Part shown: positions 1-64,000 of the stretch, in pieces
How the letters are laid out: each line of letters opens with the position of its first letter
Position numbering within the stretch: the stretch's first letter is position 1
From: Verrucomicrobiia bacterium
GTDB lineage: Bacteria; Verrucomicrobiota; Verrucomicrobiia; Limisphaerales; JAEYXS01
Direction of reading: 5' to 3'
Assembly (NCBI GenBank): GCA_036405135.1
Contig: DASWYF010000022.1
Span: 124,001 to 188,000 of the forward strand
DNA length: 64,000 nt
Position numbers and translations under genes: made by a program
Notes under the pieces: generated by a model
Told to the model about the DNA's origin: nothing
Databases searched by the model: none
What the model saw: the letters and a program-made list of their open reading frames with translations, nothing else

Positions 1-1
1 G

Positions 2-64
2 GATTATTGCGCAGAGGTGCCGCAGGCGGGTCGGGTAGTCGAAGAACTGATTAAGCGGAAATAG
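2..64 (+). CDS. C-terminal end of an unidentified protein (partial)
   Basis: The window opens inside an open frame that ends DYCAEVPQAGRVVEELIKRK and stops at TAG (62-64). The charged, helix-like tail reads like a real C-terminus. Only about 20 residues are visible, so no family can be named. It is followed by a repeat-rich spacer and a gene on the opposite strand, so it is the last gene of its transcription unit. Confidence 0.5.
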   Translation, partial: DYCAEVPQAGRVVEELIKRK

Positions 65-243
65 TTTACCACGGAGACACGGAGGGCTCAGAGAAGGGAT
101 TTTTAGAGCCACAGCCCCGACTAAAGCTGGGGTGAAATTAAACACGGATCACACGGATAGGGGAAGAAAAGTATGCGGATTCGATTCGAGGACGACGACG
201 AGAACGAGGACGATTACGATGGGATAGATGGTTGGTTGGTTGG
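65..243. repeat. Repeat-filled spacer with ACACGGA units and a simple-sequence tract
   Basis: No gene is seen here. The stretch holds ACCACGGAGACACGGAGGG (about 69-87), AACACGGATCACACGGATAGG (about 141-161) and a low-complexity GAGGACGACGACGAGAACGA-type tract (about 185-220), followed by tandem GGTT units. The CACGGA/CACAGA units recur elsewhere in the window (3024-3070, 17824-17972, 25674-25694, 26579-26611), so they are members of a dispersed family rather than gene remnants. Confidence 0.6.
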
Positions 244-828
244 TCACTTTAGGCGGTAGTGGCCGGTGATGGTGAAGCCGAACAGGAGGTCTTCTTCTTG
301 GGTGCCGGAGCCGATATTGTGGATGATGAGGGGAATGCCTTTTGAGCTCCGACGATCGGAGACGAGGCCGATGTGGGTGATACCGTTGCCGAGGTCCCAA
401 GTGACGATGTCGCCGGGGAGATAATCAGCGGGCTTTTGGGTGATAGTCTGTGAATAGCCTTTGCGTTTGAAATAGGTCATCAGGTTGGGGACGCGGCGGT
501 GGTCGATGTTTTTATCGGGCTTGGTGAGGCCCCATTTCTTTGGGTAAGCGGAGAAGTTCGCGCGCATGTCTTCGTGGACTTCTTTTTGGAGATCGAGGGA
601 TTGCTGGCGCAGGGCGCGGATGATGACATCGGTGCAGACGCCGGTTTCCTTGGGGACATCGCCGCCGGGGTAGCTCAGGGTGCGGTAGGCAGGGTCGTAG
701 GATTTGGTGATGCCGATCTGGGAGCAGGCGGAGGTGACGAGTTTTTGGGCATTGATTTCGGCGAAGCAAAGTAGCGGGAACAGAAGCAGGAAACATCCAA
801 CACCGGTTGCACCGGTTGGCCAAAACAT
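244..828 (-). CDS. DUF1287 family protein (NlpC/P60-like fold), secreted
   Basis: The 194-residue protein matches the DUF1287 family: YDPAY..L.YPGGDVP near residues 44-60, GVCTDV with Cys65, then PGDIVTW and HIGLVSDRR with His152, ending GHYRLK. DUF1287 proteins resemble papain-like NlpC/P60 hydrolases; Cys65 and His152 would be the catalytic pair, and the substrate is not known. A hydrophobic stretch CFLLLFPLLCFA (residues 12-23) is a probable signal peptide. The ATG at 826-828 is the only ATG close to it. Oddly, residues 3-10 are encoded by a dispersed 20-bp hairpin repeat (802-821), so the N-terminus may have been remodelled by repeat insertion. The frame stays open upstream to 1098, but that part is repeat DNA. 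Family call is firm; start is uncertain. Confidence 0.8.
   Translation of the reverse strand: MFWPTGATGVGCFLLLFPLLCFAEINAQKLVTSACSQIGITKSYDPAYRTLSYPGGDVPKETGVCTDVIIRALRQQSLDLQKEVHEDMRANFSAYPKKWGLTKPDKNIDHRRVPNLMTYFKRKGYSQTITQKPADYLPGDIVTWDLGNGITHIGLVSDRRSSKGIPLIIHNIGSGTQEEDLLFGFTITGHYRLK
802..821. repeat. 20-bp hairpin repeat, CCGGT-TGC-ACCGG type (copy 1)
   Basis: ACCGGTTGCACCGGTTGGCC: a 5-bp stem (CCGGT/ACCGG) with a TGC loop, followed by TTGGCC. It lies inside the first codons of the DUF1287 gene. Five further copies occur at 2955, 26537, 59355, 59376 and 59871. Confidence 0.8.
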
Positions 829-871
829 CGAACGCTGAACATCGAGAGAGGGAGCACCCCTCATCCTCAAT

Positions 872-896
872 CCTTCTCCCCTCCGAGGGGAGAAGG
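872..896. repeat. Dispersed CCTTCTCCCCT hairpin (copy 1)
   Basis: CCTTCTCCCCT-CCG-AGGGGAGAAGG is a perfect 11-bp stem, preceded by CACCCCTCATCC. Related copies are at 25720-25744 (stem CCCTCTCCCCT, with the matching change on the other arm) and 50873-50892. Elements of this look are widespread in bacterial intergenic DNA. Confidence 0.75.
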
Positions 897-961
897 AGGA
901 TTGGACACGGCGAACGTCAGCAAACTCTGATATAAATTGAGAAAGCAGATGCTTCGGCGGC

Positions 962-988
962 GGCGCGGTGAGGACACCGCGCCCTACC
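962..988. repeat. Hairpin repeat GGCGCGGTG-AGGA-CACCGCGCC followed by CTACC
   Basis: A perfect 9-bp stem with a 4-base loop, directly followed by CTACC. The same design (stem, short loop, then C(A)CTAC) is seen at 2387-2413, 59474-59500 and 59690-59715 with different stems. It lies in the spacer between the DUF1287 gene and the glycosyltransferase. Confidence 0.65.
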
Positions 989-1027
989 AGCTTGCGCAGA
1001 TGTGACAGAGCTTTTGCGATCCATGGT

Positions 1028-1723
1028 CTATTCGCGTTTGGAGTCATACCAGATGTCCAGGTCTTGGCGGTGTTGGAGGCCCTTGGGACCTTTTGCACCG
1101 ACTGTAAACAGGGTGCGGAGGAAATACCAGAGGGAGTAGGTGCGGGCTTTGCGTCCGGAGGTGAGGACGGTTCCAGCGAGGGTGATGCGACCTTGTTTTT
1201 TCAGGGCGGAGACGAAGATGGCGTCTTCGGCGGCGTAGTAGGTTTCGTTGAAGCCACCAGTGGCGATGAAGGCGGCGCGGGTGCAGAAGAGTGATGAGCC
1301 GCCGGGTTGTCTGAGGAGATGAATGCCGAGCCAGAAGATGGGGTAGCCGAAGTAGAACCATAGCGGGAGCGGTTTATCGAAAGCTGGGATGCCACCGCCA
1401 CCAACTCGGCCTTTTTCCAAAGCCTTTAGGGCTGACTTGAGATAGCGTGGGTTGATGAGGGTGTCGGCGTCGATGAAGAAGAGGATGTCGCCTTGGGCGG
1501 CGCGTCCACCGGAGTTTCGAGTGGCGGCGATGTGGCGGTGGGTGACGTTAAGGACTTTGGCTCCGTGTTGCTCGGCAAGTTGGGCGGTGTCGTCCGTGGA
1601 GGCATCGTTTACGACGATGATTTCGTAGGGTTGATCCAATGATTGAGCGGATTGGCGGATGGCTTGTATGCAGGCGGCGATGGATCTCGCTTCATTGTGG
1701 GCGGGGATGATGAAGGAGAGCAT
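1028..1723 (-). CDS. Family 2 glycosyltransferase
   Basis: The 231-residue protein begins MLSFIIPAHNEARSI, the classic GT2 (GT-A fold) opening, followed by EIIVVNDASTDDT, RNSGGRAAQGDILFF and the metal-binding DAD motif (residues 85-87). A hydrophobic segment PLPLWFYFGYPIFWLGIHLL lies near residue 130, and the acceptor-side AEDAIF motif near residue 175. It should transfer a sugar from a nucleotide sugar at the cytoplasmic face of the membrane; donor and acceptor cannot be told. The ATG at 1721-1723 is chosen because GT2 proteins start just before this strand; the longer frame to 1780 runs into hairpin repeats. It is on the same strand as the GNAT gene upstream. Confidence 0.88.
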   Translation of the reverse strand: MLSFIIPAHNEARSIAACIQAIRQSAQSLDQPYEIIVVNDASTDDTAQLAEQHGAKVLNVTHRHIAATRNSGGRAAQGDILFFIDADTLINPRYLKSALKALEKGRVGGGGIPAFDKPLPLWFYFGYPIFWLGIHLLRQPGGSSLFCTRAAFIATGGFNETYYAAEDAIFVSALKKQGRITLAGTVLTSGRKARTYSLWYFLRTLFTVGAKGPKGLQHRQDLDIWYDSKRE

Positions 1724-1754
1724 GGTATGGATAGGGTAAAGCGGTGGTGGACAC

Positions 1755-1800
1755 GCCGCAAGATGCGGCTTAACCCGCACACTAGGAAGCGTGCGCTACG
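1755..1800. repeat. Two adjacent small hairpins ending in CTACG
   Basis: GCCGCA-AGA-TGCGGC (1755-1769) is followed by CGCAC...GTGCG (1776-1795) and CTACG. They fill the gap between the glycosyltransferase and acetyltransferase genes and resemble the other stem-plus-CTAC elements of the window. Confidence 0.5.
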
Positions 1801-1818
1801 AATGCTTGTGCGCGTCTC

Positions 1819-2316
1819 TTACAGCGATCGAATACCTGTCTTAACTGGTTTCTCGAAGCAGAGGCTGACGGGGTCGCCGATGTAGCGGCCGAAGGCGGGG
1901 ATGCGGTGAAAGCCGTAGCGTTCGTAGAGGGCGATGGCTTCGGGCTGGCGGGTGCCGGTTTCGAGGCGGATGGTTTGGTAGCCCAGAACACCAGCGAGTT
2001 TTTCGAGTTCAGTCAGTATCGCGCGGCCAAGGCCAAGGCGGCGCGCTGAGGGTGAAACGTAGATGCGACGGAATTCGGCTGTGTTGGTATACAAGGGGCA
2101 GAGGGCACCGCACCCGACAGGGTGGCCATCGCGAGTGGCGAGGACGAAGGCATGGCGCGGTTGGAGGAGTTCAGCGGGATTGAAAGAGTCGGGTTCGCCT
2201 TCACCCATGTCAGCGTAGCGTTGAGCGATGTCGGCTGAGAATTCAGCGAGCAAACGGGTGGCGGTTTCGCTGAGCGGGTCGGCGGTTTGGATGGTGATGT
2301 TTGCAGGGGTGTTCAA
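1819..2316 (-). CDS. GNAT family N-acetyltransferase
   Basis: A 165-residue single-domain acetyltransferase. The acetyl-CoA binding loop is visible as VSPSARRLGLGRAIL (roughly residues 86-100, R-x-x-G-x-G/A pattern), preceded by the strand AEFRRIYV and followed by IRLETG and ALYERYGFHRIPAFGRY, the usual C-terminal strand-helix pair. Length is normal for the family. It should move an acetyl group from acetyl-CoA to an amine; the substrate is unknown. The gene is on the same strand as the glycosyltransferase downstream, with hairpin repeats between them. Confidence 0.88.
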   Translation of the reverse strand: MNTPANITIQTADPLSETATRLLAEFSADIAQRYADMGEGEPDSFNPAELLQPRHAFVLATRDGHPVGCGALCPLYTNTAEFRRIYVSPSARRLGLGRAILTELEKLAGVLGYQTIRLETGTRQPEAIALYERYGFHRIPAFGRYIGDPVSLCFEKPVKTGIRSL

Positions 2317-2386
2317 TGGATTGAAAATGAGAGGTTGATGGGGAGTTGGTCAAGCAGTGTGTTGTCGAGCGTATGCTGGGGAGACT

Positions 2387-2413
2387 GGACAGGCGGTGGC
2401 GCCTGTCCCACTA
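2387..2413. repeat. Hairpin repeat GGACAGGCG-GTGG-CGCCTGTCC followed by CACTAC
   Basis: A perfect 9-bp stem with loop GTGG, flanked by GGGGAGACT on the left and CACTAC on the right. An almost identical copy, including flanks, is at 59474-59500 with loop ATGG. It lies in the spacer before the HELVH metalloprotease gene. Confidence 0.75.
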
Positions 2414-2491
2414 CATGCAAGGCAACCGAGGGCGGCTGCTTCGTTGAAAATATTGGATGTGAAATGACGGGTTGTGGTGCATGTTGGGCGC

Positions 2492-2953
2492 GTGATCACA
2501 CCGGTTGAATTCAAGATGTTGCTGCCATTGGTGGTGGCTTGGGCGGAGGAGCAGGAGGCTTTGATTTTGCGCGAAGGCGTTCCTTTGACGGAACGGTTGC
2601 TGGCGGATGCGCGAGCCATCGGGGTGAAGCACCCGGAGCGGGTGAGGTTGCGGGTGGTGGATGAGGTGCCGATGCCGATGGATGTGACATTGCAGGCGGC
2701 GGCTGAGGAGACGGGGTTGCTTTCACCGCTGACGGCTGGACTGACATTGCGTTATGGCATTTTCATCCGTGGCGATTGCTGGGGTGATCGGCGGTTGGTG
2801 GCGCATGAGCTGGTGCATACGATGCAGTATGAGCGGTTGGGCGGGTTCGCGCCGTTTCTGGAGAAGTATCTGATGGAGTGCCTGACGGTGGGGTATCCGA
2901 ATGGGGAGATGGAACAGGAGGCGAGGAGGGTGGAGAGGAATTATGAGGGATGA
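2492..2953 (+). CDS. Small HELVH zinc metalloprotease-like protein
   Basis: The 153-residue protein has the zincin signature HELVH (about residues 105-109) in the context RRLVAHELVHTMQYERLGG, and a downstream acidic stretch EMEQEARR that could give the third zinc ligand. This resembles the compact metalloprotease-like domains grouped with DUF4157-type proteins. There is no signal peptide, so it would act in the cytoplasm. The N-terminus TPVEFKMLLPLVVAWAEEQE reads like a natural start, so the GTG at 2492 is preferred; GTG 2474 and ATG 2516 are alternatives. The stop codon is followed within two bases by a hairpin repeat. Metal binding is likely; substrate unknown. Confidence 0.75.
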   Translation: MITPVEFKMLLPLVVAWAEEQEALILREGVPLTERLLADARAIGVKHPERVRLRVVDEVPMPMDVTLQAAAEETGLLSPLTAGLTLRYGIFIRGDCWGDRRLVAHELVHTMQYERLGGFAPFLEKYLMECLTVGYPNGEMEQEARRVERNYEG

Positions 2954-2954
2954 A

Positions 2955-2974
2955 GCCGATTGCATCGGCGGGCC
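2955..2974. repeat. 20-bp hairpin repeat, CCGAT-TGC-ATCGG variant (copy 2)
   Basis: GCCGATTGCATCGGCGGGCC. Compared with the main form CCGGT-TGC-ACCGG, both arms changed together so that pairing is kept. It starts immediately after the stop codon of the metalloprotease gene. Confidence 0.75.
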
Positions 2975-3212
2975 GATGATCGGGGAAACATTGAATATCC
3001 AACGCCCTACATCGAAAGAGGGAACCACAGAGATTTAGCCACAGATAATCACGGATCACACAGATTGGGAAAAGGATTGTCAATGGGCTTGGGCGTTTGA
3101 GCCATGTGGCTCTCTGGGGAATTTTTTGGCCCTGTGACTATAAATGTCACAGGGGGGATGGTAGAGTGGCGGGGAAGTTGAGAGGAATCGAGGGCGACGA
3201 CGATTTAAGCAT
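2975..3212. repeat. Spacer with dispersed ATCCAAC and CACAGAT repeats
   Basis: No gene is seen. ACATTGAATATCCAACGCCC (about 2989-3008) with ACATCGAAAGAGGG resembles the repeat at 787-852 and the one at 59986-60030. It is followed by a CCACAGA/CACGGATCACACAGAT block (3024-3070). The remaining part leads into the nnr gene and contains a possible small stem CCTGTGACTATAAATGTCACAGG (about 3130-3152) that could serve as regulator or terminator. Confidence 0.5.
3130..3152 (+). terminator. Stem-loop CCTGTGAC...GTCACAGG upstream of nnr
   Basis: CCTGTGAC-TATAAAT-GTCACAGG is a perfect 8-bp inverted repeat with a 7-base AT loop. It lies 60 bases before the nnr start. There is no T tract, so it may instead be an operator-like palindrome (it resembles the half-site spacing of CRP/FNR-type sites). 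Confidence 0.35.
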
Positions 3213-4622
3213 ATGGGAATACCGGTCATAACGGTGGAGCAGATGAGGCGATGGGAGGCGGCGTCTTGGGAAGCGGGACGTCGAGAGGAGGAGGTCATCG
3301 CGCAGGTGGGAAAACTGCTGGCGCGTCGCGTGATGGAGCTGACGAAGCCGGGGGATGCGGTTTTTATTTTGGCGGGCAAGGGGAACAATGGGGCGGATGC
3401 TCGTGCGGTGGAACCGCATTTGATCGAGCGTCGGGTGTGGGTGTTGAAGGTGGTGGAGCCTTTACGAGCCTTGGACAAGATCAAGGAGTTGCTGAAGCGC
3501 GGACCGGCGCTAGTGATCGATGGGCTTTTTGGCATCGGATTGAATCGCGATCTTACGCCGGATTGGTGTGCGGTGATCGATGCGGTGAATGAATCCGGGT
3601 GTCGGGTGCTCTCGGTGGATACGCCATCGGGTCTAGATGCGCAGACGGGTGAGGTACGGGGAGCGGCGGTGAGAGCAGGTTGGACGATGACTTTGGGGGC
3701 ACCGAAGGTGGGGTTGATCGAGGGGAAGGCGGCACCCTATGTGGGGCGGTTGGAGGTGGTGCCGGAGATCGGGTTGGTGGGGTGCGAAGAGGCGAGTGAT
3801 TTGGAATGGATCACGAAGGAAGGTTTTTCAGGGTTTCCGCCGAAGCGTCCGGTGGAGGGACATAAGGGGACGTTCGGGCATGTGACGGTGTTGGGTGGGA
3901 GCTTGGGCTATCATGGAGCAGCGGTGCTGGCGGCGAGGGCGGCGCAACGTGCGATGCCCGGGTTGGTGACTTTGTGCGTGCCAGAGAGTGTGTATGTGAC
4001 GGTGGCTTCGCAATTGCAGAGTGTGATGGTGCATCCGTGGCGGGCAGGGTGGACTCTGCCAGCTAGTAATACTGCGGTGGTGATTGGGCCGGGGATGGTG
4101 ACGGAGGGGGTGCCGGAGGAGTTGCGGGAGTTTGCAATAGATATCTGGCGGACGTCTAAGTGCCCGGTGATTGTGGATGCGAGTGCTTTGGGGTGGTTGC
4201 CAACCGGTCCGGTGGATGGAGAGGCGACGCGGGTGATCACGCCGCATCCGGGTGAAGCCGCGAGGATGTTGAACTGGACGACGGGACAGGTGCAGGGGAA
4301 GCGAGGTGAGGCGTTGAAGGAGCTTTCGGCAAGGTGGGGAAGGGCATGGGTGGTGTTGAAGGGGCGACATACGCTGGTGGGGCGTGCGGCGGGAAAGGTT
4401 TTGGTGAACGGCTCGGGGAATGTGGGGCTGGCACAGGGCGGGAGCGGGGATGTTTTGGCCGGATATCTGGGGGGATTGCTGGCGCAGCCGAAATTACAGG
4501 AGGATGTCTTGAAAACTATTTCATACGGGGTTTGGCAGCATGGGGCGGCGGCGGATGCGCTGGCGGAGGAGAGGAAGATATGGAGTGTGGAGGAGGTATT
4601 GCCATGGATGGGCGCAATTTAA
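3213..4622 (+). CDS. nnr: Bifunctional NAD(P)H-hydrate epimerase / ADP-dependent dehydratase
   Basis: A 469-residue two-domain NAD(P)HX repair enzyme. The N-terminal YjeF domain (about 1-205) shows the epimerase pattern AGKGNNGADARA, VIDGLFGIGLNR and VDTPSGLDAQTG. The C-terminal ribokinase-like domain (about 218-469) shows HKGTFGHVTVLGGS, VIGPGM, ITPHPGEAARML and the catalytic GGSGDVLAG motif near residue 410. Together they epimerise damaged S/R-NAD(P)H hydrate and dehydrate it back to NAD(P)H with ADP (or ATP). The protein is cytoplasmic. The YjeF N-domain opening MGIPVITVEQMRRWE fits the ATG at 3213. Length is normal for the fused form. Confidence 0.95.
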   Translation: MGIPVITVEQMRRWEAASWEAGRREEEVIAQVGKLLARRVMELTKPGDAVFILAGKGNNGADARAVEPHLIERRVWVLKVVEPLRALDKIKELLKRGPALVIDGLFGIGLNRDLTPDWCAVIDAVNESGCRVLSVDTPSGLDAQTGEVRGAAVRAGWTMTLGAPKVGLIEGKAAPYVGRLEVVPEIGLVGCEEASDLEWITKEGFSGFPPKRPVEGHKGTFGHVTVLGGSLGYHGAAVLAARAAQRAMPGLVTLCVPESVYVTVASQLQSVMVHPWRAGWTLPASNTAVVIGPGMVTEGVPEELREFAIDIWRTSKCPVIVDASALGWLPTGPVDGEATRVITPHPGEAARMLNWTTGQVQGKRGEALKELSARWGRAWVVLKGRHTLVGRAAGKVLVNGSGNVGLAQGGSGDVLAGYLGGLLAQPKLQEDVLKTISYGVWQHGAAADALAEERKIWSVEEVLPWMGAI

Positions 4623-4683
4623 CTGAGGGCACGGTATTTTAGGGTTTCAATCTGCCCGGAGATTTGCTATCAAAAGGAAAATC

Positions 4684-5715
4684 ATGCGTAGAATCTTTAA
4701 CCCAGTTTTGGCCGTCGTGATCGCGGTGGTGATGTTCGCATCATCGCTCGGCGCGGAGGTGGTGGTGGAAAATGGCCAGGTGAAACGGGGCAAGTTCAAG
4801 TTCAAGGACGGAACGGAGATATCCGCGGACGTGAGCAGCCCAAATCAAGTGGGTGTCCTTTTCCGATATACGGAAGGGGACATGGCGGGCAAGTTCACGA
4901 AGCGTTATAAATGGGAGGAGTTTTCGCAGGAGACGTTGAAGGATTTCTTGCAGGACAACCGGGTGAAGAATTTCGTGCAATTGCTGATCGAGATCAAGAC
5001 GGAGGATCTGAACAATGTGCAGGACGAGGCGTTGCCCGAACGCAAATCACGCCCGCCAGTGGATGTGAAGCCGGTGCCCAAGGCGAAGCGTGAATTTGCG
5101 GATGCCAGCCTGTTTGGCGCGCTCTTTTCCGGGTCCGGCCTGATGCTTTTGCTGGCAGTATATGTGGCCAATCTCTATGCCGCGTATGAGGTGGCATTTT
5201 TCCGGAATTATCCATTCCCGATCGTGTGCGGTACGTCGGCTGTGCTGCCGGTGCTGGGTTTCGTGATATTCTTGTGCATGCCGACAAAGGAGAAAAAGTC
5301 GGCCGCAGATGAAGCTCATTTGCCGCAACCTGGTGATACGGCCGAGGCTCTGACGGCGGAAGAGCTGGAAGCAGTGGTGGAAGAAGTAGCACCAGTGATG
5401 GAGGCGGCCCCTGTGGTGGTGCAGATCCCGGCGACGCAGGTGTTCAAACGCGGTGAAGTGGCGATCAACCGCCGCTTTATCGAGACGAAGTTCGCACCGT
5501 TCTTCCGTGTGATCATCGGTGATAATGAGAAGGATTTGCGGCTCGTGGTGAAGTCTTCGAAAGGCGAGTTTGTGGGCAATCGCGTTAGCAAGGTGACCCA
5601 AACGGACATGAGCTTGCAGATCACGAATGAGAGCGGCGCTTCCATCGAAGAGACGTTCCCGATCGCGGACATCTTCGAGATCCAGATCCGGCATAAAGAT
5701 GCGCCGGAGCAGTAA
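4684..5715 (+). CDS. Unknown secreted/membrane protein with two central membrane segments
   Basis: I do not recognise a family for this 343-residue protein. An N-terminal hydrophobic segment (residues 5-23, PVLAVVIAVVMFASSLGA) looks like a signal peptide. A charged region up to residue 140 begins with a GKFKFKDGTEISADV strand pattern, similar to short beta modules that describe a response to a stimulus. Two membrane segments follow (about 145-170 and 178-199), then an acidic linker rich in Glu/Ala (about 205-245). A C-terminal domain (about 258-343) begins FKRGEVAINRRFIETKFAPFFRVIIGD. It lies 19 bases before the adenylate kinase gene on the same strand. Function cannot be inferred. Confidence 0.75.
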   Translation: MRRIFNPVLAVVIAVVMFASSLGAEVVVENGQVKRGKFKFKDGTEISADVSSPNQVGVLFRYTEGDMAGKFTKRYKWEEFSQETLKDFLQDNRVKNFVQLLIEIKTEDLNNVQDEALPERKSRPPVDVKPVPKAKREFADASLFGALFSGSGLMLLLAVYVANLYAAYEVAFFRNYPFPIVCGTSAVLPVLGFVIFLCMPTKEKKSAADEAHLPQPGDTAEALTAEELEAVVEEVAPVMEAAPVVVQIPATQVFKRGEVAINRRFIETKFAPFFRVIIGDNEKDLRLVVKSSKGEFVGNRVSKVTQTDMSLQITNESGASIEETFPIADIFEIQIRHKDAPEQ

Positions 5716-5734
5716 GCGGTGGATTTAATCTAGT

Positions 5735-6316
5735 ATGAAGTACAAGACGATATTGCTCTTCGGTGCGCCCGGCGCGGGCAAGGGCACGCAAGGCAAGATT
5801 CTCGGGACCATCCCCAATTATTATCACTGCGCATGTGGTGATGTCTTCCGCAATCTGACCGTCAGCAGCGAGTTGGGTAAAATCTTTATCGAGTATTCCA
5901 GCAAGGGTTTGCTGGTGCCGGATGAACATACGGTGAATCTTTGGCGACGGAACATCGAAGGCAGCCGTCAGCTTGGCTACTTCGAGCCGACGACAGATAC
6001 GCTGGTGCTGGATGGTATCCCTCGCAACGTCGCGCAGGCGGAGATGCTCAAAGACACGCTCGATGTGAAGGGCATCTTGTATCTCACCTGCCAGGACATG
6101 GAGAAGATGGTGCAGCGTTTGCAACGCCGCGCTCTTCGCGAGAACCGTCTGGATGATGCGAACTTGGATGTCATCCGCACGCGTCTGGCCACGTATGACA
6201 AGGAGACGAAGCCGGTGCTGGATTACTACGGTCCGCAACTGGTCCACAACATCGACTCCACGAATTCTCCCGTGCAGGTTCTGCGGTCCATCTTGGACAT
6301 TTTGGTGAAACTTTAA
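5735..6316 (+). CDS. adk: Adenylate kinase, short form
   Basis: The 193-residue protein has the P-loop GAPGAGKGTQ (residues 10-19), the NMP-binding stretch CGDVFR, the VLDGIPRN motif (usual DGFPR) and the RRALRENRLDD...VIRTRL...TKPVLDYY pattern of adenylate kinases. It converts ATP and AMP to two ADP in the cytoplasm. Compared with the roughly 215-residue long form it lacks the inserted zinc or non-zinc LID, as in short-type enzymes. Position after an unknown membrane-protein gene and before an intrinsic terminator suggests these two form one transcript. A related NMP kinase specificity cannot be excluded. Confidence 0.88.
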   Translation: MKYKTILLFGAPGAGKGTQGKILGTIPNYYHCACGDVFRNLTVSSELGKIFIEYSSKGLLVPDEHTVNLWRRNIEGSRQLGYFEPTTDTLVLDGIPRNVAQAEMLKDTLDVKGILYLTCQDMEKMVQRLQRRALRENRLDDANLDVIRTRLATYDKETKPVLDYYGPQLVHNIDSTNSPVQVLRSILDILVKL

Positions 6317-6345
6317 GGCGCAATCGCGCAAGGTCGGTTTTCATA

Positions 6346-6375
6346 CGCCCGGCTGGAAGGCCGGGCGTTGTTTTT
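6346..6375 (+). terminator. Intrinsic terminator after adk
   Basis: CGCCCGGC-TGGAAG-GCCGGGCG is a perfect 8-bp G+C-rich stem followed by TTGTTTTT. It ends only two bases before the ATG of fmt (6378), so fmt should need its own promoter upstream of or inside this hairpin, or read-through. Confidence 0.85.
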
Positions 6376-6377
6376 GA

Positions 6378-7337
6378 ATGAGTACGCGTTATCGCATCAT
6401 TTTCATGGGCACGGCGGAGCTGGCATGCGCCAGCTTGAAGGCATTGCATGAGTCGCCGTTGTTTGAGGTCGTCTTGGTGGTAACCCAACCCGACAAGCCA
6501 AAGGGGCGCGATCTTAAGCTGCAACCCACGCCGGTTAAGGCTGCGGCAATGGAGTTGGGGCTGCCAGTGGAGCAACCACTGAAGGCGCGGGCGGCGGAGT
6601 TCGTTGAGCATCTCAAGACATTTGCGCCCGATCTTATCGTGGTGGCGGCGTATGGGCAGTTACTGCCGCAGAGCATTTTGGATCTGCCGAAGTATGGGTG
6701 CCTGAATGTTCACACCTCCATCCTGCCGAAGTATCGTGGTGCGGCGCCGATCCAGTGGGCCATCATCGATGGGGGAGCGGAAACAGGCGTGACGATCATG
6801 AAGATGGATGCAGGATTGGATACGGGCGACATCGTGACCATCTCCAAAACGCCGATCGCGCCGGAAGATAATACAGCCACCTTGCATGACCGGCTGGCGA
6901 TTATAGGCGCGAAGGCGCTGATTGAGACGATTCCCGGCTACATCAATGGTGACATCAAGCCGCAGCCGCAACCGCCGGAAGGCAGCACTTATGCGCGGAA
7001 GATCACGAAAGATGATGGGCGCATGGATTGGGCGCAACCCGCGCGCGTGCTGTTCAACCGCATCCGTGGGCTCACGCCGTGGCCGGGGGCATTCACGTTT
7101 TTATCGCCAGAGAACAAACTGCGCCTGCTGAAGATTTGGCAGACGGAATTGGTCGTGGATGTGAGTGGTCAGCCGGGCAAGGTGTTGCAGGCGGACAAGA
7201 CGGGAATCGTTGTTGCGTGTGGAGAAGGGGCGCTACGCATCACGTCATTGCAACGCGAAGGAGGACGCCGGATGACGGCGGCTGAGTTTTCAGCGGGGCA
7301 GGCAGTCAAAGTTGGGGATGTTTTTTACGGGGAATGA
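6378..7337 (+). CDS. fmt: Methionyl-tRNA formyltransferase
   Basis: A 319-residue Fmt. It shows the formyl-transferase core RIIFMGTAELA, NVHTSILPKYRGAAPIQWAI (the SLLPxYRGAAPI signature, holding the Asn and His of the active site), ETGVTIMKMDAGLDTGDI with the catalytic Asp, and the C-terminal tRNA-binding domain from about residue 210 (RVLFNRIRGLTPWPGAF). It formylates the initiator Met-tRNA using 10-formyl-tetrahydrofolate. Length is normal. The ATG at 6378 is fixed by the conserved opening but sits against an intrinsic terminator, with no visible Shine-Dalgarno sequence. The usual partner def is not in the window. Confidence 0.97.
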   Translation: MSTRYRIIFMGTAELACASLKALHESPLFEVVLVVTQPDKPKGRDLKLQPTPVKAAAMELGLPVEQPLKARAAEFVEHLKTFAPDLIVVAAYGQLLPQSILDLPKYGCLNVHTSILPKYRGAAPIQWAIIDGGAETGVTIMKMDAGLDTGDIVTISKTPIAPEDNTATLHDRLAIIGAKALIETIPGYINGDIKPQPQPPEGSTYARKITKDDGRMDWAQPARVLFNRIRGLTPWPGAFTFLSPENKLRLLKIWQTELVVDVSGQPGKVLQADKTGIVVACGEGALRITSLQREGGRRMTAAEFSAGQAVKVGDVFYGE

Positions 7338-7355
7338 TTTTTAGCAACAGATTGA

Positions 7356-9632
7356 ATGCAGATGTACACAGATAAATTGCAAAAAATTGTCGCGTTGACA
7401 TTGTTGGCCTTGTCAGCGATCCAAGTTTCAGCGGCACCAGCTCAGCCCAAGGCGGAGTATCGCGAGCATATCCCATATCTGGCGGCGACGATCTCATCGG
7501 ATACGACTTCTTTAAAGGGTTTGGCCATCAAAGTGGGCACAACGAATGAGCCAGCGGCGATCTGTTTTGATACTGAACTGTTGCGTGTTTCTGCGGGATG
7601 GACGGGTGGTTTTGTGCAGGGCGTGAACATGATGTCGCGCGGGCAGTATCCGACGAATATCGGCAAGATCGTGTTCTCGAGTGATGCGATTCCGGGTTGG
7701 GTGGTGGATGGGAAATTTGGCGACCCGCGCAAAGACCCGCATGGGCCGTTGCCGAAGAGCGTAGCGCATTATCGGGGATTATATCTGAATGAATCAGTGC
7801 CGGTGATGGCTTACACCGTGGCGAATGCGGAAGTGCTGGAGCAGGTCAAAAGCACAGATAGTCTGTTCACTCGTACGCTGGAGGTATCGGCTCATACAGT
7901 TCCGTTTCATGTGTTAGTGGCGCGGGTGAAGGAGAAGCCGTCCATCACGCAGGCAGAAACGATGAAGCTGGCGGAATCAGGTTTTGATGTCTGGTGTGAT
8001 GGCTTGGGTGTAGCCACGAAGTGGGAAGTGCGGGATGGTCATTTGTATCTGGTTTTGCCAGCAGCAAAAAACACACAGAATGTCTCTGTCAGTATTGGGA
8101 AAATTGAACAACGCGTGGCGGTCAAAGCCGTGACGTCCTTGAAGCCGCTGACACAGGGAGGACCTGCGCGTTGGCCGCAGACAGTCACAGTCAAAGGTCT
8201 GTCGGGCCTCAACAACAGTGCCTACACGGTGGATACTATTCCCGTCCCTTTCGAGAATTCCTATCAGGCGGACATGCTTTTGGCGGGTGTGGACTTTTTC
8301 AGTGATGGTCGCGCCGCTGTGTGTACGTTTCATGGCGATGTGTGGATCGTGTCCGGCCTGGACGACAAATTGCAGAATGTGACGTGGAAGCGTTACGCGG
8401 CGGGCATGTATCACGCACTCGGACTCAAGATCGTGAATGACACGGTGTATGTCTTAGGCCGCGATCAGATCACGCGCTTGCATGACTTGAACAAGGATGG
8501 TGAAGCGGATTTCTACGAAAACTTCAATAATGACATGCTCATCACGAAGAATTTCCATGAGTTCGCGCTCGATCTGCATACGGATGCGAAGGGAAATTTT
8601 TATTTCGCGAAAGCAGGTCCGGTGAACAATGGTGGACGCGGTTTCATGGAGATTTTGCCGCATCACGGCACGTTAATGCGTGTCTCGAAGGACGGTAGTA
8701 AATTGGATGTCGTCGCGACTGGTCTGCGTGCGCCTAATGGCATCGGCGTGGGACCGAATGGTGAGATCACCAGTGGCGATAACGAAGGTACCTGGACGCC
8801 GCGTTGCCGGTTGAACTGGATCAAGGAAGGCGGCTTCTACGGCGTGGTGGATCTGGCGCACAAGACGCCGTTGCCGACCGATTATGACCGTCCATTATGC
8901 TGGTTCCCGAAAGAAGTGGATAACTCCAGCGGCGGTCAGGTGTGGGTGACGAGTGATAAATGGGGACCGCTGAAGGGCGAGTTGCTGCACACAGCTTACG
9001 GCACTTGCTCGCTTTATCTCGTCTTGAAGGAAGAGGTGAACGGACTGATGCAGGGCGGGGTGGTGAAGCTGCCGTTGAGCTTTGAAAGCGGAATCATGCG
9101 GGCGCGATTCAGCCCCAAGGATGGGCAGCTTTATCTCGTGGGCATGAAGGGCTGGCAGACGAGCGCGGGCAAGAACGGTTGTTTTCAACGCGTTCGTTAC
9201 ACGGGCAAACCCTTGAACCTGCCGCGCCAGTTGCATGCGGTTAAAGGTGGACTGGTGATGGAGTTCAGTGACGCACTGGATAAAGAACTGGCCAACGACC
9301 TGGAAAACTATTCGCTCCGGCAGTGGAATTACGTGTGGTCAGCATCGTATGGTTCGCCTGAGGTTTCAGCGAGGAGCAGCACGGCTTTGAAGCCGGGTGA
9401 CAAGGGTGGCACGGAATGGACGAAAGAGCAGATGATGATCAAAGAGCATGACACTCTCGTGATCAAATCGGCCAAGCTCTCCGCCGATGGCAAGACAGTG
9501 TTTTTGGAGATACCGGAATTGCATCCAGCCATGCAGGTGCATCTGCGCTACAATCTGGAGACGGCAGAAGGAGCCGTGCTAAGACAGGAGATTTTCCACA
9601 CAATCCATCACTTGGGGGCGGCAAGAAATTAA
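7356..9632 (+). CDS. Secreted DUF6797 / sugar-dehydrogenase-like beta-propeller protein
   Basis: The 758-residue protein has a signal peptide (hydrophobic IVALTLLALSAIQVSA, about residues 11-26). An N-terminal region (about 35-280, SAGWTGGFVQG, FGDPRKDPHGPLP) matches the DUF6797 type found in Verrucomicrobiota and Planctomycetota. A propeller follows (about 290-640: FHGDVWIVSGLD, YVLGRDQITRLHDLNKDGEADFYENF, GLRAPNGIGVGPNGEITSGDN), of the kind seen in PVC membrane-bound dehydrogenases. A C-terminal beta domain follows. It is probably periplasmic and oxidises or binds a sugar-like compound, but the substrate is unknown; the usual attached cytochrome domain is absent. The first codons (ATGCAGATGTACACAGATA) look like CACAGAT repeat DNA, so the start (ATG 7356 or 7362, or TTG 7377) is uncertain. 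Confidence 0.75.
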   Translation: MQMYTDKLQKIVALTLLALSAIQVSAAPAQPKAEYREHIPYLAATISSDTTSLKGLAIKVGTTNEPAAICFDTELLRVSAGWTGGFVQGVNMMSRGQYPTNIGKIVFSSDAIPGWVVDGKFGDPRKDPHGPLPKSVAHYRGLYLNESVPVMAYTVANAEVLEQVKSTDSLFTRTLEVSAHTVPFHVLVARVKEKPSITQAETMKLAESGFDVWCDGLGVATKWEVRDGHLYLVLPAAKNTQNVSVSIGKIEQRVAVKAVTSLKPLTQGGPARWPQTVTVKGLSGLNNSAYTVDTIPVPFENSYQADMLLAGVDFFSDGRAAVCTFHGDVWIVSGLDDKLQNVTWKRYAAGMYHALGLKIVNDTVYVLGRDQITRLHDLNKDGEADFYENFNNDMLITKNFHEFALDLHTDAKGNFYFAKAGPVNNGGRGFMEILPHHGTLMRVSKDGSKLDVVATGLRAPNGIGVGPNGEITSGDNEGTWTPRCRLNWIKEGGFYGVVDLAHKTPLPTDYDRPLCWFPKEVDNSSGGQVWVTSDKWGPLKGELLHTAYGTCSLYLVLKEEVNGLMQGGVVKLPLSFESGIMRARFSPKDGQLYLVGMKGWQTSAGKNGCFQRVRYTGKPLNLPRQLHAVKGGLVMEFSDALDKELANDLENYSLRQWNYVWSASYGSPEVSARSSTALKPGDKGGTEWTKEQMMIKEHDTLVIKSAKLSADGKTVFLEIPELHPAMQVHLRYNLETAEGAVLRQEIFHTIHHLGAARN

Positions 9633-9732
9633 GTGGACAGCAAAGGATTGTGAAACGACATTAGATGGGCAGCAAAAGCCCTAAAACAGCGGTATTGTAT
9701 TCACAAAGGATAAGCGGGGAAACGAGGTGCTT

Positions 9733-10032
9733 ATGATAAAAGATACGATCGCAAGAATCGAAGCCCAGATACAGAACTCGACGTCTCTCACCCCTGAGCG
9801 GCGCGAAGAGTTGAATGAATTGTTGGATACTTTGAAAGCTGAGGTCAATCAGTTGACCGATAGCGGCAAGAGTATTGTTTCCAGAACAGTCGAGACGGGT
9901 GATGCTCCTGAATTGCTGCAGAGTTCTCTGGATGATCTGACCCAGTCCGCTGCCAAATTCGAGAAATCCCATCCCCGACTGTTTCAGGCGGCGCAGTCCA
10001 TCACGAATACACTGTCGAATATTGGGATTTGA
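9733..10032 (+). CDS. DUF4404 family protein
   Basis: A 99-residue, mostly helical, cytoplasmic protein with the DUF4404 layout: an initial helix MIKDTIARIEAQIQN, LTPERREELNELLDTLKAEV, a middle linker, and the closing HPRLFQAAQSITNTLSNIGI, where the final SNIGI tail is the family hallmark. Function of the family is unknown. ATG 9733 is preferred, with AACGAGG just upstream as a weak ribosome site; GTG 9727 in frame is the alternative. A dispersed inverted repeat starts immediately after the stop codon. Confidence 0.7.
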   Translation: MIKDTIARIEAQIQNSTSLTPERREELNELLDTLKAEVNQLTDSGKSIVSRTVETGDAPELLQSSLDDLTQSAAKFEKSHPRLFQAAQSITNTLSNIGI

Positions 10033-10033
10033 G

Positions 10034-10150
10034 GAAATGACCAATGCCTAAATCCGAATGCCCAAGGAATGACAAATGTCCAATGACCCATTTGCGTCAT
10101 TAGTCATTGCTCATTCCTTCGTCATTGATGCTTGGTCATTCGTCATTTTT
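10034..10150. repeat. Head-to-head pair of a dispersed AATGACC/TCATT repeat
   Basis: The left arm (10034-10088, AATGACCAATGCC...CCAAGGAATGACAAATG...) is matched in inverse orientation by the right arm (10095-10147, CGTCATTAGTCATT...TCATTCCTTCGTCATT...GGTCATTCGTCATT). They form one long imperfect palindrome. The same unit occurs at 26505-26677. The rest of the spacer to 10271 shows no gene. Confidence 0.7.
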
Positions 10151-10271
10151 TTTCAGGTCAGATCTTCTTCTTGTCAGCTACGCCTGCGAGATTGTCCGCA
10201 GACGTATCTTTTTCTTGTTTCACGCGACGGATGGTTTGCCTATGGTGCTGCGCTATCTGTTTTAGCTGTAA

Positions 10272-11495
10272 ATGAAGAAGCCGTCTTTGCTGGTCATCTT
10301 TTTGACCGTTTTTATCGACCTCATCGGGTTTGGTGTGATCCTGCCGTTGTTGCCGCTGTATAGCGACAAATTAGGGGCGCATGGGCTCGTCATCGGTCTG
10401 ATTTTTTCCTCCTACTCGTTCATGCAGTTCCTGTTCGCGCCTTCTTGGGGAAGGTTGTCGGACCGGATCGGGCGTCGGCCAGTTTTGCTGGTCAGTACTT
10501 TTGGTTCGGCTGCTTCTTACGCGATCTTTGCGGTCGGCTCGGGGATGGAAGGAAATGCAGCGTTGTGGGTGATCGCCCTGTCCCGTTTGTTTGCAGGCGT
10601 TTGTGGGGCGAACATTTCGGTGGCCCAAGCGTATATCGCCGACATCACTCCACCTGAAGATCGCTCGAAGCGGATGGGACTTATCGGCATGGCGTTCGGA
10701 CTTGGCTTTGTGCTGGGACCGGCGCTGGGCGCATTCAGCCTGGCGAGCTTTGGTGTTTCGGGGCCAGGATGGGTGGCATCGGCTCTTTGCTTCGGCAATT
10801 TTCTGATGGCCTTGGCGCGTTTGCCGGAAAGCCGGAAACCGGACAGTGAGGCCGCTCCGCAACGCCCACGTTGGGCCCAGTGGTTGCATACCATGAATCA
10901 GCCCAAGGTGGGCATGCTCATCTGGCTGTTCTTCCTCGCGACGTTCGCCTTCACTTGTTTTGAAACGACCTTGGGATTGCTCATCAGCAAGACGTTCAAT
11001 TTCAACGTGGGCAATCCGGATGACGAGAAGAAGATCGGCTACCTCTTTGCTTATTGCGGCATCATCGGTGCGATGGTGCAAGGCGGGGGCATCGGCCGGG
11101 CGGTGAAGAAAATGGGTGAGCCGCTGCTGGTGACGGTGAGCATGGTGCTGACCGCGTTGAGCCTGATAATGCTGCCGTTGGTGAAGACTTGGCCGCTGAT
11201 GCTGTTCGCACTGGCGTTGTTGGCGATCGGTTCCAGCTTGGCCCGGGCGCCGATCTTCGGCCTGATCTCACGGCTGACTTCGGCGAATGAGCAAGGGGCG
11301 ACGCTAGGTGTGGCGCAGAGCTTTGGCAGTCTGGCGCGCATTGTGGGGCCTATCTTCGCGGCGGGCCTGTTTCATTATGGTCCGGCCATTCCTTATCTGT
11401 CCTGCGCGTTCATCGCTTTGATTGCGGGATTGATCGCCTGGAAGAAGTTGCACGGCACTGTGCCCCTTCCTGAAGCGATGCCAACGAAGGTTTGA
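10272..11495 (+). CDS. MFS drug/metabolite exporter (TetA-like)
   Basis: A 407-residue major facilitator with about 12 hydrophobic segments. The first helix holds LTVFIDLIGFGVILPLLPLY (the D-x-x-GFG pattern of the DHA1 TetA-like group), followed by motif A GRLSDRIGRRPVLLV (about residues 60-74), FAGVCGANISVAQAYIAD, and motif C in helix 5 GMAFGLGFVLGPALG. It should export a small molecule by proton antiport at the inner membrane; the substrate is not evident. The start at ATG 10272 precedes the first helix by three lysine/proline residues. It lies 15 bases before the HAD-Nudix fusion gene, suggesting co-transcription. Confidence 0.9.
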   Translation: MKKPSLLVIFLTVFIDLIGFGVILPLLPLYSDKLGAHGLVIGLIFSSYSFMQFLFAPSWGRLSDRIGRRPVLLVSTFGSAASYAIFAVGSGMEGNAALWVIALSRLFAGVCGANISVAQAYIADITPPEDRSKRMGLIGMAFGLGFVLGPALGAFSLASFGVSGPGWVASALCFGNFLMALARLPESRKPDSEAAPQRPRWAQWLHTMNQPKVGMLIWLFFLATFAFTCFETTLGLLISKTFNFNVGNPDDEKKIGYLFAYCGIIGAMVQGGGIGRAVKKMGEPLLVTVSMVLTALSLIMLPLVKTWPLMLFALALLAIGSSLARAPIFGLISRLTSANEQGATLGVAQSFGSLARIVGPIFAAGLFHYGPAIPYLSCAFIALIAGLIAWKKLHGTVPLPEAMPTKV

Positions 11496-11510
11496 TCGTC
11501 GAGTCATCCA

Positions 11511-12581
11511 GTGTCTGTGATACGCAACATCATCTTTGACTGGTCGGGCACATTGGTGAATGACCTGCCAGCGGTGTGGCAGGCGACGAATCATGTGTTC
11601 CGTCAGGCGGGTGTGGCGGAGATTTCTCTGGAAACATTCCGTGCAGAGTTCGTGCTGCCGTTCAAAGGTTTCTACGATCGATACGTGCCGCACATCTCCA
11701 TCGCGCAACTGGAGTCATGGTATCACGCGCGATTCAATGAAGTGCAGGACTCTGTGGAGGAGCTGACACATGCGCGCGAATTCTTGGAGTTTTGCCGCAA
11801 GGAAAAGATACGAACGTTTGCGCTTAGTACGATTCATCCAGACCATTTCCGCGAGCAGACAAAGAAGAACGGTTTCGATAAGTATCTGGATCATCCTTAC
11901 GTGGGCATTTGGGACAAGCGCACGCGTATCAAGGAGATCATCGCAGAACATGGGCTGAATCCATTGGAGACATTGTTCATCGGGGACATGCAGCATGATG
12001 TGGAGACGGCTCGCCATGGTGGCATCTGGTCTTGTGCGGTGCTGACGGGGTTCAATCGTTTGTCACAATTGCGGGAGAGCAAACCTGATCTGATCGTGGA
12101 GCATTTAGGCGAATTGCAAGGTTTGCTGAAACGAAATGATCTGAGGTTTGTCAAACAGTCAGAGCAAAAAACGGTTGGTCATATGCCCATTGCTACGGTC
12201 GGGGCCTTGATTTTCAATGATGCGGGCAAGGTGCTAATGGTGCGGACGCATAAGTGGTCGGATCTTTGGGGGATTCCCGGCGGTAAAATCAAATGGGGTG
12301 AGACCTCTGAGGAGGCTTTGAGACGGGAGTTGCTGGAAGAGACTAACCTGACAGTGGAAGACGTCCAGTTTGTATTGGTGCAGGACTGCATCCACTCCAC
12401 TGAATTTTACCGGGATGCACACTTTATTTTGCTGAATTACACGTGTCGCAGCCGAGGGGCACAGATGGTGAGGTTGAATGAGGAGGCTGAAGAATGGCGC
12501 TGGGTAACATTAGCTGAAGCCATGAAATTGCCTTTGAACGTGCCGACTGTAAATTTTTTGAAAAAAGTGCAAAACTTTTGA
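11511..12581 (+). CDS. Fusion of a HAD-like hydrolase and a Nudix hydrolase
   Basis: The 356-residue protein joins two enzymes. The HAD part (about 1-215) has motif I FDWSGTLVND with nucleophile Asp10, motif II ALSTIHPD, a Lys near DKRTRIKEII, and motif IV IGDMQHD (Asp159, Asp163). The Nudix part (about 220-356) has the box starting GKIKWGE near residue 258 and ending RELLEETNL, in which the usual G near the end is N. In HAD motif I the second Asp is Ser12, a change also known in non-phosphatase members, so phosphatase activity is uncertain. GTG 11511 (or GTG 11517) starts it, 15 bases after the exporter gene. It lies 64 bases before folB; a role in dihydroneopterin phosphate processing is an inference. 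Confidence 0.88.
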   Translation: MSVIRNIIFDWSGTLVNDLPAVWQATNHVFRQAGVAEISLETFRAEFVLPFKGFYDRYVPHISIAQLESWYHARFNEVQDSVEELTHAREFLEFCRKEKIRTFALSTIHPDHFREQTKKNGFDKYLDHPYVGIWDKRTRIKEIIAEHGLNPLETLFIGDMQHDVETARHGGIWSCAVLTGFNRLSQLRESKPDLIVEHLGELQGLLKRNDLRFVKQSEQKTVGHMPIATVGALIFNDAGKVLMVRTHKWSDLWGIPGGKIKWGETSEEALRRELLEETNLTVEDVQFVLVQDCIHSTEFYRDAHFILLNYTCRSRGAQMVRLNEEAEEWRWVTLAEAMKLPLNVPTVNFLKKVQNF

Positions 12582-12645
12582 CGGACGGCAGTGTTAGCAA
12601 CGTCGGGCAATAATTCCCAGGTCCTTTATCGCTGAGGTTTAGCAC

Positions 12646-12996
12646 ATGGACATCATTACTATCTCTGATTTGGTTGTATTCTATCATGTAGGCGTGCCTG
12701 ATGATGAGCGGGCGAAACCCCAAAGGCTTTTGCTGACGGTGGAGATGGAGACAGACTTCACCACCTGCGCCAGCACGGATGACATAGAGAAGACGGTAGA
12801 TTATTACTCAGTCTCGCGCCGTTTGCTCAAGATGGGGGAGGGGCGGAGCTGGAGATTGATCGAGGCGTTGGCGGTCGAGGTGGCGGAATCGCTTATACGT
12901 GATTACTCGCTGAAAGGGGTGACGGTGGAGGTGAAGAAATTTATTTTGCCGGAGACGCGGTATGTCTCAGTCAAGACGCACCGCACGCACGCCTAA
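12646..12996 (+). CDS. folB: Dihydroneopterin aldolase
   Basis: A 116-residue FolB of normal length. The family pattern is clear: MDIITISDLVVFYHVGVPDDERAKPQ (with Gly-x-x-x-x-Glu), LLLTVEMETDF, TVDYYSVSRRL with the conserved Tyr, LIEALAVEVAESLI with the Glu, and VTVEVKKFILPE with the catalytic Lys. It cleaves 7,8-dihydroneopterin to 6-hydroxymethyl-dihydropterin and glycolaldehyde in folate synthesis and acts as a ring-shaped oligomer. It follows the HAD-Nudix fusion on the same strand and converges on the subtilase gene, with 17 bases between stops. Confidence 0.93.
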   Translation: MDIITISDLVVFYHVGVPDDERAKPQRLLLTVEMETDFTTCASTDDIEKTVDYYSVSRRLLKMGEGRSWRLIEALAVEVAESLIRDYSLKGVTVEVKKFILPETRYVSVKTHRTHA

Positions 12997-13013
12997 GTAT
13001 CGGCGCGGTGGAA

Positions 13014-14402
13014 TCATTTCTTAGGCCACAGCTGGCTGAGTTTTTGGCGGATCTGGTCTGCTGTTGCCTTGTTCGACTTCAAAATGGAAGCCACGCCGGA
13101 AGCGGTGGCGGTGGCGGATGAAGTGCCGCTGATAACGTAATTTTTGCCGTTATAGGTGACGATGGAGGATCCTGGAGCCACGACATCTACGAACTCCCCA
13201 TAGTTCGCATAGGAAGCGATCTCACCATTGCGGTTTGCAGCCGAGACGGCGATCACCTGGTTGTAGGCGGCCGGGTAAGTGGCGGAATCGGTGTGTTCGT
13301 TGCCAGCAGCGCCGAGGAAGAGGACGCCTTGAGCTGAACTGTTGGCAATCAAGGTTTCCAGATAACCCGCCGTGGTGGGGCTGCCCAGGCTCATGTTGAT
13401 GATGGTCGCTCCATTCTTCACAGCGAGGTAGATACCGTTGGCGAGGTCGAAAGTGGAGGAGTTGGCGTTAGCGCCAAAAACGTCGACCGGAAGAATCTTG
13501 GTGGTGCTGGAGCCGCCCTCACTCGCGGCGGACATGGCCCGCAGGATGGTATCCGCCATGCTGGTGCCGTGGAGCAGGCCAGCCTTGAGATCAGGGGCAC
13601 CGGCGGCATAGATGGCTTTTAGCAAAAAATCATTCATATTGCCGCTGAGCGGTTGGACAGCGGTGTCCACCAAACCGATGACGAGACCATTTCCTCCCGA
13701 GGCCGCAGTAGGATTAAGGGAGAAGGGCAGGGATGATGAAGTGCCGGCGACTACGGGTGAATCCGGGCGGGCGATGGTGTAATTGTATTCCACAGCTTTG
13801 ACTTCGGGGAAGTTTGCCAGTTGAGTTTTGGCGAAATCCGCTTTTTCCTGGTCATCGAACCGGAGGCGGTAGAGACCCAACTCCGGTATGGCGCCGACCA
13901 CCTTGGCCCCGTAACGGGCTGCGATGGAGTTGATATCCGTGCCAGGTTTCACGGAAACGATGAGTTCGTTACCGATACGGGTGATCTCCGCGGCCAGTTC
14001 TTCTTCCGTGATGGGCTTGATGGCGCGAATGGCGTTTTGCGCCTTAGTCTTAAAAATGAGGAGTTTGGTGGTTGAGTCTGGTTCGCGAACGACGGCGTAA
14101 TTGATGCCCTGGAGCATCCGGCTGAGGGCTTCGCGCACCGTCTGATCCTGAAACTTGACGGACACGGTGATGTCACTGCCCGGCTCCACAAAGACCTGCC
14201 ATTTACTGACTTTGGCGATCTCCTTCATCAGACGGTCCAGTTTCCAGTCATCGACTGAGGCAGATACCTTGTTTTCCGTTTCCTTCCAAACCAAAGGAGA
14301 GGGCGATTTGCTTTCCTTGCTGCTGGTGGGAGACACTGGGGCGGCAGCTGGGGGTGAAATTAGCACCGTGAAGAGGAGCAGGATGGCGATGACTTGGCGC
14401 AT
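13014..14402 (-). CDS. Secreted subtilisin-like protease with an STN-like N-terminal domain
   Basis: A 462-residue S8 peptidase. A signal peptide (VIAILLLFTVLISPPAAA, residues 4-21) is followed by a small domain (about 38-120: SVDDWKLDRLMKEIAKVSKW, VSVKFQDQTVREALSRML) with the look of an STN/secretin N-terminal fold. A propeptide-like segment follows (about 145-212: IVSVKPGTD, VEYNY), then the catalytic domain from about 238 with Asp246 (GLVDTA), His278 (LHGTSMA), oxyanion Asn368 (AAGNE) and Ser428 (SGTSSATA). All triad residues are present. The STN-like domain ahead of a subtilase is unusual. Alone on the minus strand, it converges with folB and diverges from the FAH-family gene. Confidence 0.88.
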   Translation of the reverse strand: MRQVIAILLLFTVLISPPAAAPVSPTSSKESKSPSPLVWKETENKVSASVDDWKLDRLMKEIAKVSKWQVFVEPGSDITVSVKFQDQTVREALSRMLQGINYAVVREPDSTTKLLIFKTKAQNAIRAIKPITEEELAAEITRIGNELIVSVKPGTDINSIAARYGAKVVGAIPELGLYRLRFDDQEKADFAKTQLANFPEVKAVEYNYTIARPDSPVVAGTSSSLPFSLNPTAASGGNGLVIGLVDTAVQPLSGNMNDFLLKAIYAAGAPDLKAGLLHGTSMADTILRAMSAASEGGSSTTKILPVDVFGANANSSTFDLANGIYLAVKNGATIINMSLGSPTTAGYLETLIANSSAQGVLFLGAAGNEHTDSATYPAAYNQVIAVSAANRNGEIASYANYGEFVDVVAPGSSIVTYNGKNYVISGTSSATATASGVASILKSNKATADQIRQKLSQLWPKK

Positions 14403-14632
14403 AATTTCAGTGACAATCTACTTTAGACTAAACCCCTTTGCCACCAAAAGGTTGCGCCCGAAGTGGCAGGTTTGTCCGTTGGGTGGGCAAATTCTAGCCG
14501 GGCGCGTTTCATGAGGTAATCCTTTGTACCATAAGGGCTTGGCGGGGGTGTGATCGGGTTGTTGAAGTGGTCGTTCCTGACTTTCGACTTGCTGTTTGTC
14601 AATACTTTTTGATAGAAAAACCAAACAATTAT
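14403..14632. promoter_or_regulatory. Divergent promoter region between the subtilase and FAH genes
   Basis: These 230 bases separate two divergently transcribed genes, so promoters for both should lie here. A candidate for the plus-strand gene is TTGCTG (14590-14595) followed by TAGAAA 18 bases on. For the minus strand, the reverse strand carries TTTAGTCTAAAG near 14421-14432. Neither is a strong match. No gene is seen. Confidence 0.35.
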
Positions 14633-15388
14633 ATGGCAGCCATCGGCCGATTTCAAAAGGGTGACGAAATCTTTTACGCAAAAGTTGTCGACGGAGAGCT
14701 GTTCCGTCTGAAGGGTGATGTCTTTGGTTCGCCCTCCTACTCGAAGAAGCCGATGCCATTTAAGGGCGTTAAAACCCTCACGCCCGTAGCACCTTCCAAG
14801 ATCATCGCCGTAGGGCTGAACTACGCCGATCACGCTCGTGAGACGGGCAAGGCGCTGCCGAAAGAACCGCTTTTCTGGCTGAAGGCTCCGACCTCTTTGA
14901 TTCCTGATGGGGCGAAGATCGAGGTGCCTTTTGCCAATCACCGCACGGATTTCGAATCCGAGCTGGCCATCGTTATCGGACGTCGCGTCCGCAACGTAAC
15001 TCCGGCAGCGGCGGCACGTTACATCTTTGGTTATACTGCTGCCCAAGACATCAGCGATCGTACCATCCAGAATGCGGAAGGCGAGCGGACGCGCGCCAAG
15101 TCTTTCGACACATTTACGCCCCTTGGGCCATACGTGGAAACGAAAATCGACCCGCATGATCTGACCATCCAGCTTTTCCAAAACGGCCAATTGCGTCAGA
15201 ACTCCAATACGAGCCAGTTGATCTTCAATTGCTTCGATCTGGTGAGCTTTATTTCCACGAATATGACCCTCCTTCCGGGTGACGTCATCCTGACGGGCAC
15301 ACCTAGCGGTGTGGGACCGATTGAGTCGGGGGATCGCTTGGAAGTGCGTATCCAAGGGCTCGCGCCGTTGGTGAACACCGTGAAATAG
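14633..15388 (+). CDS. Fumarylacetoacetate hydrolase family protein
   Basis: The 251-residue protein has the FAH C-terminal fold: an N-terminal cap (1-60), then IIAVGLNYADHARETG, PLFWLKAPTSLI, the metal-binding DFESELAIVIGR (Glu-x-Glu with an earlier Glu/Asp), GYTAAQDISDRTIQ, KSFDTFTPLGPYV and GDVILTGTPSGVGPI. Members hydrolyse or decarboxylate beta-diketo acids with Mg2+ (for example 2-hydroxyhepta-2,4-diene-1,7-dioate isomerases or oxaloacetate decarboxylases); the substrate is not evident. ATG 14633 starts immediately ahead of the cap. An in-frame GTG at 14567 would add 22 residues not typical for the family. The toxin-antitoxin pair follows on the same strand. Confidence 0.9.
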   Translation: MAAIGRFQKGDEIFYAKVVDGELFRLKGDVFGSPSYSKKPMPFKGVKTLTPVAPSKIIAVGLNYADHARETGKALPKEPLFWLKAPTSLIPDGAKIEVPFANHRTDFESELAIVIGRRVRNVTPAAAARYIFGYTAAQDISDRTIQNAEGERTRAKSFDTFTPLGPYVETKIDPHDLTIQLFQNGQLRQNSNTSQLIFNCFDLVSFISTNMTLLPGDVILTGTPSGVGPIESGDRLEVRIQGLAPLVNTVK

Positions 15389-15397
15389 GCCTTGATT

Positions 15398-15418
15398 CCT
15401 CGGACTACGCAGTCGAGG
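15398..15418 (+). terminator. Bulged hairpin after the FAH-family gene
   Basis: CCTC-G-GACT-ACGC-AGTC-GAGG forms an 8-bp stem with one bulged base and a 4-base loop, ten bases after the stop codon. No T tract follows, so it may protect the mRNA end or be another dispersed hairpin. Confidence 0.35.
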
Positions 15419-15426
15419 TTGCTGCT

Positions 15427-15603
15427 GTGAAAGTGAAGAGTGCCAAAACGAAAACGAGTCCCAAGATCGATTGGGACAAACTTTCGGAAGAAATCCGTCA
15501 GGAAGGCAACAAATTGACGGACGAGGAACGCCGCAAGTATCGGGATCAAGCCCTTCGTATCATCTACAGTTCTGATGCAACGCCCCACGCTAGTCGCGGT
15601 TGA
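15427..15603 (+). CDS. Small putative antitoxin overlapping the PIN-domain gene
   Basis: A 58-residue frame starts at GTG 15427 (VKVKSAKTKTSPKIDWDKL...) and stops at TGA 15601-15603. It is basic at the N-terminus and then helical and charged (LSEEIRQEG, LTDEERRKYRDQALRIIY). It overlaps the start of the PIN-domain gene by 29 bases in another frame, the usual order of VapBC-like pairs (antitoxin first, overlapping). No family is recognised. Size, charge, position and the tight overlap support the call; a non-coding explanation is less likely because the helix pattern is coherent through the frame. Confidence 0.6.
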   Translation: MKVKSAKTKTSPKIDWDKLSEEIRQEGNKLTDEERRKYRDQALRIIYSSDATPHASRG

Positions 15604-16081
15604 TACGAATATTTTGTTGCGACTGGCAGGCGAAGATGACTCAACCATTGACGCTGTAGAGTTGCTCAAACGTCGCCTTAAGCCTGTGCAATTCCTCGTG
15701 CCGCACACGGCGATGGATGAATTGATGGCTAAGTCAGCCAAGGATAACCATCCGTTTCTTTCACAGCTTTCCCTTAAGGCATTGCGGCAACTTCGAAGCG
15801 ATTGGGGTTTCTTTCCCCAAGTTTTGAATGCCGTTCAGGAGGCGATAGTAAATAATGCCGTCTTACGTTTGCGTGATAGTGGCTTGTTACCGTATGAAGA
15901 GCGGAACGATGCGCTTGTCATTGCCGAGTCCGCGGTCTTGAACTGCGTTCTGTTGGTAAGCAAAGACAGCCATTTGTTTGATATTGACCGTGAGCGATTG
16001 GCATTTCTGTTCCGGCAGTTGGATTTGCCGGTGCCGTTGATCGCATCGCCGGATGATTTGATTAAGAAGTTTTACCGTTGA
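15575..16081 (+). CDS. PIN-domain ribonuclease, putative VapC-like toxin
   Basis: A 168-residue PIN protein. The acidic active-site residues are visible: Asp10 in VAVDTNILLRL, Asp48/Glu49 in HTAMDELMA, Asp in ERNDALVIAESA and Asp in LVSKDSHLFDID. PIN enzymes of this type cut RNA with Mg2+ and are commonly the toxin of a toxin-antitoxin pair. It is slightly longer than the typical VapC (about 130-140). ATG 15575 lies inside the end of the preceding small antitoxin-like frame, suggesting translational coupling. A housekeeping RNA-processing role is the alternative. Confidence 0.8.
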   Translation: MQRPTLVAVDTNILLRLAGEDDSTIDAVELLKRRLKPVQFLVPHTAMDELMAKSAKDNHPFLSQLSLKALRQLRSDWGFFPQVLNAVQEAIVNNAVLRLRDSGLLPYEERNDALVIAESAVLNCVLLVSKDSHLFDIDRERLAFLFRQLDLPVPLIASPDDLIKKFYR

Positions 16082-16092
16082 ATTGATTTTAT

Positions 16093-17814
16093 ATGCGCTG
16101 GACACAAGCACTGATACCGACTTTGAAAGAATCTCCGAGTGATGCGGAGATCACGTCCCATAAACTCCTGCTGCGTGCGGGCCTGATCCGCAAGCTGGCT
16201 GGCGGCCTCTACACGTTCATGCCGCTCGGTTTGCGTGTGTTGCGCAAGGTGGAGCAGATCGTGCGCGAAGAGATGGATCGCGCTGGTGCGCTTGAAGTTT
16301 TGATGCCCGCGTTGCAACCGCCGGAGATCTGGCAGGCGACCGGCCGTTATGAAACCGCTCGCGACGTGCTCTTCAAAGTTAAGGATCGCGCCCGCAAGGA
16401 ATGGGTGCTCGGCCCGACGCATGAAGAAGTCATCACGACCCTGGCCGCAGGCGAGATCAGTTCCTATCGCCAGATGCCGAAGAATTTTTACCAGATCCAG
16501 GTGAAGTTCCGTGATGAGATCCGTCCGCGCTTCGGTCTGATGCGCGCGAAGGAGTTCATCATGAAGGACGCCTACAGTTTCGACGCGACGGATGAAGCAG
16601 CGCAAGCGAGCTACCAGAAGATGTATGACGCCTACACGCGCATCTTTGAGCGTTGCGGCATCCAGTCTTTCCCGGTGGAAGCGGATACTGGCGTGATCGG
16701 CGGCAAGTTCTCGCATGAGTTCATGGTTCCGGCTGAGACGGGTGAGAACGACGTGGTGTATTGCGAATCTGGCAAGTACGCCGCGAACATCGAGAAAGCT
16801 TCGAGCCAAGGACCTTTGGCCGCGACGCCGAAGGAATCCACTGGCGCTGCAGTTGAGAAATTCGCGACGCCAGGCGTGGTGACCATCGAGGCACTAGGCA
16901 AAGATCCTTACAACGTTGCCGCTCATCAGCAGATCAAGACGCTGATCTACATGGTGCAGAGCAAGCTGGTGATCGTGCTCTTGCGTGGTGATGACCAGTT
17001 GAACGAAGCGAAGTTCGCGGGGCTCATCGGCACGAACGAATATCGTCCCGCTACAGCGGATGACATCTTTGAAGCGATGGGTGCGCGTCCCGGCAGTCTC
17101 GGTGCTGTGAAGGCCGCGATGAAGTCCACCATGCCGGTTTACGCGGATGAAGTGTTACGCGGCAGCAAGGGCATGACCACGGGCGCGAATGAAGATGGCT
17201 TCCATTTCCGCCATGTGGAGATCGAACGCGACATCGAAGTGAATCATTGGGTGGATGTGCGCACGGTGAAGGTGGGCGAACTATGTGTCGCCACCGGTCA
17301 GCCGTTGAAGATTCGTCGCGCGATCGAAGTCGGTCACGTGTTCAAGCTGGGCACGAAGTATAGCGAGGCGTTGAACGCGAAGTATCTCGATGAAAATGGC
17401 GTGGCGAAGCCGTGCGTGATGGGTTGCTACGGCATCGGCGTGACGCGCACGATGCAGGCGATCATCGAGCAACGGAACGACAAAGACGGCATCCTCTGGC
17501 CGCTATCCGTCGCGCCGTATCAGGTGTGTATCACGCCGCTGGGTGTGGTTCCCGGCAGTCCTGTAATGGTGCTGGCAGAAGAACTCTACGCGCAACTTAC
17601 GGCGAAGGGTGTCGAAGTCATCCTCGATGATCGCGATGATCGTCCGGGTGTGAAGTTCAAGGACGCTGACCTCGTGGGTTTCCCGATCCGCATCGGCATC
17701 GGCGAGAAATCGCTGGCGAAAGGCGAGATCGAAGTCAAGCCGCGCGGTGGTGCGGTGACTTTCGTGAAGCAGGAAGAAGCGCTCGCGAAGATTCTCGAGT
17801 TGGTGGGCAAGTAA
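16093..17814 (+). CDS. proS: Prolyl-tRNA synthetase
   Basis: A 573-residue bacterial-type class II synthetase. Motifs in order: motif 1 and the start MRWTQALIPTLKESPSDAEITSHKLLLRAG, LAGGLYTFMPLGLRVLRKVE, motif 2 QVKFRDEIRPRFGLMRAKEFIMKDAYSF, the inserted cis-editing domain (about 225-400), motif 3 GCYGIGVTRTMQAI, and the anticodon-binding domain (about 475-573). It charges tRNA-Pro and clears mis-charged Ala-tRNA-Pro. Length is typical. It begins 12 bases after the PIN gene and is followed by a long inverted repeat. Confidence 0.97.
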   Translation: MRWTQALIPTLKESPSDAEITSHKLLLRAGLIRKLAGGLYTFMPLGLRVLRKVEQIVREEMDRAGALEVLMPALQPPEIWQATGRYETARDVLFKVKDRARKEWVLGPTHEEVITTLAAGEISSYRQMPKNFYQIQVKFRDEIRPRFGLMRAKEFIMKDAYSFDATDEAAQASYQKMYDAYTRIFERCGIQSFPVEADTGVIGGKFSHEFMVPAETGENDVVYCESGKYAANIEKASSQGPLAATPKESTGAAVEKFATPGVVTIEALGKDPYNVAAHQQIKTLIYMVQSKLVIVLLRGDDQLNEAKFAGLIGTNEYRPATADDIFEAMGARPGSLGAVKAAMKSTMPVYADEVLRGSKGMTTGANEDGFHFRHVEIERDIEVNHWVDVRTVKVGELCVATGQPLKIRRAIEVGHVFKLGTKYSEALNAKYLDENGVAKPCVMGCYGIGVTRTMQAIIEQRNDKDGILWPLSVAPYQVCITPLGVVPGSPVMVLAEELYAQLTAKGVEVILDDRDDRPGVKFKDADLVGFPIRIGIGEKSLAKGEIEVKPRGGAVTFVKQEEALAKILELVGK

Positions 17815-17823
17815 GATCTATTT

Positions 17824-17972
17824 AGTCACGGATGGACACAGATCAACACAGATAGGGAAGATACGAATTGCACTGATTTTCACAAATTAAGCAGTTTTCA
17901 ATTTGTGCTAATTCGTGAAATTCGTGTCACTTCCCAGTTTTCATCTGTGTTAATCTGTGTCCATCTGTGGTT
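17824..17972. repeat. Large head-to-head inverted repeat of the CACAGAT family
   Basis: Left arm 17824-17888 (AGTCACGGATGGACACAGAT, CAACACAGAT, GGGAAG, ACGAATT, CACAAATT) is mirrored by the right arm 17900-17972 (AATTTGTG, AATTCGTG, CTTCCC, ATCTGTGTTAATCTGTG, TCCATCTGTGG). The result is a roughly 150-base imperfect palindrome that fills the gap between proS and tgt and can fold into a long hairpin. Single copies of the unit lie elsewhere in the window. Confidence 0.8.
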
Positions 17973-17986
17973 TACTCTTTGTCTGA

Positions 17987-19153
17987 ATGTTTGAGCTTTT
18001 AAAAACGGATACGACGTCTAAAGCGCGATTGGGGCGCATGACGACGACGCGTGGTGTGGTGGATACGCCGGTGTTCATGTCAGTGGGCACGCAGGCGAGC
18101 GTGAAGGCATTGGACCCGCGTGAGTTGATGGAGATGAATACCCAGATCATTCTGGGGAATACGTATCATCTCTCCATCCGTCCCGGCATGGACATCATGA
18201 AGCTGGCAGGTGGCCTGCATAAGTTCATGAATTGGAATCTGCCCATCCTTACGGACTCGGGCGGGTTTCAAGTGTTCAGTCTCGGAAAGATCCGCACGGT
18301 GCGGGAAGATGGTGTGGAGTTCCGTTCGCATCTGGATGGCTCGCCGATCTTCATGGGGCCGAAAGAGTCGATGGCCATCCAGCGTGAGTTGGGTTCGGAC
18401 ATCGCGATGGTGTTCGATGAATGCCCGCCGCATGACAAGCCGTATAACGAGATCAAAGCCGCAGTGGAGCGGACGATCCGTTGGGCGGAGGTGTGTCGGG
18501 TGCAGCCGCGAGCGGAAGGGCAGTTCTACTTCGGCATCGCTCAAGGGGCAGGGCATGCGGAGCTTCGCGAGAAGTGCGCTAAGGCGATTGTGGGCATGGA
18601 TTTTGATGGTTATGCCATTGGTGGCGTGAGCGTGGGCGAGCCGGAGCCGGAGATGATGAAGGCCGTGGAATACACGGAACCGCATCTCCCGGCGAACAAG
18701 CCGCGCTACGCCATGGGTTTGGGAACTCCGGCGCAGTTGGTTGAATTAGTGGCGCGAGGGGTGGATATGTTCGATTGCGTGTTGCCCACCCGGGTGGCGC
18801 GGAATGGCACAGCATTCACATACAAGGGCACCATCAGCATCAAGGGTGGTTTTAACAAGGCGGACTTTGGGCCGATTGAAGAGGGGTGCGAGTGCTATGC
18901 CTGCCGGAATTTTACGCGGGCTTACCTGCGGCATCTGCTGAATGTGGAGGAAATCCTTGGTCTGCGTATGCTCAGTGTGCATAACACCTTTATGTTCCAA
19001 CGGGTTATGGCGGATATTCGCAAGCATCTGGCTGCTGGCACGTTCGGGGAGTTCCGGGCGGAATTCATCAAGAATTACATCCCGACGGAGAAGGTTTTGG
19101 CGGCTCGGGAAGAGCATCTGCGTAAAACGGACACCGCCAGCCGGGGTGAGTAA
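17987..19153 (+). CDS. tgt: Queuine tRNA-ribosyltransferase (tRNA-guanine transglycosylase)
   Basis: A 388-residue TGT. It shows MSVGTQASVKALDP, ILGNTYHLSIRPG, the substrate-binding LTDSGGFQVFSLGK with Asp90, PEPEMMKAV in the GGVSVGE region, DMFDCVLPTRVARNGTAFT with the nucleophilic Asp, and the zinc site CECYACRNFTRAYLRHLL (C-x-C-x2-C plus His). It replaces guanine 34 with the preQ1 base in tRNAs with GUN anticodons. The order tgt-yajC-secDF is a conserved bacterial arrangement. Confidence 0.97.
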   Translation: MFELLKTDTTSKARLGRMTTTRGVVDTPVFMSVGTQASVKALDPRELMEMNTQIILGNTYHLSIRPGMDIMKLAGGLHKFMNWNLPILTDSGGFQVFSLGKIRTVREDGVEFRSHLDGSPIFMGPKESMAIQRELGSDIAMVFDECPPHDKPYNEIKAAVERTIRWAEVCRVQPRAEGQFYFGIAQGAGHAELREKCAKAIVGMDFDGYAIGGVSVGEPEPEMMKAVEYTEPHLPANKPRYAMGLGTPAQLVELVARGVDMFDCVLPTRVARNGTAFTYKGTISIKGGFNKADFGPIEEGCECYACRNFTRAYLRHLLNVEEILGLRMLSVHNTFMFQRVMADIRKHLAAGTFGEFRAEFIKNYIPTEKVLAAREEHLRKTDTASRGE

Positions 19154-19155
19154 AG

Positions 19156-19224
19156 CACTCAAAAGCGCGCTGAATTTTTAAAATCGGCAGGGAGGAAAGG
19201 CATTCTAGACTGAACTTTTGAGTG
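19156..19224. other. Long-range inverted repeat between tgt and yajC
   Basis: CACTCAAAAG (19156-19165) and CTTTTGAGTG (19215-19224) are perfect 10-base complements 49 bases apart, starting two bases after the tgt stop codon. They could close a large stem at the 3' end of the tgt message or in the yajC leader. The rest of the spacer to 19335 shows no gene. TTGCGT (about 19287) with TAGAGT 16 bases on is a weak promoter candidate for yajC. Confidence 0.4.
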
Positions 19225-19335
19225 GGAAGCGGTGTTCCTTGGTCTAGGAAAGGCGTTACGATAACGAAAAACTTGAGCCAAATGACTTGCGTTGGCGACT
19301 TTGATACATAGAGTTATCGCTCTTATTTTGCACGT

Positions 19336-19683
19336 ATGATTGAAACAGGAATGACATTTTTGCTCGCACAGGCCGCAGGTGGACAGTCGCAACAACCAGC
19401 TTGGGCCGGTTTGGTGCCGATGGTGCTGATGTTCGTGATCTTCTATTTCCTGTTGATCCGTCCGCAGCAGAAGAAGGCCAAGGAGCATGCGGAACTGCTG
19501 AAGACTTTGAAGCGTGGGGACAAAGTGGTGACGAACGGCGGCATCGTCGGCGTCATCATCACGGTGAAAGAGAAGCATGTGACTGTACGTTCGGAAGATT
19601 CGAAGTTTGAAGTCTTGCGTACGGCCATCGCGGAGATCACTGAGCGCGGCAGCAGCACCGGTCCAGAAGTCAAGGAAGCCTAA
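19336..19683 (+). CDS. yajC: Preprotein translocase accessory subunit YajC
   Basis: A 115-residue YajC. A single membrane helix (about 27-46, GLVPMVLMFVIFYFLLIRPQ) is followed by the hallmark RPQQKKAKEHAELLKTLKRGDKVVTNGGI and VTVRSEDSKFEVLRTAI. It is an inner-membrane partner of SecDF-YidC that helps protein export. It lies 23 bases before secDF and after tgt, the usual order. Confidence 0.95.
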   Translation: MIETGMTFLLAQAAGGQSQQPAWAGLVPMVLMFVIFYFLLIRPQQKKAKEHAELLKTLKRGDKVVTNGGIVGVIITVKEKHVTVRSEDSKFEVLRTAIAEITERGSSTGPEVKEA

Positions 19684-19706
19684 TTTTTAGCCTTTAGAAA
19701 GTTCGC

Positions 19707-22253
19707 ATGAATTCCAGTCATCTTTGGAAGTTATTGTTGGTCGTCTTTGTCGTGGCGTGGTCCGTGAACGAGATGAACCCGCCGACGAGCCGGAATCTGA
19801 TCCAAGTTTTCGAAGAGAAGGCAGTCAACAATACGGATACCAATTTCACGGCCATCGTCGCTCAGGCGAAAAAGCTGGAAGCGGAGAATCCGACCCGGGT
19901 TTATGGCAGCTTGTGGGATGCGATCGGCACGAACGACATCGCTTCCTACTTTCCAACGTATGCCAAAGGCCAGACCACCAATGCCAAGCGCACGATCCTG
20001 AACCGTTTGCAGCGTGATGCATCGGGCCAGATCCGGTTGGGTCTCGACCTGCAAGGCGGCACCGCGTTCCTCGTGGGCGTGGATGTGGACGCTGCGGTGA
20101 ACAATGCCCAACAGCAGGGCACCAATGCAGTCACGCTCAGTGAGATCGAACGGGCGCATCGCAAACAGGAAGCGCTTACCCAGGCGGTGGAAGTGCTCCG
20201 TAAGCGTGTGGACCGGTTCGGTGTGTCCGAGCCGATCATCCAGCCGCAGGGTGAGAAACGTATCCTGATACAGATGCCGGGTCTTTCCGAGGTGGATCGT
20301 GAAGCGGTCCGTGAGACGCTGCAAAAGGTGGCCCATCTGGAGTTCCGCATGGTGCATCGCGAGAGCGACCGTTATCTCCAGCAGGGTCTGGTGCCGCCGG
20401 GTTACGAGATCCTTCGTGAAGAAGTTTCCTTGCAGGACGGCACCAAAGGCAGCCGCGCTTATGTAGTAAGCAAGAAGGCTTCGGAAGGTCTGACGGGCAA
20501 GTATGTGCAGCGCGCCGGTGTGGCTTTGAACCCGATCACCTCCAAGCCGGAAATCCACCTTACTTTCGATGCCGAGGGTGCGACCAAGTTCGGCAATGTG
20601 ACGAAGGCGCATGTGGGTGAGCAACTGGCCATTGTGCTGGATGGTGAGCTGTATTCTGCTCCAAACATCAATGAACCGATCTTGGGCGGCAACTGCCAGA
20701 TCACGGGTAATTACGATTTGAAGGAGGCTTATCGCCTTGCCAATGCTTTGGAGAATCCGTTGGAAGCCCCGGTGGAGATCGAGGAGGAGCGTTCTGTGGA
20801 CCCGTCATTGGGCAAAGACTCCATCGAAAGCGGCATCCGCGCTTCAATGTATGGTATCATTCTGGTGGCTGGATTCATGCTGGTGTATTATATGCTGGCG
20901 GGTTTGATCGCGAATATCGCCTTGATGCTTAACATCGTGATCCTGATTGGCGTGATGTGCTCGATCGATGCGACGTTCACGCTGCCGGGCATTGCGGGTA
21001 TCGTGCTCACCATTGGTATGGCGGTGGATGCGAACGTGCTGATCTTCGAGCGTATGCGCGAGGAACTGGAGGCGGGGAAGGCATTGCGTGCGGCTCTGAA
21101 GGCAGGCTATGAAAAAGCTTTCAGCACGATTTTGGATGCGAACGTCACCACGTTGATCTCTTCCGTTTTGCTGATCTACTTCGGTACCGGTCCGGTGCAG
21201 GGCTTCGGTGTCACGCTCTCTATCGGTGTGGCGGTGAGCATGTTCACTGCATTGGTGGTGACGCGTCTGATCTTTGACTGGCTGATATACAAGAACGTGA
21301 TCAGTTCACTGAAGATGTTCAAGCTCGTCGGCAAGACTAATTTCGACTTCCTGAAGCTGGCCAAGCCGGCGTTCATCCTGTCCTGGACGCTGGTGATCGT
21401 GGGTTCAGGGTATGGCCTGTATCGTGGGTCTCATGCTCTGGGCGTGGATTTCAAAGGTGGTGACAACGCCATCTTCGAATACACCCAGAAGGTGGAGCAG
21501 ACGGAGATCCGTAATGTCCTGGAAAAGGCCGAACTGGGTGAATTCACGATCCAATATCAAAGCGGGGAGAAGGAGCGTCTGAGCATCCTGACGGAATTTG
21601 AAAAAGGGTCCAAGGTGGAAAGCATCCTGAAGAGTTCTTTCGAGAAGGCAGGCTTCAAGCTGGTGAGCCTGGACAAGGTCGGCCCGGCGGTGGGCATGGA
21701 GATCGTCAAATCGGCGGTCGTGGCCACGTTGCTTTCCTTGCTGGGCATCCTGGTCTATGTGGCATTGCGTTATGAGTTTTCCTTCGCCTTGGGTGCGGTG
21801 GTGGCGGTGCTTCACGACGTGTTCATGACGTTGGGCTGGTTCTTTCTCACGGACCGCCAGTTGAGCGCCACGATGGTGGCGGCCATCCTGACGATCATCG
21901 GTTTCTCGATCAACGATACCATCGTGATCTTTGACCGTATCCGCGAGCATCTGAAGATGGGTGCGCGCGGTTCGTTCAAAGAGATCATGAACAGCGCACT
22001 CAATGAGACTTTGAGCCGCACGATCATAACCTCCGGCACGGTGCTGCTCTCCACGGGCGCGCTTTATATCTGGGGTGGCGGTGTGATCAACGACTTCGCG
22101 TTCACGTTCCTGGTCGGCATCCTCACCGGCTGCTATTCCAGTATCTACATCGCGGCGGCGATCGTACTGTGGTATCATAAGGGCGAGAAGCCGAAGACCA
22201 GCGGTTCCGCAGTGGTGATGGACCGGGCGGTGGAGACGGTCGAGGTTCGTTAA
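19707..22253 (+). CDS. secDF: Fused protein translocase subunit SecDF
   Basis: The 848-residue protein joins SecD (about 1-520) and SecF (about 545-848). SecD features: an N-terminal helix, LGLDLQGGTAFLVGVDV, the periplasmic region with PGLSEVDREAVRETLQK, FDAEGATKFGNVT, then six helices with TLPGIAGIVLTIGMAVDANVLIFERMREEL. SecF features: ALGVDFKGGDN, LHDVFMTLGWFFL, and SINDTIVIFDRIREHL. The complex uses the proton gradient to finish export by SecYEG. The fused form is known in several phyla. It lies 7 bases ahead of the TerC gene. Confidence 0.96.
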   Translation: MNSSHLWKLLLVVFVVAWSVNEMNPPTSRNLIQVFEEKAVNNTDTNFTAIVAQAKKLEAENPTRVYGSLWDAIGTNDIASYFPTYAKGQTTNAKRTILNRLQRDASGQIRLGLDLQGGTAFLVGVDVDAAVNNAQQQGTNAVTLSEIERAHRKQEALTQAVEVLRKRVDRFGVSEPIIQPQGEKRILIQMPGLSEVDREAVRETLQKVAHLEFRMVHRESDRYLQQGLVPPGYEILREEVSLQDGTKGSRAYVVSKKASEGLTGKYVQRAGVALNPITSKPEIHLTFDAEGATKFGNVTKAHVGEQLAIVLDGELYSAPNINEPILGGNCQITGNYDLKEAYRLANALENPLEAPVEIEEERSVDPSLGKDSIESGIRASMYGIILVAGFMLVYYMLAGLIANIALMLNIVILIGVMCSIDATFTLPGIAGIVLTIGMAVDANVLIFERMREELEAGKALRAALKAGYEKAFSTILDANVTTLISSVLLIYFGTGPVQGFGVTLSIGVAVSMFTALVVTRLIFDWLIYKNVISSLKMFKLVGKTNFDFLKLAKPAFILSWTLVIVGSGYGLYRGSHALGVDFKGGDNAIFEYTQKVEQTEIRNVLEKAELGEFTIQYQSGEKERLSILTEFEKGSKVESILKSSFEKAGFKLVSLDKVGPAVGMEIVKSAVVATLLSLLGILVYVALRYEFSFALGAVVAVLHDVFMTLGWFFLTDRQLSATMVAAILTIIGFSINDTIVIFDRIREHLKMGARGSFKEIMNSALNETLSRTIITSGTVLLSTGALYIWGGGVINDFAFTFLVGILTGCYSSIYIAAAIVLWYHKGEKPKTSGSAVVMDRAVETVEVR

Positions 22254-22260
22254 AAGTCTG

Positions 22261-23304
22261 ATGCTTGCGATCACGGAAATCACGGGCGGGCACTATGCCG
22301 GGTTCATCCTGGTGATCCTGTTCTTCCTCGCCCTTGACCTTGGGGTGTTCCACAAGGAAGCGCGGGTGGTGCGTTTCAAAGAAGCGCTGGGCTGGACGGC
22401 AGTGTGGTTTACGCTGTCCATGGCGTTTTCTGGTTATGTTTATCACCTGCGGGGGCGGGAGGAGGCTCTGCAATACATCACGGGTTATATCATCGAGTTG
22501 TCGCTTTCGATGGATAACGTCTTCGTGATCGCGCTGATTTTCGCTTACTTCCGGGTGCCGCTCGCCTATCAGCATCGGGTGCTGTTCTGGGGCATCCTTG
22601 GAGCGCTGGTGATGCGTGGCGTGATGATCGGGGTGGGTGCCGCCCTCATCAAGACGTTTGCGTGGACGTTGTATGTGTTCGGTGCGTTCCTGGTCTTCAC
22701 TGGCATCAAGATGATGTTCGGTGATGACGAGGGCGTGGAGCCGGAGAAGAATCCGATCATCCGGCTGGTGAGGAAATTCTATCCGGTGGCCAAGGAGTTT
22801 GACGGACAGAAGTTCACGACCGAGATCGATGGCAAGAAGATACTGACTCCTCTGGCGCTGGTGCTGGTGATGGTGGAGACGACGGACCTGATCTTCGCAG
22901 TGGATTCCATCCCGGCAATCTTTGCGATCACGGACAAGCCGTTCATCGTTTTCACCTCGAACGTCTTTGCGATCCTCGGTTTGCGCTCGCTTTACTTCGT
23001 GCTGGCGGATGCCATCGGTATGTTCCGCTATTTGAAGGTCGGACTGTCGGTGGTGCTGGTGTTCATCGGCGTTAAGATGCTGGCCGATCCGCATGGCAAA
23101 ACGCCAGAGTGGTATCAGTTCAAGATACCCATCACCATCTCTCTCGGTGTCATCGCGGGCATCATCATCGGATCCATCTTGCTCTCATTGCTTGTCTCGA
23201 AGAAGGAAGGAAAATTGCCGCCGGATGACCAGAAACCGGGTGCGCAGCCTTCGGCGGAAACGGACGAAGCCGCTGGCAAGGACAAGGGCAGCGGTCCTAA
23301 GTGA
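22261..23304 (+). CDS. TerC family integral membrane protein (Alx-like)
   Basis: A 347-residue protein with about nine membrane helices. TerC signatures: FFLALDLGVFHKEARVV, ELSLSMDNVFVIALIFAYF and VETTDLIFAVDSIPAIFAIT, whose intramembrane Asp residues are the conserved core. TerC/Alx proteins handle Mn2+ and assist metal loading of exported proteins; the closeness to secDF (7 bases) fits reported links between TerC proteins and secretion. The C-terminus is a charged Pro/Ala/Glu tail. A role in tellurite resistance is only the historical name. Confidence 0.9.
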   Translation: MLAITEITGGHYAGFILVILFFLALDLGVFHKEARVVRFKEALGWTAVWFTLSMAFSGYVYHLRGREEALQYITGYIIELSLSMDNVFVIALIFAYFRVPLAYQHRVLFWGILGALVMRGVMIGVGAALIKTFAWTLYVFGAFLVFTGIKMMFGDDEGVEPEKNPIIRLVRKFYPVAKEFDGQKFTTEIDGKKILTPLALVLVMVETTDLIFAVDSIPAIFAITDKPFIVFTSNVFAILGLRSLYFVLADAIGMFRYLKVGLSVVLVFIGVKMLADPHGKTPEWYQFKIPITISLGVIAGIIIGSILLSLLVSKKEGKLPPDDQKPGAQPSAETDEAAGKDKGSGPK

Positions 23305-23318
23305 CAGGAGCCTGACGT

Positions 23319-23951
23319 ATGCACCGGCAGCCGTTATCCCAGAGTTTGGAGGCGTTGCTGGGGACAGCGGATGACAACGCGGTGCTGACTCTGAACGAGC
23401 TTATCGAGCGGACAGGCGGTCGTGGTATTTACCTCTTCCTCATCCTCATCAGTCTGCCGTTCATCACGCCGATTCCACTGCCGGGTTTCAGTCTGGTTGT
23501 CGGAGTGATCATCATCATCGCGGGCATGCGCATGGCTTTGGGACTGCCGCCGAAATTGCCCGGTTTCATCGGCAAGAAGGTCATCCCGGTGGAACGTCAG
23601 CGTAAGATCATCGCGGCGAGCATCAAGTGGGTGAAACGGATCGAGAAGATGGCGAAGCCACGCGGACGTGAGTGGATCGGGCACACGATATCGCTGCGGG
23701 CGAACGGGTTGCTGATCGCGTTTTTGGGCGTGTTGCTGGTTTTGCCTTTGCCGCTGCCATTCACCAATTCCGGTCCTGGGCTGGCGGTCATCTTCTTGTG
23801 CGTGAGCCTGATGGAGGAGGATGCGGTGCTGGTGTGGGTCGGTTATTTTCTTTCGGCGGCATCGGTGATTTATCTGCTGGCTTTATCCAAGGGAGCCGTG
23901 GAAATCTTTGAGAAATATTCGGATAACATCCGTCAATTTTTCGGATTTTAA
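23319..23951 (+). CDS. ExoD family membrane protein (exopolysaccharide synthesis)
   Basis: The 210-residue protein matches the ExoD family: LTLNELIERTGGRGIYLFLILISLPFITPIPLPGFS at residues 25-60, GMRMALGLPPKLP, then membrane helices at about 120-145 and 150-180. In rhizobia ExoD affects exopolysaccharide production; its molecular role is unclear. The gene lies 14 bases after the TerC gene and four bases before recJ, so it belongs to the same plus-strand run. Confidence 0.85.
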   Translation: MHRQPLSQSLEALLGTADDNAVLTLNELIERTGGRGIYLFLILISLPFITPIPLPGFSLVVGVIIIIAGMRMALGLPPKLPGFIGKKVIPVERQRKIIAASIKWVKRIEKMAKPRGREWIGHTISLRANGLLIAFLGVLLVLPLPLPFTNSGPGLAVIFLCVSLMEEDAVLVWVGYFLSAASVIYLLALSKGAVEIFEKYSDNIRQFFGF

Positions 23952-23955
23952 GTAA

Positions 23956-25674
23956 GTGAAATCGTATCGCTGGTCATTTGCGCCCGTCCAACTGGAGCTG
24001 GCCCGTGTCTTGAGCCAGGGCCTGAAGGTCTCGCCGCTGCTTGCCCAATGCCTGTTGAACCGCGAGATATCGGAGGAGGCTGCCGCTGCTGAGTTTCTTG
24101 ATCCCAAGTTGAAGAACTTGCGCGATCCGTTTTTGCTGCCGGACATGGCGAAGGCGGTGGAACGGCTTTACTCTGCGCGGAAGCAGGGTGAACTGGTCGT
24201 CATCTTCGGTGATTACGATGTGGACGGTGTGACTTCCACGACGTTATTGAGTGAATCGCTGACGGCATTGGGTTGGAAGGTGGAAACGTATCTGCCGCAT
24301 CGCATGGAGGAGGGATACGGGCTAAGTCGCGATGGCGTGGAGAACTGCCTGAGGAAGTATCCGGCGAAGGTGTTGCTGGCGGTGGATTGCGGTTCTACGG
24401 CGGTAGAGACGATTCAGTGGTTGAACGAGCGGGCAGTGGATGTGTTGGTATTGGATCACCATCAGGTTTCTTCACCGGAACCGAAGGCGCTAGGGTTGGT
24501 GAACCCACAGCGCAGTGATGATAAACTGAGCCAGATGTTGTGCTCCGTGGGGTTGGTATTCAAACTTCTGCACGCGATCGTGAAACGTGGGCGTGAGCTG
24601 AATTTCGCAGAGATGGCCACGTATGATATCCGGCAATACCTGGATCTGGTGGCGCTAGGAACGGTAGCGGACTTGGTGCCGTTGCGAGGGGAGAATCGCG
24701 TGCTGGTCTCACAGGGGTTGAAGGCGTTGGGGGAGACGAAGCGGCCGGGGTTGATCGCGTTGAAGGAGGTAAGCCAGACGAGCGGGAATATCGGCGTGTA
24801 TGAGGTGGGGTATCAACTGGCGCCGCGATTGAATGCGGCGGGGCGGTTGGAGAATGCGTCGCAGGCATTGGATTTGTTGCGCGCCAGATCGGTGGCGGAA
24901 GCGTTGCCTTTGGCGCGCGAGTTGGATGTGCGGAATCGGGAGCGGCAGGAGATCGAGAAGGGGATAGCGGAGTCGGCCATCGCAACGGTGCGCAGTCAGT
25001 TCCAGCCGGAGCGGGATTACGTGATCGTGCTGGGGGAGATGATGTGGCACATCGGCGTGGTGGGGATTGTGGCCTCGCGGGTGTTGAGGGAATTTTATCG
25101 ACCCACAATCATTTTAGGCGGATCGGGTGAGGAGTGGCGTGGCTCGGGGCGGAGCATTGAGGGATTTGATCTGGCGGCGGCGTTGCGCTCGTGTGAGGAC
25201 ATCTTAGTGAAGCATGGCGGGCATGCGATGGCGGCGGGGTTGACGATCGTGCCATTGCAGGTGGAGGCGTTTCGCACACGTTTGAACGATCTGGCGCGCA
25301 AGACGATTTCAGCGGAATATCTGCAGCCACGGCTTTCGCTGGATGCAGAGATCACGCTGGGGCAGGTGGACATGGTGTTTCTGGATGCTTTGCAAAAGCT
25401 GGAGCCGATGGGACAAGGGAATGCTGCGGTGCAACTGGCGGCGCGGAATCTGCGGATGGTGGGGGAGCCGCGTCGCATGGGGAAGGAAGGGCAGCATGTG
25501 AAGTTTCAGGCAACGGATGGGGTGTCTGTGCGTGATGTGGTGTGGTGGGGCGTGGGGCAGGCGCCGATGCCGAAGGGTGTGTTTGATCTGGCGTTCGCGC
25601 CGCAGCGGAATGAATACAATGGGCGGACAACGATCCAGTTGAAGTTGCTGGATTGGAGAGAGGGAAAAGTTTAA
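23956..25674 (+). CDS. recJ: Single-stranded-DNA-specific exonuclease RecJ
   Basis: A 572-residue RecJ of normal length. DHH phosphoesterase motifs are visible: VIFGDYDVDGVTSTTLL, LLAVDCGS, VLVLDHHQ with VNPQRSD, YLDLVALGTVADLVPL; then LAPRLNAAGRLENASQAL (DHHA1 side), GVVGIVASRVLREFYRPTI and GGHAMAAGLT. It degrades single-stranded DNA 5'-3' in recombination and repair. GTG 23956 is the start, four bases after exoD, and an alternate start is not seen. A dispersed hairpin follows the stop codon. Confidence 0.95.
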   Translation: MKSYRWSFAPVQLELARVLSQGLKVSPLLAQCLLNREISEEAAAAEFLDPKLKNLRDPFLLPDMAKAVERLYSARKQGELVVIFGDYDVDGVTSTTLLSESLTALGWKVETYLPHRMEEGYGLSRDGVENCLRKYPAKVLLAVDCGSTAVETIQWLNERAVDVLVLDHHQVSSPEPKALGLVNPQRSDDKLSQMLCSVGLVFKLLHAIVKRGRELNFAEMATYDIRQYLDLVALGTVADLVPLRGENRVLVSQGLKALGETKRPGLIALKEVSQTSGNIGVYEVGYQLAPRLNAAGRLENASQALDLLRARSVAEALPLARELDVRNRERQEIEKGIAESAIATVRSQFQPERDYVIVLGEMMWHIGVVGIVASRVLREFYRPTIILGGSGEEWRGSGRSIEGFDLAAALRSCEDILVKHGGHAMAAGLTIVPLQVEAFRTRLNDLARKTISAEYLQPRLSLDAEITLGQVDMVFLDALQKLEPMGQGNAAVQLAARNLRMVGEPRRMGKEGQHVKFQATDGVSVRDVVWWGVGQAPMPKGVFDLAFAPQRNEYNGRTTIQLKLLDWREGKV

Positions 25675-25831
25675 CCACAGATGAACACACAGATGTAAAA
25701 CGGGCACCCCTCACCCCGGCCCTCTCCCCTCCGAGGGGAGAGGGTGGTAAATCGTTTGGCGTTATCAGTAGGTCTAGTAAATTTTAATTGTCAGCGCGGA
25801 GTGATGTCAGCGGCTACAGATTAAGGATTTT
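25674..25831. repeat. Spacer with CACAGAT unit and CCCTCTCCCCT hairpin
   Basis: ACCACAGATGAACACACAGAT (about 25674-25694) overlaps the end of recJ. It is followed by CACCCCTCACCCCGG and the perfect 11-bp hairpin CCCTCTCCCCT-CCG-AGGGGAGAGGG (25720-25744). Relative to the copy at 872, both arms carry a matching change. No gene is seen up to ispD. Confidence 0.7.
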
Positions 25832-26509
25832 ATGGTATCAGCAGTGATTGTGGCGGCGGGGCGCGGGACGCGCATGGGACCGAATGTGGACAAGCTGTTC
25901 CTTGAAGTGAACGGCAAGCCCATCATCGTACACACATGGCGGCAGTTCGATTCATGTGCGGCAGTGGATGAGATCGTGTTGGTGGTGCGGGAGGGGATGC
26001 AATCGGCGTTTGAAGAGTTGGCGGCGGATGAAGGTTTCAAGAAGCCGTATCGGTTGGTGCCGGGCGGGAAGGAACGACAGGATTCGGTGTGGAATGGCAT
26101 CGTGGCGATTTCAGAGAAGGCGGAGATTGTGGCCATTCATGACGGGGCGCGGCCTTGTGTGACGTATGAACTTATCGCGGCGACTATTCAAGCGGCGCGT
26201 GAGACGGGTGCGGCGGTAGCGGCGCAACGGGTGGTGGATACGATGAAGGAATCCACGGATGGCAAGACCATCAGCGGGCACTTGGACCGGAGCCGGTTGT
26301 GGTCGGTGCAAACGCCGCAGACGTTTCAGGTGCCGGTCATCCGCAAAGCGTTATCACTGGTGAAGGAGAGGGGACTTTTGGTGACGGATGATACGGCGGC
26401 ATGTGAATTGATTGGGCAGCCGGTGCGGTTGGTGGAGTGTGCGACGCCGAATGTGAAGGCTACGGCGCCATCGGATATTCCGTGGCTGGAGATACTCTTA
26501 AAGAAATGA
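25832..26509 (+). CDS. ispD: 2-C-methyl-D-erythritol 4-phosphate cytidylyltransferase
   Basis: A 225-residue IspD. It opens with SAVIVAAGRGTRMG (CTP-binding loop), then KLFLEVNGKPIIVHTW, LVPGGKERQDSVWNGI, AIHDGARPCVT and VTDDTAACEL, all conserved. It forms CDP-methylerythritol in the non-mevalonate isoprenoid pathway. Length is typical. Its stop codon lies inside the first arm of a dispersed repeat (AAATGACGAATGACC). Confidence 0.96.
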   Translation: MVSAVIVAAGRGTRMGPNVDKLFLEVNGKPIIVHTWRQFDSCAAVDEIVLVVREGMQSAFEELAADEGFKKPYRLVPGGKERQDSVWNGIVAISEKAEIVAIHDGARPCVTYELIAATIQAARETGAAVAAQRVVDTMKESTDGKTISGHLDRSRLWSVQTPQTFQVPVIRKALSLVKERGLLVTDDTAACELIGQPVRLVECATPNVKATAPSDIPWLEILLKK

Positions 26510-26677
26510 CGAATGACCAAATCCGCATGACGAAGGAACCGGTTGCACCGGAGGCCAGTAATGTCCAAGGAAGCATTTAGCCACGGATGGAACAGAATGA
26601 CACAGATTTGGGATGGGGCTCGGAGGCATTTGGGCTTTAGTCATTCCTTGGTCATTCGGGCTTCGTCATGGGTCATT
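26505..26677. repeat. Composite of three nested dispersed repeats
   Basis: The outer unit is the AATGACC/GGTCATT family in inverse orientation (26505-26531 and 26641-26677). Inside it lie a CCGGT-TGC-ACCGG hairpin (26537-26556) and a CACGGAT..CACAGAT unit (26579-26611). The arrangement suggests successive insertions, or clustering of mobile hairpins. The repeat supplies the stop codon of ispD. No gene is seen up to 26751. Confidence 0.65.
26537..26556. repeat. 20-bp hairpin repeat, CCGGT-TGC-ACCGG type (copy 3)
   Basis: AACCGGTTGCACCGGAGGCC: same stem and loop as the copy at 802, with AGGCC after the stem. Confidence 0.8.
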
Positions 26678-26751
26678 GCGAAGCTACGAAGCCTCGCTTG
26701 CTATTTTGGTTCATGGGTCTTAGTTTGCGCGTAGTACGCAGATAAGCGGTT

Positions 26752-28056
26752 ATGAAGAAAAAAATCCTCTTCAGTACGGTGACCTTGGTGCTTGGGGTGA
26801 ACCTGTTCCTCGGTGCGCAGATCTATTTCCACAGTGTGCAGGCGGCGGGCAAGGATGACCCGTACAGTCATTACGCGTTGCTGGCGAGGGTGATGGAGAT
26901 GATCCGCAAGGATTATGTGGATGGGGAAAAGGTGTCTTATCAGGATCTGATGCATGGGGCGTTGCGCGGTATGGTGTCCACACTGGACCCGCACAGCGAG
27001 TTCATGGATGCGTCTAAGTTCAAGGATTTGCAGGATGACACGGAAGGCCAGTTCGGCGGGGTGGGCATCGTCATCCAATCCAAAAATGGTTTTCTGACGG
27101 TGGTGGCGCCGATCGAGGATACGCCGGGTTATGCGGCGGGCATTTTGTCTGGTGATCGAATCGTGGAGATCGGGGGCAAGAATGCGGAGAAGCTGCCCAT
27201 CTCGGAGGCGGTGAAGCGTTTGCGTGGTGCTCCGGGCACGGAGGTGACGATCAAGGTGGCTCGAGAAGGCTGGGCAGAACCGAAAGAGATAAAGCTGGTG
27301 CGTGCGGAGATCAAGGTGGATACGGCGAAGGATCTGAGCGGCAAGCGGGAGTTCAAGCTGCTGGAGGATAACATCGGTTACGTACGCCTGACACAGTTCG
27401 GCGAGAAGACAGCGGATGAATTGAAGGCGGCTTTGGAGAAACAGCAGAAGGCGGGGATGAAGGCGCTCGTGCTGGACTTGCGGGCGAATCCGGGTGGCTT
27501 GCTCGACCAGGCAGTGAAGGTCTGCGAATTGTTCCTGCCGCGCGGCCAGCTGATTGTGACGACGGAGGGCCGCAATGAAGCGCAGAAGTCTTCTTATTCG
27601 GCGAAGGGGCCGGGAATTTACAAAGACATCCCCATGGTGGTGTTGGTGAATGGTGGCAGTGCGAGCGCCTCGGAAATCGTGGCGGGTTGCCTGCAAGACG
27701 TGAAGCGCGCGCATATCATGGGCGAGCAGTCGTTCGGCAAGGGTTCGGTGCAAAGCATCTTGCCGTTGCCGGATGATTCGGCGCTACGCCTGACGACGGC
27801 GAAGTATTACACGCCGAGCCATAAGACGATCCATGAGCACGGCATCACGCCGGATAGCATCGTACCGATGTCGCTGGAGGATGAGGTGAATCTGGCGCGT
27901 TTGCGTTCCCCCGGTGGTGCGGAGATGTTGGAGGGTGAGGACAAGGAAAAGGTTCTCGGAACGAAGGATGTGCAATTGGAACGGGCGATGGATTTGCTGA
28001 AGGGGATTCTGCTCTACACGGGGCAGGATGCGAAGAAGGCGGCGAAGAAGGGTTAG
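26752..28056 (+). CDS. ctpA: S41 family C-terminal processing peptidase (CtpA-like)
   Basis: A 434-residue periplasmic protease. An N-terminal hydrophobic segment (ILFSTVTLVLGVNLFLGA) acts as signal or anchor. A PDZ domain follows (about 100-185: GVGIVIQSKNG, PGYAAGILSGDRIVEIGG), then the S41 catalytic core with LDLRANPGGLLDQAVKV, the nucleophile Ser305 in NGGSASASEIVAG and the general base Lys330 in GEQSFGKGSVQ. A charged tail (residues 380-434) closes the protein. It clips the C-termini of envelope proteins. Both catalytic residues are present. Confidence 0.95.
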   Translation: MKKKILFSTVTLVLGVNLFLGAQIYFHSVQAAGKDDPYSHYALLARVMEMIRKDYVDGEKVSYQDLMHGALRGMVSTLDPHSEFMDASKFKDLQDDTEGQFGGVGIVIQSKNGFLTVVAPIEDTPGYAAGILSGDRIVEIGGKNAEKLPISEAVKRLRGAPGTEVTIKVAREGWAEPKEIKLVRAEIKVDTAKDLSGKREFKLLEDNIGYVRLTQFGEKTADELKAALEKQQKAGMKALVLDLRANPGGLLDQAVKVCELFLPRGQLIVTTEGRNEAQKSSYSAKGPGIYKDIPMVVLVNGGSASASEIVAGCLQDVKRAHIMGEQSFGKGSVQSILPLPDDSALRLTTAKYYTPSHKTIHEHGITPDSIVPMSLEDEVNLARLRSPGGAEMLEGEDKEKVLGTKDVQLERAMDLLKGILLYTGQDAKKAAKKG

Positions 28057-28157
28057 TGGAAGAGTTGATGGTGGATAGTAGATGGTGGGGATGAACATCG
28101 AACTCTCGAGGTTGCGGGCTGGACGCTGGCTTTCTGCCGTCATAACGTGCGGCACGC

Positions 28158-29015
28158 ATGCAGGATGATGTGACGGTGCCGAAGCGGTTTTTCAAAGGTT
28201 GGGCGATACCCGGACCGGATGTACCGCGTACGGATGTGCCCGAGGTGGAAGAAGGAGAAACCTTGGATGCCATCAGCGGGCAGTTCCGGTTGTTCCAACT
28301 GGAGAAGGGGCATCGCTACAGCACGGATGATGTGCTGACTGCGTGGTATGGGACGAGCTGGTGCCCGACGGCGCATCGGGTGCTGGATCTGGGCAGCGGT
28401 ATCGGTTCGGTGGGCATGATCGCGGCGTGGCGATTGCCGGGGGCGAAGTTTGTAACGATCGAGGCACAGGAGGAGAGTGTGCGGCTGGCGGGGAAGTCGG
28501 CGAGGTATAACGGGCTGACGGAGCGTTATGAGATCCGGCAGGGGGATTTCCGTGAAGCGGGGATTTTGCGCGAGGATGACGTGTTTGATCTGGTGCTGGG
28601 CAGTCCGCCATATTTTCCCCTGGAAGCAGGTGTGCTGGGGGATCATCCGCAGAAGATCGCCTGCCGCTTCGAGACGCGTGGAGATATTTTAAGCTATTGC
28701 CAGGCGGCGTCACCGCGGCTGGCGCCGGGTGGTGTGTTCGCGTGCGTGTTTCCGGTGAAGCCGGAGGCGCAGAAGCAACGAGTGTTCGAGGCGGCGAAGG
28801 AAGCAGGGATGAGTGTGGTGCGCTGGCGGCCAGTTGTATTGCGGGAAGGAGAGGTGCCGTTACTGGGTGTGTTCATCCTCATGCGTGCGGAACATCTGCC
28901 GGAGGATATGCGGGGGCAGACATGGGAGGAGCCTCCGTTGATCATCCGCAAGACGGATGGGGCGGTGCATCCGGAATATAAAGCGGTGAAAATGGCGTTC
29001 GGTTTCCCCCCCTGA
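28158..29015 (+). CDS. SAM-dependent methyltransferase, TrmN6-like
   Basis: The 285-residue protein has the layout of tRNA1(Val) adenine-37 N6-methyltransferases: GQFRLFQLEKGHRYSTDDVL, the SAM loop LDLGSGIGSVGMI, IEAQEESVRLAGKSARYNGL and the catalytic-loop region VLGSPPYFPLE. The Asn of the usual NPPY is Ser here (SPPY), which also occurs in some amino-methyltransferases, so the target atom is uncertain. A family of rRNA/tRNA or protein-release-factor methylases is the alternative. It ends one base before the flippase gene, and so heads the polysaccharide operon. Confidence 0.8.
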   Translation: MQDDVTVPKRFFKGWAIPGPDVPRTDVPEVEEGETLDAISGQFRLFQLEKGHRYSTDDVLTAWYGTSWCPTAHRVLDLGSGIGSVGMIAAWRLPGAKFVTIEAQEESVRLAGKSARYNGLTERYEIRQGDFREAGILREDDVFDLVLGSPPYFPLEAGVLGDHPQKIACRFETRGDILSYCQAASPRLAPGGVFACVFPVKPEAQKQRVFEAAKEAGMSVVRWRPVVLREGEVPLLGVFILMRAEHLPEDMRGQTWEEPPLIIRKTDGAVHPEYKAVKMAFGFPP

Positions 29016-29016
29016 T

Positions 29017-30360
29017 ATGAGCGCCGAGGCCAAGCCCCCCTCTGCCGAGTTGTCTCCCTTGATGACCCGTCTTGTGCGGGCGGCTTCGTGGACATTGGCC
29101 GGAGCGGTAGGAAGCCAGGTGCTGGGGTTTGCGGGCGGTCTGCTCACGGCGCGGTTGCTGGGGAATGAAAGTTTTGGCCAGCTTTCGGCGGTGCGCGGTT
29201 TGCTGCTGGCCTTCGGTATTTTTTCAGGTGCGGGGCTGGGGCTGGCGGCGGTGCGGTATGTGGCGGAGTTTCGGGATAGTGATCCGGCGCGGATGGCGGG
29301 GCGCATCCAGTTTTTACAGCGGCTCTCGTGGATGTGTGCAGGGGTGACGGCGGTGATCGCCGCGTGTCTCACGCCTTGGATGTCAGACGGCTGGCTGGGC
29401 GAGGGGAGTTTGCGGAACGTTTTGTGGCTGGGGTGCCCATTGGTTTTATTCAACGGCCTTTCCGCGATCCAGAACGGGATTCTGGGGGGCTTGGAAAAAT
29501 TCAAGGCGATCGCGCGCGGGATGGCGGTGGAAGCCACGGGCAATTTATTGGGCGTGGTCTTCGGCGCCAAAGTGGCCGGGATGGGGGGAGCCGTGGGAGG
29601 AGCGTGCGTGGCGGGTGGGGTGGCGTGGGTTTACCGGCGCCATCTGTTGCGTCAGGAGGGGATCAGATTGCAGGCGGCAGAAAAGCGGAATTTCGATAAA
29701 GGCTGGCTGCTGCATGAGGCGATGCCGTTCATCATTGCGGGGACGCTCTCGCAGCCGTTCGAGTGGTTTGCGCGGCTTTCGCTGGTGCGGCAGCCGGAAG
29801 GTTTTGTGCAATTGGGATATTTCAGCGCGGCTTTCACATGCGCGCAGGTGATCGCGTTTTTGCCCCGTCAATTCACGGTGCCAGGAGTGGCATTGCTGGC
29901 GGGATTGGCGAAAGCGCAGGGGGCAGTCACGGCGGTGGAGGTGGTGCGGATGAATTTCAAGCTGCTGATGCTGCTTGCGTCCCTGGCGGCGATTCCCATG
30001 CTGCTGGCAGCGGACTTCATCCTGCGCCTGTTCGGTTTCACGGCGGGTGGTGATGTGCTGGTGGTGCTGGTGCTGGCGAATGTGGCGGGGGTGTGTTCCG
30101 GTTTTTTCCGCACGATCCTTTCTGCCTCCGGCAAGATCTGGTGGCAGTGCGGGCAAGTGCTGGTGTGGAGCGTGGTGCTGGTGCTAACATGGCTGGCGCT
30201 GGAAGAATACGGTGCGCTGGGACTGGCCTGTGCGTATCTGGCGGCGTTCGTGGTGGTGCTGTTCCCGCAAGGCCGCGCGGCACGGGTTTGCTTGCAGGAG
30301 AGCGGGAGGGAAGATGCGAAGGCGGGAGCGGGTAGCGAAACTAAATTGTGTGAGCGGTGA
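29017..30360 (+). CDS. Polysaccharide flippase (Wzx/MATE-like, O-antigen export)
   Basis: A 447-residue protein with 12 or so membrane helices of the polysaccharide-transport type: ASWTLAGAVGSQVLGFAGGLLTARLLGNESFGQLSAVR at the start, FQFLQRLSW, GLSAIQNGILGGLEKFKAIA (a signature of this family) and YFSAAFTCAQVIAFLPRQ. It should flip lipid-linked oligosaccharides across the inner membrane. It starts one base after the preceding methyltransferase and overlaps the FkbM gene, so the genes are translationally coupled. Confidence 0.9.
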   Translation: MSAEAKPPSAELSPLMTRLVRAASWTLAGAVGSQVLGFAGGLLTARLLGNESFGQLSAVRGLLLAFGIFSGAGLGLAAVRYVAEFRDSDPARMAGRIQFLQRLSWMCAGVTAVIAACLTPWMSDGWLGEGSLRNVLWLGCPLVLFNGLSAIQNGILGGLEKFKAIARGMAVEATGNLLGVVFGAKVAGMGGAVGGACVAGGVAWVYRRHLLRQEGIRLQAAEKRNFDKGWLLHEAMPFIIAGTLSQPFEWFARLSLVRQPEGFVQLGYFSAAFTCAQVIAFLPRQFTVPGVALLAGLAKAQGAVTAVEVVRMNFKLLMLLASLAAIPMLLAADFILRLFGFTAGGDVLVVLVLANVAGVCSGFFRTILSASGKIWWQCGQVLVWSVVLVLTWLALEEYGALGLACAYLAAFVVVLFPQGRAARVCLQESGREDAKAGAGSETKLCER

Positions 30361-31261
30361 ATTGCAAAAATTGAATCCACCTCCGTGGCATCTGCAGATG
30401 CTGGCGGCGGTCTTGCGCGGGACGCAGGGCTGGCCGTTGAGGGACCGTGTGGCGCAGCGGCTGGACCGGCGGCTGGCGGAGCAGGGCTGGGTGCTGGAGC
30501 ATGAGAGTGATGGCTTGCGCTGCCATCTGGAGCTGGACGATACGGTGTGCCGGGGAACCTACATCGATGATGGTCATGAGGTGGAGACGGGATTTTATCT
30601 GAAGCATTTGATCAGGCCGGGCAACCGGTTGTGGGATGTGGGCGCGTGTCATGGTTTTGTGAGTTTGCGCATGGCGCAACTGGCGGGCGCAGCGGGGAGA
30701 GTGGATGCCTTTGAACCGGTGACGGCCAACCGTTTGCGGATGGAGAAGAATCTGAGACTTAATCCCGATTTGGCTGCACGCATCACGGTGCATCCTTACG
30801 CGCTCTCCCACGAAGCAGGCAGGGTGATGATGCAGCGGACGAGCGGAAGAAACCCGGGCGCCAGCCATATCGTGACGGAGAAACCGGCAGAGGACAAAGG
30901 CCGCGAGCGTGCCGGTGTGGCCGGGACGGAAATGGTGGAGACGAGAGCGGCCGAGGCGGTGTGGCAAGAGACTGGGGCAACCATGATACACGGAGTGAAG
31001 ATCGATGTGGAGGGGCATGAGTTGCAGGTGCTGGCAGGGATGGGCGCGCTGGTGAAGGAGCAGCCGCCGCGCTGGTTCTTGATCGAAGTCAGGGACACTT
31101 TTTTGCGGGCAGCAGGCGGCAGCCGGGAAGAGGTGTTCGCCTGGTTTGCGGAGCGGGGTTATGTGGCGCAACGGCTCGTGCCGGGCAGGACGATGGTGCC
31201 AGACATGACCCCACGTGATGCGGCAGCGGTTTTGTTTTTGTACGGGGAGGAAGGGAAGTGA
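30314..31261 (+). CDS. FkbM family methyltransferase
   Basis: The protein (315 residues from ATG 30314) has the FkbM core: HLIRPGNRLWDVGACHGFVSLRMAQ (SAM loop), VDAFEPVTANRLRMEKNL, and HGVKIDVEGHELQVLAGM (the GVKIDVEG motif is diagnostic). It should O-methylate a sugar or polyketide-like acceptor; in this operon a surface sugar is most likely. ATG 30314 follows GGGAGGGAAG and overlaps the flippase end by 47 bases; GTG 30350 is the alternative. Its stop overlaps the next start (GTGA). Confidence 0.85.
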   Translation: MRRRERVAKLNCVSGELQKLNPPPWHLQMLAAVLRGTQGWPLRDRVAQRLDRRLAEQGWVLEHESDGLRCHLELDDTVCRGTYIDDGHEVETGFYLKHLIRPGNRLWDVGACHGFVSLRMAQLAGAAGRVDAFEPVTANRLRMEKNLRLNPDLAARITVHPYALSHEAGRVMMQRTSGRNPGASHIVTEKPAEDKGRERAGVAGTEMVETRAAEAVWQETGATMIHGVKIDVEGHELQVLAGMGALVKEQPPRWFLIEVRDTFLRAAGGSREEVFAWFAERGYVAQRLVPGRTMVPDMTPRDAAAVLFLYGEEGK

Positions 31262-32133
31262 ACGAGCCTGGTTTCAACCGCCCGATGGCGGAGGCGGATC
31301 TGGGCCGGTTGCAGGGCGAGGCCGAGGTGACGCGGTTGCGCGCACTGGTGGATGATTACACGGTGGCAAATCTGCCGGTGATGAACGGCAGCTTGAAATA
31401 CAGCAACTTCAGTGAGGGACCGGAACGGCTCTTCACATTGAACCAGTATCGCCTGTGGGAGTATGTCTCGTTGTTGCAGCGGTTGCCGGAGCTGGGCGGC
31501 AAGGTGAGGTTTCTGGATGTGGGCGGAGCGGGCGCCGTGCTGGCGTATGCTCTGGCGGAGCGCGGTCATCAAGGAGTGGCGGTGGATCTGAATGCGGAAC
31601 TGGTGGCGACGTGTGCGGAGGTGGCAAAAAAAAGAGGTCTCGCGCTGGAGGCGCTGGTGGGCGATGCGACGGGGGATCTGACAAAGGCGGGCGAAGGCTT
31701 TGATCTGGTGACGCTGGTTTCCGTGCTGGAGCACATCCCGGAGAATGAGTGGGTGAAGGTATTCGCGAACTGTGCGCGGGTGCTGCGGCCGGGCGGTTGG
31801 TTGTATCTGACGTTTGATTACGGGGATTACCGTACGGCACAGCCTTTTGGGGAGAGTGTGCGGGACATCGCGCCCGTATTGGCGGCGGTGAAGGCGGCGG
31901 GCTTGCGGATCAAGGGAAATGATCCGGGACGGTTGGGGGCGGAATGGCTGGAGCGCAAAGTGGCGCCGGGGCATGAGGTGTTCGGGCGACAATATTATCT
32001 GCACATGGGGCGGGCACCGGGGGTGATGAAGCGGTTGAAACGAGAGGTGAAGCGGGTGGTGGCTCCACTGCTGCAAACGCCGACACGGTTCGCGAAACAT
32101 AATTTTTTCCGGATGCTGCTTGAAAAAAACTGA
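31258..32133 (+). CDS. Class I SAM-dependent methyltransferase
   Basis: A 291-residue protein with the SAM-binding loop KVRFLDVGGAGAVLAYALAERGHQGVAVDLNAEL (about residues 80-115), FDLVTLVSVLEHIPE and RVLRPGGWLYLTFDYGD, the UbiE/methyltransferase-11 type pattern. The acceptor is unknown; the operon suggests modification of a surface glycan. The start is GTG at 31258, overlapping the FkbM stop by four bases. The C-terminal segment (VMKRLKREVKRVVAP) is basic and may contact the membrane. Confidence 0.85.
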   Translation: MNEPGFNRPMAEADLGRLQGEAEVTRLRALVDDYTVANLPVMNGSLKYSNFSEGPERLFTLNQYRLWEYVSLLQRLPELGGKVRFLDVGGAGAVLAYALAERGHQGVAVDLNAELVATCAEVAKKRGLALEALVGDATGDLTKAGEGFDLVTLVSVLEHIPENEWVKVFANCARVLRPGGWLYLTFDYGDYRTAQPFGESVRDIAPVLAAVKAAGLRIKGNDPGRLGAEWLERKVAPGHEVFGRQYYLHMGRAPGVMKRLKREVKRVVAPLLQTPTRFAKHNFFRMLLEKN

Positions 32134-33232
32134 GGCCATCAGACCGCGCACAGTGCTGGTCGCGGATGCCGCCGGGCATATCCTGGAGCGGATCGCGCGG
32201 ACGTGGTGTGTGCATGGGCGGGGCAGGGAGATGGAGGTGGTGCTTTCGGAGGAAGCATCGTTGCCGGATTGTTGCGGGCGTGGGGTGGAGGCGGGCGGGG
32301 TTCATTGGCTTGACCGGCGACGGGCGAGCAGGGCGGCGGCGGTGGCGCAGTGTCCGCAAGTGGTGACGATCTATCATCATCTGCCGGGGGAGGAAGCGGA
32401 GACCGGCAGGATGGCGAGAGATGTGGATGTGGTCACGGCGGGGTCTTTGCTTTGGCAGGAACGTTTGCAGAAGCTCACGGGGCAGCGGGTATGGCTGATG
32501 CCCCAAAGTGTGGATACGGAGTGGTTCCGCCCTGAGCCGGAGAAAAAATTGAAGCAACGAGAAGCTGGCTTGCCGGGAGAGGCGCTGGTGGTGGGGTTTG
32601 TCGGCAAGGCGGGAGCGAATGTAGCTGACCGTAAGGGGACGGATGTTTTTTTGCAGGTGATGATGGCGTGGGCACAGAAGAGGCCGACGGTGGTGGTGCT
32701 GACGGGGACGGGCTGGGAGGAGTTCGCGGTGAGGTTGCGCGGACACGGCATGCAGGTGGTGCGGAGGAGTTACGATGATTGCAATGCCACGCGGGAGGCT
32801 TACGGGCTGATGGATGTGTTGCTGGTGACGGCGCGGGAGGAGGGCGGACCGGCGACGGTGCTGGAGGCGATGGCGTGCGGGGTGCCAGTGGTGGCTTCAC
32901 GGGTGGGGCATGTGCCAGAAGTCATCCGCGAGGGTGAGACGGGTTTTCTGGCCGGGGCGGGCGATGTGGGTGCTTACCTGACGGCTTTGGAGCGGTTGGT
33001 GCGGGAGGAGGGTTTGTCTGAGCGTTTACAACGGGAGGGGCGCGCTTTGATGGTGCGGGAACGGGATGACCGGGTATTGATCCCGCAGATCGATTTTGCA
33101 GGGATAGGGCGGGCGGCGCAGGAGCGGTTTGCGCAACGGAGTGAGGAGGAGTTGGGGTTGCGGCAGCAGCGTTTGCGGTGGTTGAGGTGGAGACAGAAAC
33201 TGGCCGGTTGGATGCGGGGCAGCAGGGATTAA
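32120..33232 (+). CDS. Family 4 glycosyltransferase (GT-B)
   Basis: A 370-residue GT-B enzyme. The N-terminal half is short of a clear acceptor motif. The C-terminal Rossmann half has VVGFVGKAG, KGTDVFLQVMMAWA, VVVLTGTGWEEF, the donor-binding AREEGGPATVLEAMACGVPVVAS (E-x7-E type) and GETGFLAGAGD, all typical of GT4. The C-terminal tail (LGLRQQRLRWLRWRQKL) is basic. Start TTG 32120 overlaps the preceding gene by 14 bases. Donor and acceptor are not predictable. Confidence 0.88.
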   Translation: MKKTEAIRPRTVLVADAAGHILERIARTWCVHGRGREMEVVLSEEASLPDCCGRGVEAGGVHWLDRRRASRAAAVAQCPQVVTIYHHLPGEEAETGRMARDVDVVTAGSLLWQERLQKLTGQRVWLMPQSVDTEWFRPEPEKKLKQREAGLPGEALVVGFVGKAGANVADRKGTDVFLQVMMAWAQKRPTVVVLTGTGWEEFAVRLRGHGMQVVRRSYDDCNATREAYGLMDVLLVTAREEGGPATVLEAMACGVPVVASRVGHVPEVIREGETGFLAGAGDVGAYLTALERLVREEGLSERLQREGRALMVRERDDRVLIPQIDFAGIGRAAQERFAQRSEEELGLRQQRLRWLRWRQKLAGWMRGSRD

Positions 33233-33416
33233 GGCGGATTTCGAACGCGCCCACGACAGAAGATGGTCAGGATTTCGGGTTGAAATGGGGCTGGGCGACA
33301 GTCTTTACTGGGGAGGTAGCCTGTTTGGTACCACTTTTGAAGTCGAGAGGAAGTAGTGTGGCCGGATGGGATCGTGCGTGGCTGGTTCTTGCGCGAGGGA
33401 TGGGACGAATACCTGG

Positions 33417-34403
33417 ATGAAACTTTCGGTGATCATGTCGGTTTATAATGGTGAACGCTATCTGGCGTCTGCCATCGACAGCATTCTGGGGCAAACTTTC
33501 CGAGATTTTGAATTCCTGATCGTAGATGATGGTTCAAAGGATGGGACGGCGGACTTGCTGGCGAAGTATGCGCGAGAAGATCCACGGGTACACGTGGTGA
33601 CGCATGGGAAGAACAAGGGTTTGACGGCTTCGTTGAACGAATTGGTGCAGTTGGTGAAGGGGGAGTATCTGGCGCGGATGGATGCGGATGATGTGAGCCG
33701 GCCGGAACGGTTTGCGCGGCAGGTGGAGTGGCTGGACAATCACGCGGCTTGCGGGTTGGTGGGGAGCGCTTATACATTCATTGATCTGGAGGGAAGGGCG
33801 GGGATGACGTTCCGTTTCGAGAACGATCATCACTACTTGCAATGGTATCTGTGTTATCAGAATCCGCTGGCGCATCCGGCGGTGATGGGGCGGACAGCTT
33901 TGTTTCGTGCAGTGGGAGGTTATCGTGAGGAGTTCCGCTATGGGCAGGATTTTGATTTGTGGTGGCGCCTGAGTTTTACCACGCAACTGGCCTGCCTGCC
34001 GGAACCGCTGACGTTTGTAAGGCGGAATCCCACGGGCTTGAGCGGGGTGCATCAGCCTGAACAACTGGTGGCGAAGAGAAGGATTTTGACGGAAATGCTG
34101 CCGCGTCTGGGGATGAAGGACGTGGAGGAGGTTTTGCTGCGAGGTGCGCCGGGGGAATCCATCCGCAGGATTTATGCCTGCTTTTCCGGTAGGGAAGGGG
34201 TGTCCGAGAGAATCAAGGAGCTGATCCGGCGGGATTCCGCTGCCCGACTGGGGCTGATCTGGTTGCGCCATCCGTTTAAACGAGGTTCGGCAGAGGTTTT
34301 ACGGGATTCCTTGGCTTATTGCCCAGCGGTCCTTTTGCGGGGTGTATTCCAGATGGCATCCAGATGGTGTGTCAGTAAAGTGGACAATCCGATAATTAGG
34401 TAA
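33417..34403 (+). CDS. Family 2 glycosyltransferase
   Basis: A 328-residue GT2 with MKLSVIMSVYNGERYLASAIDSIL, FEFLIVDDGSKDGT, KGLTASLNELVQLVKGEYLARMDADDVSRPERF (DADD metal motif near residue 88), and YREEFRYGQDFDLWWRLS (the ED/QDFDLW acceptor motif). It is the last gene of the polysaccharide operon; a 184-base gap (33233-33416) precedes it, so it may have its own promoter. ATG 33417 begins the GT fold; the frame is open 51 bases further upstream without similarity. Confidence 0.9.
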   Translation: MKLSVIMSVYNGERYLASAIDSILGQTFRDFEFLIVDDGSKDGTADLLAKYAREDPRVHVVTHGKNKGLTASLNELVQLVKGEYLARMDADDVSRPERFARQVEWLDNHAACGLVGSAYTFIDLEGRAGMTFRFENDHHYLQWYLCYQNPLAHPAVMGRTALFRAVGGYREEFRYGQDFDLWWRLSFTTQLACLPEPLTFVRRNPTGLSGVHQPEQLVAKRRILTEMLPRLGMKDVEEVLLRGAPGESIRRIYACFSGREGVSERIKELIRRDSAARLGLIWLRHPFKRGSAEVLRDSLAYCPAVLLRGVFQMASRWCVSKVDNPIIR

Positions 34404-34720
34404 CGGAGGGGGTGGTGTGAATATGGACATATTTTGCTCAGTGATAAGTTTTTGTCTATATTTCTTTGCAATTTTCACTGGATAAGGTGTCCTGTTTTTG
34501 TTTGTGCTTTCGGATTTTGTCTTGACCTTGGGCGGTCTGCTGATTACCACACACGAAGCTGGAGGGGCTGCCTGTCTGGGGCCTCTGGGTAACAGGCGCG
34601 TGTCAGAGGCTCTGGGCGGTTAAAATCTCAAACATTATGAGCAGTAACATGGGGTCATTGTGTCTGGTAGGAGCGGTGCGTTCCGCAAAGGAGTCTTCTT
34701 TTAATTTTTCCAATTCTTTT
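34404..34720. promoter_or_regulatory. AT-rich leader region before the giant protein gene, with stem-loops
   Basis: The spacer starts with AATATG-GA-CATATT (34420-34433), runs through an AT-rich part (34436-34530, likely promoter), and contains GCCTCTG (34581-34587) matched by CAGAGGC (34604-34610), a 7-bp stem with a 16-base loop. AAAGGAG (34687-34693) lies 27 bases before the chosen ATG. The frame is open from 34637 but the residues before 34721 lack protein-like character. Confidence 0.4.
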
Positions 34721-37700
34721 ATGAAAAAAACTTTACTCACCTTGATGTTGGGCGTGCTGGTCGGTACGAGCGCGGCGACGGCAGCGACGGTGACGTGGCA
34801 GGGTGATGATTCGGCAGATTTTAATACTGGATCCAACTGGGATACCGGAAATCCGCCGGGTGTGGCGGATGATGCGGTGATACCGGCCTCGCCGGTCGGG
34901 CCGAATCTTGATCCGACGTCATCTGGTGCCATCAGTGTGTTGAGCATGAACATCGCGGCGGGGCGGACAGTGACGGCGACGGGGGGGAATGTCACGATCG
35001 GGGTGGGTGGTCTGACGGTGGCGGGGACGCTCTCGCATGCGAACCGGAGCCTGACGGTGAATGGGGCGACGGATATTCAGACGGGAGGTATTATAACCCG
35101 AACCTCGGGTGCGATCAATTTTGTAGGGGCACTTACAGTGGCGGGCACGTTGGAGGGCACGAGTGGTGGTACTACGGTGCGCAGCACGTGGACGCATACG
35201 GGTACTTTTACGGCTGGGACGGGAACTGTGACTTTTCAGGGCACTTCTGCTCAAGTGATTCCCGCCGTCAGTTTCAGTGGTGTGACGATCAATAATGCCT
35301 CTGGAGTGAGTTTGGATGCAGGGGTTGCGAATCCGTGGGTGCTAACGGGTACGCTGACATTGACGGCAGGTAACTTGAATCTTGGCGGGAGAAATTTATC
35401 GCTTGGTGGTGGCTTCACGGTGACCGGTGGCTCGATCACTGGTACGCCCAATGTGGAATTCACCGGTAGCGCGAATGCCACTTTTGGCGGCAGCGGCAGT
35501 TTGACGGTCAATGATGTCACCAGCAGCAGGACAGGTGGTACCATCACTTTGGGTGGTGATGTGACGGTGAATGGCAATGTCAATTTTGCCGGTGGCTCAT
35601 TGAGCCAGGGTGCGGCGGGTCGCAATCTGATTGGTGCAGGTGGCGCATTCAGTTTTACCGGAGCAACGCTCACGATTTTTGAGAGTGGCACAACGCCTTT
35701 CAGCACGGCATTCACGGGTTTTGCGGCCAGCCCGACGGTCACGGCAACCGCGGGTGTCACTTACAACCAGGCGGGTTCTGCCACGGTAGATTTGACCTCT
35801 TTCAACAGCAACCTGACGGTGACGGGCGGTGGTTCGTTTGTGTTGGGTGCGAACACCACGGTGGGCACCACGCTGACCATCGGAACGACGGCGGCGACTT
35901 CATTGAATGCCAGCGGCTTCAATCTGAATGTGGGGACGACGATGACGGTGAATAACGGGACTTCATTCAACGCGGGCAGCGGAACGATTACGGCTGCCGC
36001 CATCACGCTGGCCGGGGCCGGTCCTGCTTTTGATGCGGATACCGCGGTGATCAATGTGGATGACATCACGCTGGCGGGTGGAGCCGGTGCTTTCAATGCA
36101 GATGGTTCCACGATCAATATCGCGGATGATTTCGGCGGCACGGCTGCGGCTTTTAGCGCTGGTACGGGCACGGTCAACTTCGTGGGTGGGGCGGCGAACG
36201 ATCAGAACGTATTGCCCGGCATGAGCTTCAATAATTTCACGGTGAATGGTAACGCGACTGCGCGAGTGCTGGTTTCGGCGACGGGCACGGTGACGGTGAA
36301 CGGGGCGCTGAATGTGACGTCCGGCATCTTGGACGTCAATACGGCCACGACGCGGAATTTCTCCGGTGCCACCACCAGCACGCTGACGGTGGGTGCCAAT
36401 GGTACACTGCGTGTGCGTTCTACGGGAGCGACGCCGACCACGACGGATTATCAGAGCTTTGTGGCGATTGTGCGCGGTGCGGGCAGCACGGTGGAATATA
36501 TGGCGGCGACCACGCTCGACCTGAGCAGCTTCCATCACCTGATCATCAACGGGGCGGGAACTTTCACGTTGGGAGCAGCCACCACGGTGCAGGGCAATCT
36601 GACGCGCAGCGCGGGTAACTTGGATACGGGCAATTTTAACCTGGATGTGGATGGCAACCTGCTGGTGGGGGCGGGCACTTTGACGGCGGGGACATCGACG
36701 ATCAATGTGGGCGGGAACCTGACGGGTGCCTTCACGGGTACGAGCAGCACGGTGATCTTGGACGGCACGGGTGCGCAGTCCATCCAAGGTACGGCGAATT
36801 ACGGCAGCATACAAATTTCGGCCAATAACCGGACGGTGACGCCCACGGTCTCATTGACGGCGGCGGGGACTTTTTCCGTGGGTGCCAATGCGACTTATGA
36901 TTCGACCGGTTTCAGCCTCACAGTTGCGGGGGCAACGACCGTGGACGGCACGCTCAATATCCGGACGACGGGCGGAACGGTGAGTTTCTCCAGCCTGACG
37001 ATCAATAGCGGCGGTTCGGTGGTCTCCAGTGGCAACCAAGCAGTGACGGTCACGGGTGCCCTGGCTATTTCGGGTACATACAACGGCACGGCGGGTGGCG
37101 CGATCACGGTGGATGGCGGAGTTACGATCAATACCACGGGAACGCTGACACTGGGCAGCCAGGTGCTTACAATCAATGGTTCTGATTTTACACGCAATGG
37201 TTCGGGTGCATTCACGGCTGGAACTTCTACCGTTACTTTTGGAACGGGTGACAGTGCGGTGACGGGAACTTTCACGGGTGCCAACTCATTCAGCAGCCTG
37301 ACGTTGAGCAAGACGGCTGCAGGAAACACATTGACGGTCAATAACAACATCGCGGTTAGCGGTGTTCTGGCGGTCACGACGGGAACACTGATTCCCGGTG
37401 CGCAAACTGTCACGGTGACGGGCAATGTCACCAAGGGAACAAATGGTTCCATCACGCCGGGCACCAGCCTGTTTGTGTTCAACGGTTCGTCCCAGACGGT
37501 GGCAACATTGCTGACCTTCAATGATGTGGATGTGATTACGGGTTCCGGAGTGACGTTTGGGGCGATCACGGCAAATACGTTTGACATCGCCGCCACGACG
37601 GCGACGACGGTGAGCGTGGCGACGGGCGCGAACCTCGGGGCGGTCACGGTTGGTGACTTGGCCACGGTCACGGTCACAGGCACGGGTACGCTTACGGTCA

Positions 37701-40700
37701 GCAGCTTGAGCAATGATGGTGCCATCTCCTTCAACAGCACTGGCGGGCTGACGGCGACATCGGTTACACTGACCGGCAACGGTTCGCTTTCCACCACGTC
37801 CAGCGGTGCGTTTGTCATTCCAACACTGAATGTTCCCTCTGGTACAAGCCTGACACATGGCAGTGGTGCTTTCACGGTCAGCGGAACGGCGACCATCGGT
37901 GGTGCTTTCACCAAATCCTCTGGAGCTGTGTCGGTGGGAACCTTGGACTTGACGGCGAATGCGAATTACCAGCCGGGTTCGGGCAATGCGACCTATTCCA
38001 CGGTGACGATTGCCAATACGGCAACTTACGATACGACCACAGGCACAGGAACGGTGGCGGTCAATGGCAACTTGACGATCGCCGGTTCGTTTGACGCAGC
38101 GGATGGCACGGGGACCTACACGGTGACTGGCAATGTGGAGTTGCAGAGCACGGGCAGCTTCACCATCGGCACGCGCACATTGGACATCGTGAACGGCAAC
38201 TGGACCAAGGTAACGGGTAGCACGTTGACGGCGACTGGTTCGACCGTTTCCTTCACCGGCACTACGGCCAATACCGTTACCGGTATTACAACGTTCAATA
38301 ACCTGACGTTGAATAAATCCAGCAACGGCCTGACGGTGTTTGATGACATCACGGTGGCCAACCTCGTGTTGACCGCAGGAACGCTGACGTTTGATACGGG
38401 CAATGCGGATGTGGAAACAGTGACGGTCAGCGGCAACATCACCCGCACGACCGGTTTGATCACGGCAGAGAATTCTAAATTCCTCTTCACTGGCACCGGC
38501 CAGACGGTTGCTTCTGGGCTGACCTTCTTTGATGTGGAAATCGCCAATGGAGCTTCGGTGGCGACCTTCGCAGCAACCACCATCACGGGAACGCTGACGA
38601 CGACCGGAACGGGTTCGGTGAACTTCTCGGGGGATTCCAGCGTGGCGAACATCGTCAACAACGGCGCGATGAGCTTCAACACCAACGTGGATATCACCAC
38701 GAGCGGCAATATCACGAACAGTGGTACCATGACGTTTGCGGGCGCGGGCACGATCAACATTGCGGGGAACTGGACCGGCAACGGTTTGGCGACGGGTGGC
38801 ACGCCGACGGTGACGGTGAGCGGGAATGACTCCACGCTGGTAGGCAGTTACTATAACTTAGTGATCGCCAAAACAGCCGGACAGACAGCATCGGCGAATG
38901 GTGCGGTGACGGTGTTGAACACGCTGACTTTGACCTCTGGCACACTAGATATGAATGGCAACGGACTGACGCTGCAAGGTGTTGGCACAGCCGCAGTTAT
39001 CAATGGTGCCGATGGCACGGTGTTCTTGGCTGATGGCGGCACGGTGACATTCAGCGGCTCAGGCACTGACAATGATATTGATCTGACGGCCGGTACGGTG
39101 ACGTTCCACCATGTGGTGGTCAACAAGGGTACGGGCAATAAACTGGATGTGCAGACTGCGATCGCGGTGACGGGCGACCTGACGGTGACCTCCGGTATCT
39201 TGGACATCGACGCCCCGGTGACGGGAACTGCGGTGACGGGGAATGTTTCCATTGCGGGCAATGGACAAATTCTCCTTGGTACGCGCACGCTGGCAGTGGC
39301 TGGCACGAGCTTCACAGTGAATGGAACTTTCAGTTCAGGTGCCACGGGCACGTTGCTCTTGAATGGCAGCGACAATGTGGCATTCGGAGGCACGACGGAT
39401 CCTATCACCTTGGGCAATTTGACAGTGAGCTTGGCTGATTCCACCGATACAGTGGATCTGGCGCAGAACATCACGGTGTCTGGTTCCATCAGCATCACGG
39501 AAGGTATCTTGGACGCCAGTGGCAATACGGTGGCGGTCACGGCGGACATCGCGGTGCAGACGGGCGGCCAGTTCACTGCGGGTACGACGACTACGGTGGG
39601 TGATGACATCCAGATGGATGGCGGCAGTTATCTGGCGGGTGCGGGAGCGACCTCCATCACCGATGACCTGCAATTGAATGGTGGTACATTCAATGCCGGT
39701 TCCGCCACGACGACGATCTCTGGTAGTATCACAGGTTCAACGGGTGGCGGTTTCACGAAGGGCAGCAGCACGGTGCGTTTCATTGGTGCAGGCACTGAAA
39801 CGGTTATTGTCGATGTGATCTTTAACAATGTTTTAGTGGAGCGTTCGGCGACGTTGACGATTAACAACCTCGGCACATTCGATGTGGATGGCACACTGAC
39901 GATCAATAACAACGCGGCGGCGACGACGGTGTCTGCCGGTGCGACTGATGTGACGGGCGCGGTGCTTATCACCTTGGGCCGGTTCGATACGAGCGGGACG
40001 ACTACGATGGGATCTTCTCTGAACATCGTGGATGGCGAGTTTGAGAACTTGGAAGCGAATGTGACTGTCACCGGAGCAGTGACTGTGGGTGATACACTGG
40101 CAGCCGCTGCCTTGCTTGATTTGGGGTCGCAAACGTACAGCTTCGGCAGTCTGACGGTGGCTGTGACGGATGGCACGGTGACGCTGGCGAGCGGTTTCAA
40201 CCTGAGCACGACGGGTGCGATGACGGTGAATGGAACTTTCGGTACGGTGAACGCCCAAGGCACGTTGACGGTGGGCGGTGCCTTCTCCATGGCGAGCACA
40301 GGCGTAGTATTCCTCGGTACGGGTGACCCGACGGTCACATTCAACGGCACGGTGACCATCCCCTCGGGAGCAAGCTGGACCTCGGATGTCACGAGCATCA
40401 CCATGAACGGTGCGAGCTGGACGCAAGGGGCGCTCCTGACGGTGAATGCGACCTCGAGTGTGACATTCGGCGGAGGCATCGCACAGAACATCGTTTCCGG
40501 AACGTTCCCGAACTTGGTGATCAACAAATCGGCGAATGCGGCGACGCTCTCGAGTGCGACGATTGTGGTGTTGAACAATTTGACGCTGACGGCTCCGGCG
40601 GCGGGCTTGAATCTGAACACCCGTCAAATCCAGGTGGCAGGCAATATCTTGGGCACGGGCAATGTCATCACGGGGCCGACAGGTAACAGCCAGATCCGTT

Positions 40701-43700
40701 TCAACGGCACGGTTACACAGACGATGGTAAGCGGCATCACCGTCAGCCAGTTGGTGTTGGATGGTGTGGGAAACACAGTGCAGGTGCCTTCGGGCGGCAT
40801 CACGGTGAACACTTCCATCACGGTGCAAAACAGCAGCACACTGGACCAGGTGGCGGCAGGGCGGACCATCTCGGGTGACGGCAGCACCAGCTTTGTAATG
40901 TCAACCACGGGCGCCACACTGCGGTTGTATGAGAATTTCAGCTCGATGTTCCCGACAGTAACGATTCCGGCCTCCGTGAGCGGCACGGTAGATTGGTTGG
41001 CAACGATTGGCGTGAACGTGGAACTCTTGAGCATGCGGAATGTCACCTTCGGCGGCACGGGTACCTATGCCCTGACGGCTGATACGACGGTGAACAGCGG
41101 TTCCGGTCTGGCACAGGTGACGGCGGGGGCCCGCCTGAACACGGGTTCGTTCAACCTGTTGGGAACGGGCACGTTCACTTTGAATGCCAACGGTACGCTG
41201 GGCATCGGCTCAGTGGACGGCATCACGGATTCGGGCGCCACGGGCAATATCCGGACGACAACGCGTAATTACAGCACTAACGGCATTTATTCCTACAACG
41301 GCAGTGCGTTGCAGGTAACGGGTAATGGTTTGCCGGGTGATGCCGGACAGCGGGTGTTGCGTCTTTCCATTGATAACGCCAGCGGTGTGGTGCTGAGCCA
41401 AAGCACCACGGCTTCCAACCTCACCTTCTCAGCGGGTCACTTCTTCACCAGCCCGGCGGGCTCGCCGATCGTGATGACGGTGACGAATGTGACGGGCAGC
41501 ACTGGTGCACTTGCTCACGTGGTAGGCCAGTTGGCCAAGCCGTTCCCCACGGTGGTGAATGACCAGAGCTTTACCTTCCCCGTGGGTGATGGCACGAACT
41601 ACACGCCGGTCATCGTCACGGACATCGACATCACGGGGCCGGGACGCTTGGTGGCTTCAGCCCGGACGAATTACGTCGGCTCGAGCGAGGCCAGCTATCC
41701 GCCAGCCGTGGTGAGCAGCCAGCAGGTGGCGGGTCTGAACAAGGACACGATCTTGAACCGCTCATGGACAATCGACTTCCTTGATGGATTTACGGGTGAT
41801 TTCGATCCCCAGTTCGCCTTCTTGGATACTGATGTGACGGCTTTGACGGTCAACACGGAGGAAAGCAAGTTTGTCATCCGCCGTTACAACGAGGATGTGA
41901 ACGGTCTGGGTGAACAATGGTTCGGCACGACATTTGGCGCCCGCGTGACGGGGGCTGTCCCGAGTGTGAGGGCAAATGAACTGGATAAAGCCGGTGACTT
42001 CATCGTCGGTGCCCAGGCTCCGGCCCAGTATACATTCAATCTGGGTGCGGGTGTGATCGGCTTCAAGACCAACGTGGTGAGCAACATCACGGTGGACATG
42101 GCGGATTATATCGGTGAACCGCTGGCGTTCGGCTTTGCCAACCGCAACTTGCAATTCGCTGTGGCTCCGGTGACTGGTGCTCTTGGCGGGTTAAAGCTGG
42201 ATGTGATCTCGGGCGCAGGTTTCCAGGAATGTTACACCACAAACAACGTGAATTCGGGTATCACGATCAAGGCGTTGGGCACGGTGCCCGGCTCTTACAC
42301 GGTGGGTGTGGTGGATAACCAGTCACCGGCTGGCGCAGGTGCCCAGACGGTGTTTATCGGCATCGGACCCACGGCGGCCAATGGCGGTTCGACGGCTGAT
42401 TTCGACGGCAGTGGCATGTATGGCCTGACGCCCAACCTGTATAACTCCGGTTCATGGAACGGCTTCACTCCGGGTCAGACTGGACATGAGGCGGTGACGG
42501 TAGAGATGTGGTTCCGGGCGGATGCCGCCGGTGTGCTCTTGGATGAGCGCGGTGCCGCTGACCTGAAAGGTTTCCGCGATTCATGGATCGAGCTGGTTCA
42601 GGTTTCCCCGGGTGTGCTGGATGTGCGCTTGCGCGTGTGGAACTTGCCGACGTATCCGACCACGGGCCTTTCACTGGGCACGGTGGGCACGAACACATGG
42701 AACCATGTGGTGCTGCGTTATAGCGAGTCCGGCTCCGGCACGTTGGATGGTTTCTTGAATGGCGTGAAATCGGGCAGTTCAGTCACGGGTGATCGCACGA
42801 CTCCGATCGAGAACGGTGCAAGTGGCATCTACTACGGTCTGGGCCTGGCGAACACGACGCACTTGGGCAGTGGTGCTGCTTACGATGGCAGCATGGACGA
42901 GGTGCGTATCTGGAACATCGCCCGCTCGGATGCGGAGATTTTGGCCAATTGGAACAAGACGGTGGATCCGCAATCGGCCAACTTGCTGGCTTACTATCGC
43001 TTCGAGGATGGTGTGGGCACCATCATGGCGGATGAGACGGCCAATGATAACTTCATCAGCGTGGTGGGTAACACGCCGGTGTGGGGTGCGTCTGGAGCCA
43101 TGACCAACGCGGCTTCCCGGACGTTCACGATGCTGGATACTGAGGTGCTGACAATCGCCCTGAACGGGTATGACCCGGACAATACGGGGGCGATGTTCGC
43201 CCAGGTCCGCGGATTGACGGGTACCAACACAGTGGCCCAGTTGCAGCAGACCAACGGTATGGCGATCGGCAGCGGGTTCGTGACGGTCTCCAACCAGTTG
43301 GTGCATATCGACGGCCTCACTCCGGGTACCATGACCTTCGAGTATCGCGTGAACAACGGCATCGCGGTTTCGGCCTCGGTGACAATGACGGTGAATGTGC
43401 TGAGCGCTGCGAACGCGGTGCCCACGCTGACACCGACGACGGTGACGAAGACGGGCAATGAAGATTCGGCCATCACCATCAATTACAGTGATGTGATCTC
43501 TGGTTTGACGGGCATGAGTGTCTCGGACGGTGACGGCCCAAGCACGGTGGTGCTGGTGCTGCAGTCCGTATCTTCGGGCACGTTGCTGAAGGCGGGCAAT
43601 CCGGTGACGAACTTTGTGACCACGCTGGCCACGGGCCAGAGCTTCACATGGACGCCGCCGATGAACTATACCGGCACGACAAACGCGTTCACGTTCAAGG

Positions 43701-45253
43701 CTTATGACGGCCAGAACTACTCAGTGACGGGTACGGCGCAGGTGATAGTCAGCCCGGTGGGGGATGCCCCGATCGCCCAGTTTGTGAGCACGGCGCTGGA
43801 GCTGAACGGTACGAACTATCTGTTCACCCCTAACCTCCGCAACAAGTTCACGGATGAGACAGTGACGTTGGAATTGTGGTTCCGTCCAAGCACGAACAGC
43901 CTGGGTAACTTGAACCCCGGTGTGCTGATCTCCGAACGCGGCCAGAACGGTCTCAACGGCTGGCGCGCCAGCCAGATCGAGTTGTTGCAAACGGGCGAGA
44001 TCAAGGCACGCGCTTGGAACCTGACCTCGCTCTCGCTGGGGTATGTGCAAACCAACAACTGGAATCATGTGGTGGTCCGCTACAACAAGGCGACCAGCCG
44101 CACGGAAGGTTTCTTGAATGGTGTGAAGGCGGTCGGGTTCGTGCCGGGTGACCGCACGGCTCCATGGGAAGGCGGGGCAACTGGCGGCTTGTTCTACGAC
44201 GTGGGTGCCATCAACAACTCCTCGGCCAACTTGGGCACGACGGCCTACTTCAAGGGACATGTGAACGAGTTCCGCATCTGGTCGGTGGCCCGTTCTGATT
44301 CCCAGATCACCAACAGCTACCCGGGCCAACCGATCAGTGCTGAAACCGGCTTGGTTGCTTGGTATCAACTGGATGATGCCTTGGTGGCAACGACGGCGGA
44401 TGACTCCAGCAGCAATGGCTTCGATGCCTCACTGCTGGCTGGCACTGGCGGTACGGCAGCCAAGTTCGTAGAGGTGCCGGTGGAAGCGCAGATCGGAGGC
44501 GCGGATGTGCTCGTGAAGCTGGATGCTTATGATGTGGATACGGCGCAGACGGGTCTGACGTGGTATATCACGGAAGCTCCGGCACATGGCACGCTCTATC
44601 AGAACATCTTGGGCAGCTTGGGCTCCCAGATCAGTGCGCCGCCATCCACGGCTCTGCTGACTTACGCGTTGAGCGGTGGCAAGGTGTTCTACACACCACC
44701 GGCCTCAGGTGCATTCACTACGGATTCATTCAAGTTCCAAATCAGTGACGGTTCCCAACTGTCGGCTGAGATCACGGTGAATATCGTCTTTGGTGACGGT
44801 GTGGCGGTGATGAACTTCGTGGGTGGTTCCTCATCCACTTCCATGGGCAAAGGCAAGGCGCAGTTGAGTTCCGTCAGCTCTGGTGCTGCGGGTGTGCAGA
44901 CATCCCGGTTCAGCCTGAGCAGCAGTGGTGCGACATCCTCTGGCGTGCTGTTCCCGCTTTCGGCGGTGATCACCGCGCCGGTTGAGGGTGGTGTGGGCCT
45001 GACGGGTGAGTCCTTGAACGTCACGGTTCAGACGGCGGGCGTGACGAGCCCAATGACCCGGGTGGACATCCTCGCCAATGGCGTCTGGATTGGCCAAGCC
45101 GTCCCGACCGGCGACGGTGTTTATGAACTCGCAATCGACGGTTTGGCAGCGGGTGATTACGAACTCACAGCCGTTGTCTCAGATGCAGCCAGCAGCGGTG
45201 GAGTGTCAGCTCCGGTGAACGTATCGGTTTACGATCTGAAGCCTGGCCAATAA
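34721..45253 (+). CDS. Giant secreted beta-repeat protein with LamG and cadherin-like domains
   Basis: About 3510 residues. The signal peptide starts MKKTLLTLMLGVLVGTSAATA. The N-terminal two thirds (to about residue 2245) is an array of beta-strand modules rich in Gly, Thr, Val, Asn. A recurring motif (for example GTFTAGTGTVTFQGTS, TLTATGSTVSFTGT, GGFTKGSSTVRFIGAG, each leading to a F-N-x-x-x-I/V-N segment) appears at least ten times. Next come a region around FPVGDGTNYTPVIVT (2280-2440), a LamG-like domain (about 2559-2777), a cadherin-like domain (about 2903-3017), a second LamG-like domain (about 3026-3224), another cadherin-like segment (about 3264-3360) and a final Ig-like domain. No autotransporter barrel, LPXTG or PEP-CTERM tail is visible. 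It is probably a surface adhesin or stalk-like fibre. An intrinsic terminator follows. Confidence 0.85.
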   Translation: MKKTLLTLMLGVLVGTSAATAATVTWQGDDSADFNTGSNWDTGNPPGVADDAVIPASPVGPNLDPTSSGAISVLSMNIAAGRTVTATGGNVTIGVGGLTVAGTLSHANRSLTVNGATDIQTGGIITRTSGAINFVGALTVAGTLEGTSGGTTVRSTWTHTGTFTAGTGTVTFQGTSAQVIPAVSFSGVTINNASGVSLDAGVANPWVLTGTLTLTAGNLNLGGRNLSLGGGFTVTGGSITGTPNVEFTGSANATFGGSGSLTVNDVTSSRTGGTITLGGDVTVNGNVNFAGGSLSQGAAGRNLIGAGGAFSFTGATLTIFESGTTPFSTAFTGFAASPTVTATAGVTYNQAGSATVDLTSFNSNLTVTGGGSFVLGANTTVGTTLTIGTTAATSLNASGFNLNVGTTMTVNNGTSFNAGSGTITAAAITLAGAGPAFDADTAVINVDDITLAGGAGAFNADGSTINIADDFGGTAAAFSAGTGTVNFVGGAANDQNVLPGMSFNNFTVNGNATARVLVSATGTVTVNGALNVTSGILDVNTATTRNFSGATTSTLTVGANGTLRVRSTGATPTTTDYQSFVAIVRGAGSTVEYMAATTLDLSSFHHLIINGAGTFTLGAATTVQGNLTRSAGNLDTGNFNLDVDGNLLVGAGTLTAGTSTINVGGNLTGAFTGTSSTVILDGTGAQSIQGTANYGSIQISANNRTVTPTVSLTAAGTFSVGANATYDSTGFSLTVAGATTVDGTLNIRTTGGTVSFSSLTINSGGSVVSSGNQAVTVTGALAISGTYNGTAGGAITVDGGVTINTTGTLTLGSQVLTINGSDFTRNGSGAFTAGTSTVTFGTGDSAVTGTFTGANSFSSLTLSKTAAGNTLTVNNNIAVSGVLAVTTGTLIPGAQTVTVTGNVTKGTNGSITPGTSLFVFNGSSQTVATLLTFNDVDVITGSGVTFGAITANTFDIAATTATTVSVATGANLGAVTVGDLATVTVTGTGTLTVSSLSNDGAISFNSTGGLTATSVTLTGNGSLSTTSSGAFVIPTLNVPSGTSLTHGSGAFTVSGTATIGGAFTKSSGAVSVGTLDLTANANYQPGSGNATYSTVTIANTATYDTTTGTGTVAVNGNLTIAGSFDAADGTGTYTVTGNVELQSTGSFTIGTRTLDIVNGNWTKVTGSTLTATGSTVSFTGTTANTVTGITTFNNLTLNKSSNGLTVFDDITVANLVLTAGTLTFDTGNADVETVTVSGNITRTTGLITAENSKFLFTGTGQTVASGLTFFDVEIANGASVATFAATTITGTLTTTGTGSVNFSGDSSVANIVNNGAMSFNTNVDITTSGNITNSGTMTFAGAGTINIAGNWTGNGLATGGTPTVTVSGNDSTLVGSYYNLVIAKTAGQTASANGAVTVLNTLTLTSGTLDMNGNGLTLQGVGTAAVINGADGTVFLADGGTVTFSGSGTDNDIDLTAGTVTFHHVVVNKGTGNKLDVQTAIAVTGDLTVTSGILDIDAPVTGTAVTGNVSIAGNGQILLGTRTLAVAGTSFTVNGTFSSGATGTLLLNGSDNVAFGGTTDPITLGNLTVSLADSTDTVDLAQNITVSGSISITEGILDASGNTVAVTADIAVQTGGQFTAGTTTTVGDDIQMDGGSYLAGAGATSITDDLQLNGGTFNAGSATTTISGSITGSTGGGFTKGSSTVRFIGAGTETVIVDVIFNNVLVERSATLTINNLGTFDVDGTLTINNNAAATTVSAGATDVTGAVLITLGRFDTSGTTTMGSSLNIVDGEFENLEANVTVTGAVTVGDTLAAAALLDLGSQTYSFGSLTVAVTDGTVTLASGFNLSTTGAMTVNGTFGTVNAQGTLTVGGAFSMASTGVVFLGTGDPTVTFNGTVTIPSGASWTSDVTSITMNGASWTQGALLTVNATSSVTFGGGIAQNIVSGTFPNLVINKSANAATLSSATIVVLNNLTLTAPAAGLNLNTRQIQVAGNILGTGNVITGPTGNSQIRFNGTVTQTMVSGITVSQLVLDGVGNTVQVPSGGITVNTSITVQNSSTLDQVAAGRTISGDGSTSFVMSTTGATLRLYENFSSMFPTVTIPASVSGTVDWLATIGVNVELLSMRNVTFGGTGTYALTADTTVNSGSGLAQVTAGARLNTGSFNLLGTGTFTLNANGTLGIGSVDGITDSGATGNIRTTTRNYSTNGIYSYNGSALQVTGNGLPGDAGQRVLRLSIDNASGVVLSQSTTASNLTFSAGHFFTSPAGSPIVMTVTNVTGSTGALAHVVGQLAKPFPTVVNDQSFTFPVGDGTNYTPVIVTDIDITGPGRLVASARTNYVGSSEASYPPAVVSSQQVAGLNKDTILNRSWTIDFLDGFTGDFDPQFAFLDTDVTALTVNTEESKFVIRRYNEDVNGLGEQWFGTTFGARVTGAVPSVRANELDKAGDFIVGAQAPAQYTFNLGAGVIGFKTNVVSNITVDMADYIGEPLAFGFANRNLQFAVAPVTGALGGLKLDVISGAGFQECYTTNNVNSGITIKALGTVPGSYTVGVVDNQSPAGAGAQTVFIGIGPTAANGGSTADFDGSGMYGLTPNLYNSGSWNGFTPGQTGHEAVTVEMWFRADAAGVLLDERGAADLKGFRDSWIELVQVSPGVLDVRLRVWNLPTYPTTGLSLGTVGTNTWNHVVLRYSESGSGTLDGFLNGVKSGSSVTGDRTTPIENGASGIYYGLGLANTTHLGSGAAYDGSMDEVRIWNIARSDAEILANWNKTVDPQSANLLAYYRFEDGVGTIMADETANDNFISVVGNTPVWGASGAMTNAASRTFTMLDTEVLTIALNGYDPDNTGAMFAQVRGLTGTNTVAQLQQTNGMAIGSGFVTVSNQLVHIDGLTPGTMTFEYRVNNGIAVSASVTMTVNVLSAANAVPTLTPTTVTKTGNEDSAITINYSDVISGLTGMSVSDGDGPSTVVLVLQSVSSGTLLKAGNPVTNFVTTLATGQSFTWTPPMNYTGTTNAFTFKAYDGQNYSVTGTAQVIVSPVGDAPIAQFVSTALELNGTNYLFTPNLRNKFTDETVTLELWFRPSTNSLGNLNPGVLISERGQNGLNGWRASQIELLQTGEIKARAWNLTSLSLGYVQTNNWNHVVVRYNKATSRTEGFLNGVKAVGFVPGDRTAPWEGGATGGLFYDVGAINNSSANLGTTAYFKGHVNEFRIWSVARSDSQITNSYPGQPISAETGLVAWYQLDDALVATTADDSSSNGFDASLLAGTGGTAAKFVEVPVEAQIGGADVLVKLDAYDVDTAQTGLTWYITEAPAHGTLYQNILGSLGSQISAPPSTALLTYALSGGKVFYTPPASGAFTTDSFKFQISDGSQLSAEITVNIVFGDGVAVMNFVGGSSSTSMGKGKAQLSSVSSGAAGVQTSRFSLSSSGATSSGVLFPLSAVITAPVEGGVGLTGESLNVTVQTAGVTSPMTRVDILANGVWIGQAVPTGDGVYELAIDGLAAGDYELTAVVSDAASSGGVSAPVNVSVYDLKPGQ

Positions 45254-45282
45254 GCGTTAAGCCGCAAAAATGATTGAATCAT

Positions 45283-45310
45283 GGGGGGAAGCCAAACTTC
45301 CCCCCTTTTT
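45283..45310 (+). terminator. Intrinsic terminator after the giant protein gene
   Basis: GGGGGGAAG-CCAAA-CTTCCCCCC (45283-45305) is a perfect 9-bp stem followed by five T. It ends transcription of the giant gene and rules out a translation start at 45281 for the next one. Confidence 0.9.
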
Positions 45311-45349
45311 CGTTTTCACGCGCGTTGCATGTTTGTAAGTTACCCATTG

Positions 45350-47287
45350 ATGAGCGGTCAGCGTGCAGCATTTAACACTGAAGGCAGACGCAGTTTCCTG
45401 CTATGGGGGCTGGTGATGTTGATGGGGGTGGTGTTGCCGGTTGTGGGTGAAATATCCTCCCCACTGGTGTTTGATTGGAAGAAGGTAGCCAGCGTGTATG
45501 CCGGGCGCATCGACCAGTTGAGAGCGGTGACGACGGATACGGCAGGCAATACATATCTTGTAGGCGCTTCTGCCAGTGAAGTGCAGGGATTGAATCTGAT
45601 CACCTTGAAACTGGGTCCAGCGGGGCAGGTGCTTTGGCAGGTTGAGTATGATGGCGAGGGTGGTGATGACATTCCAAACGCGGTGGTCGTCAGCCTGGAT
45701 GGGGATGTCTATGTCACTGGCAGTTCGATCAATGGTGCGGGAAATACGGATATCGTGACCCTCCGTTACACAGAGGAAGGCAGTCCATCACCTTTCTGGT
45801 CTGATGATGGAGCGGGAGATGGCGTCAGACGTTATGATGGTGATGTAAGCGGTTTTGACAGCGGCTTGCAGGTGCTGGTGGATGCAAATGGTTCCGCGTA
45901 TGTGGCTGCGGGTTCGGCAGGGCCGGGGACTTTTTCCGACATCCTTTTGCTAAAGTATAGTTTGAACGGGGTTCTTTTTTGGGAGGTCCGGTATGATGGC
46001 CCCGGTCATTTCACGGATACCCCCAAGAGCTTGAAGTTCACCGCCAGCGGCAATCTGCTGGTCTTGGGGGAATCCGCCGGGGATGGCACGGAGGCCGACT
46101 GGGTTTTACTGCAGCTTGATGTGAATGGGAATCCCGCATCGGCTTGGCCTGATGCGGGCTCTGGTTCCGGAGTGAGGCGTTATAACCACAGCGGCACCAG
46201 TTTCGATGTGCCTGCGGCCATGCAGAGCGACGGCAGTGGAGCAGTGTATGTGGCCGGGACGGTGACTACGAGCGGGGCAAAAGATATTGTGGTGGCAAAG
46301 TTCAATCCAGCAGGTGTGCTGGCCTGGGCTACAAGTTATAACGGAGAAGGCACTCGCAATGATGAAGCTGTGTCTTTGGTCCTGGATACCACTGGTGATG
46401 TGATCGTGGCGGGGAACACGGACAGGTCTGTTTCCGGATGGGACATGGTGCTGTTGCGGTTGACGGAGACGGGAAATTATTCCTCTGTCTGGGCTGATGA
46501 GGGTGATGGCGCGGGGGTGCGACGTCACGCCAGTGATGGTTCAGTTACAGATATGGCTACAGGGGTGGGCTTGGGTGCTGGCGGTTACTTATATCTGGGG
46601 GGATATTCCTTTGCCGCCGCCACGGCAGATGATGCTTGGGCATTGGTTTACCGGCGGGATGGGACTTTTCTGGGAGGCATCTCATTTGATGATGAAACGG
46701 GAGCGAGTGAACGGCCGATCCGTCTTTTGCTGGCGTCTGGTGACCGGCTGATCATGGCGGGCACGAGTTTTGGCAGTTCTGGAGAGGATGATCTTTTTGC
46801 GGTGAGTTTTGGGATCAAGCCGTTGCTGGATCTGGTCGCAGATCATGCTGTAGTGACCACCGGTAAAGCGCGGGTTTTCTCTCTCCCCATGGCGAATCCC
46901 TCTGCTTACACTTATCAATGGTTTCGTAATGGAGAAATCCTAGCAGGAGCGGATGAGCATATGCTGACTGTCTCTGTGCAAGGAGCGGGACAATCCGGAG
47001 AATATACGGTGACGGTGGGGAATGATTTTGGGTTGATGGAGTATGTGGCCGGTGAAATCACCCACTTGGCCACGAGTTGGACATCAGTGAGCGGGACTGA
47101 ACTCAGGTTGACGGGCAAATCCGGCGCACGCTTGCTGGTGGATCATGCTGACAGCGTGACTGGGGGCATTATATGGTCGCCAGTAAATGACATCACGCTG
47201 GGTGCTGGCACCAGCATTGTCACGGATGCCGGGGCGAGCGGCTTGCCACGGCGATTTTACCGTGTCAGACGGGTAGCCAATGAATGA
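45350..47287 (+). CDS. Secreted beta-propeller protein with an Ig-like and a C-terminal sorting-type tail
   Basis: The protein (645 residues from ATG 45350; ATG 45329 is possible) has an N-terminal signal peptide (SFLLWGLVMLMGVVLPVVGE). A seven-bladed-like array follows (about 35-495), with blade repeats such as DTAGNTYLVGAS, SLDGDVYVTGSS, DANGSAYVAAGS, TGDVIVAGNT, each with KDI(V)-type strands, resembling SBBP/delta-60-type repeats. An Ig-like domain (about 510-575, YTYQWFRNGEILAGADEHML) and a final module ending SGLPRRFYRVRR, common in verrucomicrobial secreted proteins, close it. It is probably a cell-surface binding protein. Confidence 0.78.
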   Translation: MSGQRAAFNTEGRRSFLLWGLVMLMGVVLPVVGEISSPLVFDWKKVASVYAGRIDQLRAVTTDTAGNTYLVGASASEVQGLNLITLKLGPAGQVLWQVEYDGEGGDDIPNAVVVSLDGDVYVTGSSINGAGNTDIVTLRYTEEGSPSPFWSDDGAGDGVRRYDGDVSGFDSGLQVLVDANGSAYVAAGSAGPGTFSDILLLKYSLNGVLFWEVRYDGPGHFTDTPKSLKFTASGNLLVLGESAGDGTEADWVLLQLDVNGNPASAWPDAGSGSGVRRYNHSGTSFDVPAAMQSDGSGAVYVAGTVTTSGAKDIVVAKFNPAGVLAWATSYNGEGTRNDEAVSLVLDTTGDVIVAGNTDRSVSGWDMVLLRLTETGNYSSVWADEGDGAGVRRHASDGSVTDMATGVGLGAGGYLYLGGYSFAAATADDAWALVYRRDGTFLGGISFDDETGASERPIRLLLASGDRLIMAGTSFGSSGEDDLFAVSFGIKPLLDLVADHAVVTTGKARVFSLPMANPSAYTYQWFRNGEILAGADEHMLTVSVQGAGQSGEYTVTVGNDFGLMEYVAGEITHLATSWTSVSGTELRLTGKSGARLLVDHADSVTGGIIWSPVNDITLGAGTSIVTDAGASGLPRRFYRVRRVANE

Positions 47288-47335
47288 AGGATCAGGTGGC
47301 AATGGTGCTGCCGAGAACAGATTTGAGATGTCACT

Positions 47336-48460
47336 ATGAGATGTTGTCGCGCTGGGTTTCTTTTTATTCTGGCATGCACGGCAGGTATCATGTCGCTTCT
47401 GGGCTTCCGGGTTGAAGCGGCACAATTGCCGGCGGATCTGGCTCCTTATTTCCAGCCACCGGCTGAATTCGCGGGGAGGCTGGGAAACTATCGTTCGCCG
47501 CTTAAGTTTTACGATGGCTCGGAAGTGAAGTCCGCGAAGGACTGGCCGAAGCGCCGCGCAGAGTTGTTGGCCAAGTGGCATGAGTTGATGGGACCATGGC
47601 CGGAGTTGCTCAGGGATCCGAAGCTGGAGATACTGAGCACGACCAACCGTGGTGATCTAATCCAGCACAAGGTGAGGGTGCAGTATTCGGCGAACCAGTT
47701 TCACGAGGGCTACCTGCTGAAGCCGCCTGGCAAAGGGAAATTTCCCGCTGTGCTGGTGCCTTTCTACGAGCCGGAAACGAGCGTGGGTCTGGCCGGAAAA
47801 CCGTTGCGGGATTTTGCCTTGCAACTTAGCAAGCGCGGTTTTGTGACGCTCTCAATCGGTTCTCCCGGCGGCAGTGCGTTTGCCCCGGACATTGCCGGGG
47901 CGCAGTGCCAGCCGCTTTCATACCATGCGTATGTGGCGGCGAATTGTGCCAATGCCCTGGCGAATCTGCCCGAGGTGGATGCAAAACGCATCGGAGTCAT
48001 GGGGCACTCTTATGGTGGCAAGTGGGCGATGTTCGCGGCCTGCCTCTATGACAAGTTCGCCTGCGGTGTGTGGTCCGATCCCGGGGTGGCTTTTGATGAG
48101 CAGCGCACAAGCGTGAATTATTGGGAACCATGGTATCTGGGAAAAGACCCGTCAGTGACCCGCAAACGTGGACTGCCTACAAAGGAGAATCCGCGTACGG
48201 GCGCTTATCAGGTGATGGTGAAGCAGGGGATGGACTTGCCGGAATTTCAGGCGCTCATGGCGCCGCGACCATTCTTTGTCTCCGGCGGTTCGGAAGATTT
48301 TCCGGCGCGATGGGTGGCGCTGAATCACGCTGCTTCCGTGTATAAACTGCTGGGAATCGAGAACGGTGTGGGAATGTCCAACCGGCCAAAGCATGATCCC
48401 ACGGAAGAATCCAATGAGTTGGTTTACCGATTTTTTGAGCATCATCTGATGGGGCGCTAG
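47336..48460 (+). CDS. Secreted alpha/beta hydrolase (acetyl-xylan or glucuronoyl esterase-like)
   Basis: A 374-residue protein with a signal peptide (GFLFILACTAGIMSLLGFRVEA). The alpha/beta hydrolase core shows KVRVQYSANQFHEGYLLKPPG, FPAVLVPFYEPE, the nucleophile elbow GVMGHSYGGKWA with Ser, SDPGVAFDEQ, an acid candidate in SGGSEDFPARW and a His candidate in NRPKHDPTEESN. Esterases of this class de-acetylate or de-esterify plant polysaccharides; the exact substrate is unknown. The final codons overlap a perfect 12-bp inverted repeat that may end both this and the convergent lipoprotein gene. Confidence 0.82.
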   Translation: MRCCRAGFLFILACTAGIMSLLGFRVEAAQLPADLAPYFQPPAEFAGRLGNYRSPLKFYDGSEVKSAKDWPKRRAELLAKWHELMGPWPELLRDPKLEILSTTNRGDLIQHKVRVQYSANQFHEGYLLKPPGKGKFPAVLVPFYEPETSVGLAGKPLRDFALQLSKRGFVTLSIGSPGGSAFAPDIAGAQCQPLSYHAYVAANCANALANLPEVDAKRIGVMGHSYGGKWAMFAACLYDKFACGVWSDPGVAFDEQRTSVNYWEPWYLGKDPSVTRKRGLPTKENPRTGAYQVMVKQGMDLPEFQALMAPRPFFVSGGSEDFPARWVALNHAASVYKLLGIENGVGMSNRPKHDPTEESNELVYRFFEHHLMGR

Positions 48461-48483
48461 ACACACTGCCTCATCAGATGATG
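48440..48483. terminator. Bidirectional stem-loop between convergent genes
   Basis: CATCATCTGATG (48440-48451) and CATCAGATGATG (48472-48483) are perfect 12-base complements with a 20-base loop. The left arm is inside the esterase coding end. It sits between two convergent genes, which fits a two-way terminator, although no long T tract is present on either side. Confidence 0.55.
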
Positions 48484-48495
48484 AAGGAAGGCGGC

Positions 48496-48879
48496 TTAAC
48501 GCCAATAACCTTCGCGAAATTCCCAAGTGTTGCCGTTGCCGGTGCGTTGCCAGTGGCCGGGCACCCATTCGGATTTCGGGCGGGGCGGTTTCATCCAGCG
48601 GCCAGGCGTCCAGGTATAGCCGGTGCTGGAGTAGGCCCAGTAGCCGGAGATCCAAACATGTCCTGAACTCGGAGCGGGTGGCCGGGTTTCTGCGACGGGT
48701 TGAGGGGGAGCCTGCTGCACCTGATATACTACGGGAGTGGCCGTCGGTGACGGGGCGACGTAGACCGTGGGAGCAGGTTGTTGCACTACCACGGTGCGCG
48801 TGCGCCGGGCACAACCGGTGATGATGAGAGCGACCGCGAGGGTGGCCAGTGTCACAGGGAGTAATCTTTGCCATTTCAT
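48496..48879 (-). CDS. Lipoprotein with YxWxxG-type repeats
   Basis: A 127-residue lipoprotein. The lipobox is ALIITGC (Cys near residue 22), after MKWQRLLPVTLATLAVA. A Pro/Val/Gln-rich linker (about 25-65) leads to GHVWISGYWAYSSTGYTWTPGRWMKPP and WVPGHWQRTGNG, which repeat the W-x-x-G-x-W pattern of the YXWGXW family. Such proteins are membrane-anchored, with unknown function. ATG 48879 is fixed by the lipobox distance; the frame extends upstream without coding character. It is convergent with the esterase gene. Confidence 0.85.
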   Translation of the reverse strand: MKWQRLLPVTLATLAVALIITGCARRTRTVVVQQPAPTVYVAPSPTATPVVYQVQQAPPQPVAETRPPAPSSGHVWISGYWAYSSTGYTWTPGRWMKPPRPKSEWVPGHWQRTGNGNTWEFREGYWR

Positions 48880-49075
48880 AGTAGGACTTTCTGCCGGACT
48901 GGGGATATGCATTCTTTGCTGCGTCCCAATCGATGAGGAGCGCGTGACCCGTCGCGGCTTATACTTCAATGTCTTGCAAGATGCGTGCTCCGGCTTGTGG
49001 GGGATTCTCCCCATGACCGCTTGCACGAGGCTCGACCAGTGAGGAGCGTCAGCATATTTTGAATGCGGTCTGTGA

Positions 49076-50044
49076 ATGAAATTTAAATTCGACTGGTTTT
49101 TGACGGGATTGGTGGTGGCTGTTTTGCTCGCGTGGTTTTATCCTGAGCCAGGAGCGAAGGGCGGATGGCTGCATGCCGATCTGCTGAACAAGTGCGGCGT
49201 GGCGCTCATCTTCTTTCTACACGGCGTAGCGCTTTCTTTCGCTGCGTTGAAGGCAGGCACATTGCGCTGGCCGCTGCATCTGGCCGTGCAAAGCACCACG
49301 TACCTGATCTTCCCTGTGATCGGTTTCGCCATCTACTTTCTGCTGCGCGGCAGTGTGGATGAAAATCTGCGGCTTGGTTTCTTTTTTCTCTGTGCGTTGC
49401 CATCCACAGTATCTTCTTCCGTGGCGATGACGGCGGCGGCGCGAGGGAATGTGCCGACGGCGGTTTTCAATGCCACACTCTCGAGCCTCATCGGCGTGGT
49501 CGTTACGCCCTTGTGGATGGGGTTGGTGATGAAGACCACGGGGCAATCGTTGCCCATCGGGAAGGTGATCTTGGACCTCATCATGTGGCTGGTGCTGCCG
49601 CTGGTGTGCGGGCAGTTGTGCCGTCCTTGGCTGGGGGCGTTTGTACACAAGCACAAAAAGGGAGTGCATGTGGCGGATCGCATGACGATATTGATCCTGG
49701 TCTATACTTCTTTCGCCGAATCTACGAAGCAAGGAGTGTGGTCCGGGCAAGGAGTGCAGACGGTGGTGATGACGGTGGTCGGCAGTGCGGTGTTGTTCTC
49801 GCTGGTCATGTTCATCACGGGGAAGATCTGTGATCGCATGAAGTTTCCGATGGATGAGCGCATCACAGTGTTGTTTTGCGGGTCGAAGAAATCGTTGGCG
49901 GCGGGTGTACCGATGGCGCAATTGATCTTTGGTGCGCATCCGGCCTTGGGACTGCTGCTGCTGCCCATCATGGTGTATCACTCGGTGCAGTTGATCATCT
50001 GTGGATGGCTGGCGGGACGGTGGGCGGAAAGGAAGGACACTTGA
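49076..50044 (+). CDS. Bile acid:sodium symporter-like transporter (SBF-like, YfeH type)
   Basis: A 322-residue membrane protein of about ten helices: FLTGLVVAVLLAWFYPEPGAKGG, LLNKCGVALIFFLHGVALSF, FPVIGFAIYFLL, LGFFFLCALPSTVSSSVAMTAAARGNVPTAVFNATLSSLIGVVVTPL (the conserved crossover region), and FCGSKKSLAAGVPMAQLIFG. This fits the SBF-like subfamily, whose substrates are mostly unknown. Its stop overlaps the sirtuin start, so both are co-translated. Confidence 0.9.
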   Translation: MKFKFDWFLTGLVVAVLLAWFYPEPGAKGGWLHADLLNKCGVALIFFLHGVALSFAALKAGTLRWPLHLAVQSTTYLIFPVIGFAIYFLLRGSVDENLRLGFFFLCALPSTVSSSVAMTAAARGNVPTAVFNATLSSLIGVVVTPLWMGLVMKTTGQSLPIGKVILDLIMWLVLPLVCGQLCRPWLGAFVHKHKKGVHVADRMTILILVYTSFAESTKQGVWSGQGVQTVVMTVVGSAVLFSLVMFITGKICDRMKFPMDERITVLFCGSKKSLAAGVPMAQLIFGAHPALGLLLLPIMVYHSVQLIICGWLAGRWAERKDT

Positions 50045-50802
50045 ATAGGCAAGACAGGGAGAAGCTCGTAAGTTTATTACGCCCCGCGAAACGCATCTTG
50101 ATTTTCACGGGTGCGGGTGTTTCCACGGGCAGTGGCATTCCAGATTTTCGCGGGCCGAACGGGGTGTGGAAGAAGCGGCAGCCGGTTTATTATGATGACT
50201 TCATCCGGTCGGAGAAGGCACGTATCGAGCATTGGGATTTCAAGCTGGAGGGTTGGGAAGGTTTTCGAGATGCGCAGCCGAATGAAGCGCATCGGGCGAT
50301 CGTAGAATTGGAGAAAGCAGGACGGCTGGAGATGCTAGTGACGCAGAATATCGATGGGCTTCATGCCAAGGCGGGAAATTCGGCGGAGAAGATCATCGAG
50401 CTGCACGGGACCAATCTGCTCATCGAATGTCTGACGTGTGATGAACGTACGGACCCGCAAGCGCATTACGATTTTTTTAAGCGGACGCGCAAGCCGCCCA
50501 TGTGTCATTGCGGAGGCTTGCTCAAGCCAGCGACCATCAGCTTCGGGCAGAATTTGTGCGAAAGGGATATCGATCAGGCAAATCTTGCTGCGTGGCGCTG
50601 TGACCTGGTCATCGCCTTGGGATCATCGCTATCCGTATATCCGGCTGCTACGGTGCCGATGGTGGCGGCGCGTAATGGCGTGCCTTACGTCATCATCAAT
50701 CAAGGGGTGACGGAGCATGACCATGCGCGGGAAGTGAGTCTGCGCATTGAGGGAGATGTGAGGGATTATCTGCCGCAGGCGGTGACTGAAATTGTTAGTT
50801 GA
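50041..50802 (+). CDS. NAD-dependent protein deacylase (Sir2/sirtuin)
   Basis: A 253-residue sirtuin. Motifs: [21 protein letters not shown] (NAD loop), [14 protein letters not shown], the catalytic His in IELHGTNLL, the zinc cysteines of CLTC...[30 protein letters not shown] and VIINQG. It removes acyl groups from protein lysines using NAD. TTG 50041 is the start, overlapping the transporter stop (TTGA) and preceded by GGAAAGGAAGGA. Its residues before RILIF match the usual short sirtuin N-terminus. The linkage with an SBF-like transporter is unexplained. Confidence 0.93.
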
Positions 50803-51061
50803 TTTGTTTTTAGCCACTGCTTGGAGAGGCAGCCTACGTTGCTTATGGACGATGCCTTTCCCCTCATCCCGGCCTTCTCCCCTAGGAGAAGGAGTTAGCA
50901 TTTACAGTGCAAGTGACAGGTTGATAGCTGTCCGGTTCGCGTCTCGGGATAGTCATAGACACGTAACGGAAACGTCACTGTGGAGGGGTTGTTCTGACAT
51001 CATTCATCGTCCATGTTGCGCGGCCTTGTTCGCAAATTTTGCGCACAAGACTTGTTGTAAC
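50803..51061. repeat. Spacer with a CCTTCTCC hairpin before the pseudopilin gene
   Basis: CCCCTCATCCCGG followed by CCTTCTCC-CCTA-GGAGAAGG (50873-50892), an 8-bp perfect stem, is the third copy of the element at 872 and 25720. The remaining 170 bases have no gene and should carry the promoter of the pseudopilin gene. No clear -35/-10 pair is visible. Confidence 0.6.
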
Positions 51062-52030
51062 ATGAAAATGAAATGTCGTATTGAAACCTCCCGTCGTAGT
51101 ACACCCGCTGGCTTTACCCTTGTGGAATTGCTGGTGGTCATCGCCATCATCGCCATCCTCGCAGGCATGCTTTTGCCTGCCTTGAGCAAGGCGAAACAAA
51201 AAGCCGCCCAAACCTCCTGCATGAACACCATGAAGGGGCTCGGCACAGCCATGCACATGTATCTGGGCGATGCCCAGAATGAGATCCCGTATGCCCGCTT
51301 CACGATGAACGGTAACAAGGAAGGCCTTTGTTGGGATGACTTGCTGCAGCCTTATCTGGGTGGCACCGCGTCGCTGGAACAACTCAGCGGAAACTACTAC
51401 ACCAAGACAAACAACCACGCCTTGAAATGGGCACAGTGCCCGGCGGACAAAGTATCGCCCACATCAGCCAATGCGGTGCGTCGCAGCTATTCGCTGCCGC
51501 AGCATGCGGGACCGCGGGCGTTTGCACCGGCGTTTGATACCCTTATCTGGCCGCCCAGCCAGATCAGCCGCAGCGGTGTGGGCCTGTGCCTGCAACAAGG
51601 CGCCATTGAAGGCACCACCACCGGACCTAACGGCATGGGCGGAGCCACCTGGAAGGCAGATGCGAACCCGAACAGCATCAACAACACCGCCACCGCCACC
51701 ACGGATGCGTGGAAGATCCGCGGTCAACGCGCCATCAGCGCAGCGCTGGTTACGGATACCGTGGCCACCTTTGCCATCGTGGAGCGCATCCATCCGGGCA
51801 ATTACGCCGGGCAATCGTTCTACGGCGAGGTCCCGAACTCCGATTACCAGTTCGACAGCGGCAACGTGGCCCTCGGTTTCCCGAACGGCTCCCATCACGG
51901 TGCCGATTCCTACAACTACCTCATGATGGATGCCCATGTAGAATTCCTTGGCCGGAACTTCACCCTGGGCCAGACCAATCTGCTCACCAGCAAGCAGACC
52001 GGCATGTGGTCCATCACGGCGAAAGACTAG
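51062..52030 (+). CDS. Type II secretion/type IV pilin-like prepilin (verrucomicrobial pseudopilin)
   Basis: A 322-residue protein. A basic leader ([17 protein letters not shown]) precedes the prepilin-peptidase site [29 protein letters not shown], with cleavage before Phe. The rest (about 50-322) is the variable globular domain typical of PVC-group pseudopilins, with C-terminal [17 protein letters not shown], a version of the H-x9-DG end motif. It is likely to be inserted in the membrane and processed by PilD-type peptidase, and to be part of a secretion or surface-display system. ATG 51062 is fixed by the leader length. Confidence 0.9.
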
Positions 52031-52237
52031 CAATAATTTGCCTCAACACTGGCAACGGGAGCCGACTCATACCCTGTCGGCTCCCATTTTCCATGTACAA
52101 TTCTTTCACAAATCGTGCTTCACCTCATTCTTAAAATTCAGGTAAACAAAATGGCATCCGGCAACGTCTAATCAAGCGTTAGCCCAGTCGTCATCTATCC
52201 AAAAGGGACAGAACATGAACGGGCGGACGGATGACGG

Positions 52238-53209
52238 ATGAAAAACAGTTTGAAGACATCGTTGCAGAAATCAGTGCTCCTGGCCGGGATTTTCGCCCTC
52301 GTCAGCACCTTTTTTTTAACCGAGGCATTCGCCTCAGGCGGAGGTGCCAAGCCCGCGGAAACCTTCAGCTGGGCCGCGTTCCTCGGGCCCTTTCACACCG
52401 TAGTGCTGCATCTGCCCATCGGCTTCATGACCATCGCCCTCGTCCTGGAAGCACTCCACTTCTTTCAACCCGCCGACCTCTTGCGGAAGGTCATCCGCCT
52501 TATCCTCGTCCTCACCGCCCTCACCGCGGCACTCGCTGCCGGGCTTGGCTGGATGCGCGGCCTGGGCGCGGATTACGATCCCGTCACCCTCGACCGCCAC
52601 CGCTGGGCTGGCGTCGCCTTTGCCGTCGTCACCGGCATCACTGCCGCCCTCAGCTTCGCCCTTGGAAAGGCCCGGGCCATCCGCGGCCTCTACTTCGCCT
52701 TCATCGGCCTGTGCATGGGCGTGATGACCATCACCGGCCACCTCGGCGGCAATCTCACTCACGGCAGCACCTACCTCACGGAGAACGCGCCGGAGTTCAT
52801 CAAGAAACTCGCCGGCGGCAAGAGCACGACGGCCATCGTGGAACCCCCGAAAGATGAGGCCACCAAGTATTATGTGGAACACATAAAACCCCTCTTTGAA
52901 GCCAAGTGCTTTTCCTGCCACGGCCCGGAGAAGCAGAAGGGCGATCTGCGGCTGGATGTGCGCGAAGCCGTCCTCAAAGGTGGCGATAGCGGAGAACCGG
53001 CGGTCAAGCTGGATGATCCCGCAGCCAGTTACCTGCTTCGCCTTGTGATGATGCCGCCGGACCACGATGATGTGATGCCGCCATCTGGCAAAGGCACCGT
53101 GAGCGAGGAAGAGATCATGAAGCTCATCCGCTGGATACGCGCCGGAGCCGTGTATCCGGAAGCCGTCCCCAGCGTGGCTACCAACGCCAGCGGAACTGCG
53201 GCGAGATAA
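52238..53209 (+). CDS. DUF2231 membrane domain fused to a PSCyt1-type cytochrome c
   Basis: A 323-residue protein. A signal/anchor (about 12-32) is followed by a DUF2231-type four-helix domain (about 48-170, FHTVVLHLPIGFMTIALVLEALHF, LGWMRGLGADYD, GITAALSFALG, GHLGGNLTHG). A periplasmic c-type cytochrome domain follows (about 200-310), with the heme site CFSCH (residues 224-228) in EAKCFSCHGPEKQKGDLRLD and the Met-bearing VMPPSGKG. The domain order is typical of planctomycete/verrucomicrobial putative electron-transfer proteins; here it lacks the PSD1 enzyme partner. It would carry electrons at the periplasmic face. Confidence 0.85.
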   Translation: MKNSLKTSLQKSVLLAGIFALVSTFFLTEAFASGGGAKPAETFSWAAFLGPFHTVVLHLPIGFMTIALVLEALHFFQPADLLRKVIRLILVLTALTAALAAGLGWMRGLGADYDPVTLDRHRWAGVAFAVVTGITAALSFALGKARAIRGLYFAFIGLCMGVMTITGHLGGNLTHGSTYLTENAPEFIKKLAGGKSTTAIVEPPKDEATKYYVEHIKPLFEAKCFSCHGPEKQKGDLRLDVREAVLKGGDSGEPAVKLDDPAASYLLRLVMMPPDHDDVMPPSGKGTVSEEEIMKLIRWIRAGAVYPEAVPSVATNASGTAAR

Positions 53210-53439
53210 GCTCTCTGCACTCGCTTGGCACGCCCAGGGGACCGGCGGCGATTTTAAGCTGAGCGAGCAATGGAGCCATCGGGCGGGAAGGGCTGGGAGC
53301 AACGTCCGAACTTCACTCCACCCTTCGACGCGAATTCCGCGAATTGGGGTAGGGTTTGGGCTGGACCAGAGGGAGGGGGTGGGGCATTAAACAGGGGCCA
53401 ACCCGAGGAACACGGAATCACAACGGGGGCAATCACCAG
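53210..53439. promoter_or_regulatory. Intergenic region before the restriction operon
   Basis: No gene is seen in these 230 bases. The frame is open for a while ahead of hsdM but is G-rich and unlike a protein. A promoter for the hsd operon must lie here. A weak candidate is TTGGGG (about 53345) with a poor -10, so it is only noted. Confidence 0.3.
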
Positions 53440-54894
53440 ATGTTTGAACAAGCTTTCAGGAATATTGACGACGCTCTCAGGAAAGAGGCGGGGTGTACCA
53501 CAGAGCTAGACTATACGGAGCAGACGTCGTGGTTGCTGTTTTTGAAGTACCTGGATGGGTTGGAGCAGGACAAGGCGGATGAGGCCAAGATGGAAGGGAA
53601 GAGATACCAATTCATCTTGGATAAGGATTATCGTTGGGAGAGTTGGGCGGCTCCGAAGGACAAGGATGGGAAGATTGACCATAACAAGGCGCTGAGCGGG
53701 GATGACTTGACGGAGTTTGTGAACAGGAAACTGTTCCCCTATCTGCAAGGGTTCAAGGCTAAGGCGACGGGGTCGAATACGCTGGAGTACAAGATCGGGG
53801 AAATCTTTGGGGAGATTAAGAATCGCATTCAGAGCGGATACAATCTGCGGGACATCATTGATCATATTGATGAACTGCGGTTCCGCTCGCAGACGGAGAA
53901 ACATGAGCTGAGCCATCTGTATGAGGCGAAGATCAAGAACATGGGGAATGCGGGGCGGAATGGCGGGGAGTATTACACGCCGCGTCCGCTCATCAGGGCG
54001 ATGATTCAGGTGGTGAAGCCGAAGATTGGGGAGACGATCTATGACGGGGCGGTGGGTTCGGCGGGGTTCTTGTGCGAGGCGCATGATTACCTATCGCAAG
54101 GGAAGCTGACGACGAAGGATTTACAGACGTTGCAGACGCGGACGTTTTACGGGAAGGAGAAGAAGTCACTCGCGTATGTGATCGCCATCATGAACATGAT
54201 TCTGCATGGGATTGAGGCACCGAATATCGTGCACACGAATACGCTGGCGGAGAATCTGGCGGATATTCAGGAGAAAGACCGGTATCATGTGGTGCTGGCG
54301 AATCCGCCGTTTGGCGGGAAGGAGCGGCCGGAGGTGCAGCAGAATTTCCCGATTCGCACGGGAGAGACGGCGTTTCTCTTCCTGCAACACTTTATCAAGA
54401 TACTGAAGGCGGGCGGGCGCGGAGCCATTGTCATCAAGAACACGTTTCTTTCCAATTCCGACAATGCCTCGGTGAGTTTGCGGAAGCTGCTGTTGGAGAG
54501 TTGCAACCTATATACAGTGTTGGATTGCCCGGGGGGGACGTTCCAAGGAGCCGGGGTGAAGACGGTGGTGCTGTTCTTTGAGAAGGGCGCGCCGACGCGA
54601 AAGGTGTGGTTCTACCAGCTAGACCCGGGCCGCAGCTTGGGTAAGACGAACCCGCTGAATGACGATGACTTGGCGGAGTTTGTGAAACTGCAGAAGACGT
54701 TTACCGATTCTCCCAAGAGCTGGAGCTTGAATGTAAAAGATATTGATGCGGAAACGTATGACCTTTCGGTGAAGAACCCGAACGGAGGCGAAGAAGTGAC
54801 GCATCGCAGCCCACAGGAGATTATGGAGGAGATTGCTGCCTTGGATATGGAAAGCGCGGAGGTGTTGGGAAAAATTAGGGGGCTGTTGAGATGA
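53440..54894 (+). CDS. hsdM: Type I restriction-modification system M subunit
   Basis: A 484-residue N6-adenine methyltransferase. The HsdM N-domain (MFEQAFRNIDDALRKEAGCTTELDYTEQTSWLLFLKYLDGLEQD) is followed by AGRNGGEYYTPRPLIRAM, the SAM motif DGAVGSAGFLCEA (usual DPACGSGGFL) and the catalytic LANPPFGGKERPE near residue 285. It methylates host DNA as part of M2S complexes and is needed with HsdR for restriction. The stop overlaps the hsdS start (ATGA). ATG 53440 is the conserved start; the frame is open further upstream without similarity. Confidence 0.95.
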   Translation: MFEQAFRNIDDALRKEAGCTTELDYTEQTSWLLFLKYLDGLEQDKADEAKMEGKRYQFILDKDYRWESWAAPKDKDGKIDHNKALSGDDLTEFVNRKLFPYLQGFKAKATGSNTLEYKIGEIFGEIKNRIQSGYNLRDIIDHIDELRFRSQTEKHELSHLYEAKIKNMGNAGRNGGEYYTPRPLIRAMIQVVKPKIGETIYDGAVGSAGFLCEAHDYLSQGKLTTKDLQTLQTRTFYGKEKKSLAYVIAIMNMILHGIEAPNIVHTNTLAENLADIQEKDRYHVVLANPPFGGKERPEVQQNFPIRTGETAFLFLQHFIKILKAGGRGAIVIKNTFLSNSDNASVSLRKLLLESCNLYTVLDCPGGTFQGAGVKTVVLFFEKGAPTRKVWFYQLDPGRSLGKTNPLNDDDLAEFVKLQKTFTDSPKSWSLNVKDIDAETYDLSVKNPNGGEEVTHRSPQEIMEEIAALDMESAEVLGKIRGLLR

Positions 54895-56057
54895 AGAAGG
54901 GGTGGCAACGGAAAAGATTGGATGAAGTATGCGAAATCAGCATGGGGCAAAGCCCTGATGGTGACAGCTACAACACGACTGGAGAAGGCGTGCCGCTCAT
55001 CAATGGCCCGGTAGAGTTCAGTGATGAATCTTTTGGCGAGACAATTCGTTCCAAGTTCACCACTGAGCCCACGAAATTCTGTAAGAGAGGTGATCTTATC
55101 CTGTGTGTTCGAGGTTCGACGACTGGGCGAATGAACATAGCTGGCTTTGATGCTTGTATTGGACGTGGTGTGGCTGCCATCCGAGCTAAGGAATATCAGC
55201 CATGGATCAATCACTTCATCAATTCCAAGCGGGATGAGATTCATGGGAAAGGTACAGGAGCTACTTTCCCTAACGTTTCAGGCGCAACGTTAGCTGGCTT
55301 TGAATTGATCATGCCTCCGATTGATGAGCAGCGGCGGATTGTGGGGGTGTTGGATGAAGCGTTTGCCGGGTTGGCGACGGCCAAAGCCAACACCGAAAAG
55401 AACCTCCAAAACGCCCGCGCCATCTTTGAAAGCCACCTCCAATCCGTCTTCACCCAGCGCGGCAAAGGTTGGGTTCAATCAAAACTGGACGACGTATGCG
55501 GATTTCAGAACGGATTTGCATTTAAGAGCAACACTTTTAAGCCATCAGGTGTCCCGATTCTGCGTATTTCTAATATTCAAGATGGCCGAGTTGATACTGA
55601 TAACAGGCTCGTTTTTTTTGACCCTAAAGACTACAAGGAGAATCTAGACAGATATCGGGTGGTTGAGAATGATCTGCTGATAGCGATGTCAGGTGCAACT
55701 ACAGGAAAACTTGGATTCAACACCCAGAGAACAGTCTCTTATTTGAATCAACGGGTTGGAAAGTTTGAGCCGGGAGAAAAACTCAACAAGCGTTTTCTTT
55801 ATCACTTTCTTTCCACAAAAGTTGAGGAGAATCTTCGTATTTCAGCAGGTGCAGCTCAGCCCAATTTAAGCACGGAACAAATCAAAGGATTTATGCTGCC
55901 GCTGCCAGCTATTGATGAACAAACACGCATCGTTGAAACGTTCGAAACTTTGCAGTCTAAAACCCAACGCCTCGAATCCATTTACCAGCAAAAGCTCGCC
56001 GCGTTGGAGGCCTTGAAAAAGTCGCTGCTGCATCAGGCTTTCGAAGGGAAGCTTTAA
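54891..56057 (+). CDS. hsdS: Type I restriction-modification system S (specificity) subunit
   Basis: A 388-residue HsdS with two target-recognition domains in tandem (about 1-190 and 195-388), each ending in the conserved region PPIDEQRRIVGVLDEAFAGL and PAIDEQTRIVETFETLQSKTQ, followed by a helix (the spacer coiled coils). TRD1 has CEISMGQSPDGDSYN and TRD2 has GFQNGFAFKSNTFKPSG. The two halves recognise a bipartite DNA site. The second TRD and the following gene are AT-richer than hsdM/hsdR, as is common for exchanged specificity cassettes. The start ATG overlaps hsdM by four bases. Confidence 0.93.
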   Translation: MKKGWQRKRLDEVCEISMGQSPDGDSYNTTGEGVPLINGPVEFSDESFGETIRSKFTTEPTKFCKRGDLILCVRGSTTGRMNIAGFDACIGRGVAAIRAKEYQPWINHFINSKRDEIHGKGTGATFPNVSGATLAGFELIMPPIDEQRRIVGVLDEAFAGLATAKANTEKNLQNARAIFESHLQSVFTQRGKGWVQSKLDDVCGFQNGFAFKSNTFKPSGVPILRISNIQDGRVDTDNRLVFFDPKDYKENLDRYRVVENDLLIAMSGATTGKLGFNTQRTVSYLNQRVGKFEPGEKLNKRFLYHFLSTKVEENLRISAGAAQPNLSTEQIKGFMLPLPAIDEQTRIVETFETLQSKTQRLESIYQQKLAALEALKKSLLHQAFEGKL

Positions 56058-56059
56058 GA

Positions 56060-56944
56060 TTGAAATTTTTCACCATGAATAAATCAACACCATTTTCACT
56101 GCGTATTTTTATTGTCGATGGTGATCCTGACGGGCTCCGTTTGGTGGACCGTAGCAATTGGATCGGCAAAGCAGTGATGTTTCCGCGCGCTCTTTATGCG
56201 AAAGTTCGTGATCGAGACGAGTTCCAGCAAACTGGAGTTTACCTGCTGATAGGACCGCGAGACAATGGTGATGGTGAAATGATATATATTGGTGAAGGTG
56301 ATCCAGTGCGCCCGCGATTTGAGCAGCACTATGCCAAGAAGGATTTTTGGACGCGCGGGGTGTTCTTTGTGGCAGGACCTGGGCAGCTAAACAAAGCGCA
56401 CGTTCAGTATTTAGAAGCGCGTTTAATTAAACGGGCTTTAGGAGCCAAGCGCACCCCTTTGGAGAATGGAAACCACCCTGCAGAACCGACTTTATCTGAG
56501 GCTGATCGAGCTGATATGGATGTGTTTTTGGATAATATCCTTGGAATGTTGCCAGTGCTTGGAATTGTAGCTTTTGAGCAGAGCCAGCAATCTTCGAGTG
56601 CAGATGTTATACTCTTGACTTGTAGTAAAAAGGGCATTTCTGCGTCTGGTTACGAAACGCCACAAGGTTTTGTAGTTAAAATTGGTTCTAAAGCTTCAAT
56701 CGACGATTCGCCATCTTTAATGGAGAACTTTAGCTACGTCTGCGATTTACGTGTTGAATTGGTTAAGAATGGTGTTTTAGCTCGAGAAGGGAATTCATTG
56801 GTTTTCTCGCAAAACTACACATTTAATTCTCCTTCATTGGCGTCATCAATCGTGTTAGGACGTCCTTCGAATGGTCGCATTGAATGGAAAGACGTAAATG
56901 GTAGAACACTTCGGCAAATACAGGAGGCTCAAGCAAGTGCCTAA
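56060..56944 (+). CDS. GIY-YIG nuclease-like protein with C-terminal DUF4357
   Basis: A 294-residue protein between hsdS and hsdR. A GIY-YIG-type core lies at about 55-130: TGVYLLIGPRDNGDGEMIYIGEGDPVRPRFEQH, then YLEARLIKRA. The C-terminus (about 245-290, FNSPSLASSIVLGRPSNGRIEWKD) resembles DUF4357, a DNA- or nuclease-linked domain. The DNA is clearly AT-richer than hsdM and hsdR. Start TTG 56060 has GAAGGGAAG eight bases ahead; ATG 56075 is the alternative. GIY-YIG/DUF4357 proteins are often seen inside restriction loci, but their role there is not known; an accessory nuclease is an inference. Confidence 0.78.
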   Translation: MKFFTMNKSTPFSLRIFIVDGDPDGLRLVDRSNWIGKAVMFPRALYAKVRDRDEFQQTGVYLLIGPRDNGDGEMIYIGEGDPVRPRFEQHYAKKDFWTRGVFFVAGPGQLNKAHVQYLEARLIKRALGAKRTPLENGNHPAEPTLSEADRADMDVFLDNILGMLPVLGIVAFEQSQQSSSADVILLTCSKKGISASGYETPQGFVVKIGSKASIDDSPSLMENFSYVCDLRVELVKNGVLAREGNSLVFSQNYTFNSPSLASSIVLGRPSNGRIEWKDVNGRTLRQIQEAQASA

Positions 56945-56958
56945 AATTCATTAAGGTT

Positions 56959-59352
56959 ATGAACGAAGCCGAGACACGCGCCGAGTATATTGATCCCGCC
57001 TTGAAAGCGGCGGGTTGGGGCGTGGTGGAGGGCAGTCGTATCCGGCGCGAACACAAGATTGCGCCGGGGCGTATCGAAGGTCATGGGAAGAAGGGGAAGG
57101 AGATCATTGCGGATTATGTGCTGGAGTATCGGAATACGAAACTGGCGGTGATCGAGGCCAAGGCGTGGGATGAGGAACTGACGGAGGGTGTGGGGCAGGC
57201 GAAGGATTATGCGGGCAAGCTGGCGATCCGCTATACCTACGCGACGAACGGGCAGGGCATCTACGGCATAGATATGGAAACAGGAAGGGAAGGCATGGTA
57301 GCCGCCTATCCCACTCCCGATGAACTGTGGGCGATGACGTATGCCAAGGAGAATGCCTGGCGGGATCGCTTCAACGAGGTGCCGTATCCGAACAAGAGCG
57401 GAAGCTGGGACATCCGGTTCTACCAAGAGATCGCGGTCAAACGGGTGCTGGAGCGGATAGCAGATGGGCGGGATCGTATTCTGCTGACCTTGGCCACGGG
57501 CACCGGCAAAACCTCGATCGCATTTCAGATCGCGTGGAAACTTTTTCAAGCGCGTTGGAATCTGGGCGATGAGCCGTCGCGTCGGCCACGCATTCTTTTC
57601 CTCGCAGACCGGAATACGCTGGCGACCCAAGCCTATAATGATTTCACATCCTTTGCGGCTTTCGCGGATGATGCTCTGACACGGGTTAAGCCGGAGGAGA
57701 TTCGGAAGAAGGGCAGTGTGCCGAAGAATGCGAGTGTGTTCTTTACGATTTTCCAGACGTTCATGAGTGGACCGCCGAAGGATGGGCAGCCATCGCCTTA
57801 CTTTGGGGAGTATCCACCGGACTTTTTCGATTTCATCATCATTGATGAGTGTCATCGCGGTGGGGCTAATGACGAGAGCAGTTGGCGGGACATTCTCGAA
57901 TATTTTTCACCCGCAGTGCAGCTCGGTCTGACAGCGACGCCGAAGCGGAAGGATAACGTGGATACCTACGCCTACTTCGGCGAACCGGTGTTCATCTACT
58001 CGCTGAAGGAAGGTATCAATGACGGGTTCCTGACGCCTTTCCGCGTGCGGCAAATCCAAACTACGCTGGATTACTACGTCTATACTTCCGATGACACGGT
58101 GGTGGAGGGGGAGATCGAGGGCGGGAAGATTTATGAAGAGGCGGATTTCAACAAGAGCATCGAAATCCGTGAGCGCGAGAAGAAGCGGGTGGAAATCTTC
58201 ATGGGCGAGATCAACCAGAAGGAGAAGACGCTGGTATTCTGCGCGAATCAGGCGCACGCATTGCTCATCCGTGATCTGATCAACCAAGTGAAGATGAGCA
58301 AAGATCCGCTCTACTGCGTGCGGGTGACGGCGAATGATGGGGCGCTGGGTGACCAGTATTTGCGCGATTTTCAGGATAACGAGAAGACCATTCCGACTAT
58401 CCTCACGACATCGCAGAAGCTTTCTACGGGGGTGGATGCGCGGAATGTGCGGAACATCGTGTTACTGCGACCGGTCAACTCGATGATCGAGTTCAAACAG
58501 ATCATCGGGCGAGGCACGCGGCTGTATGACGGGAAGGAGTATTTCACGATCTATGATTTCGTGAAGGCGCATCAGCACTTCATGGACCCGGAATGGGATG
58601 GTGAGCCGGTGGACCCAGAGGTATGTGATGTGTGCGGCAAGTATCCGTGTGCCTGTGCGAAGCCGGAGAAGAAGCCGTGTCCCGAGTGCGGGCAGCAACC
58701 ATGCGAGTGTCCGGCAGAAGCGTGTGAGGTGTGTGGGGCAACGCCATGCGTGTGCCAGAAGAAGAAGCCCAAAGTGAAGGTGAAGCTGGCGGATGGCAAG
58801 GAGCGGAGCATCCAGCACATGATGATGACGAGCTTTTGGCATCCAGATGGAACGCCGATGTCTTCCCAGCAGTTCATGGAAATGCTGTTCGGCAAGTTGC
58901 CGGACTTTTTCAAGAACGAGGATGAATTGCGCGAGCTGTGGAGTGCGCCGGATACGCGGGCGAAGTTATTGCAAGGGCTGGCGGAGAAAGGGTTCACACA
59001 TGATGCGCTGGGGGAGATGCAAAAACTGATCGATGCGGAGAAGAGTGATCTCTTCGATGTGCTGCTGCATGTGGCCTACGCGCGGGCACCGATCACACGT
59101 GAGGAGAGAGCGGCGCGAGCGAAGGTATCCATCAGCTCGCACTTCGGTACGAAGCAACGGGTGTTCTTGGATTTTGTGTTGTCGCATTATGTGAGCATCG
59201 GCGTGGAGGAGTTGGATCAGGAGAAGCTGACGCCGTTGTTGAAGCTGAAGTATAGCGCGATATCGGATGCGATTGCGGAGCTCGGGAAACCAGAGGAGAT
59301 CGGGAGAGCGTTCGCGGGGTTTCAGAGGTATCTTTACGAGAGGGCGGCGTAG
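56959..59352 (+). CDS. hsdR: Type I restriction enzyme R subunit with a cysteine-rich insert
   Basis: A 797-residue HsdR of the EcoEI-like group. The nuclease domain (about 8-140) has the PD-(D/E)xK core with Asp52 and Glu66-x-Lys68 (IEAKAW). The motor has Walker A ATGTGKTS (about 179-186), DECH (296-299), GLTATPKR and GRGTRLY motif VI. Between motor and C-terminal domain is an insert (about 556-600) made of repeated C-x2-C-G-x3-P-C-x-C units, then KADGKERSIQ-type segment and the EcoEI_R C-terminal part. It cuts unmodified DNA after ATP-driven translocation. It ends the operon. Confidence 0.93.
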   Translation: MNEAETRAEYIDPALKAAGWGVVEGSRIRREHKIAPGRIEGHGKKGKEIIADYVLEYRNTKLAVIEAKAWDEELTEGVGQAKDYAGKLAIRYTYATNGQGIYGIDMETGREGMVAAYPTPDELWAMTYAKENAWRDRFNEVPYPNKSGSWDIRFYQEIAVKRVLERIADGRDRILLTLATGTGKTSIAFQIAWKLFQARWNLGDEPSRRPRILFLADRNTLATQAYNDFTSFAAFADDALTRVKPEEIRKKGSVPKNASVFFTIFQTFMSGPPKDGQPSPYFGEYPPDFFDFIIIDECHRGGANDESSWRDILEYFSPAVQLGLTATPKRKDNVDTYAYFGEPVFIYSLKEGINDGFLTPFRVRQIQTTLDYYVYTSDDTVVEGEIEGGKIYEEADFNKSIEIREREKKRVEIFMGEINQKEKTLVFCANQAHALLIRDLINQVKMSKDPLYCVRVTANDGALGDQYLRDFQDNEKTIPTILTTSQKLSTGVDARNVRNIVLLRPVNSMIEFKQIIGRGTRLYDGKEYFTIYDFVKAHQHFMDPEWDGEPVDPEVCDVCGKYPCACAKPEKKPCPECGQQPCECPAEACEVCGATPCVCQKKKPKVKVKLADGKERSIQHMMMTSFWHPDGTPMSSQQFMEMLFGKLPDFFKNEDELRELWSAPDTRAKLLQGLAEKGFTHDALGEMQKLIDAEKSDLFDVLLHVAYARAPITREERAARAKVSISSHFGTKQRVFLDFVLSHYVSIGVEELDQEKLTPLLKLKYSAISDAIAELGKPEEIGRAFAGFQRYLYERAA

Positions 59353-59354
59353 GG

Positions 59355-59396
59355 GCCGGTTGCACCGGCGGGCCAAACCGGTTGCACCGGTGGGCC
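59355..59396. repeat. Tandem pair of the CCGGT-TGC-ACCGG hairpin repeat (copies 4 and 5)
   Basis: GCCGGTTGCACCGGCGGGCC (59355-59374) and ACCGGTTGCACCGGTGGGCC (59377-59396) are separated by two bases and lie right after hsdR. The suffix is CGGGCC or TGGGCC. Confidence 0.8.
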
Positions 59397-59460
59397 TATA
59401 TGGGGGAGACGACGCGTCAAGCCGCGTTGGGCGGAAAGCGGAGTCAAGCCTCCGCACTCC
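59397..59460. repeat. Repeat stretch with GCGGAG-TCAAGC-CTCCGC and GACGCGTCAAGCCGCG hairpins
   Basis: Two further small stems share a TCAAGC loop: CGCG-TCAAGC-CGCG (about 59412-59425) and GCGGAG-TCAAGC-CTCCGC (about 59440-59457). Both loops being TCAAGC marks them as one family, followed by ACTCCA. Confidence 0.5.
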
Positions 59461-59473
59461 AAAGGGGGAGACT

Positions 59474-59500
59474 GGACAGGCGATGGCGCCTGTCCCACTA
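59474..59500. repeat. Hairpin repeat GGACAGGCG-ATGG-CGCCTGTCC followed by CACTAC
   Basis: Second copy of the 9-bp-stem element at 2387-2413; the stem and flanks are the same and only the first loop base differs (A for G). Confidence 0.75.
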
Positions 59501-60252
59501 CGGTTAGAGGATCATCGCCTCGGTGGCTGCTTTTGGTGGAAAACCTCGGCACTTATGTGCAAGTGCCGAGGGTGGGTTGCGCCCGCGGGCATATATTTAG
59601 GAACGGGGAAGGTGTTTGTTAAAGGGGACGCGTCTTGGGGGGTGAGGGAAGGGGGAAAGGCAAGGTTTGGGCGGGACAGGGAGATGCATGGGCTCGAGAG
59701 GACTCTCGCCCTACCGGATTAGGTGACTTATGAAAGGTGGGTTTTGTGTAATTTGCTCATTATCAATCCATTAGAATTGTGAATAACTTTTTAAGTGAAA
59801 GTGATTGATTCTTGCGAGGTTTGTGAGAATGTTTTGGTGCTGGCAGAAGGGTTTTCGGCTGGCAAAGGAGTGCCAGTTGCACTGGCGGGCGATTAAAGGG
59901 AACGGGTAAATTCCAACGCTCAAAATCTCACAATAGAAGAAAGGGAATAGGTCTTATGGGGCTGATGTGACTAATGGGGATTAAGAAACGTCCAACGTCC
60001 AACTTGGAACGTTCAACGTTCAGAGAGGGGAAATGGGGAGCTGCTTAAAAGCGGAACTCTTACCTTACTGAGGTGAAATGATTAATGGATTCGATGGGGT
60101 GGATGAGAAGGTTCACGGGGGCGGGGGGTGGCCATTCTTGCGCGGAGGGGTGTTCACGACTTACTTTGAGTGCACATGAATGGTTGATGTTGGGCAATAT
60201 CTGTCCAGCAAAGCGATGGTCGTTCGGGAAGGTTGTCGGTGGGAATAGAGTT
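59501..60252. repeat. Long repeat-rich spacer before pckG
   Basis: No gene is seen. CGAGAG-GA-CTCTCG followed by CCCTACC (59695-59715) is another stem-plus-CTACC element. An AT-rich stretch (59740-59850) may carry promoters. TGCCAGTTGCACTGGCGGGC (59871-59890) is the CCAGT-TGC-ACTGG version of the 20-bp hairpin. AACGTCCAACGTCC...GGAACGTTCAACGTT (59986-60020) is a further dispersed repeat. The final 200 bases lead into pckG. Confidence 0.65.
59871..59890. repeat. 20-bp hairpin repeat, CCAGT-TGC-ACTGG variant (copy 6)
   Basis: TGCCAGTTGCACTGGCGGGC. The third stem base changed from G to A on one arm and the partner from C to T on the other, keeping the pair. Confidence 0.75.
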
Positions 60253-62028
60253 ATGAATACGAAACTTTTTGGAGAGCGCAGCACCCAGAATCCGCACGTG
60301 CTCGCGTTCGTGGAGGACGCGGTGAAGTTGTGCCAGCCGGATAGGGTCTTTTGGTGTGATGGCTCGGAGGGGGAGAAGGCGTATCTGCTGCAGGTGGCGG
60401 TGGAGGCGGGGGTGTTGATCCAATTGAACCAGGAGAAGTTGCCGGGGTGTTACTATCATCGCTCGCATCCGAATGACGTGGCGCGCGTGGAGCAGTGCAC
60501 CTACATCTGCACGCCGAAGGCGGAGGACGCGGGGCCGACGAATAATTGGGCGGATCCGAAGACGATGTATGCGAAGCTGAACGGGTTGCTCGCCGGGTCG
60601 ATGCGCGGTCGCACGCTGTATGTGGTGCCTTACCTGATGGGGCCGCTGGGTTCGCCGATGACGAAGGTGGGGATCGAGCTGACGGATTCCATCTACGTGG
60701 TGCTGAACATGCGCACGATGGCGCGCATGGGGGTGCAGGCTTACGAGCAATTGGGGATGGGGAGTGACTTCAATCGCGGCACGCATTGCACGTGCGATCT
60801 GGATCCGGAGAAGCGGTTCATCTGCCATTTCCCGCAGGATAACCAGATCATGTCGGTGGGCTCGGGTTACGGCGGCAATGCGTTGCTGGGGAAGAAATGC
60901 CTGGCATTGCGCATCGGGTCGTATCTGGGGCGGAACGAAGGTTGGCTGGCGGAACACATGTTGGTGCTGGGCGTGGAATCGCCGGAGGGCGAGAAGACGT
61001 GGGTGGCGGCGGCGTTCCCGAGCGCGTGCGGCAAGACTAACTTCGCGATGCTCATCCCACCGGAGCGTTATAAGGGGTGGAAGGTGTGGACGTTGGGCGA
61101 TGACATCGCGTGGATGAAGCCGGGCCCGGACGGGAAGCTCTACGCGATCAATCCGGAGGCGGGCTACTTCGGCGTCGCGCCGGGGACGAATTTCAAGACG
61201 AACCCGAACGCGATGCGATCGATCCAAAAGGACACGATCTACACGAACGTGGCGCTCCTCCCGGACGGCGATGTGTGGTGGGAGGGCAAGGATGGTGAGC
61301 CGCCGAAGGAGTGCCTCGACTGGAAAGGCAACAAGTGGACGCCGGACTCGAAAGAGAAAGCGGCGCATCCGAACAGTCGTTTCACGGCACCAATGGCGAA
61401 CAACCCGATGCTCGCCCCGGAAGCGAATGATCCGAACGGTGTGCCGGTGAGCGCGATCATCTTCGGTGGTCGCCGCGCAACGACGTTGCCGCTGGTGTTC
61501 CAGGCGTTCAATTGGGTACACGGAGTTTACATCGGCGCGACGATGGGTTCGGAAACGACTGCAGCCGCCGTAGGTGCGGTGGGACAGGTTCGCCGTGATC
61601 CGATGGCGATGTTGCCTTTCTGCGGTTACAACATGGGCGAGTATTTCTGCCACTGGTTGCGCATGCGGAAGCTGGTGAAGTATCCGCCGCGCGTCTTCCA
61701 CGTGAACTGGTTCCGCAAGGATGGCGAGGGGAAGTTCCTGTGGCCGGGTTTCAGCGAGAACATGCGCGTGTTGAAGTGGATCATCGACCGTTGCCACGGT
61801 CGCGCCAATGCGAATGAGACGCCGCTGGGCTGGGTGCCGGGACCGGAATCGTTCGACCTGACGGGGATGAAGGATTTCGACATCGGCAATCTGGAGAAGG
61901 CGCAGGAGATCAATACGGAAGAGTGGCGGCGCGAGTTGATTTCACAGGATGAATTGTTCCTGAAGCTCTACTCGCATCTGCCGAAGGAGATGATCTTTCA
62001 GCGGGAGCTGCTGGTGTCGAGGTTGTAA
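60253..62028 (+). CDS. pckG: Phosphoenolpyruvate carboxykinase (GTP)
   Basis: A 591-residue GTP-type PEPCK. Motifs: [20 protein letters not shown], the P-loop [29 protein letters not shown] (kinase-2), [30 protein letters not shown] and [19 protein letters not shown]. It converts oxaloacetate and GTP to PEP, CO2 and GDP, in gluconeogenesis. ATG 60253 begins [14 protein letters not shown]; the open frame upstream is repeat DNA and unlike a PEPCK. It converges with the GNAT gene. Confidence 0.96.
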
Positions 62029-62033
62029 CGGAG

Positions 62034-62053
62034 CGCCGGCCTCCGGCCCGGCG
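62034..62053. terminator. G+C-rich hairpin after pckG
   Basis: CGCCGG-CCTCCGGC-CCGGCG forms a 6-bp stem five bases after the pckG stop, between convergent genes. There is no T tract, so it may be a repeat rather than a terminator. Confidence 0.4.
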
Positions 62054-62083
62054 AGAGGTTGAAGTGTCGAATGGTGGAAAAGG

Positions 62084-62545
62084 TTAGCCCTTCATCCATT
62101 CGCAGACTTCGTAGTGGTCGCCGTTCATGCCGAGCTGTTGATAGACTTGCTTGGCGCGGGTGTTGCGCTTGTCCACGTAGAGGCGCAGGCCAAAGACGTC
62201 GGCGCGTGATTCTGCGAGCGCTTTCACGTGGGCAAAGAGGTGCTTGAAGACGCCGCGACCGCGCGCCTCGGGAATGACATAGACGCTCTGGATCCACCAG
62301 ATGTCGCCATTCCGCCAATCGCTCCACTCGCTGGTGATGAGCAGCGCGCCGAGGACGCGATCGCCCTCCGCGGCCACGTAGTAACGGCCACGCTGGGGTT
62401 GCTCGAAAACAGCGAGCACGCCCGGAGTGCATTTCAGAGGATCGAGGCGCAGTTGCTCCGTCTCCCACGCCATCGCGAGCTGGAATTCGGTGATGGCGGG
62501 AGCATCAGCAGGCACGGCGGCGCGGCATAGGATGGATTGGCTCAC
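62084..62545 (-). CDS. GNAT family N-acetyltransferase
   Basis: A 153-residue GNAT enzyme. The fold is clear: ILCRAAVPADAPAITEFQLAMAWETE, GRYYVAAEGDRVLGALLIT, the acetyl-CoA loop VIPEARGRGVFKHLF (about 94-108) and GLRLYVDKRNTRAKQVYQQLGM with the C-terminal GDHYEVCEW tail. It acetylates an unknown small molecule or protein amine. It is alone on the minus strand between pckG and the M14 peptidase; the divergent spacer 62546-62651 should hold promoters for both. Confidence 0.9.
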   Translation of the reverse strand: MSQSILCRAAVPADAPAITEFQLAMAWETEQLRLDPLKCTPGVLAVFEQPQRGRYYVAAEGDRVLGALLITSEWSDWRNGDIWWIQSVYVIPEARGRGVFKHLFAHVKALAESRADVFGLRLYVDKRNTRAKQVYQQLGMNGDHYEVCEWMKG

Positions 62546-62651
62546 AGCGAGAGAGTAGCGGTGAAGAGACGCCGGGTGAAGCGCAGATGTAGATGTCTTT
62601 ACGCTTGGCAGTAAAGGCAGACTGGCGAACGATGTGTGCTATTCTTACGTC

Positions 62652-63908
62652 ATGAAGCAGTTTCGTCGTCATCGGACTTTTTCACTGCGATTACTGGCCG
62701 CGATTTTATTCGCAGGCCAATTGCTCTCCGTCACGCCCGCGCAAGCCGCTGAGACCGCGGAGAAAAAAGTCATCCTGCAAGAACGGAAGAAGTGGGTCTT
62801 CAAGGAAGACGGTGTGACCTTCAACAACGACTTCGCCGGAGCACGCGTGAACGAATGCACGCGCCTCGGTAAAGACGAGTATCGCATCCTCATCAAGCCC
62901 GAGAATGCACCGGTGAACAACAGCGCGTGGTATTCCTTCCAAGTGCAGGCGAAGGAAGCGAAGTCCATCACGGTGCACGTGATCTACGAGGGCGGGGGAC
63001 ATCGCTATCGCCCGAAGACCAGCACGGATGGTATGTCATGGGAACCGCTCGCGACGAATCTGTGGCAAGTCTCGCCGAAGCGCACGGAACTGACGCTGCA
63101 ACTCAAGGTGGAAACGGAGCCGCTGTGGGTGTCCGGTCAGGAGATCATCACGCAGGAGACATTGAACGAGTGGTTCGATAACATCGTGATCCAGTCCTAC
63201 ATCACGCGCACGAACATCGGCAAATCCATGGCGAAACGGCCTATTGAAGCCTTCGAGATCAACGACGATGCGCCGCCGAATTACGTGTTCCTCATCAGCC
63301 GCCAGCATCCGCCCGAAGTGACTGGCCAACTCGGCCTCATGCGCTTCATCGAAGCGCTGACGATTGATAGCCCGCTAGGCCAAAAATTTCGCGAGCGCTT
63401 CCGCGTGTTCGTCGTGCCCATGGTGAATCCCGATGGCGTGTATGAAGGTCAATGGCGGCACAACCTCGGTGGTGTGGACCTGAACCGCGATTGGGTGAAG
63501 TTCGCGCAACCCGAGACGCAAGCGGTTCGTGACGCGATCGTGGAATGCTTGAAAGAAGAAGGCGCGAAGCCGTATCTGATGATCGATTTCCACTCCACGG
63601 ATCAGGACATCTTTTATACGCAGCAAGAGGATGCGAAAATCTTCCCGCCGAAGTTCACAGATACCTGGCTCGCGCAGATCAAGGAACGCCTGCCAGACTA
63701 TCAGCCGAATCGCAGTGGCGCTCACAATGTTGGGATGCCGACCTCGAAATTCTGGGGCCACGAACAATATGGCATCGCCGCGATCACGTTGGAATTCGGC
63801 GATAACACCGACCGCAGTTTCATCCGCGAACTAAGCCGCACCGCTGCGGAAGAGATGATGAAGCTTTTGATCGAAGCGGACAAGGTGCAGAACTCGCCCG
63901 CACCTTAG
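62652..63908 (+). CDS. M14 family zinc carboxypeptidase-like protein, secreted
   Basis: A 418-residue protein with a signal peptide (LLAAILFAGQLLSVTPAQAAE). An N-terminal beta domain (about 30-185), like that of cytosolic carboxypeptidase-type proteins, is followed by the M14 catalytic domain. Zinc ligands His219 and Glu222 (RQHPPE) and His314 (DFHSTDQD) are present, with the substrate-binding VNPDGVYEGQWRHNLGGVDLNRDW and the general base Glu381 (TLEFGDN). It probably trims peptides in the periplasm. ATG 62652 fixes the signal peptide. Confidence 0.9.
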   Translation: MKQFRRHRTFSLRLLAAILFAGQLLSVTPAQAAETAEKKVILQERKKWVFKEDGVTFNNDFAGARVNECTRLGKDEYRILIKPENAPVNNSAWYSFQVQAKEAKSITVHVIYEGGGHRYRPKTSTDGMSWEPLATNLWQVSPKRTELTLQLKVETEPLWVSGQEIITQETLNEWFDNIVIQSYITRTNIGKSMAKRPIEAFEINDDAPPNYVFLISRQHPPEVTGQLGLMRFIEALTIDSPLGQKFRERFRVFVVPMVNPDGVYEGQWRHNLGGVDLNRDWVKFAQPETQAVRDAIVECLKEEGAKPYLMIDFHSTDQDIFYTQQEDAKIFPPKFTDTWLAQIKERLPDYQPNRSGAHNVGMPTSKFWGHEQYGIAAITLEFGDNTDRSFIRELSRTAAEEMMKLLIEADKVQNSPAP

Positions 63909-63927
63909 AGATGATCTGGAAAATCTC

Positions 63928-64000
63928 TTAATAAGGCGTCGCGACATTGCCGAGGCTGAGGATCTTCCAAATCTCATCCTGCGCCGCGTTGTTCGTAGGG
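63928..64000 (-). CDS. C-terminal end of a minus-strand gene (partial)
   Basis: Read from the right edge, an open frame of 23 codons ends in IWKILSLGNVATPY and TAA (63928-63930). Codon use is like its neighbours, so it is likely a real C-terminus, but too short to identify. It converges with the M14 peptidase gene, with 19 bases between. Confidence 0.5.
   Translation of the reverse strand, partial: PTNNAAQDEIWKILSLGNVATPY

Follow-up and report, generated by a model that had tools for sequence, protein, structure and literature searches.

The 3510-residue protein analysed here, encoded in a 64,000-nucleotide stretch of a Verrucomicrobiia genome (the window), is probably an extracellular rod, made of a beta-helical stalk and a LamG/cadherin/Ig head, that leaves the cell by none of the known tag-dependent routes tested; we assign this reading a probability of about 0.6. 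It draws on an open frame, repeat modules, domains, a lack of known tags and a genomic complement of export machines, all of which are observed. In the proposed mechanism, the signal peptide would direct Sec export, the N-terminal array of ~2,200 residues would form a right-handed beta-helix stalk of ~50 nm, and this stalk would hold out the C-terminal LamG, cadherin-like and Ig head, which is predicted to bind polysaccharide or other surfaces. The outer membrane would be crossed through a secretin-type (T2SS-like) exit or by an unrecognised route. The features of the gene and of its surroundings are the following:

34721-45253, + strand: giant protein gene, 3510 aa, an open frame with an alternative upstream ATG at 34637
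34721-34783, + strand: Sec-type signal peptide, 21 aa, without a lipobox Cys, by inspection only
35207-40813, + strand: array (aa 163-2031) with 11 copies of a ~45-aa module that are recognisable by HMM; probably a right-handed beta-helix stalk, from a model of aa 644-1326
41072-42046, + strand: conserved region past the array (aa 2118-2442), before LamG 1, without a Pfam family
42482-42940, + strand: LamG domain 1 (PF13385)
43805-44308, + strand: LamG domain 2 (PF13385), 44.5% identical to a Bacteroidia protein (MAG)
44516-44785, + strand: Cadherin_3/Big_9 domain
44963-45235, + strand: C-terminal Ig-like domain (Big_3_5/Big_7/Big_6, each below its curated cut-off)
45283-45305, + strand: terminator-like hairpin with a T run behind it, separating the giant gene from the one downstream
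45329-47287, + strand: next gene, a delta-60/SBBP beta-propeller protein with an FYR tail
47075-47275, + strand: FYR tail of this beta-propeller protein, scoring 50 bits and stopping 3 aa short of the C-terminus

Read from its first ATG, the open frame covers 34637-45253, but the start taken in the earlier note, ATG 34721, gives the better gene (34721-45253), because it opens a Sec-type signal peptide (MKKTLLTLMLGVLVGTSAATA). The most hydrophobic 19-mer of the whole protein lies in this signal peptide region, and the sole Cys is residue 2504. A hairpin of terminator type, with a T run, begins 30 bases past the stop, so the missing anchor of the giant is not the result of an obvious frameshift; ATG 45281 just precedes this hairpin and is therefore an unlikely start for the next gene, 45329 being likelier. 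With the frame, the signal peptide (by inspection), the modules and the domains all seen, the initial description of a giant, secreted, modular protein holds.

All ten module positions given in the earlier note are real according to the HMM, and one further copy is present at 36731 (36.7 kb), the complete set starting at 35207, 36152, 36731, 37211, 37451, 38225, 38459, 39023, 39752, 40451 and 40682. The HMM was seeded with nine copies and tested against 200 shuffled arrays, and added two copies, aa 1911-1948 with 12.2 bits (7.1 for the best of the 200 shuffled arrays) and aa 1988-2031 with 3.0 bits. When each of the 11 copies was held out in turn and compared with 300 shuffled arrays, eight were equalled by 0-4 of the shuffles, and those at aa 671, 831 and 1988 were indistinguishable from them (199, 89 and 24 of 300, respectively). 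The copies are 15-44% identical to the first one and no tandem repeat was found in the array at the DNA level, which together indicate that the array is old; self-BLAST of the giant returned no significant internal HSP, since the repeats are too diverged. A loose consensus pattern has 28 matches against a shuffle mean of 6.0 and a maximum of 13, and a strict one 3 against 0. Matches were counted over the full protein and shuffles over the first 2330 residues, where 27 of the 28 lie; the HMM was preferred. In composition the array favours Thr, Gly, Ala, Val, Ser and Asn and has little Lys, and the substitution-score autocorrelation has one of its two highest values at lag 20. The hydrophobic periodicity spectrum does not rise above shuffles, and the conserved N-cap seen by eye (the W...NW region of relatives) is not significant, scoring 3.3 bits where shuffles reach 7.2. 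A literature search of limited scope found no report of the module in titles or abstracts.

AlphaFold2, run on the single sequence of aa 644-1326 (683 residues), produced an all-beta model with a mean pLDDT of 55 (<50 for 260 of the 683 residues, 50-70 for 317 and 70-90 for 106), in which ten-residue means are 60-82 across most of model residues 361-520 and highest within aa ~1013-1163. Foldseek returned nothing under E 0.001 for this model, the best match being the Hap adhesin (0.069). When the best part of the model was compared by VIA-align with Foldseek's best 93 chains, known right-handed beta-helices gave Z scores of 12-16, with the HxuA secretion domain at the top (Z 15.7, 197 aligned residues, 2.9 Å), and including tapirin (Z 15.6), Ag43 (Z 14.0) and EtpA (Z 12.5); these chains are Foldseek's own matches only, and the absence of a fold from them is uninformative. 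The structure prediction suggested for the repeat array thus yielded an all-beta model with one part at pLDDT 70-82, but most of the model is below 70 and the Foldseek search was not significant. We consider it likely, from this model, that part of the array folds as a right-handed beta-helix, and from that one modelled part the fold may extend along the whole ~2,200-residue array. A beta-helix rung takes ~20-22 aa and rises 0.48 nm, and simple arithmetic on ~2,200 residues would then give a stalk ~50 nm long.

Profile search bore out the two LamG and the cadherin/Ig-like domains described for the C-terminal part, PF13385 reaching 78 bits against a curated cut-off of 27.6, in two stretches. 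The PDB sequence search with the giant gave one weak match, of a neuronal pentraxin to LamG 2 (E 0.008). The region at aa 2118-2442 is common to 6 of 196 genomes, the organism's own included, at 34-36% against the giants of relatives in the order.

Of 146 genomes of the order, again counting the organism's own, 11 have the module, in frames of 530-15029 aa that are mostly long. Module-bearing giants are found in G142 (5716 aa), G127 (6690 aa), G069 (2775 aa), G020 (3055 and 3486 aa) and G075 (2936 aa). They are like the giant in their module, of which each has between 8 and 28 copies scoring above 8 bits; some also share its conserved region past the array, whereas their C-termini are unlike its own: an FYR tail is present in the 3486-aa protein of G020 and, weakly, in G069, while the giant ends in LamG/Ig domains. 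The giant is one of a mosaic family of module-bearing proteins that occur here and there in the order and end in different ways. No module over 8 bits was found among 80 genome-contig loci of LamG-cadherin-LamG relatives. PVC bacteria are known to have giant proteins of a similar type, extracellular mosaics that include beta-helix or cadherin/Ig domains, although neither the module nor the FYR tail is described in the accessible parts of those papers (PMC12057145, PMC11573180).

Several other long frames carry such repeats or domains. The 5716-aa module protein of G142 (L150, G142:C40) has a 787-aa super-repeat present ~5 times, with module starts at 1093, 1880, 2667, 3454 and 4241; a 15029-aa frame (G070:C46) has one weak module match (E 8.9e-4); and a 6099-aa frame (L148, G000:C31) has at least four LamG domains and, as judged by eye, RHS/YD-type repeats towards the end of the stretch that was fetched.

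Regarding export, no autotransporter barrel, sortase motif or PEP-CTERM tail was found in the giant with Pfam and NCBIfam profiles and on inspection of the C-terminus, in agreement with what had been noted from the sequence, and the profile search recognised no known C-terminal sorting domain or anchor. The T5a barrel PF03797 is absent from the giant and from its genome, and occurs in 6 of 58 genomes of the order at E<=0.001. The genome encodes three exosortases and four secretins, of which two are nearest to GspD (324 and 206 bits against a cut-off of 351) and the other two have their best match in the Amuc_1098 type IV pilus family. We know of no general T2SS sequence signal, and what would remain for the outer-membrane step is passage through a secretin, as in a T2SS, or a route that has not been recognised. 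The earlier note had seen pointers to a phylum-specific system in the nearby pseudopilin and in the type of C-terminal domains of the giant; neither pointer is supported, the pseudopilin (50792-52030, DUF1559, with a weak Verru_Chthon match) being a separate gene at a distance of ~5.5 kb for which no link to the giant was demonstrated, the Ig domain being generic, and LamG and cadherin domains being common to Bacteroidota too.

Proteins of the TpsA/filamentous haemagglutinin type (T5b) are like the giant in size, Sec signal, long imperfect beta-repeats and probable right-handed beta-helix, and one of them is encoded in the same genome, where a 5950-aa TpsA (PF05860, 1.6e-24) is directly followed by a TpsB (G000:C28:41919-61543; L147, L192), the latter at C28:60446-61411 (E 1e-24) and the single ShlB match of the genome. 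The giant could accordingly be an unorthodox client that this TpsB exports without a recognised TPS domain, a reading with which the resemblance of the modelled array to TPS beta-helices (HxuA, Z 15.7; EtpA, Z 12.5) and one weak module match in the C28 TpsA frame (E 0.0013) are consistent. Unlike TpsA-type proteins, the giant has a LamG/cadherin/Ig head, and it lacks a TPS domain, with no PF05860/NPXG match at E<=10 in the Pfam scan, which does find this domain in the C28 TpsA, and none in NCBIfam. It also lacks an adjoining TpsB: a Pfam scan of 30 window ORFs showed neither a TpsB/ShlB nor any other outer-membrane transporter. The TPS domain is, according to the accessible part of one account, what two-partner secretion recognises (PMC5422565), which also counts against such a client. 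A classic two-partner pair elsewhere, an alternative raised beforehand, does exist on C28, but given the missing TPS domain it is not the explanation for the giant, and we regard export by this TpsB as unlikely.

LamG mosaics are typical of extracellular proteins, and a rod of ~50 nm would be longer than the usual width of the periplasm. Both points argue against the giant staying inside the outer membrane as a periplasmic structural or scaffold protein, a reading that would fit the finding of no outer-membrane export or anchor signal in it. Cadherin and Ig domains in such mosaics likewise point outwards, cadherin and Big_9 domains being typical of extracellular proteins in the accessible part of one report (PMC11573180), and a periplasmic location seems to us about as doubtful as export by the C28 TpsB.

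The LamG-cadherin mosaic of the giant is shared with large Bacteroidota proteins that carry TIGR04183 tails, and of the genome-contig loci that best match its LamG-cadherin-LamG part (80 of 199 were kept), most are from Bacteroidota. TIGR04183 scored above cut-off in eight of eight such relatives, chosen by eye from their tails, after viewing, from 14 listed of 58 complete C-termini. If the giant were a T9SS-type cargo like these relatives, a tail and a translocon would be expected; unlike them, it has no T9SS C-terminal tail by NCBIfam profiles, and SprA_N is absent from its genome in a search that was positive in three of three Flavobacteriia genomes (SprA was found in 0 of 58 genomes of the order, in a search where no control gave a match). 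This reading is already largely refuted, and we consider it very improbable. It is just as improbable that the C-terminal Ig is itself a new sorting domain, as its place at the very C-terminus and the similar domains in 62 of 196 genomes (own included) could suggest, because such domains, which match Big_3_5/Big_7, are internal in 19 of 19 relatives' loci, some in tandem, and terminal only in the giant (20 loci fetched; internal meaning at least 28 residues after the domain, mostly at least 500, with the frame outrunning the fetched stretch in most loci), so that by sequence comparison the terminal Ig is generic.

The giant is encoded downstream of methyltransferases, a flippase-type protein and glycosyltransferases (the one at 33366-34403 identified by eye). 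Behind it come genes for the beta-propeller protein, a hydrolase, a transporter, the DUF1559 pseudopilin and a cytochrome, and a type I restriction-modification system at window positions 53356-59352, which comprises HsdM, HsdS, a DUF4357 protein and HsdR.

The beta-propeller protein ends in what we call the FYR tail, a C-terminal domain of ~65 residues with the pattern G..Y.V....L....W....T..G....TD....P.RFYRV, for which the giant gives no profile match. A search seeded with five tails, all terminal by choice (A3), gave 22 matches in the organism's own genome; of 20 genomes of the order, 19 have the tail (0 to 73 matches each, with none in G009). In all 30 loci fetched from the best matches, 0-5 residues separate the match from the stop. 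An internal copy was seen in L121, in a protein that also bears a terminal one. The frame start is visible in eight of the 30 loci, with a signal-like hydrophobic stretch seen by eye in seven, and the remaining one (L161) looks truncated. At E<0.01 the tail is found in 2 of the 80 genome-contig loci, both labelled Verrucomicrobiota, with three copies in L116 and one in L047; the latter, an Akkermansiaceae relative, has no TIGR04183 above cut-off and ends in an FYR-like tail (20 bits). Tails were seen in Pedosphaera and Akkermansiaceae MAG loci.

NCBIfam recognises none of 13 FYR tails and Pfam gives scattered single weak matches only; PDB profile matches are weak, a structure model from three sequences has a pLDDT of 48, and no title or abstract in our literature search of limited scope reports the tail. 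Among module-bearing relatives with a stop, it is present in the 3486-aa protein of G020 (80 bits), G014 (37), G086 (23) and G069 (10), and by eye only in G142, which was a seed of the search (A3); the profile is unmatched in the 3055-aa protein of G020, in G127 and in G075. The 3055-aa protein of G020 (L122) and that of G127 (L194) share by eye another terminal domain, ending ...GF..GTN...., possibly a second type of tail.

The FYR tail may be the lineage's own sorting domain. As to the suggestion of a phylum-specific system, a C-terminal domain found across the lineage is thus present on the neighbouring gene and on some module relatives, but not on the giant. One could go further and suppose that the order has its own FYR-marked C-terminal secretion or anchoring pathway, in place of the Bacteroidota T9SS tail, that the module-bearing beta-helix giants use it, and that the present giant, which has no such tail, either lost it or is kept at the surface by a tailed partner, for which the adjoining FYR-tailed beta-propeller would be the obvious candidate; we put this forward as a speculative and rather improbable scheme.

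The giant would in itself be one more large mosaic surface protein of an already known kind. The negative set matters more, since with the tags excluded and the machines counted in the same genome it makes a clean test case for the export of beta-helix giants in this lineage. The FYR tail is abundant and terminal, has no Pfam or NCBIfam family, and offers a tangible entry point to what may be a sorting system specific to the lineage; its presence beside the giant is a more interesting lead than the giant itself.
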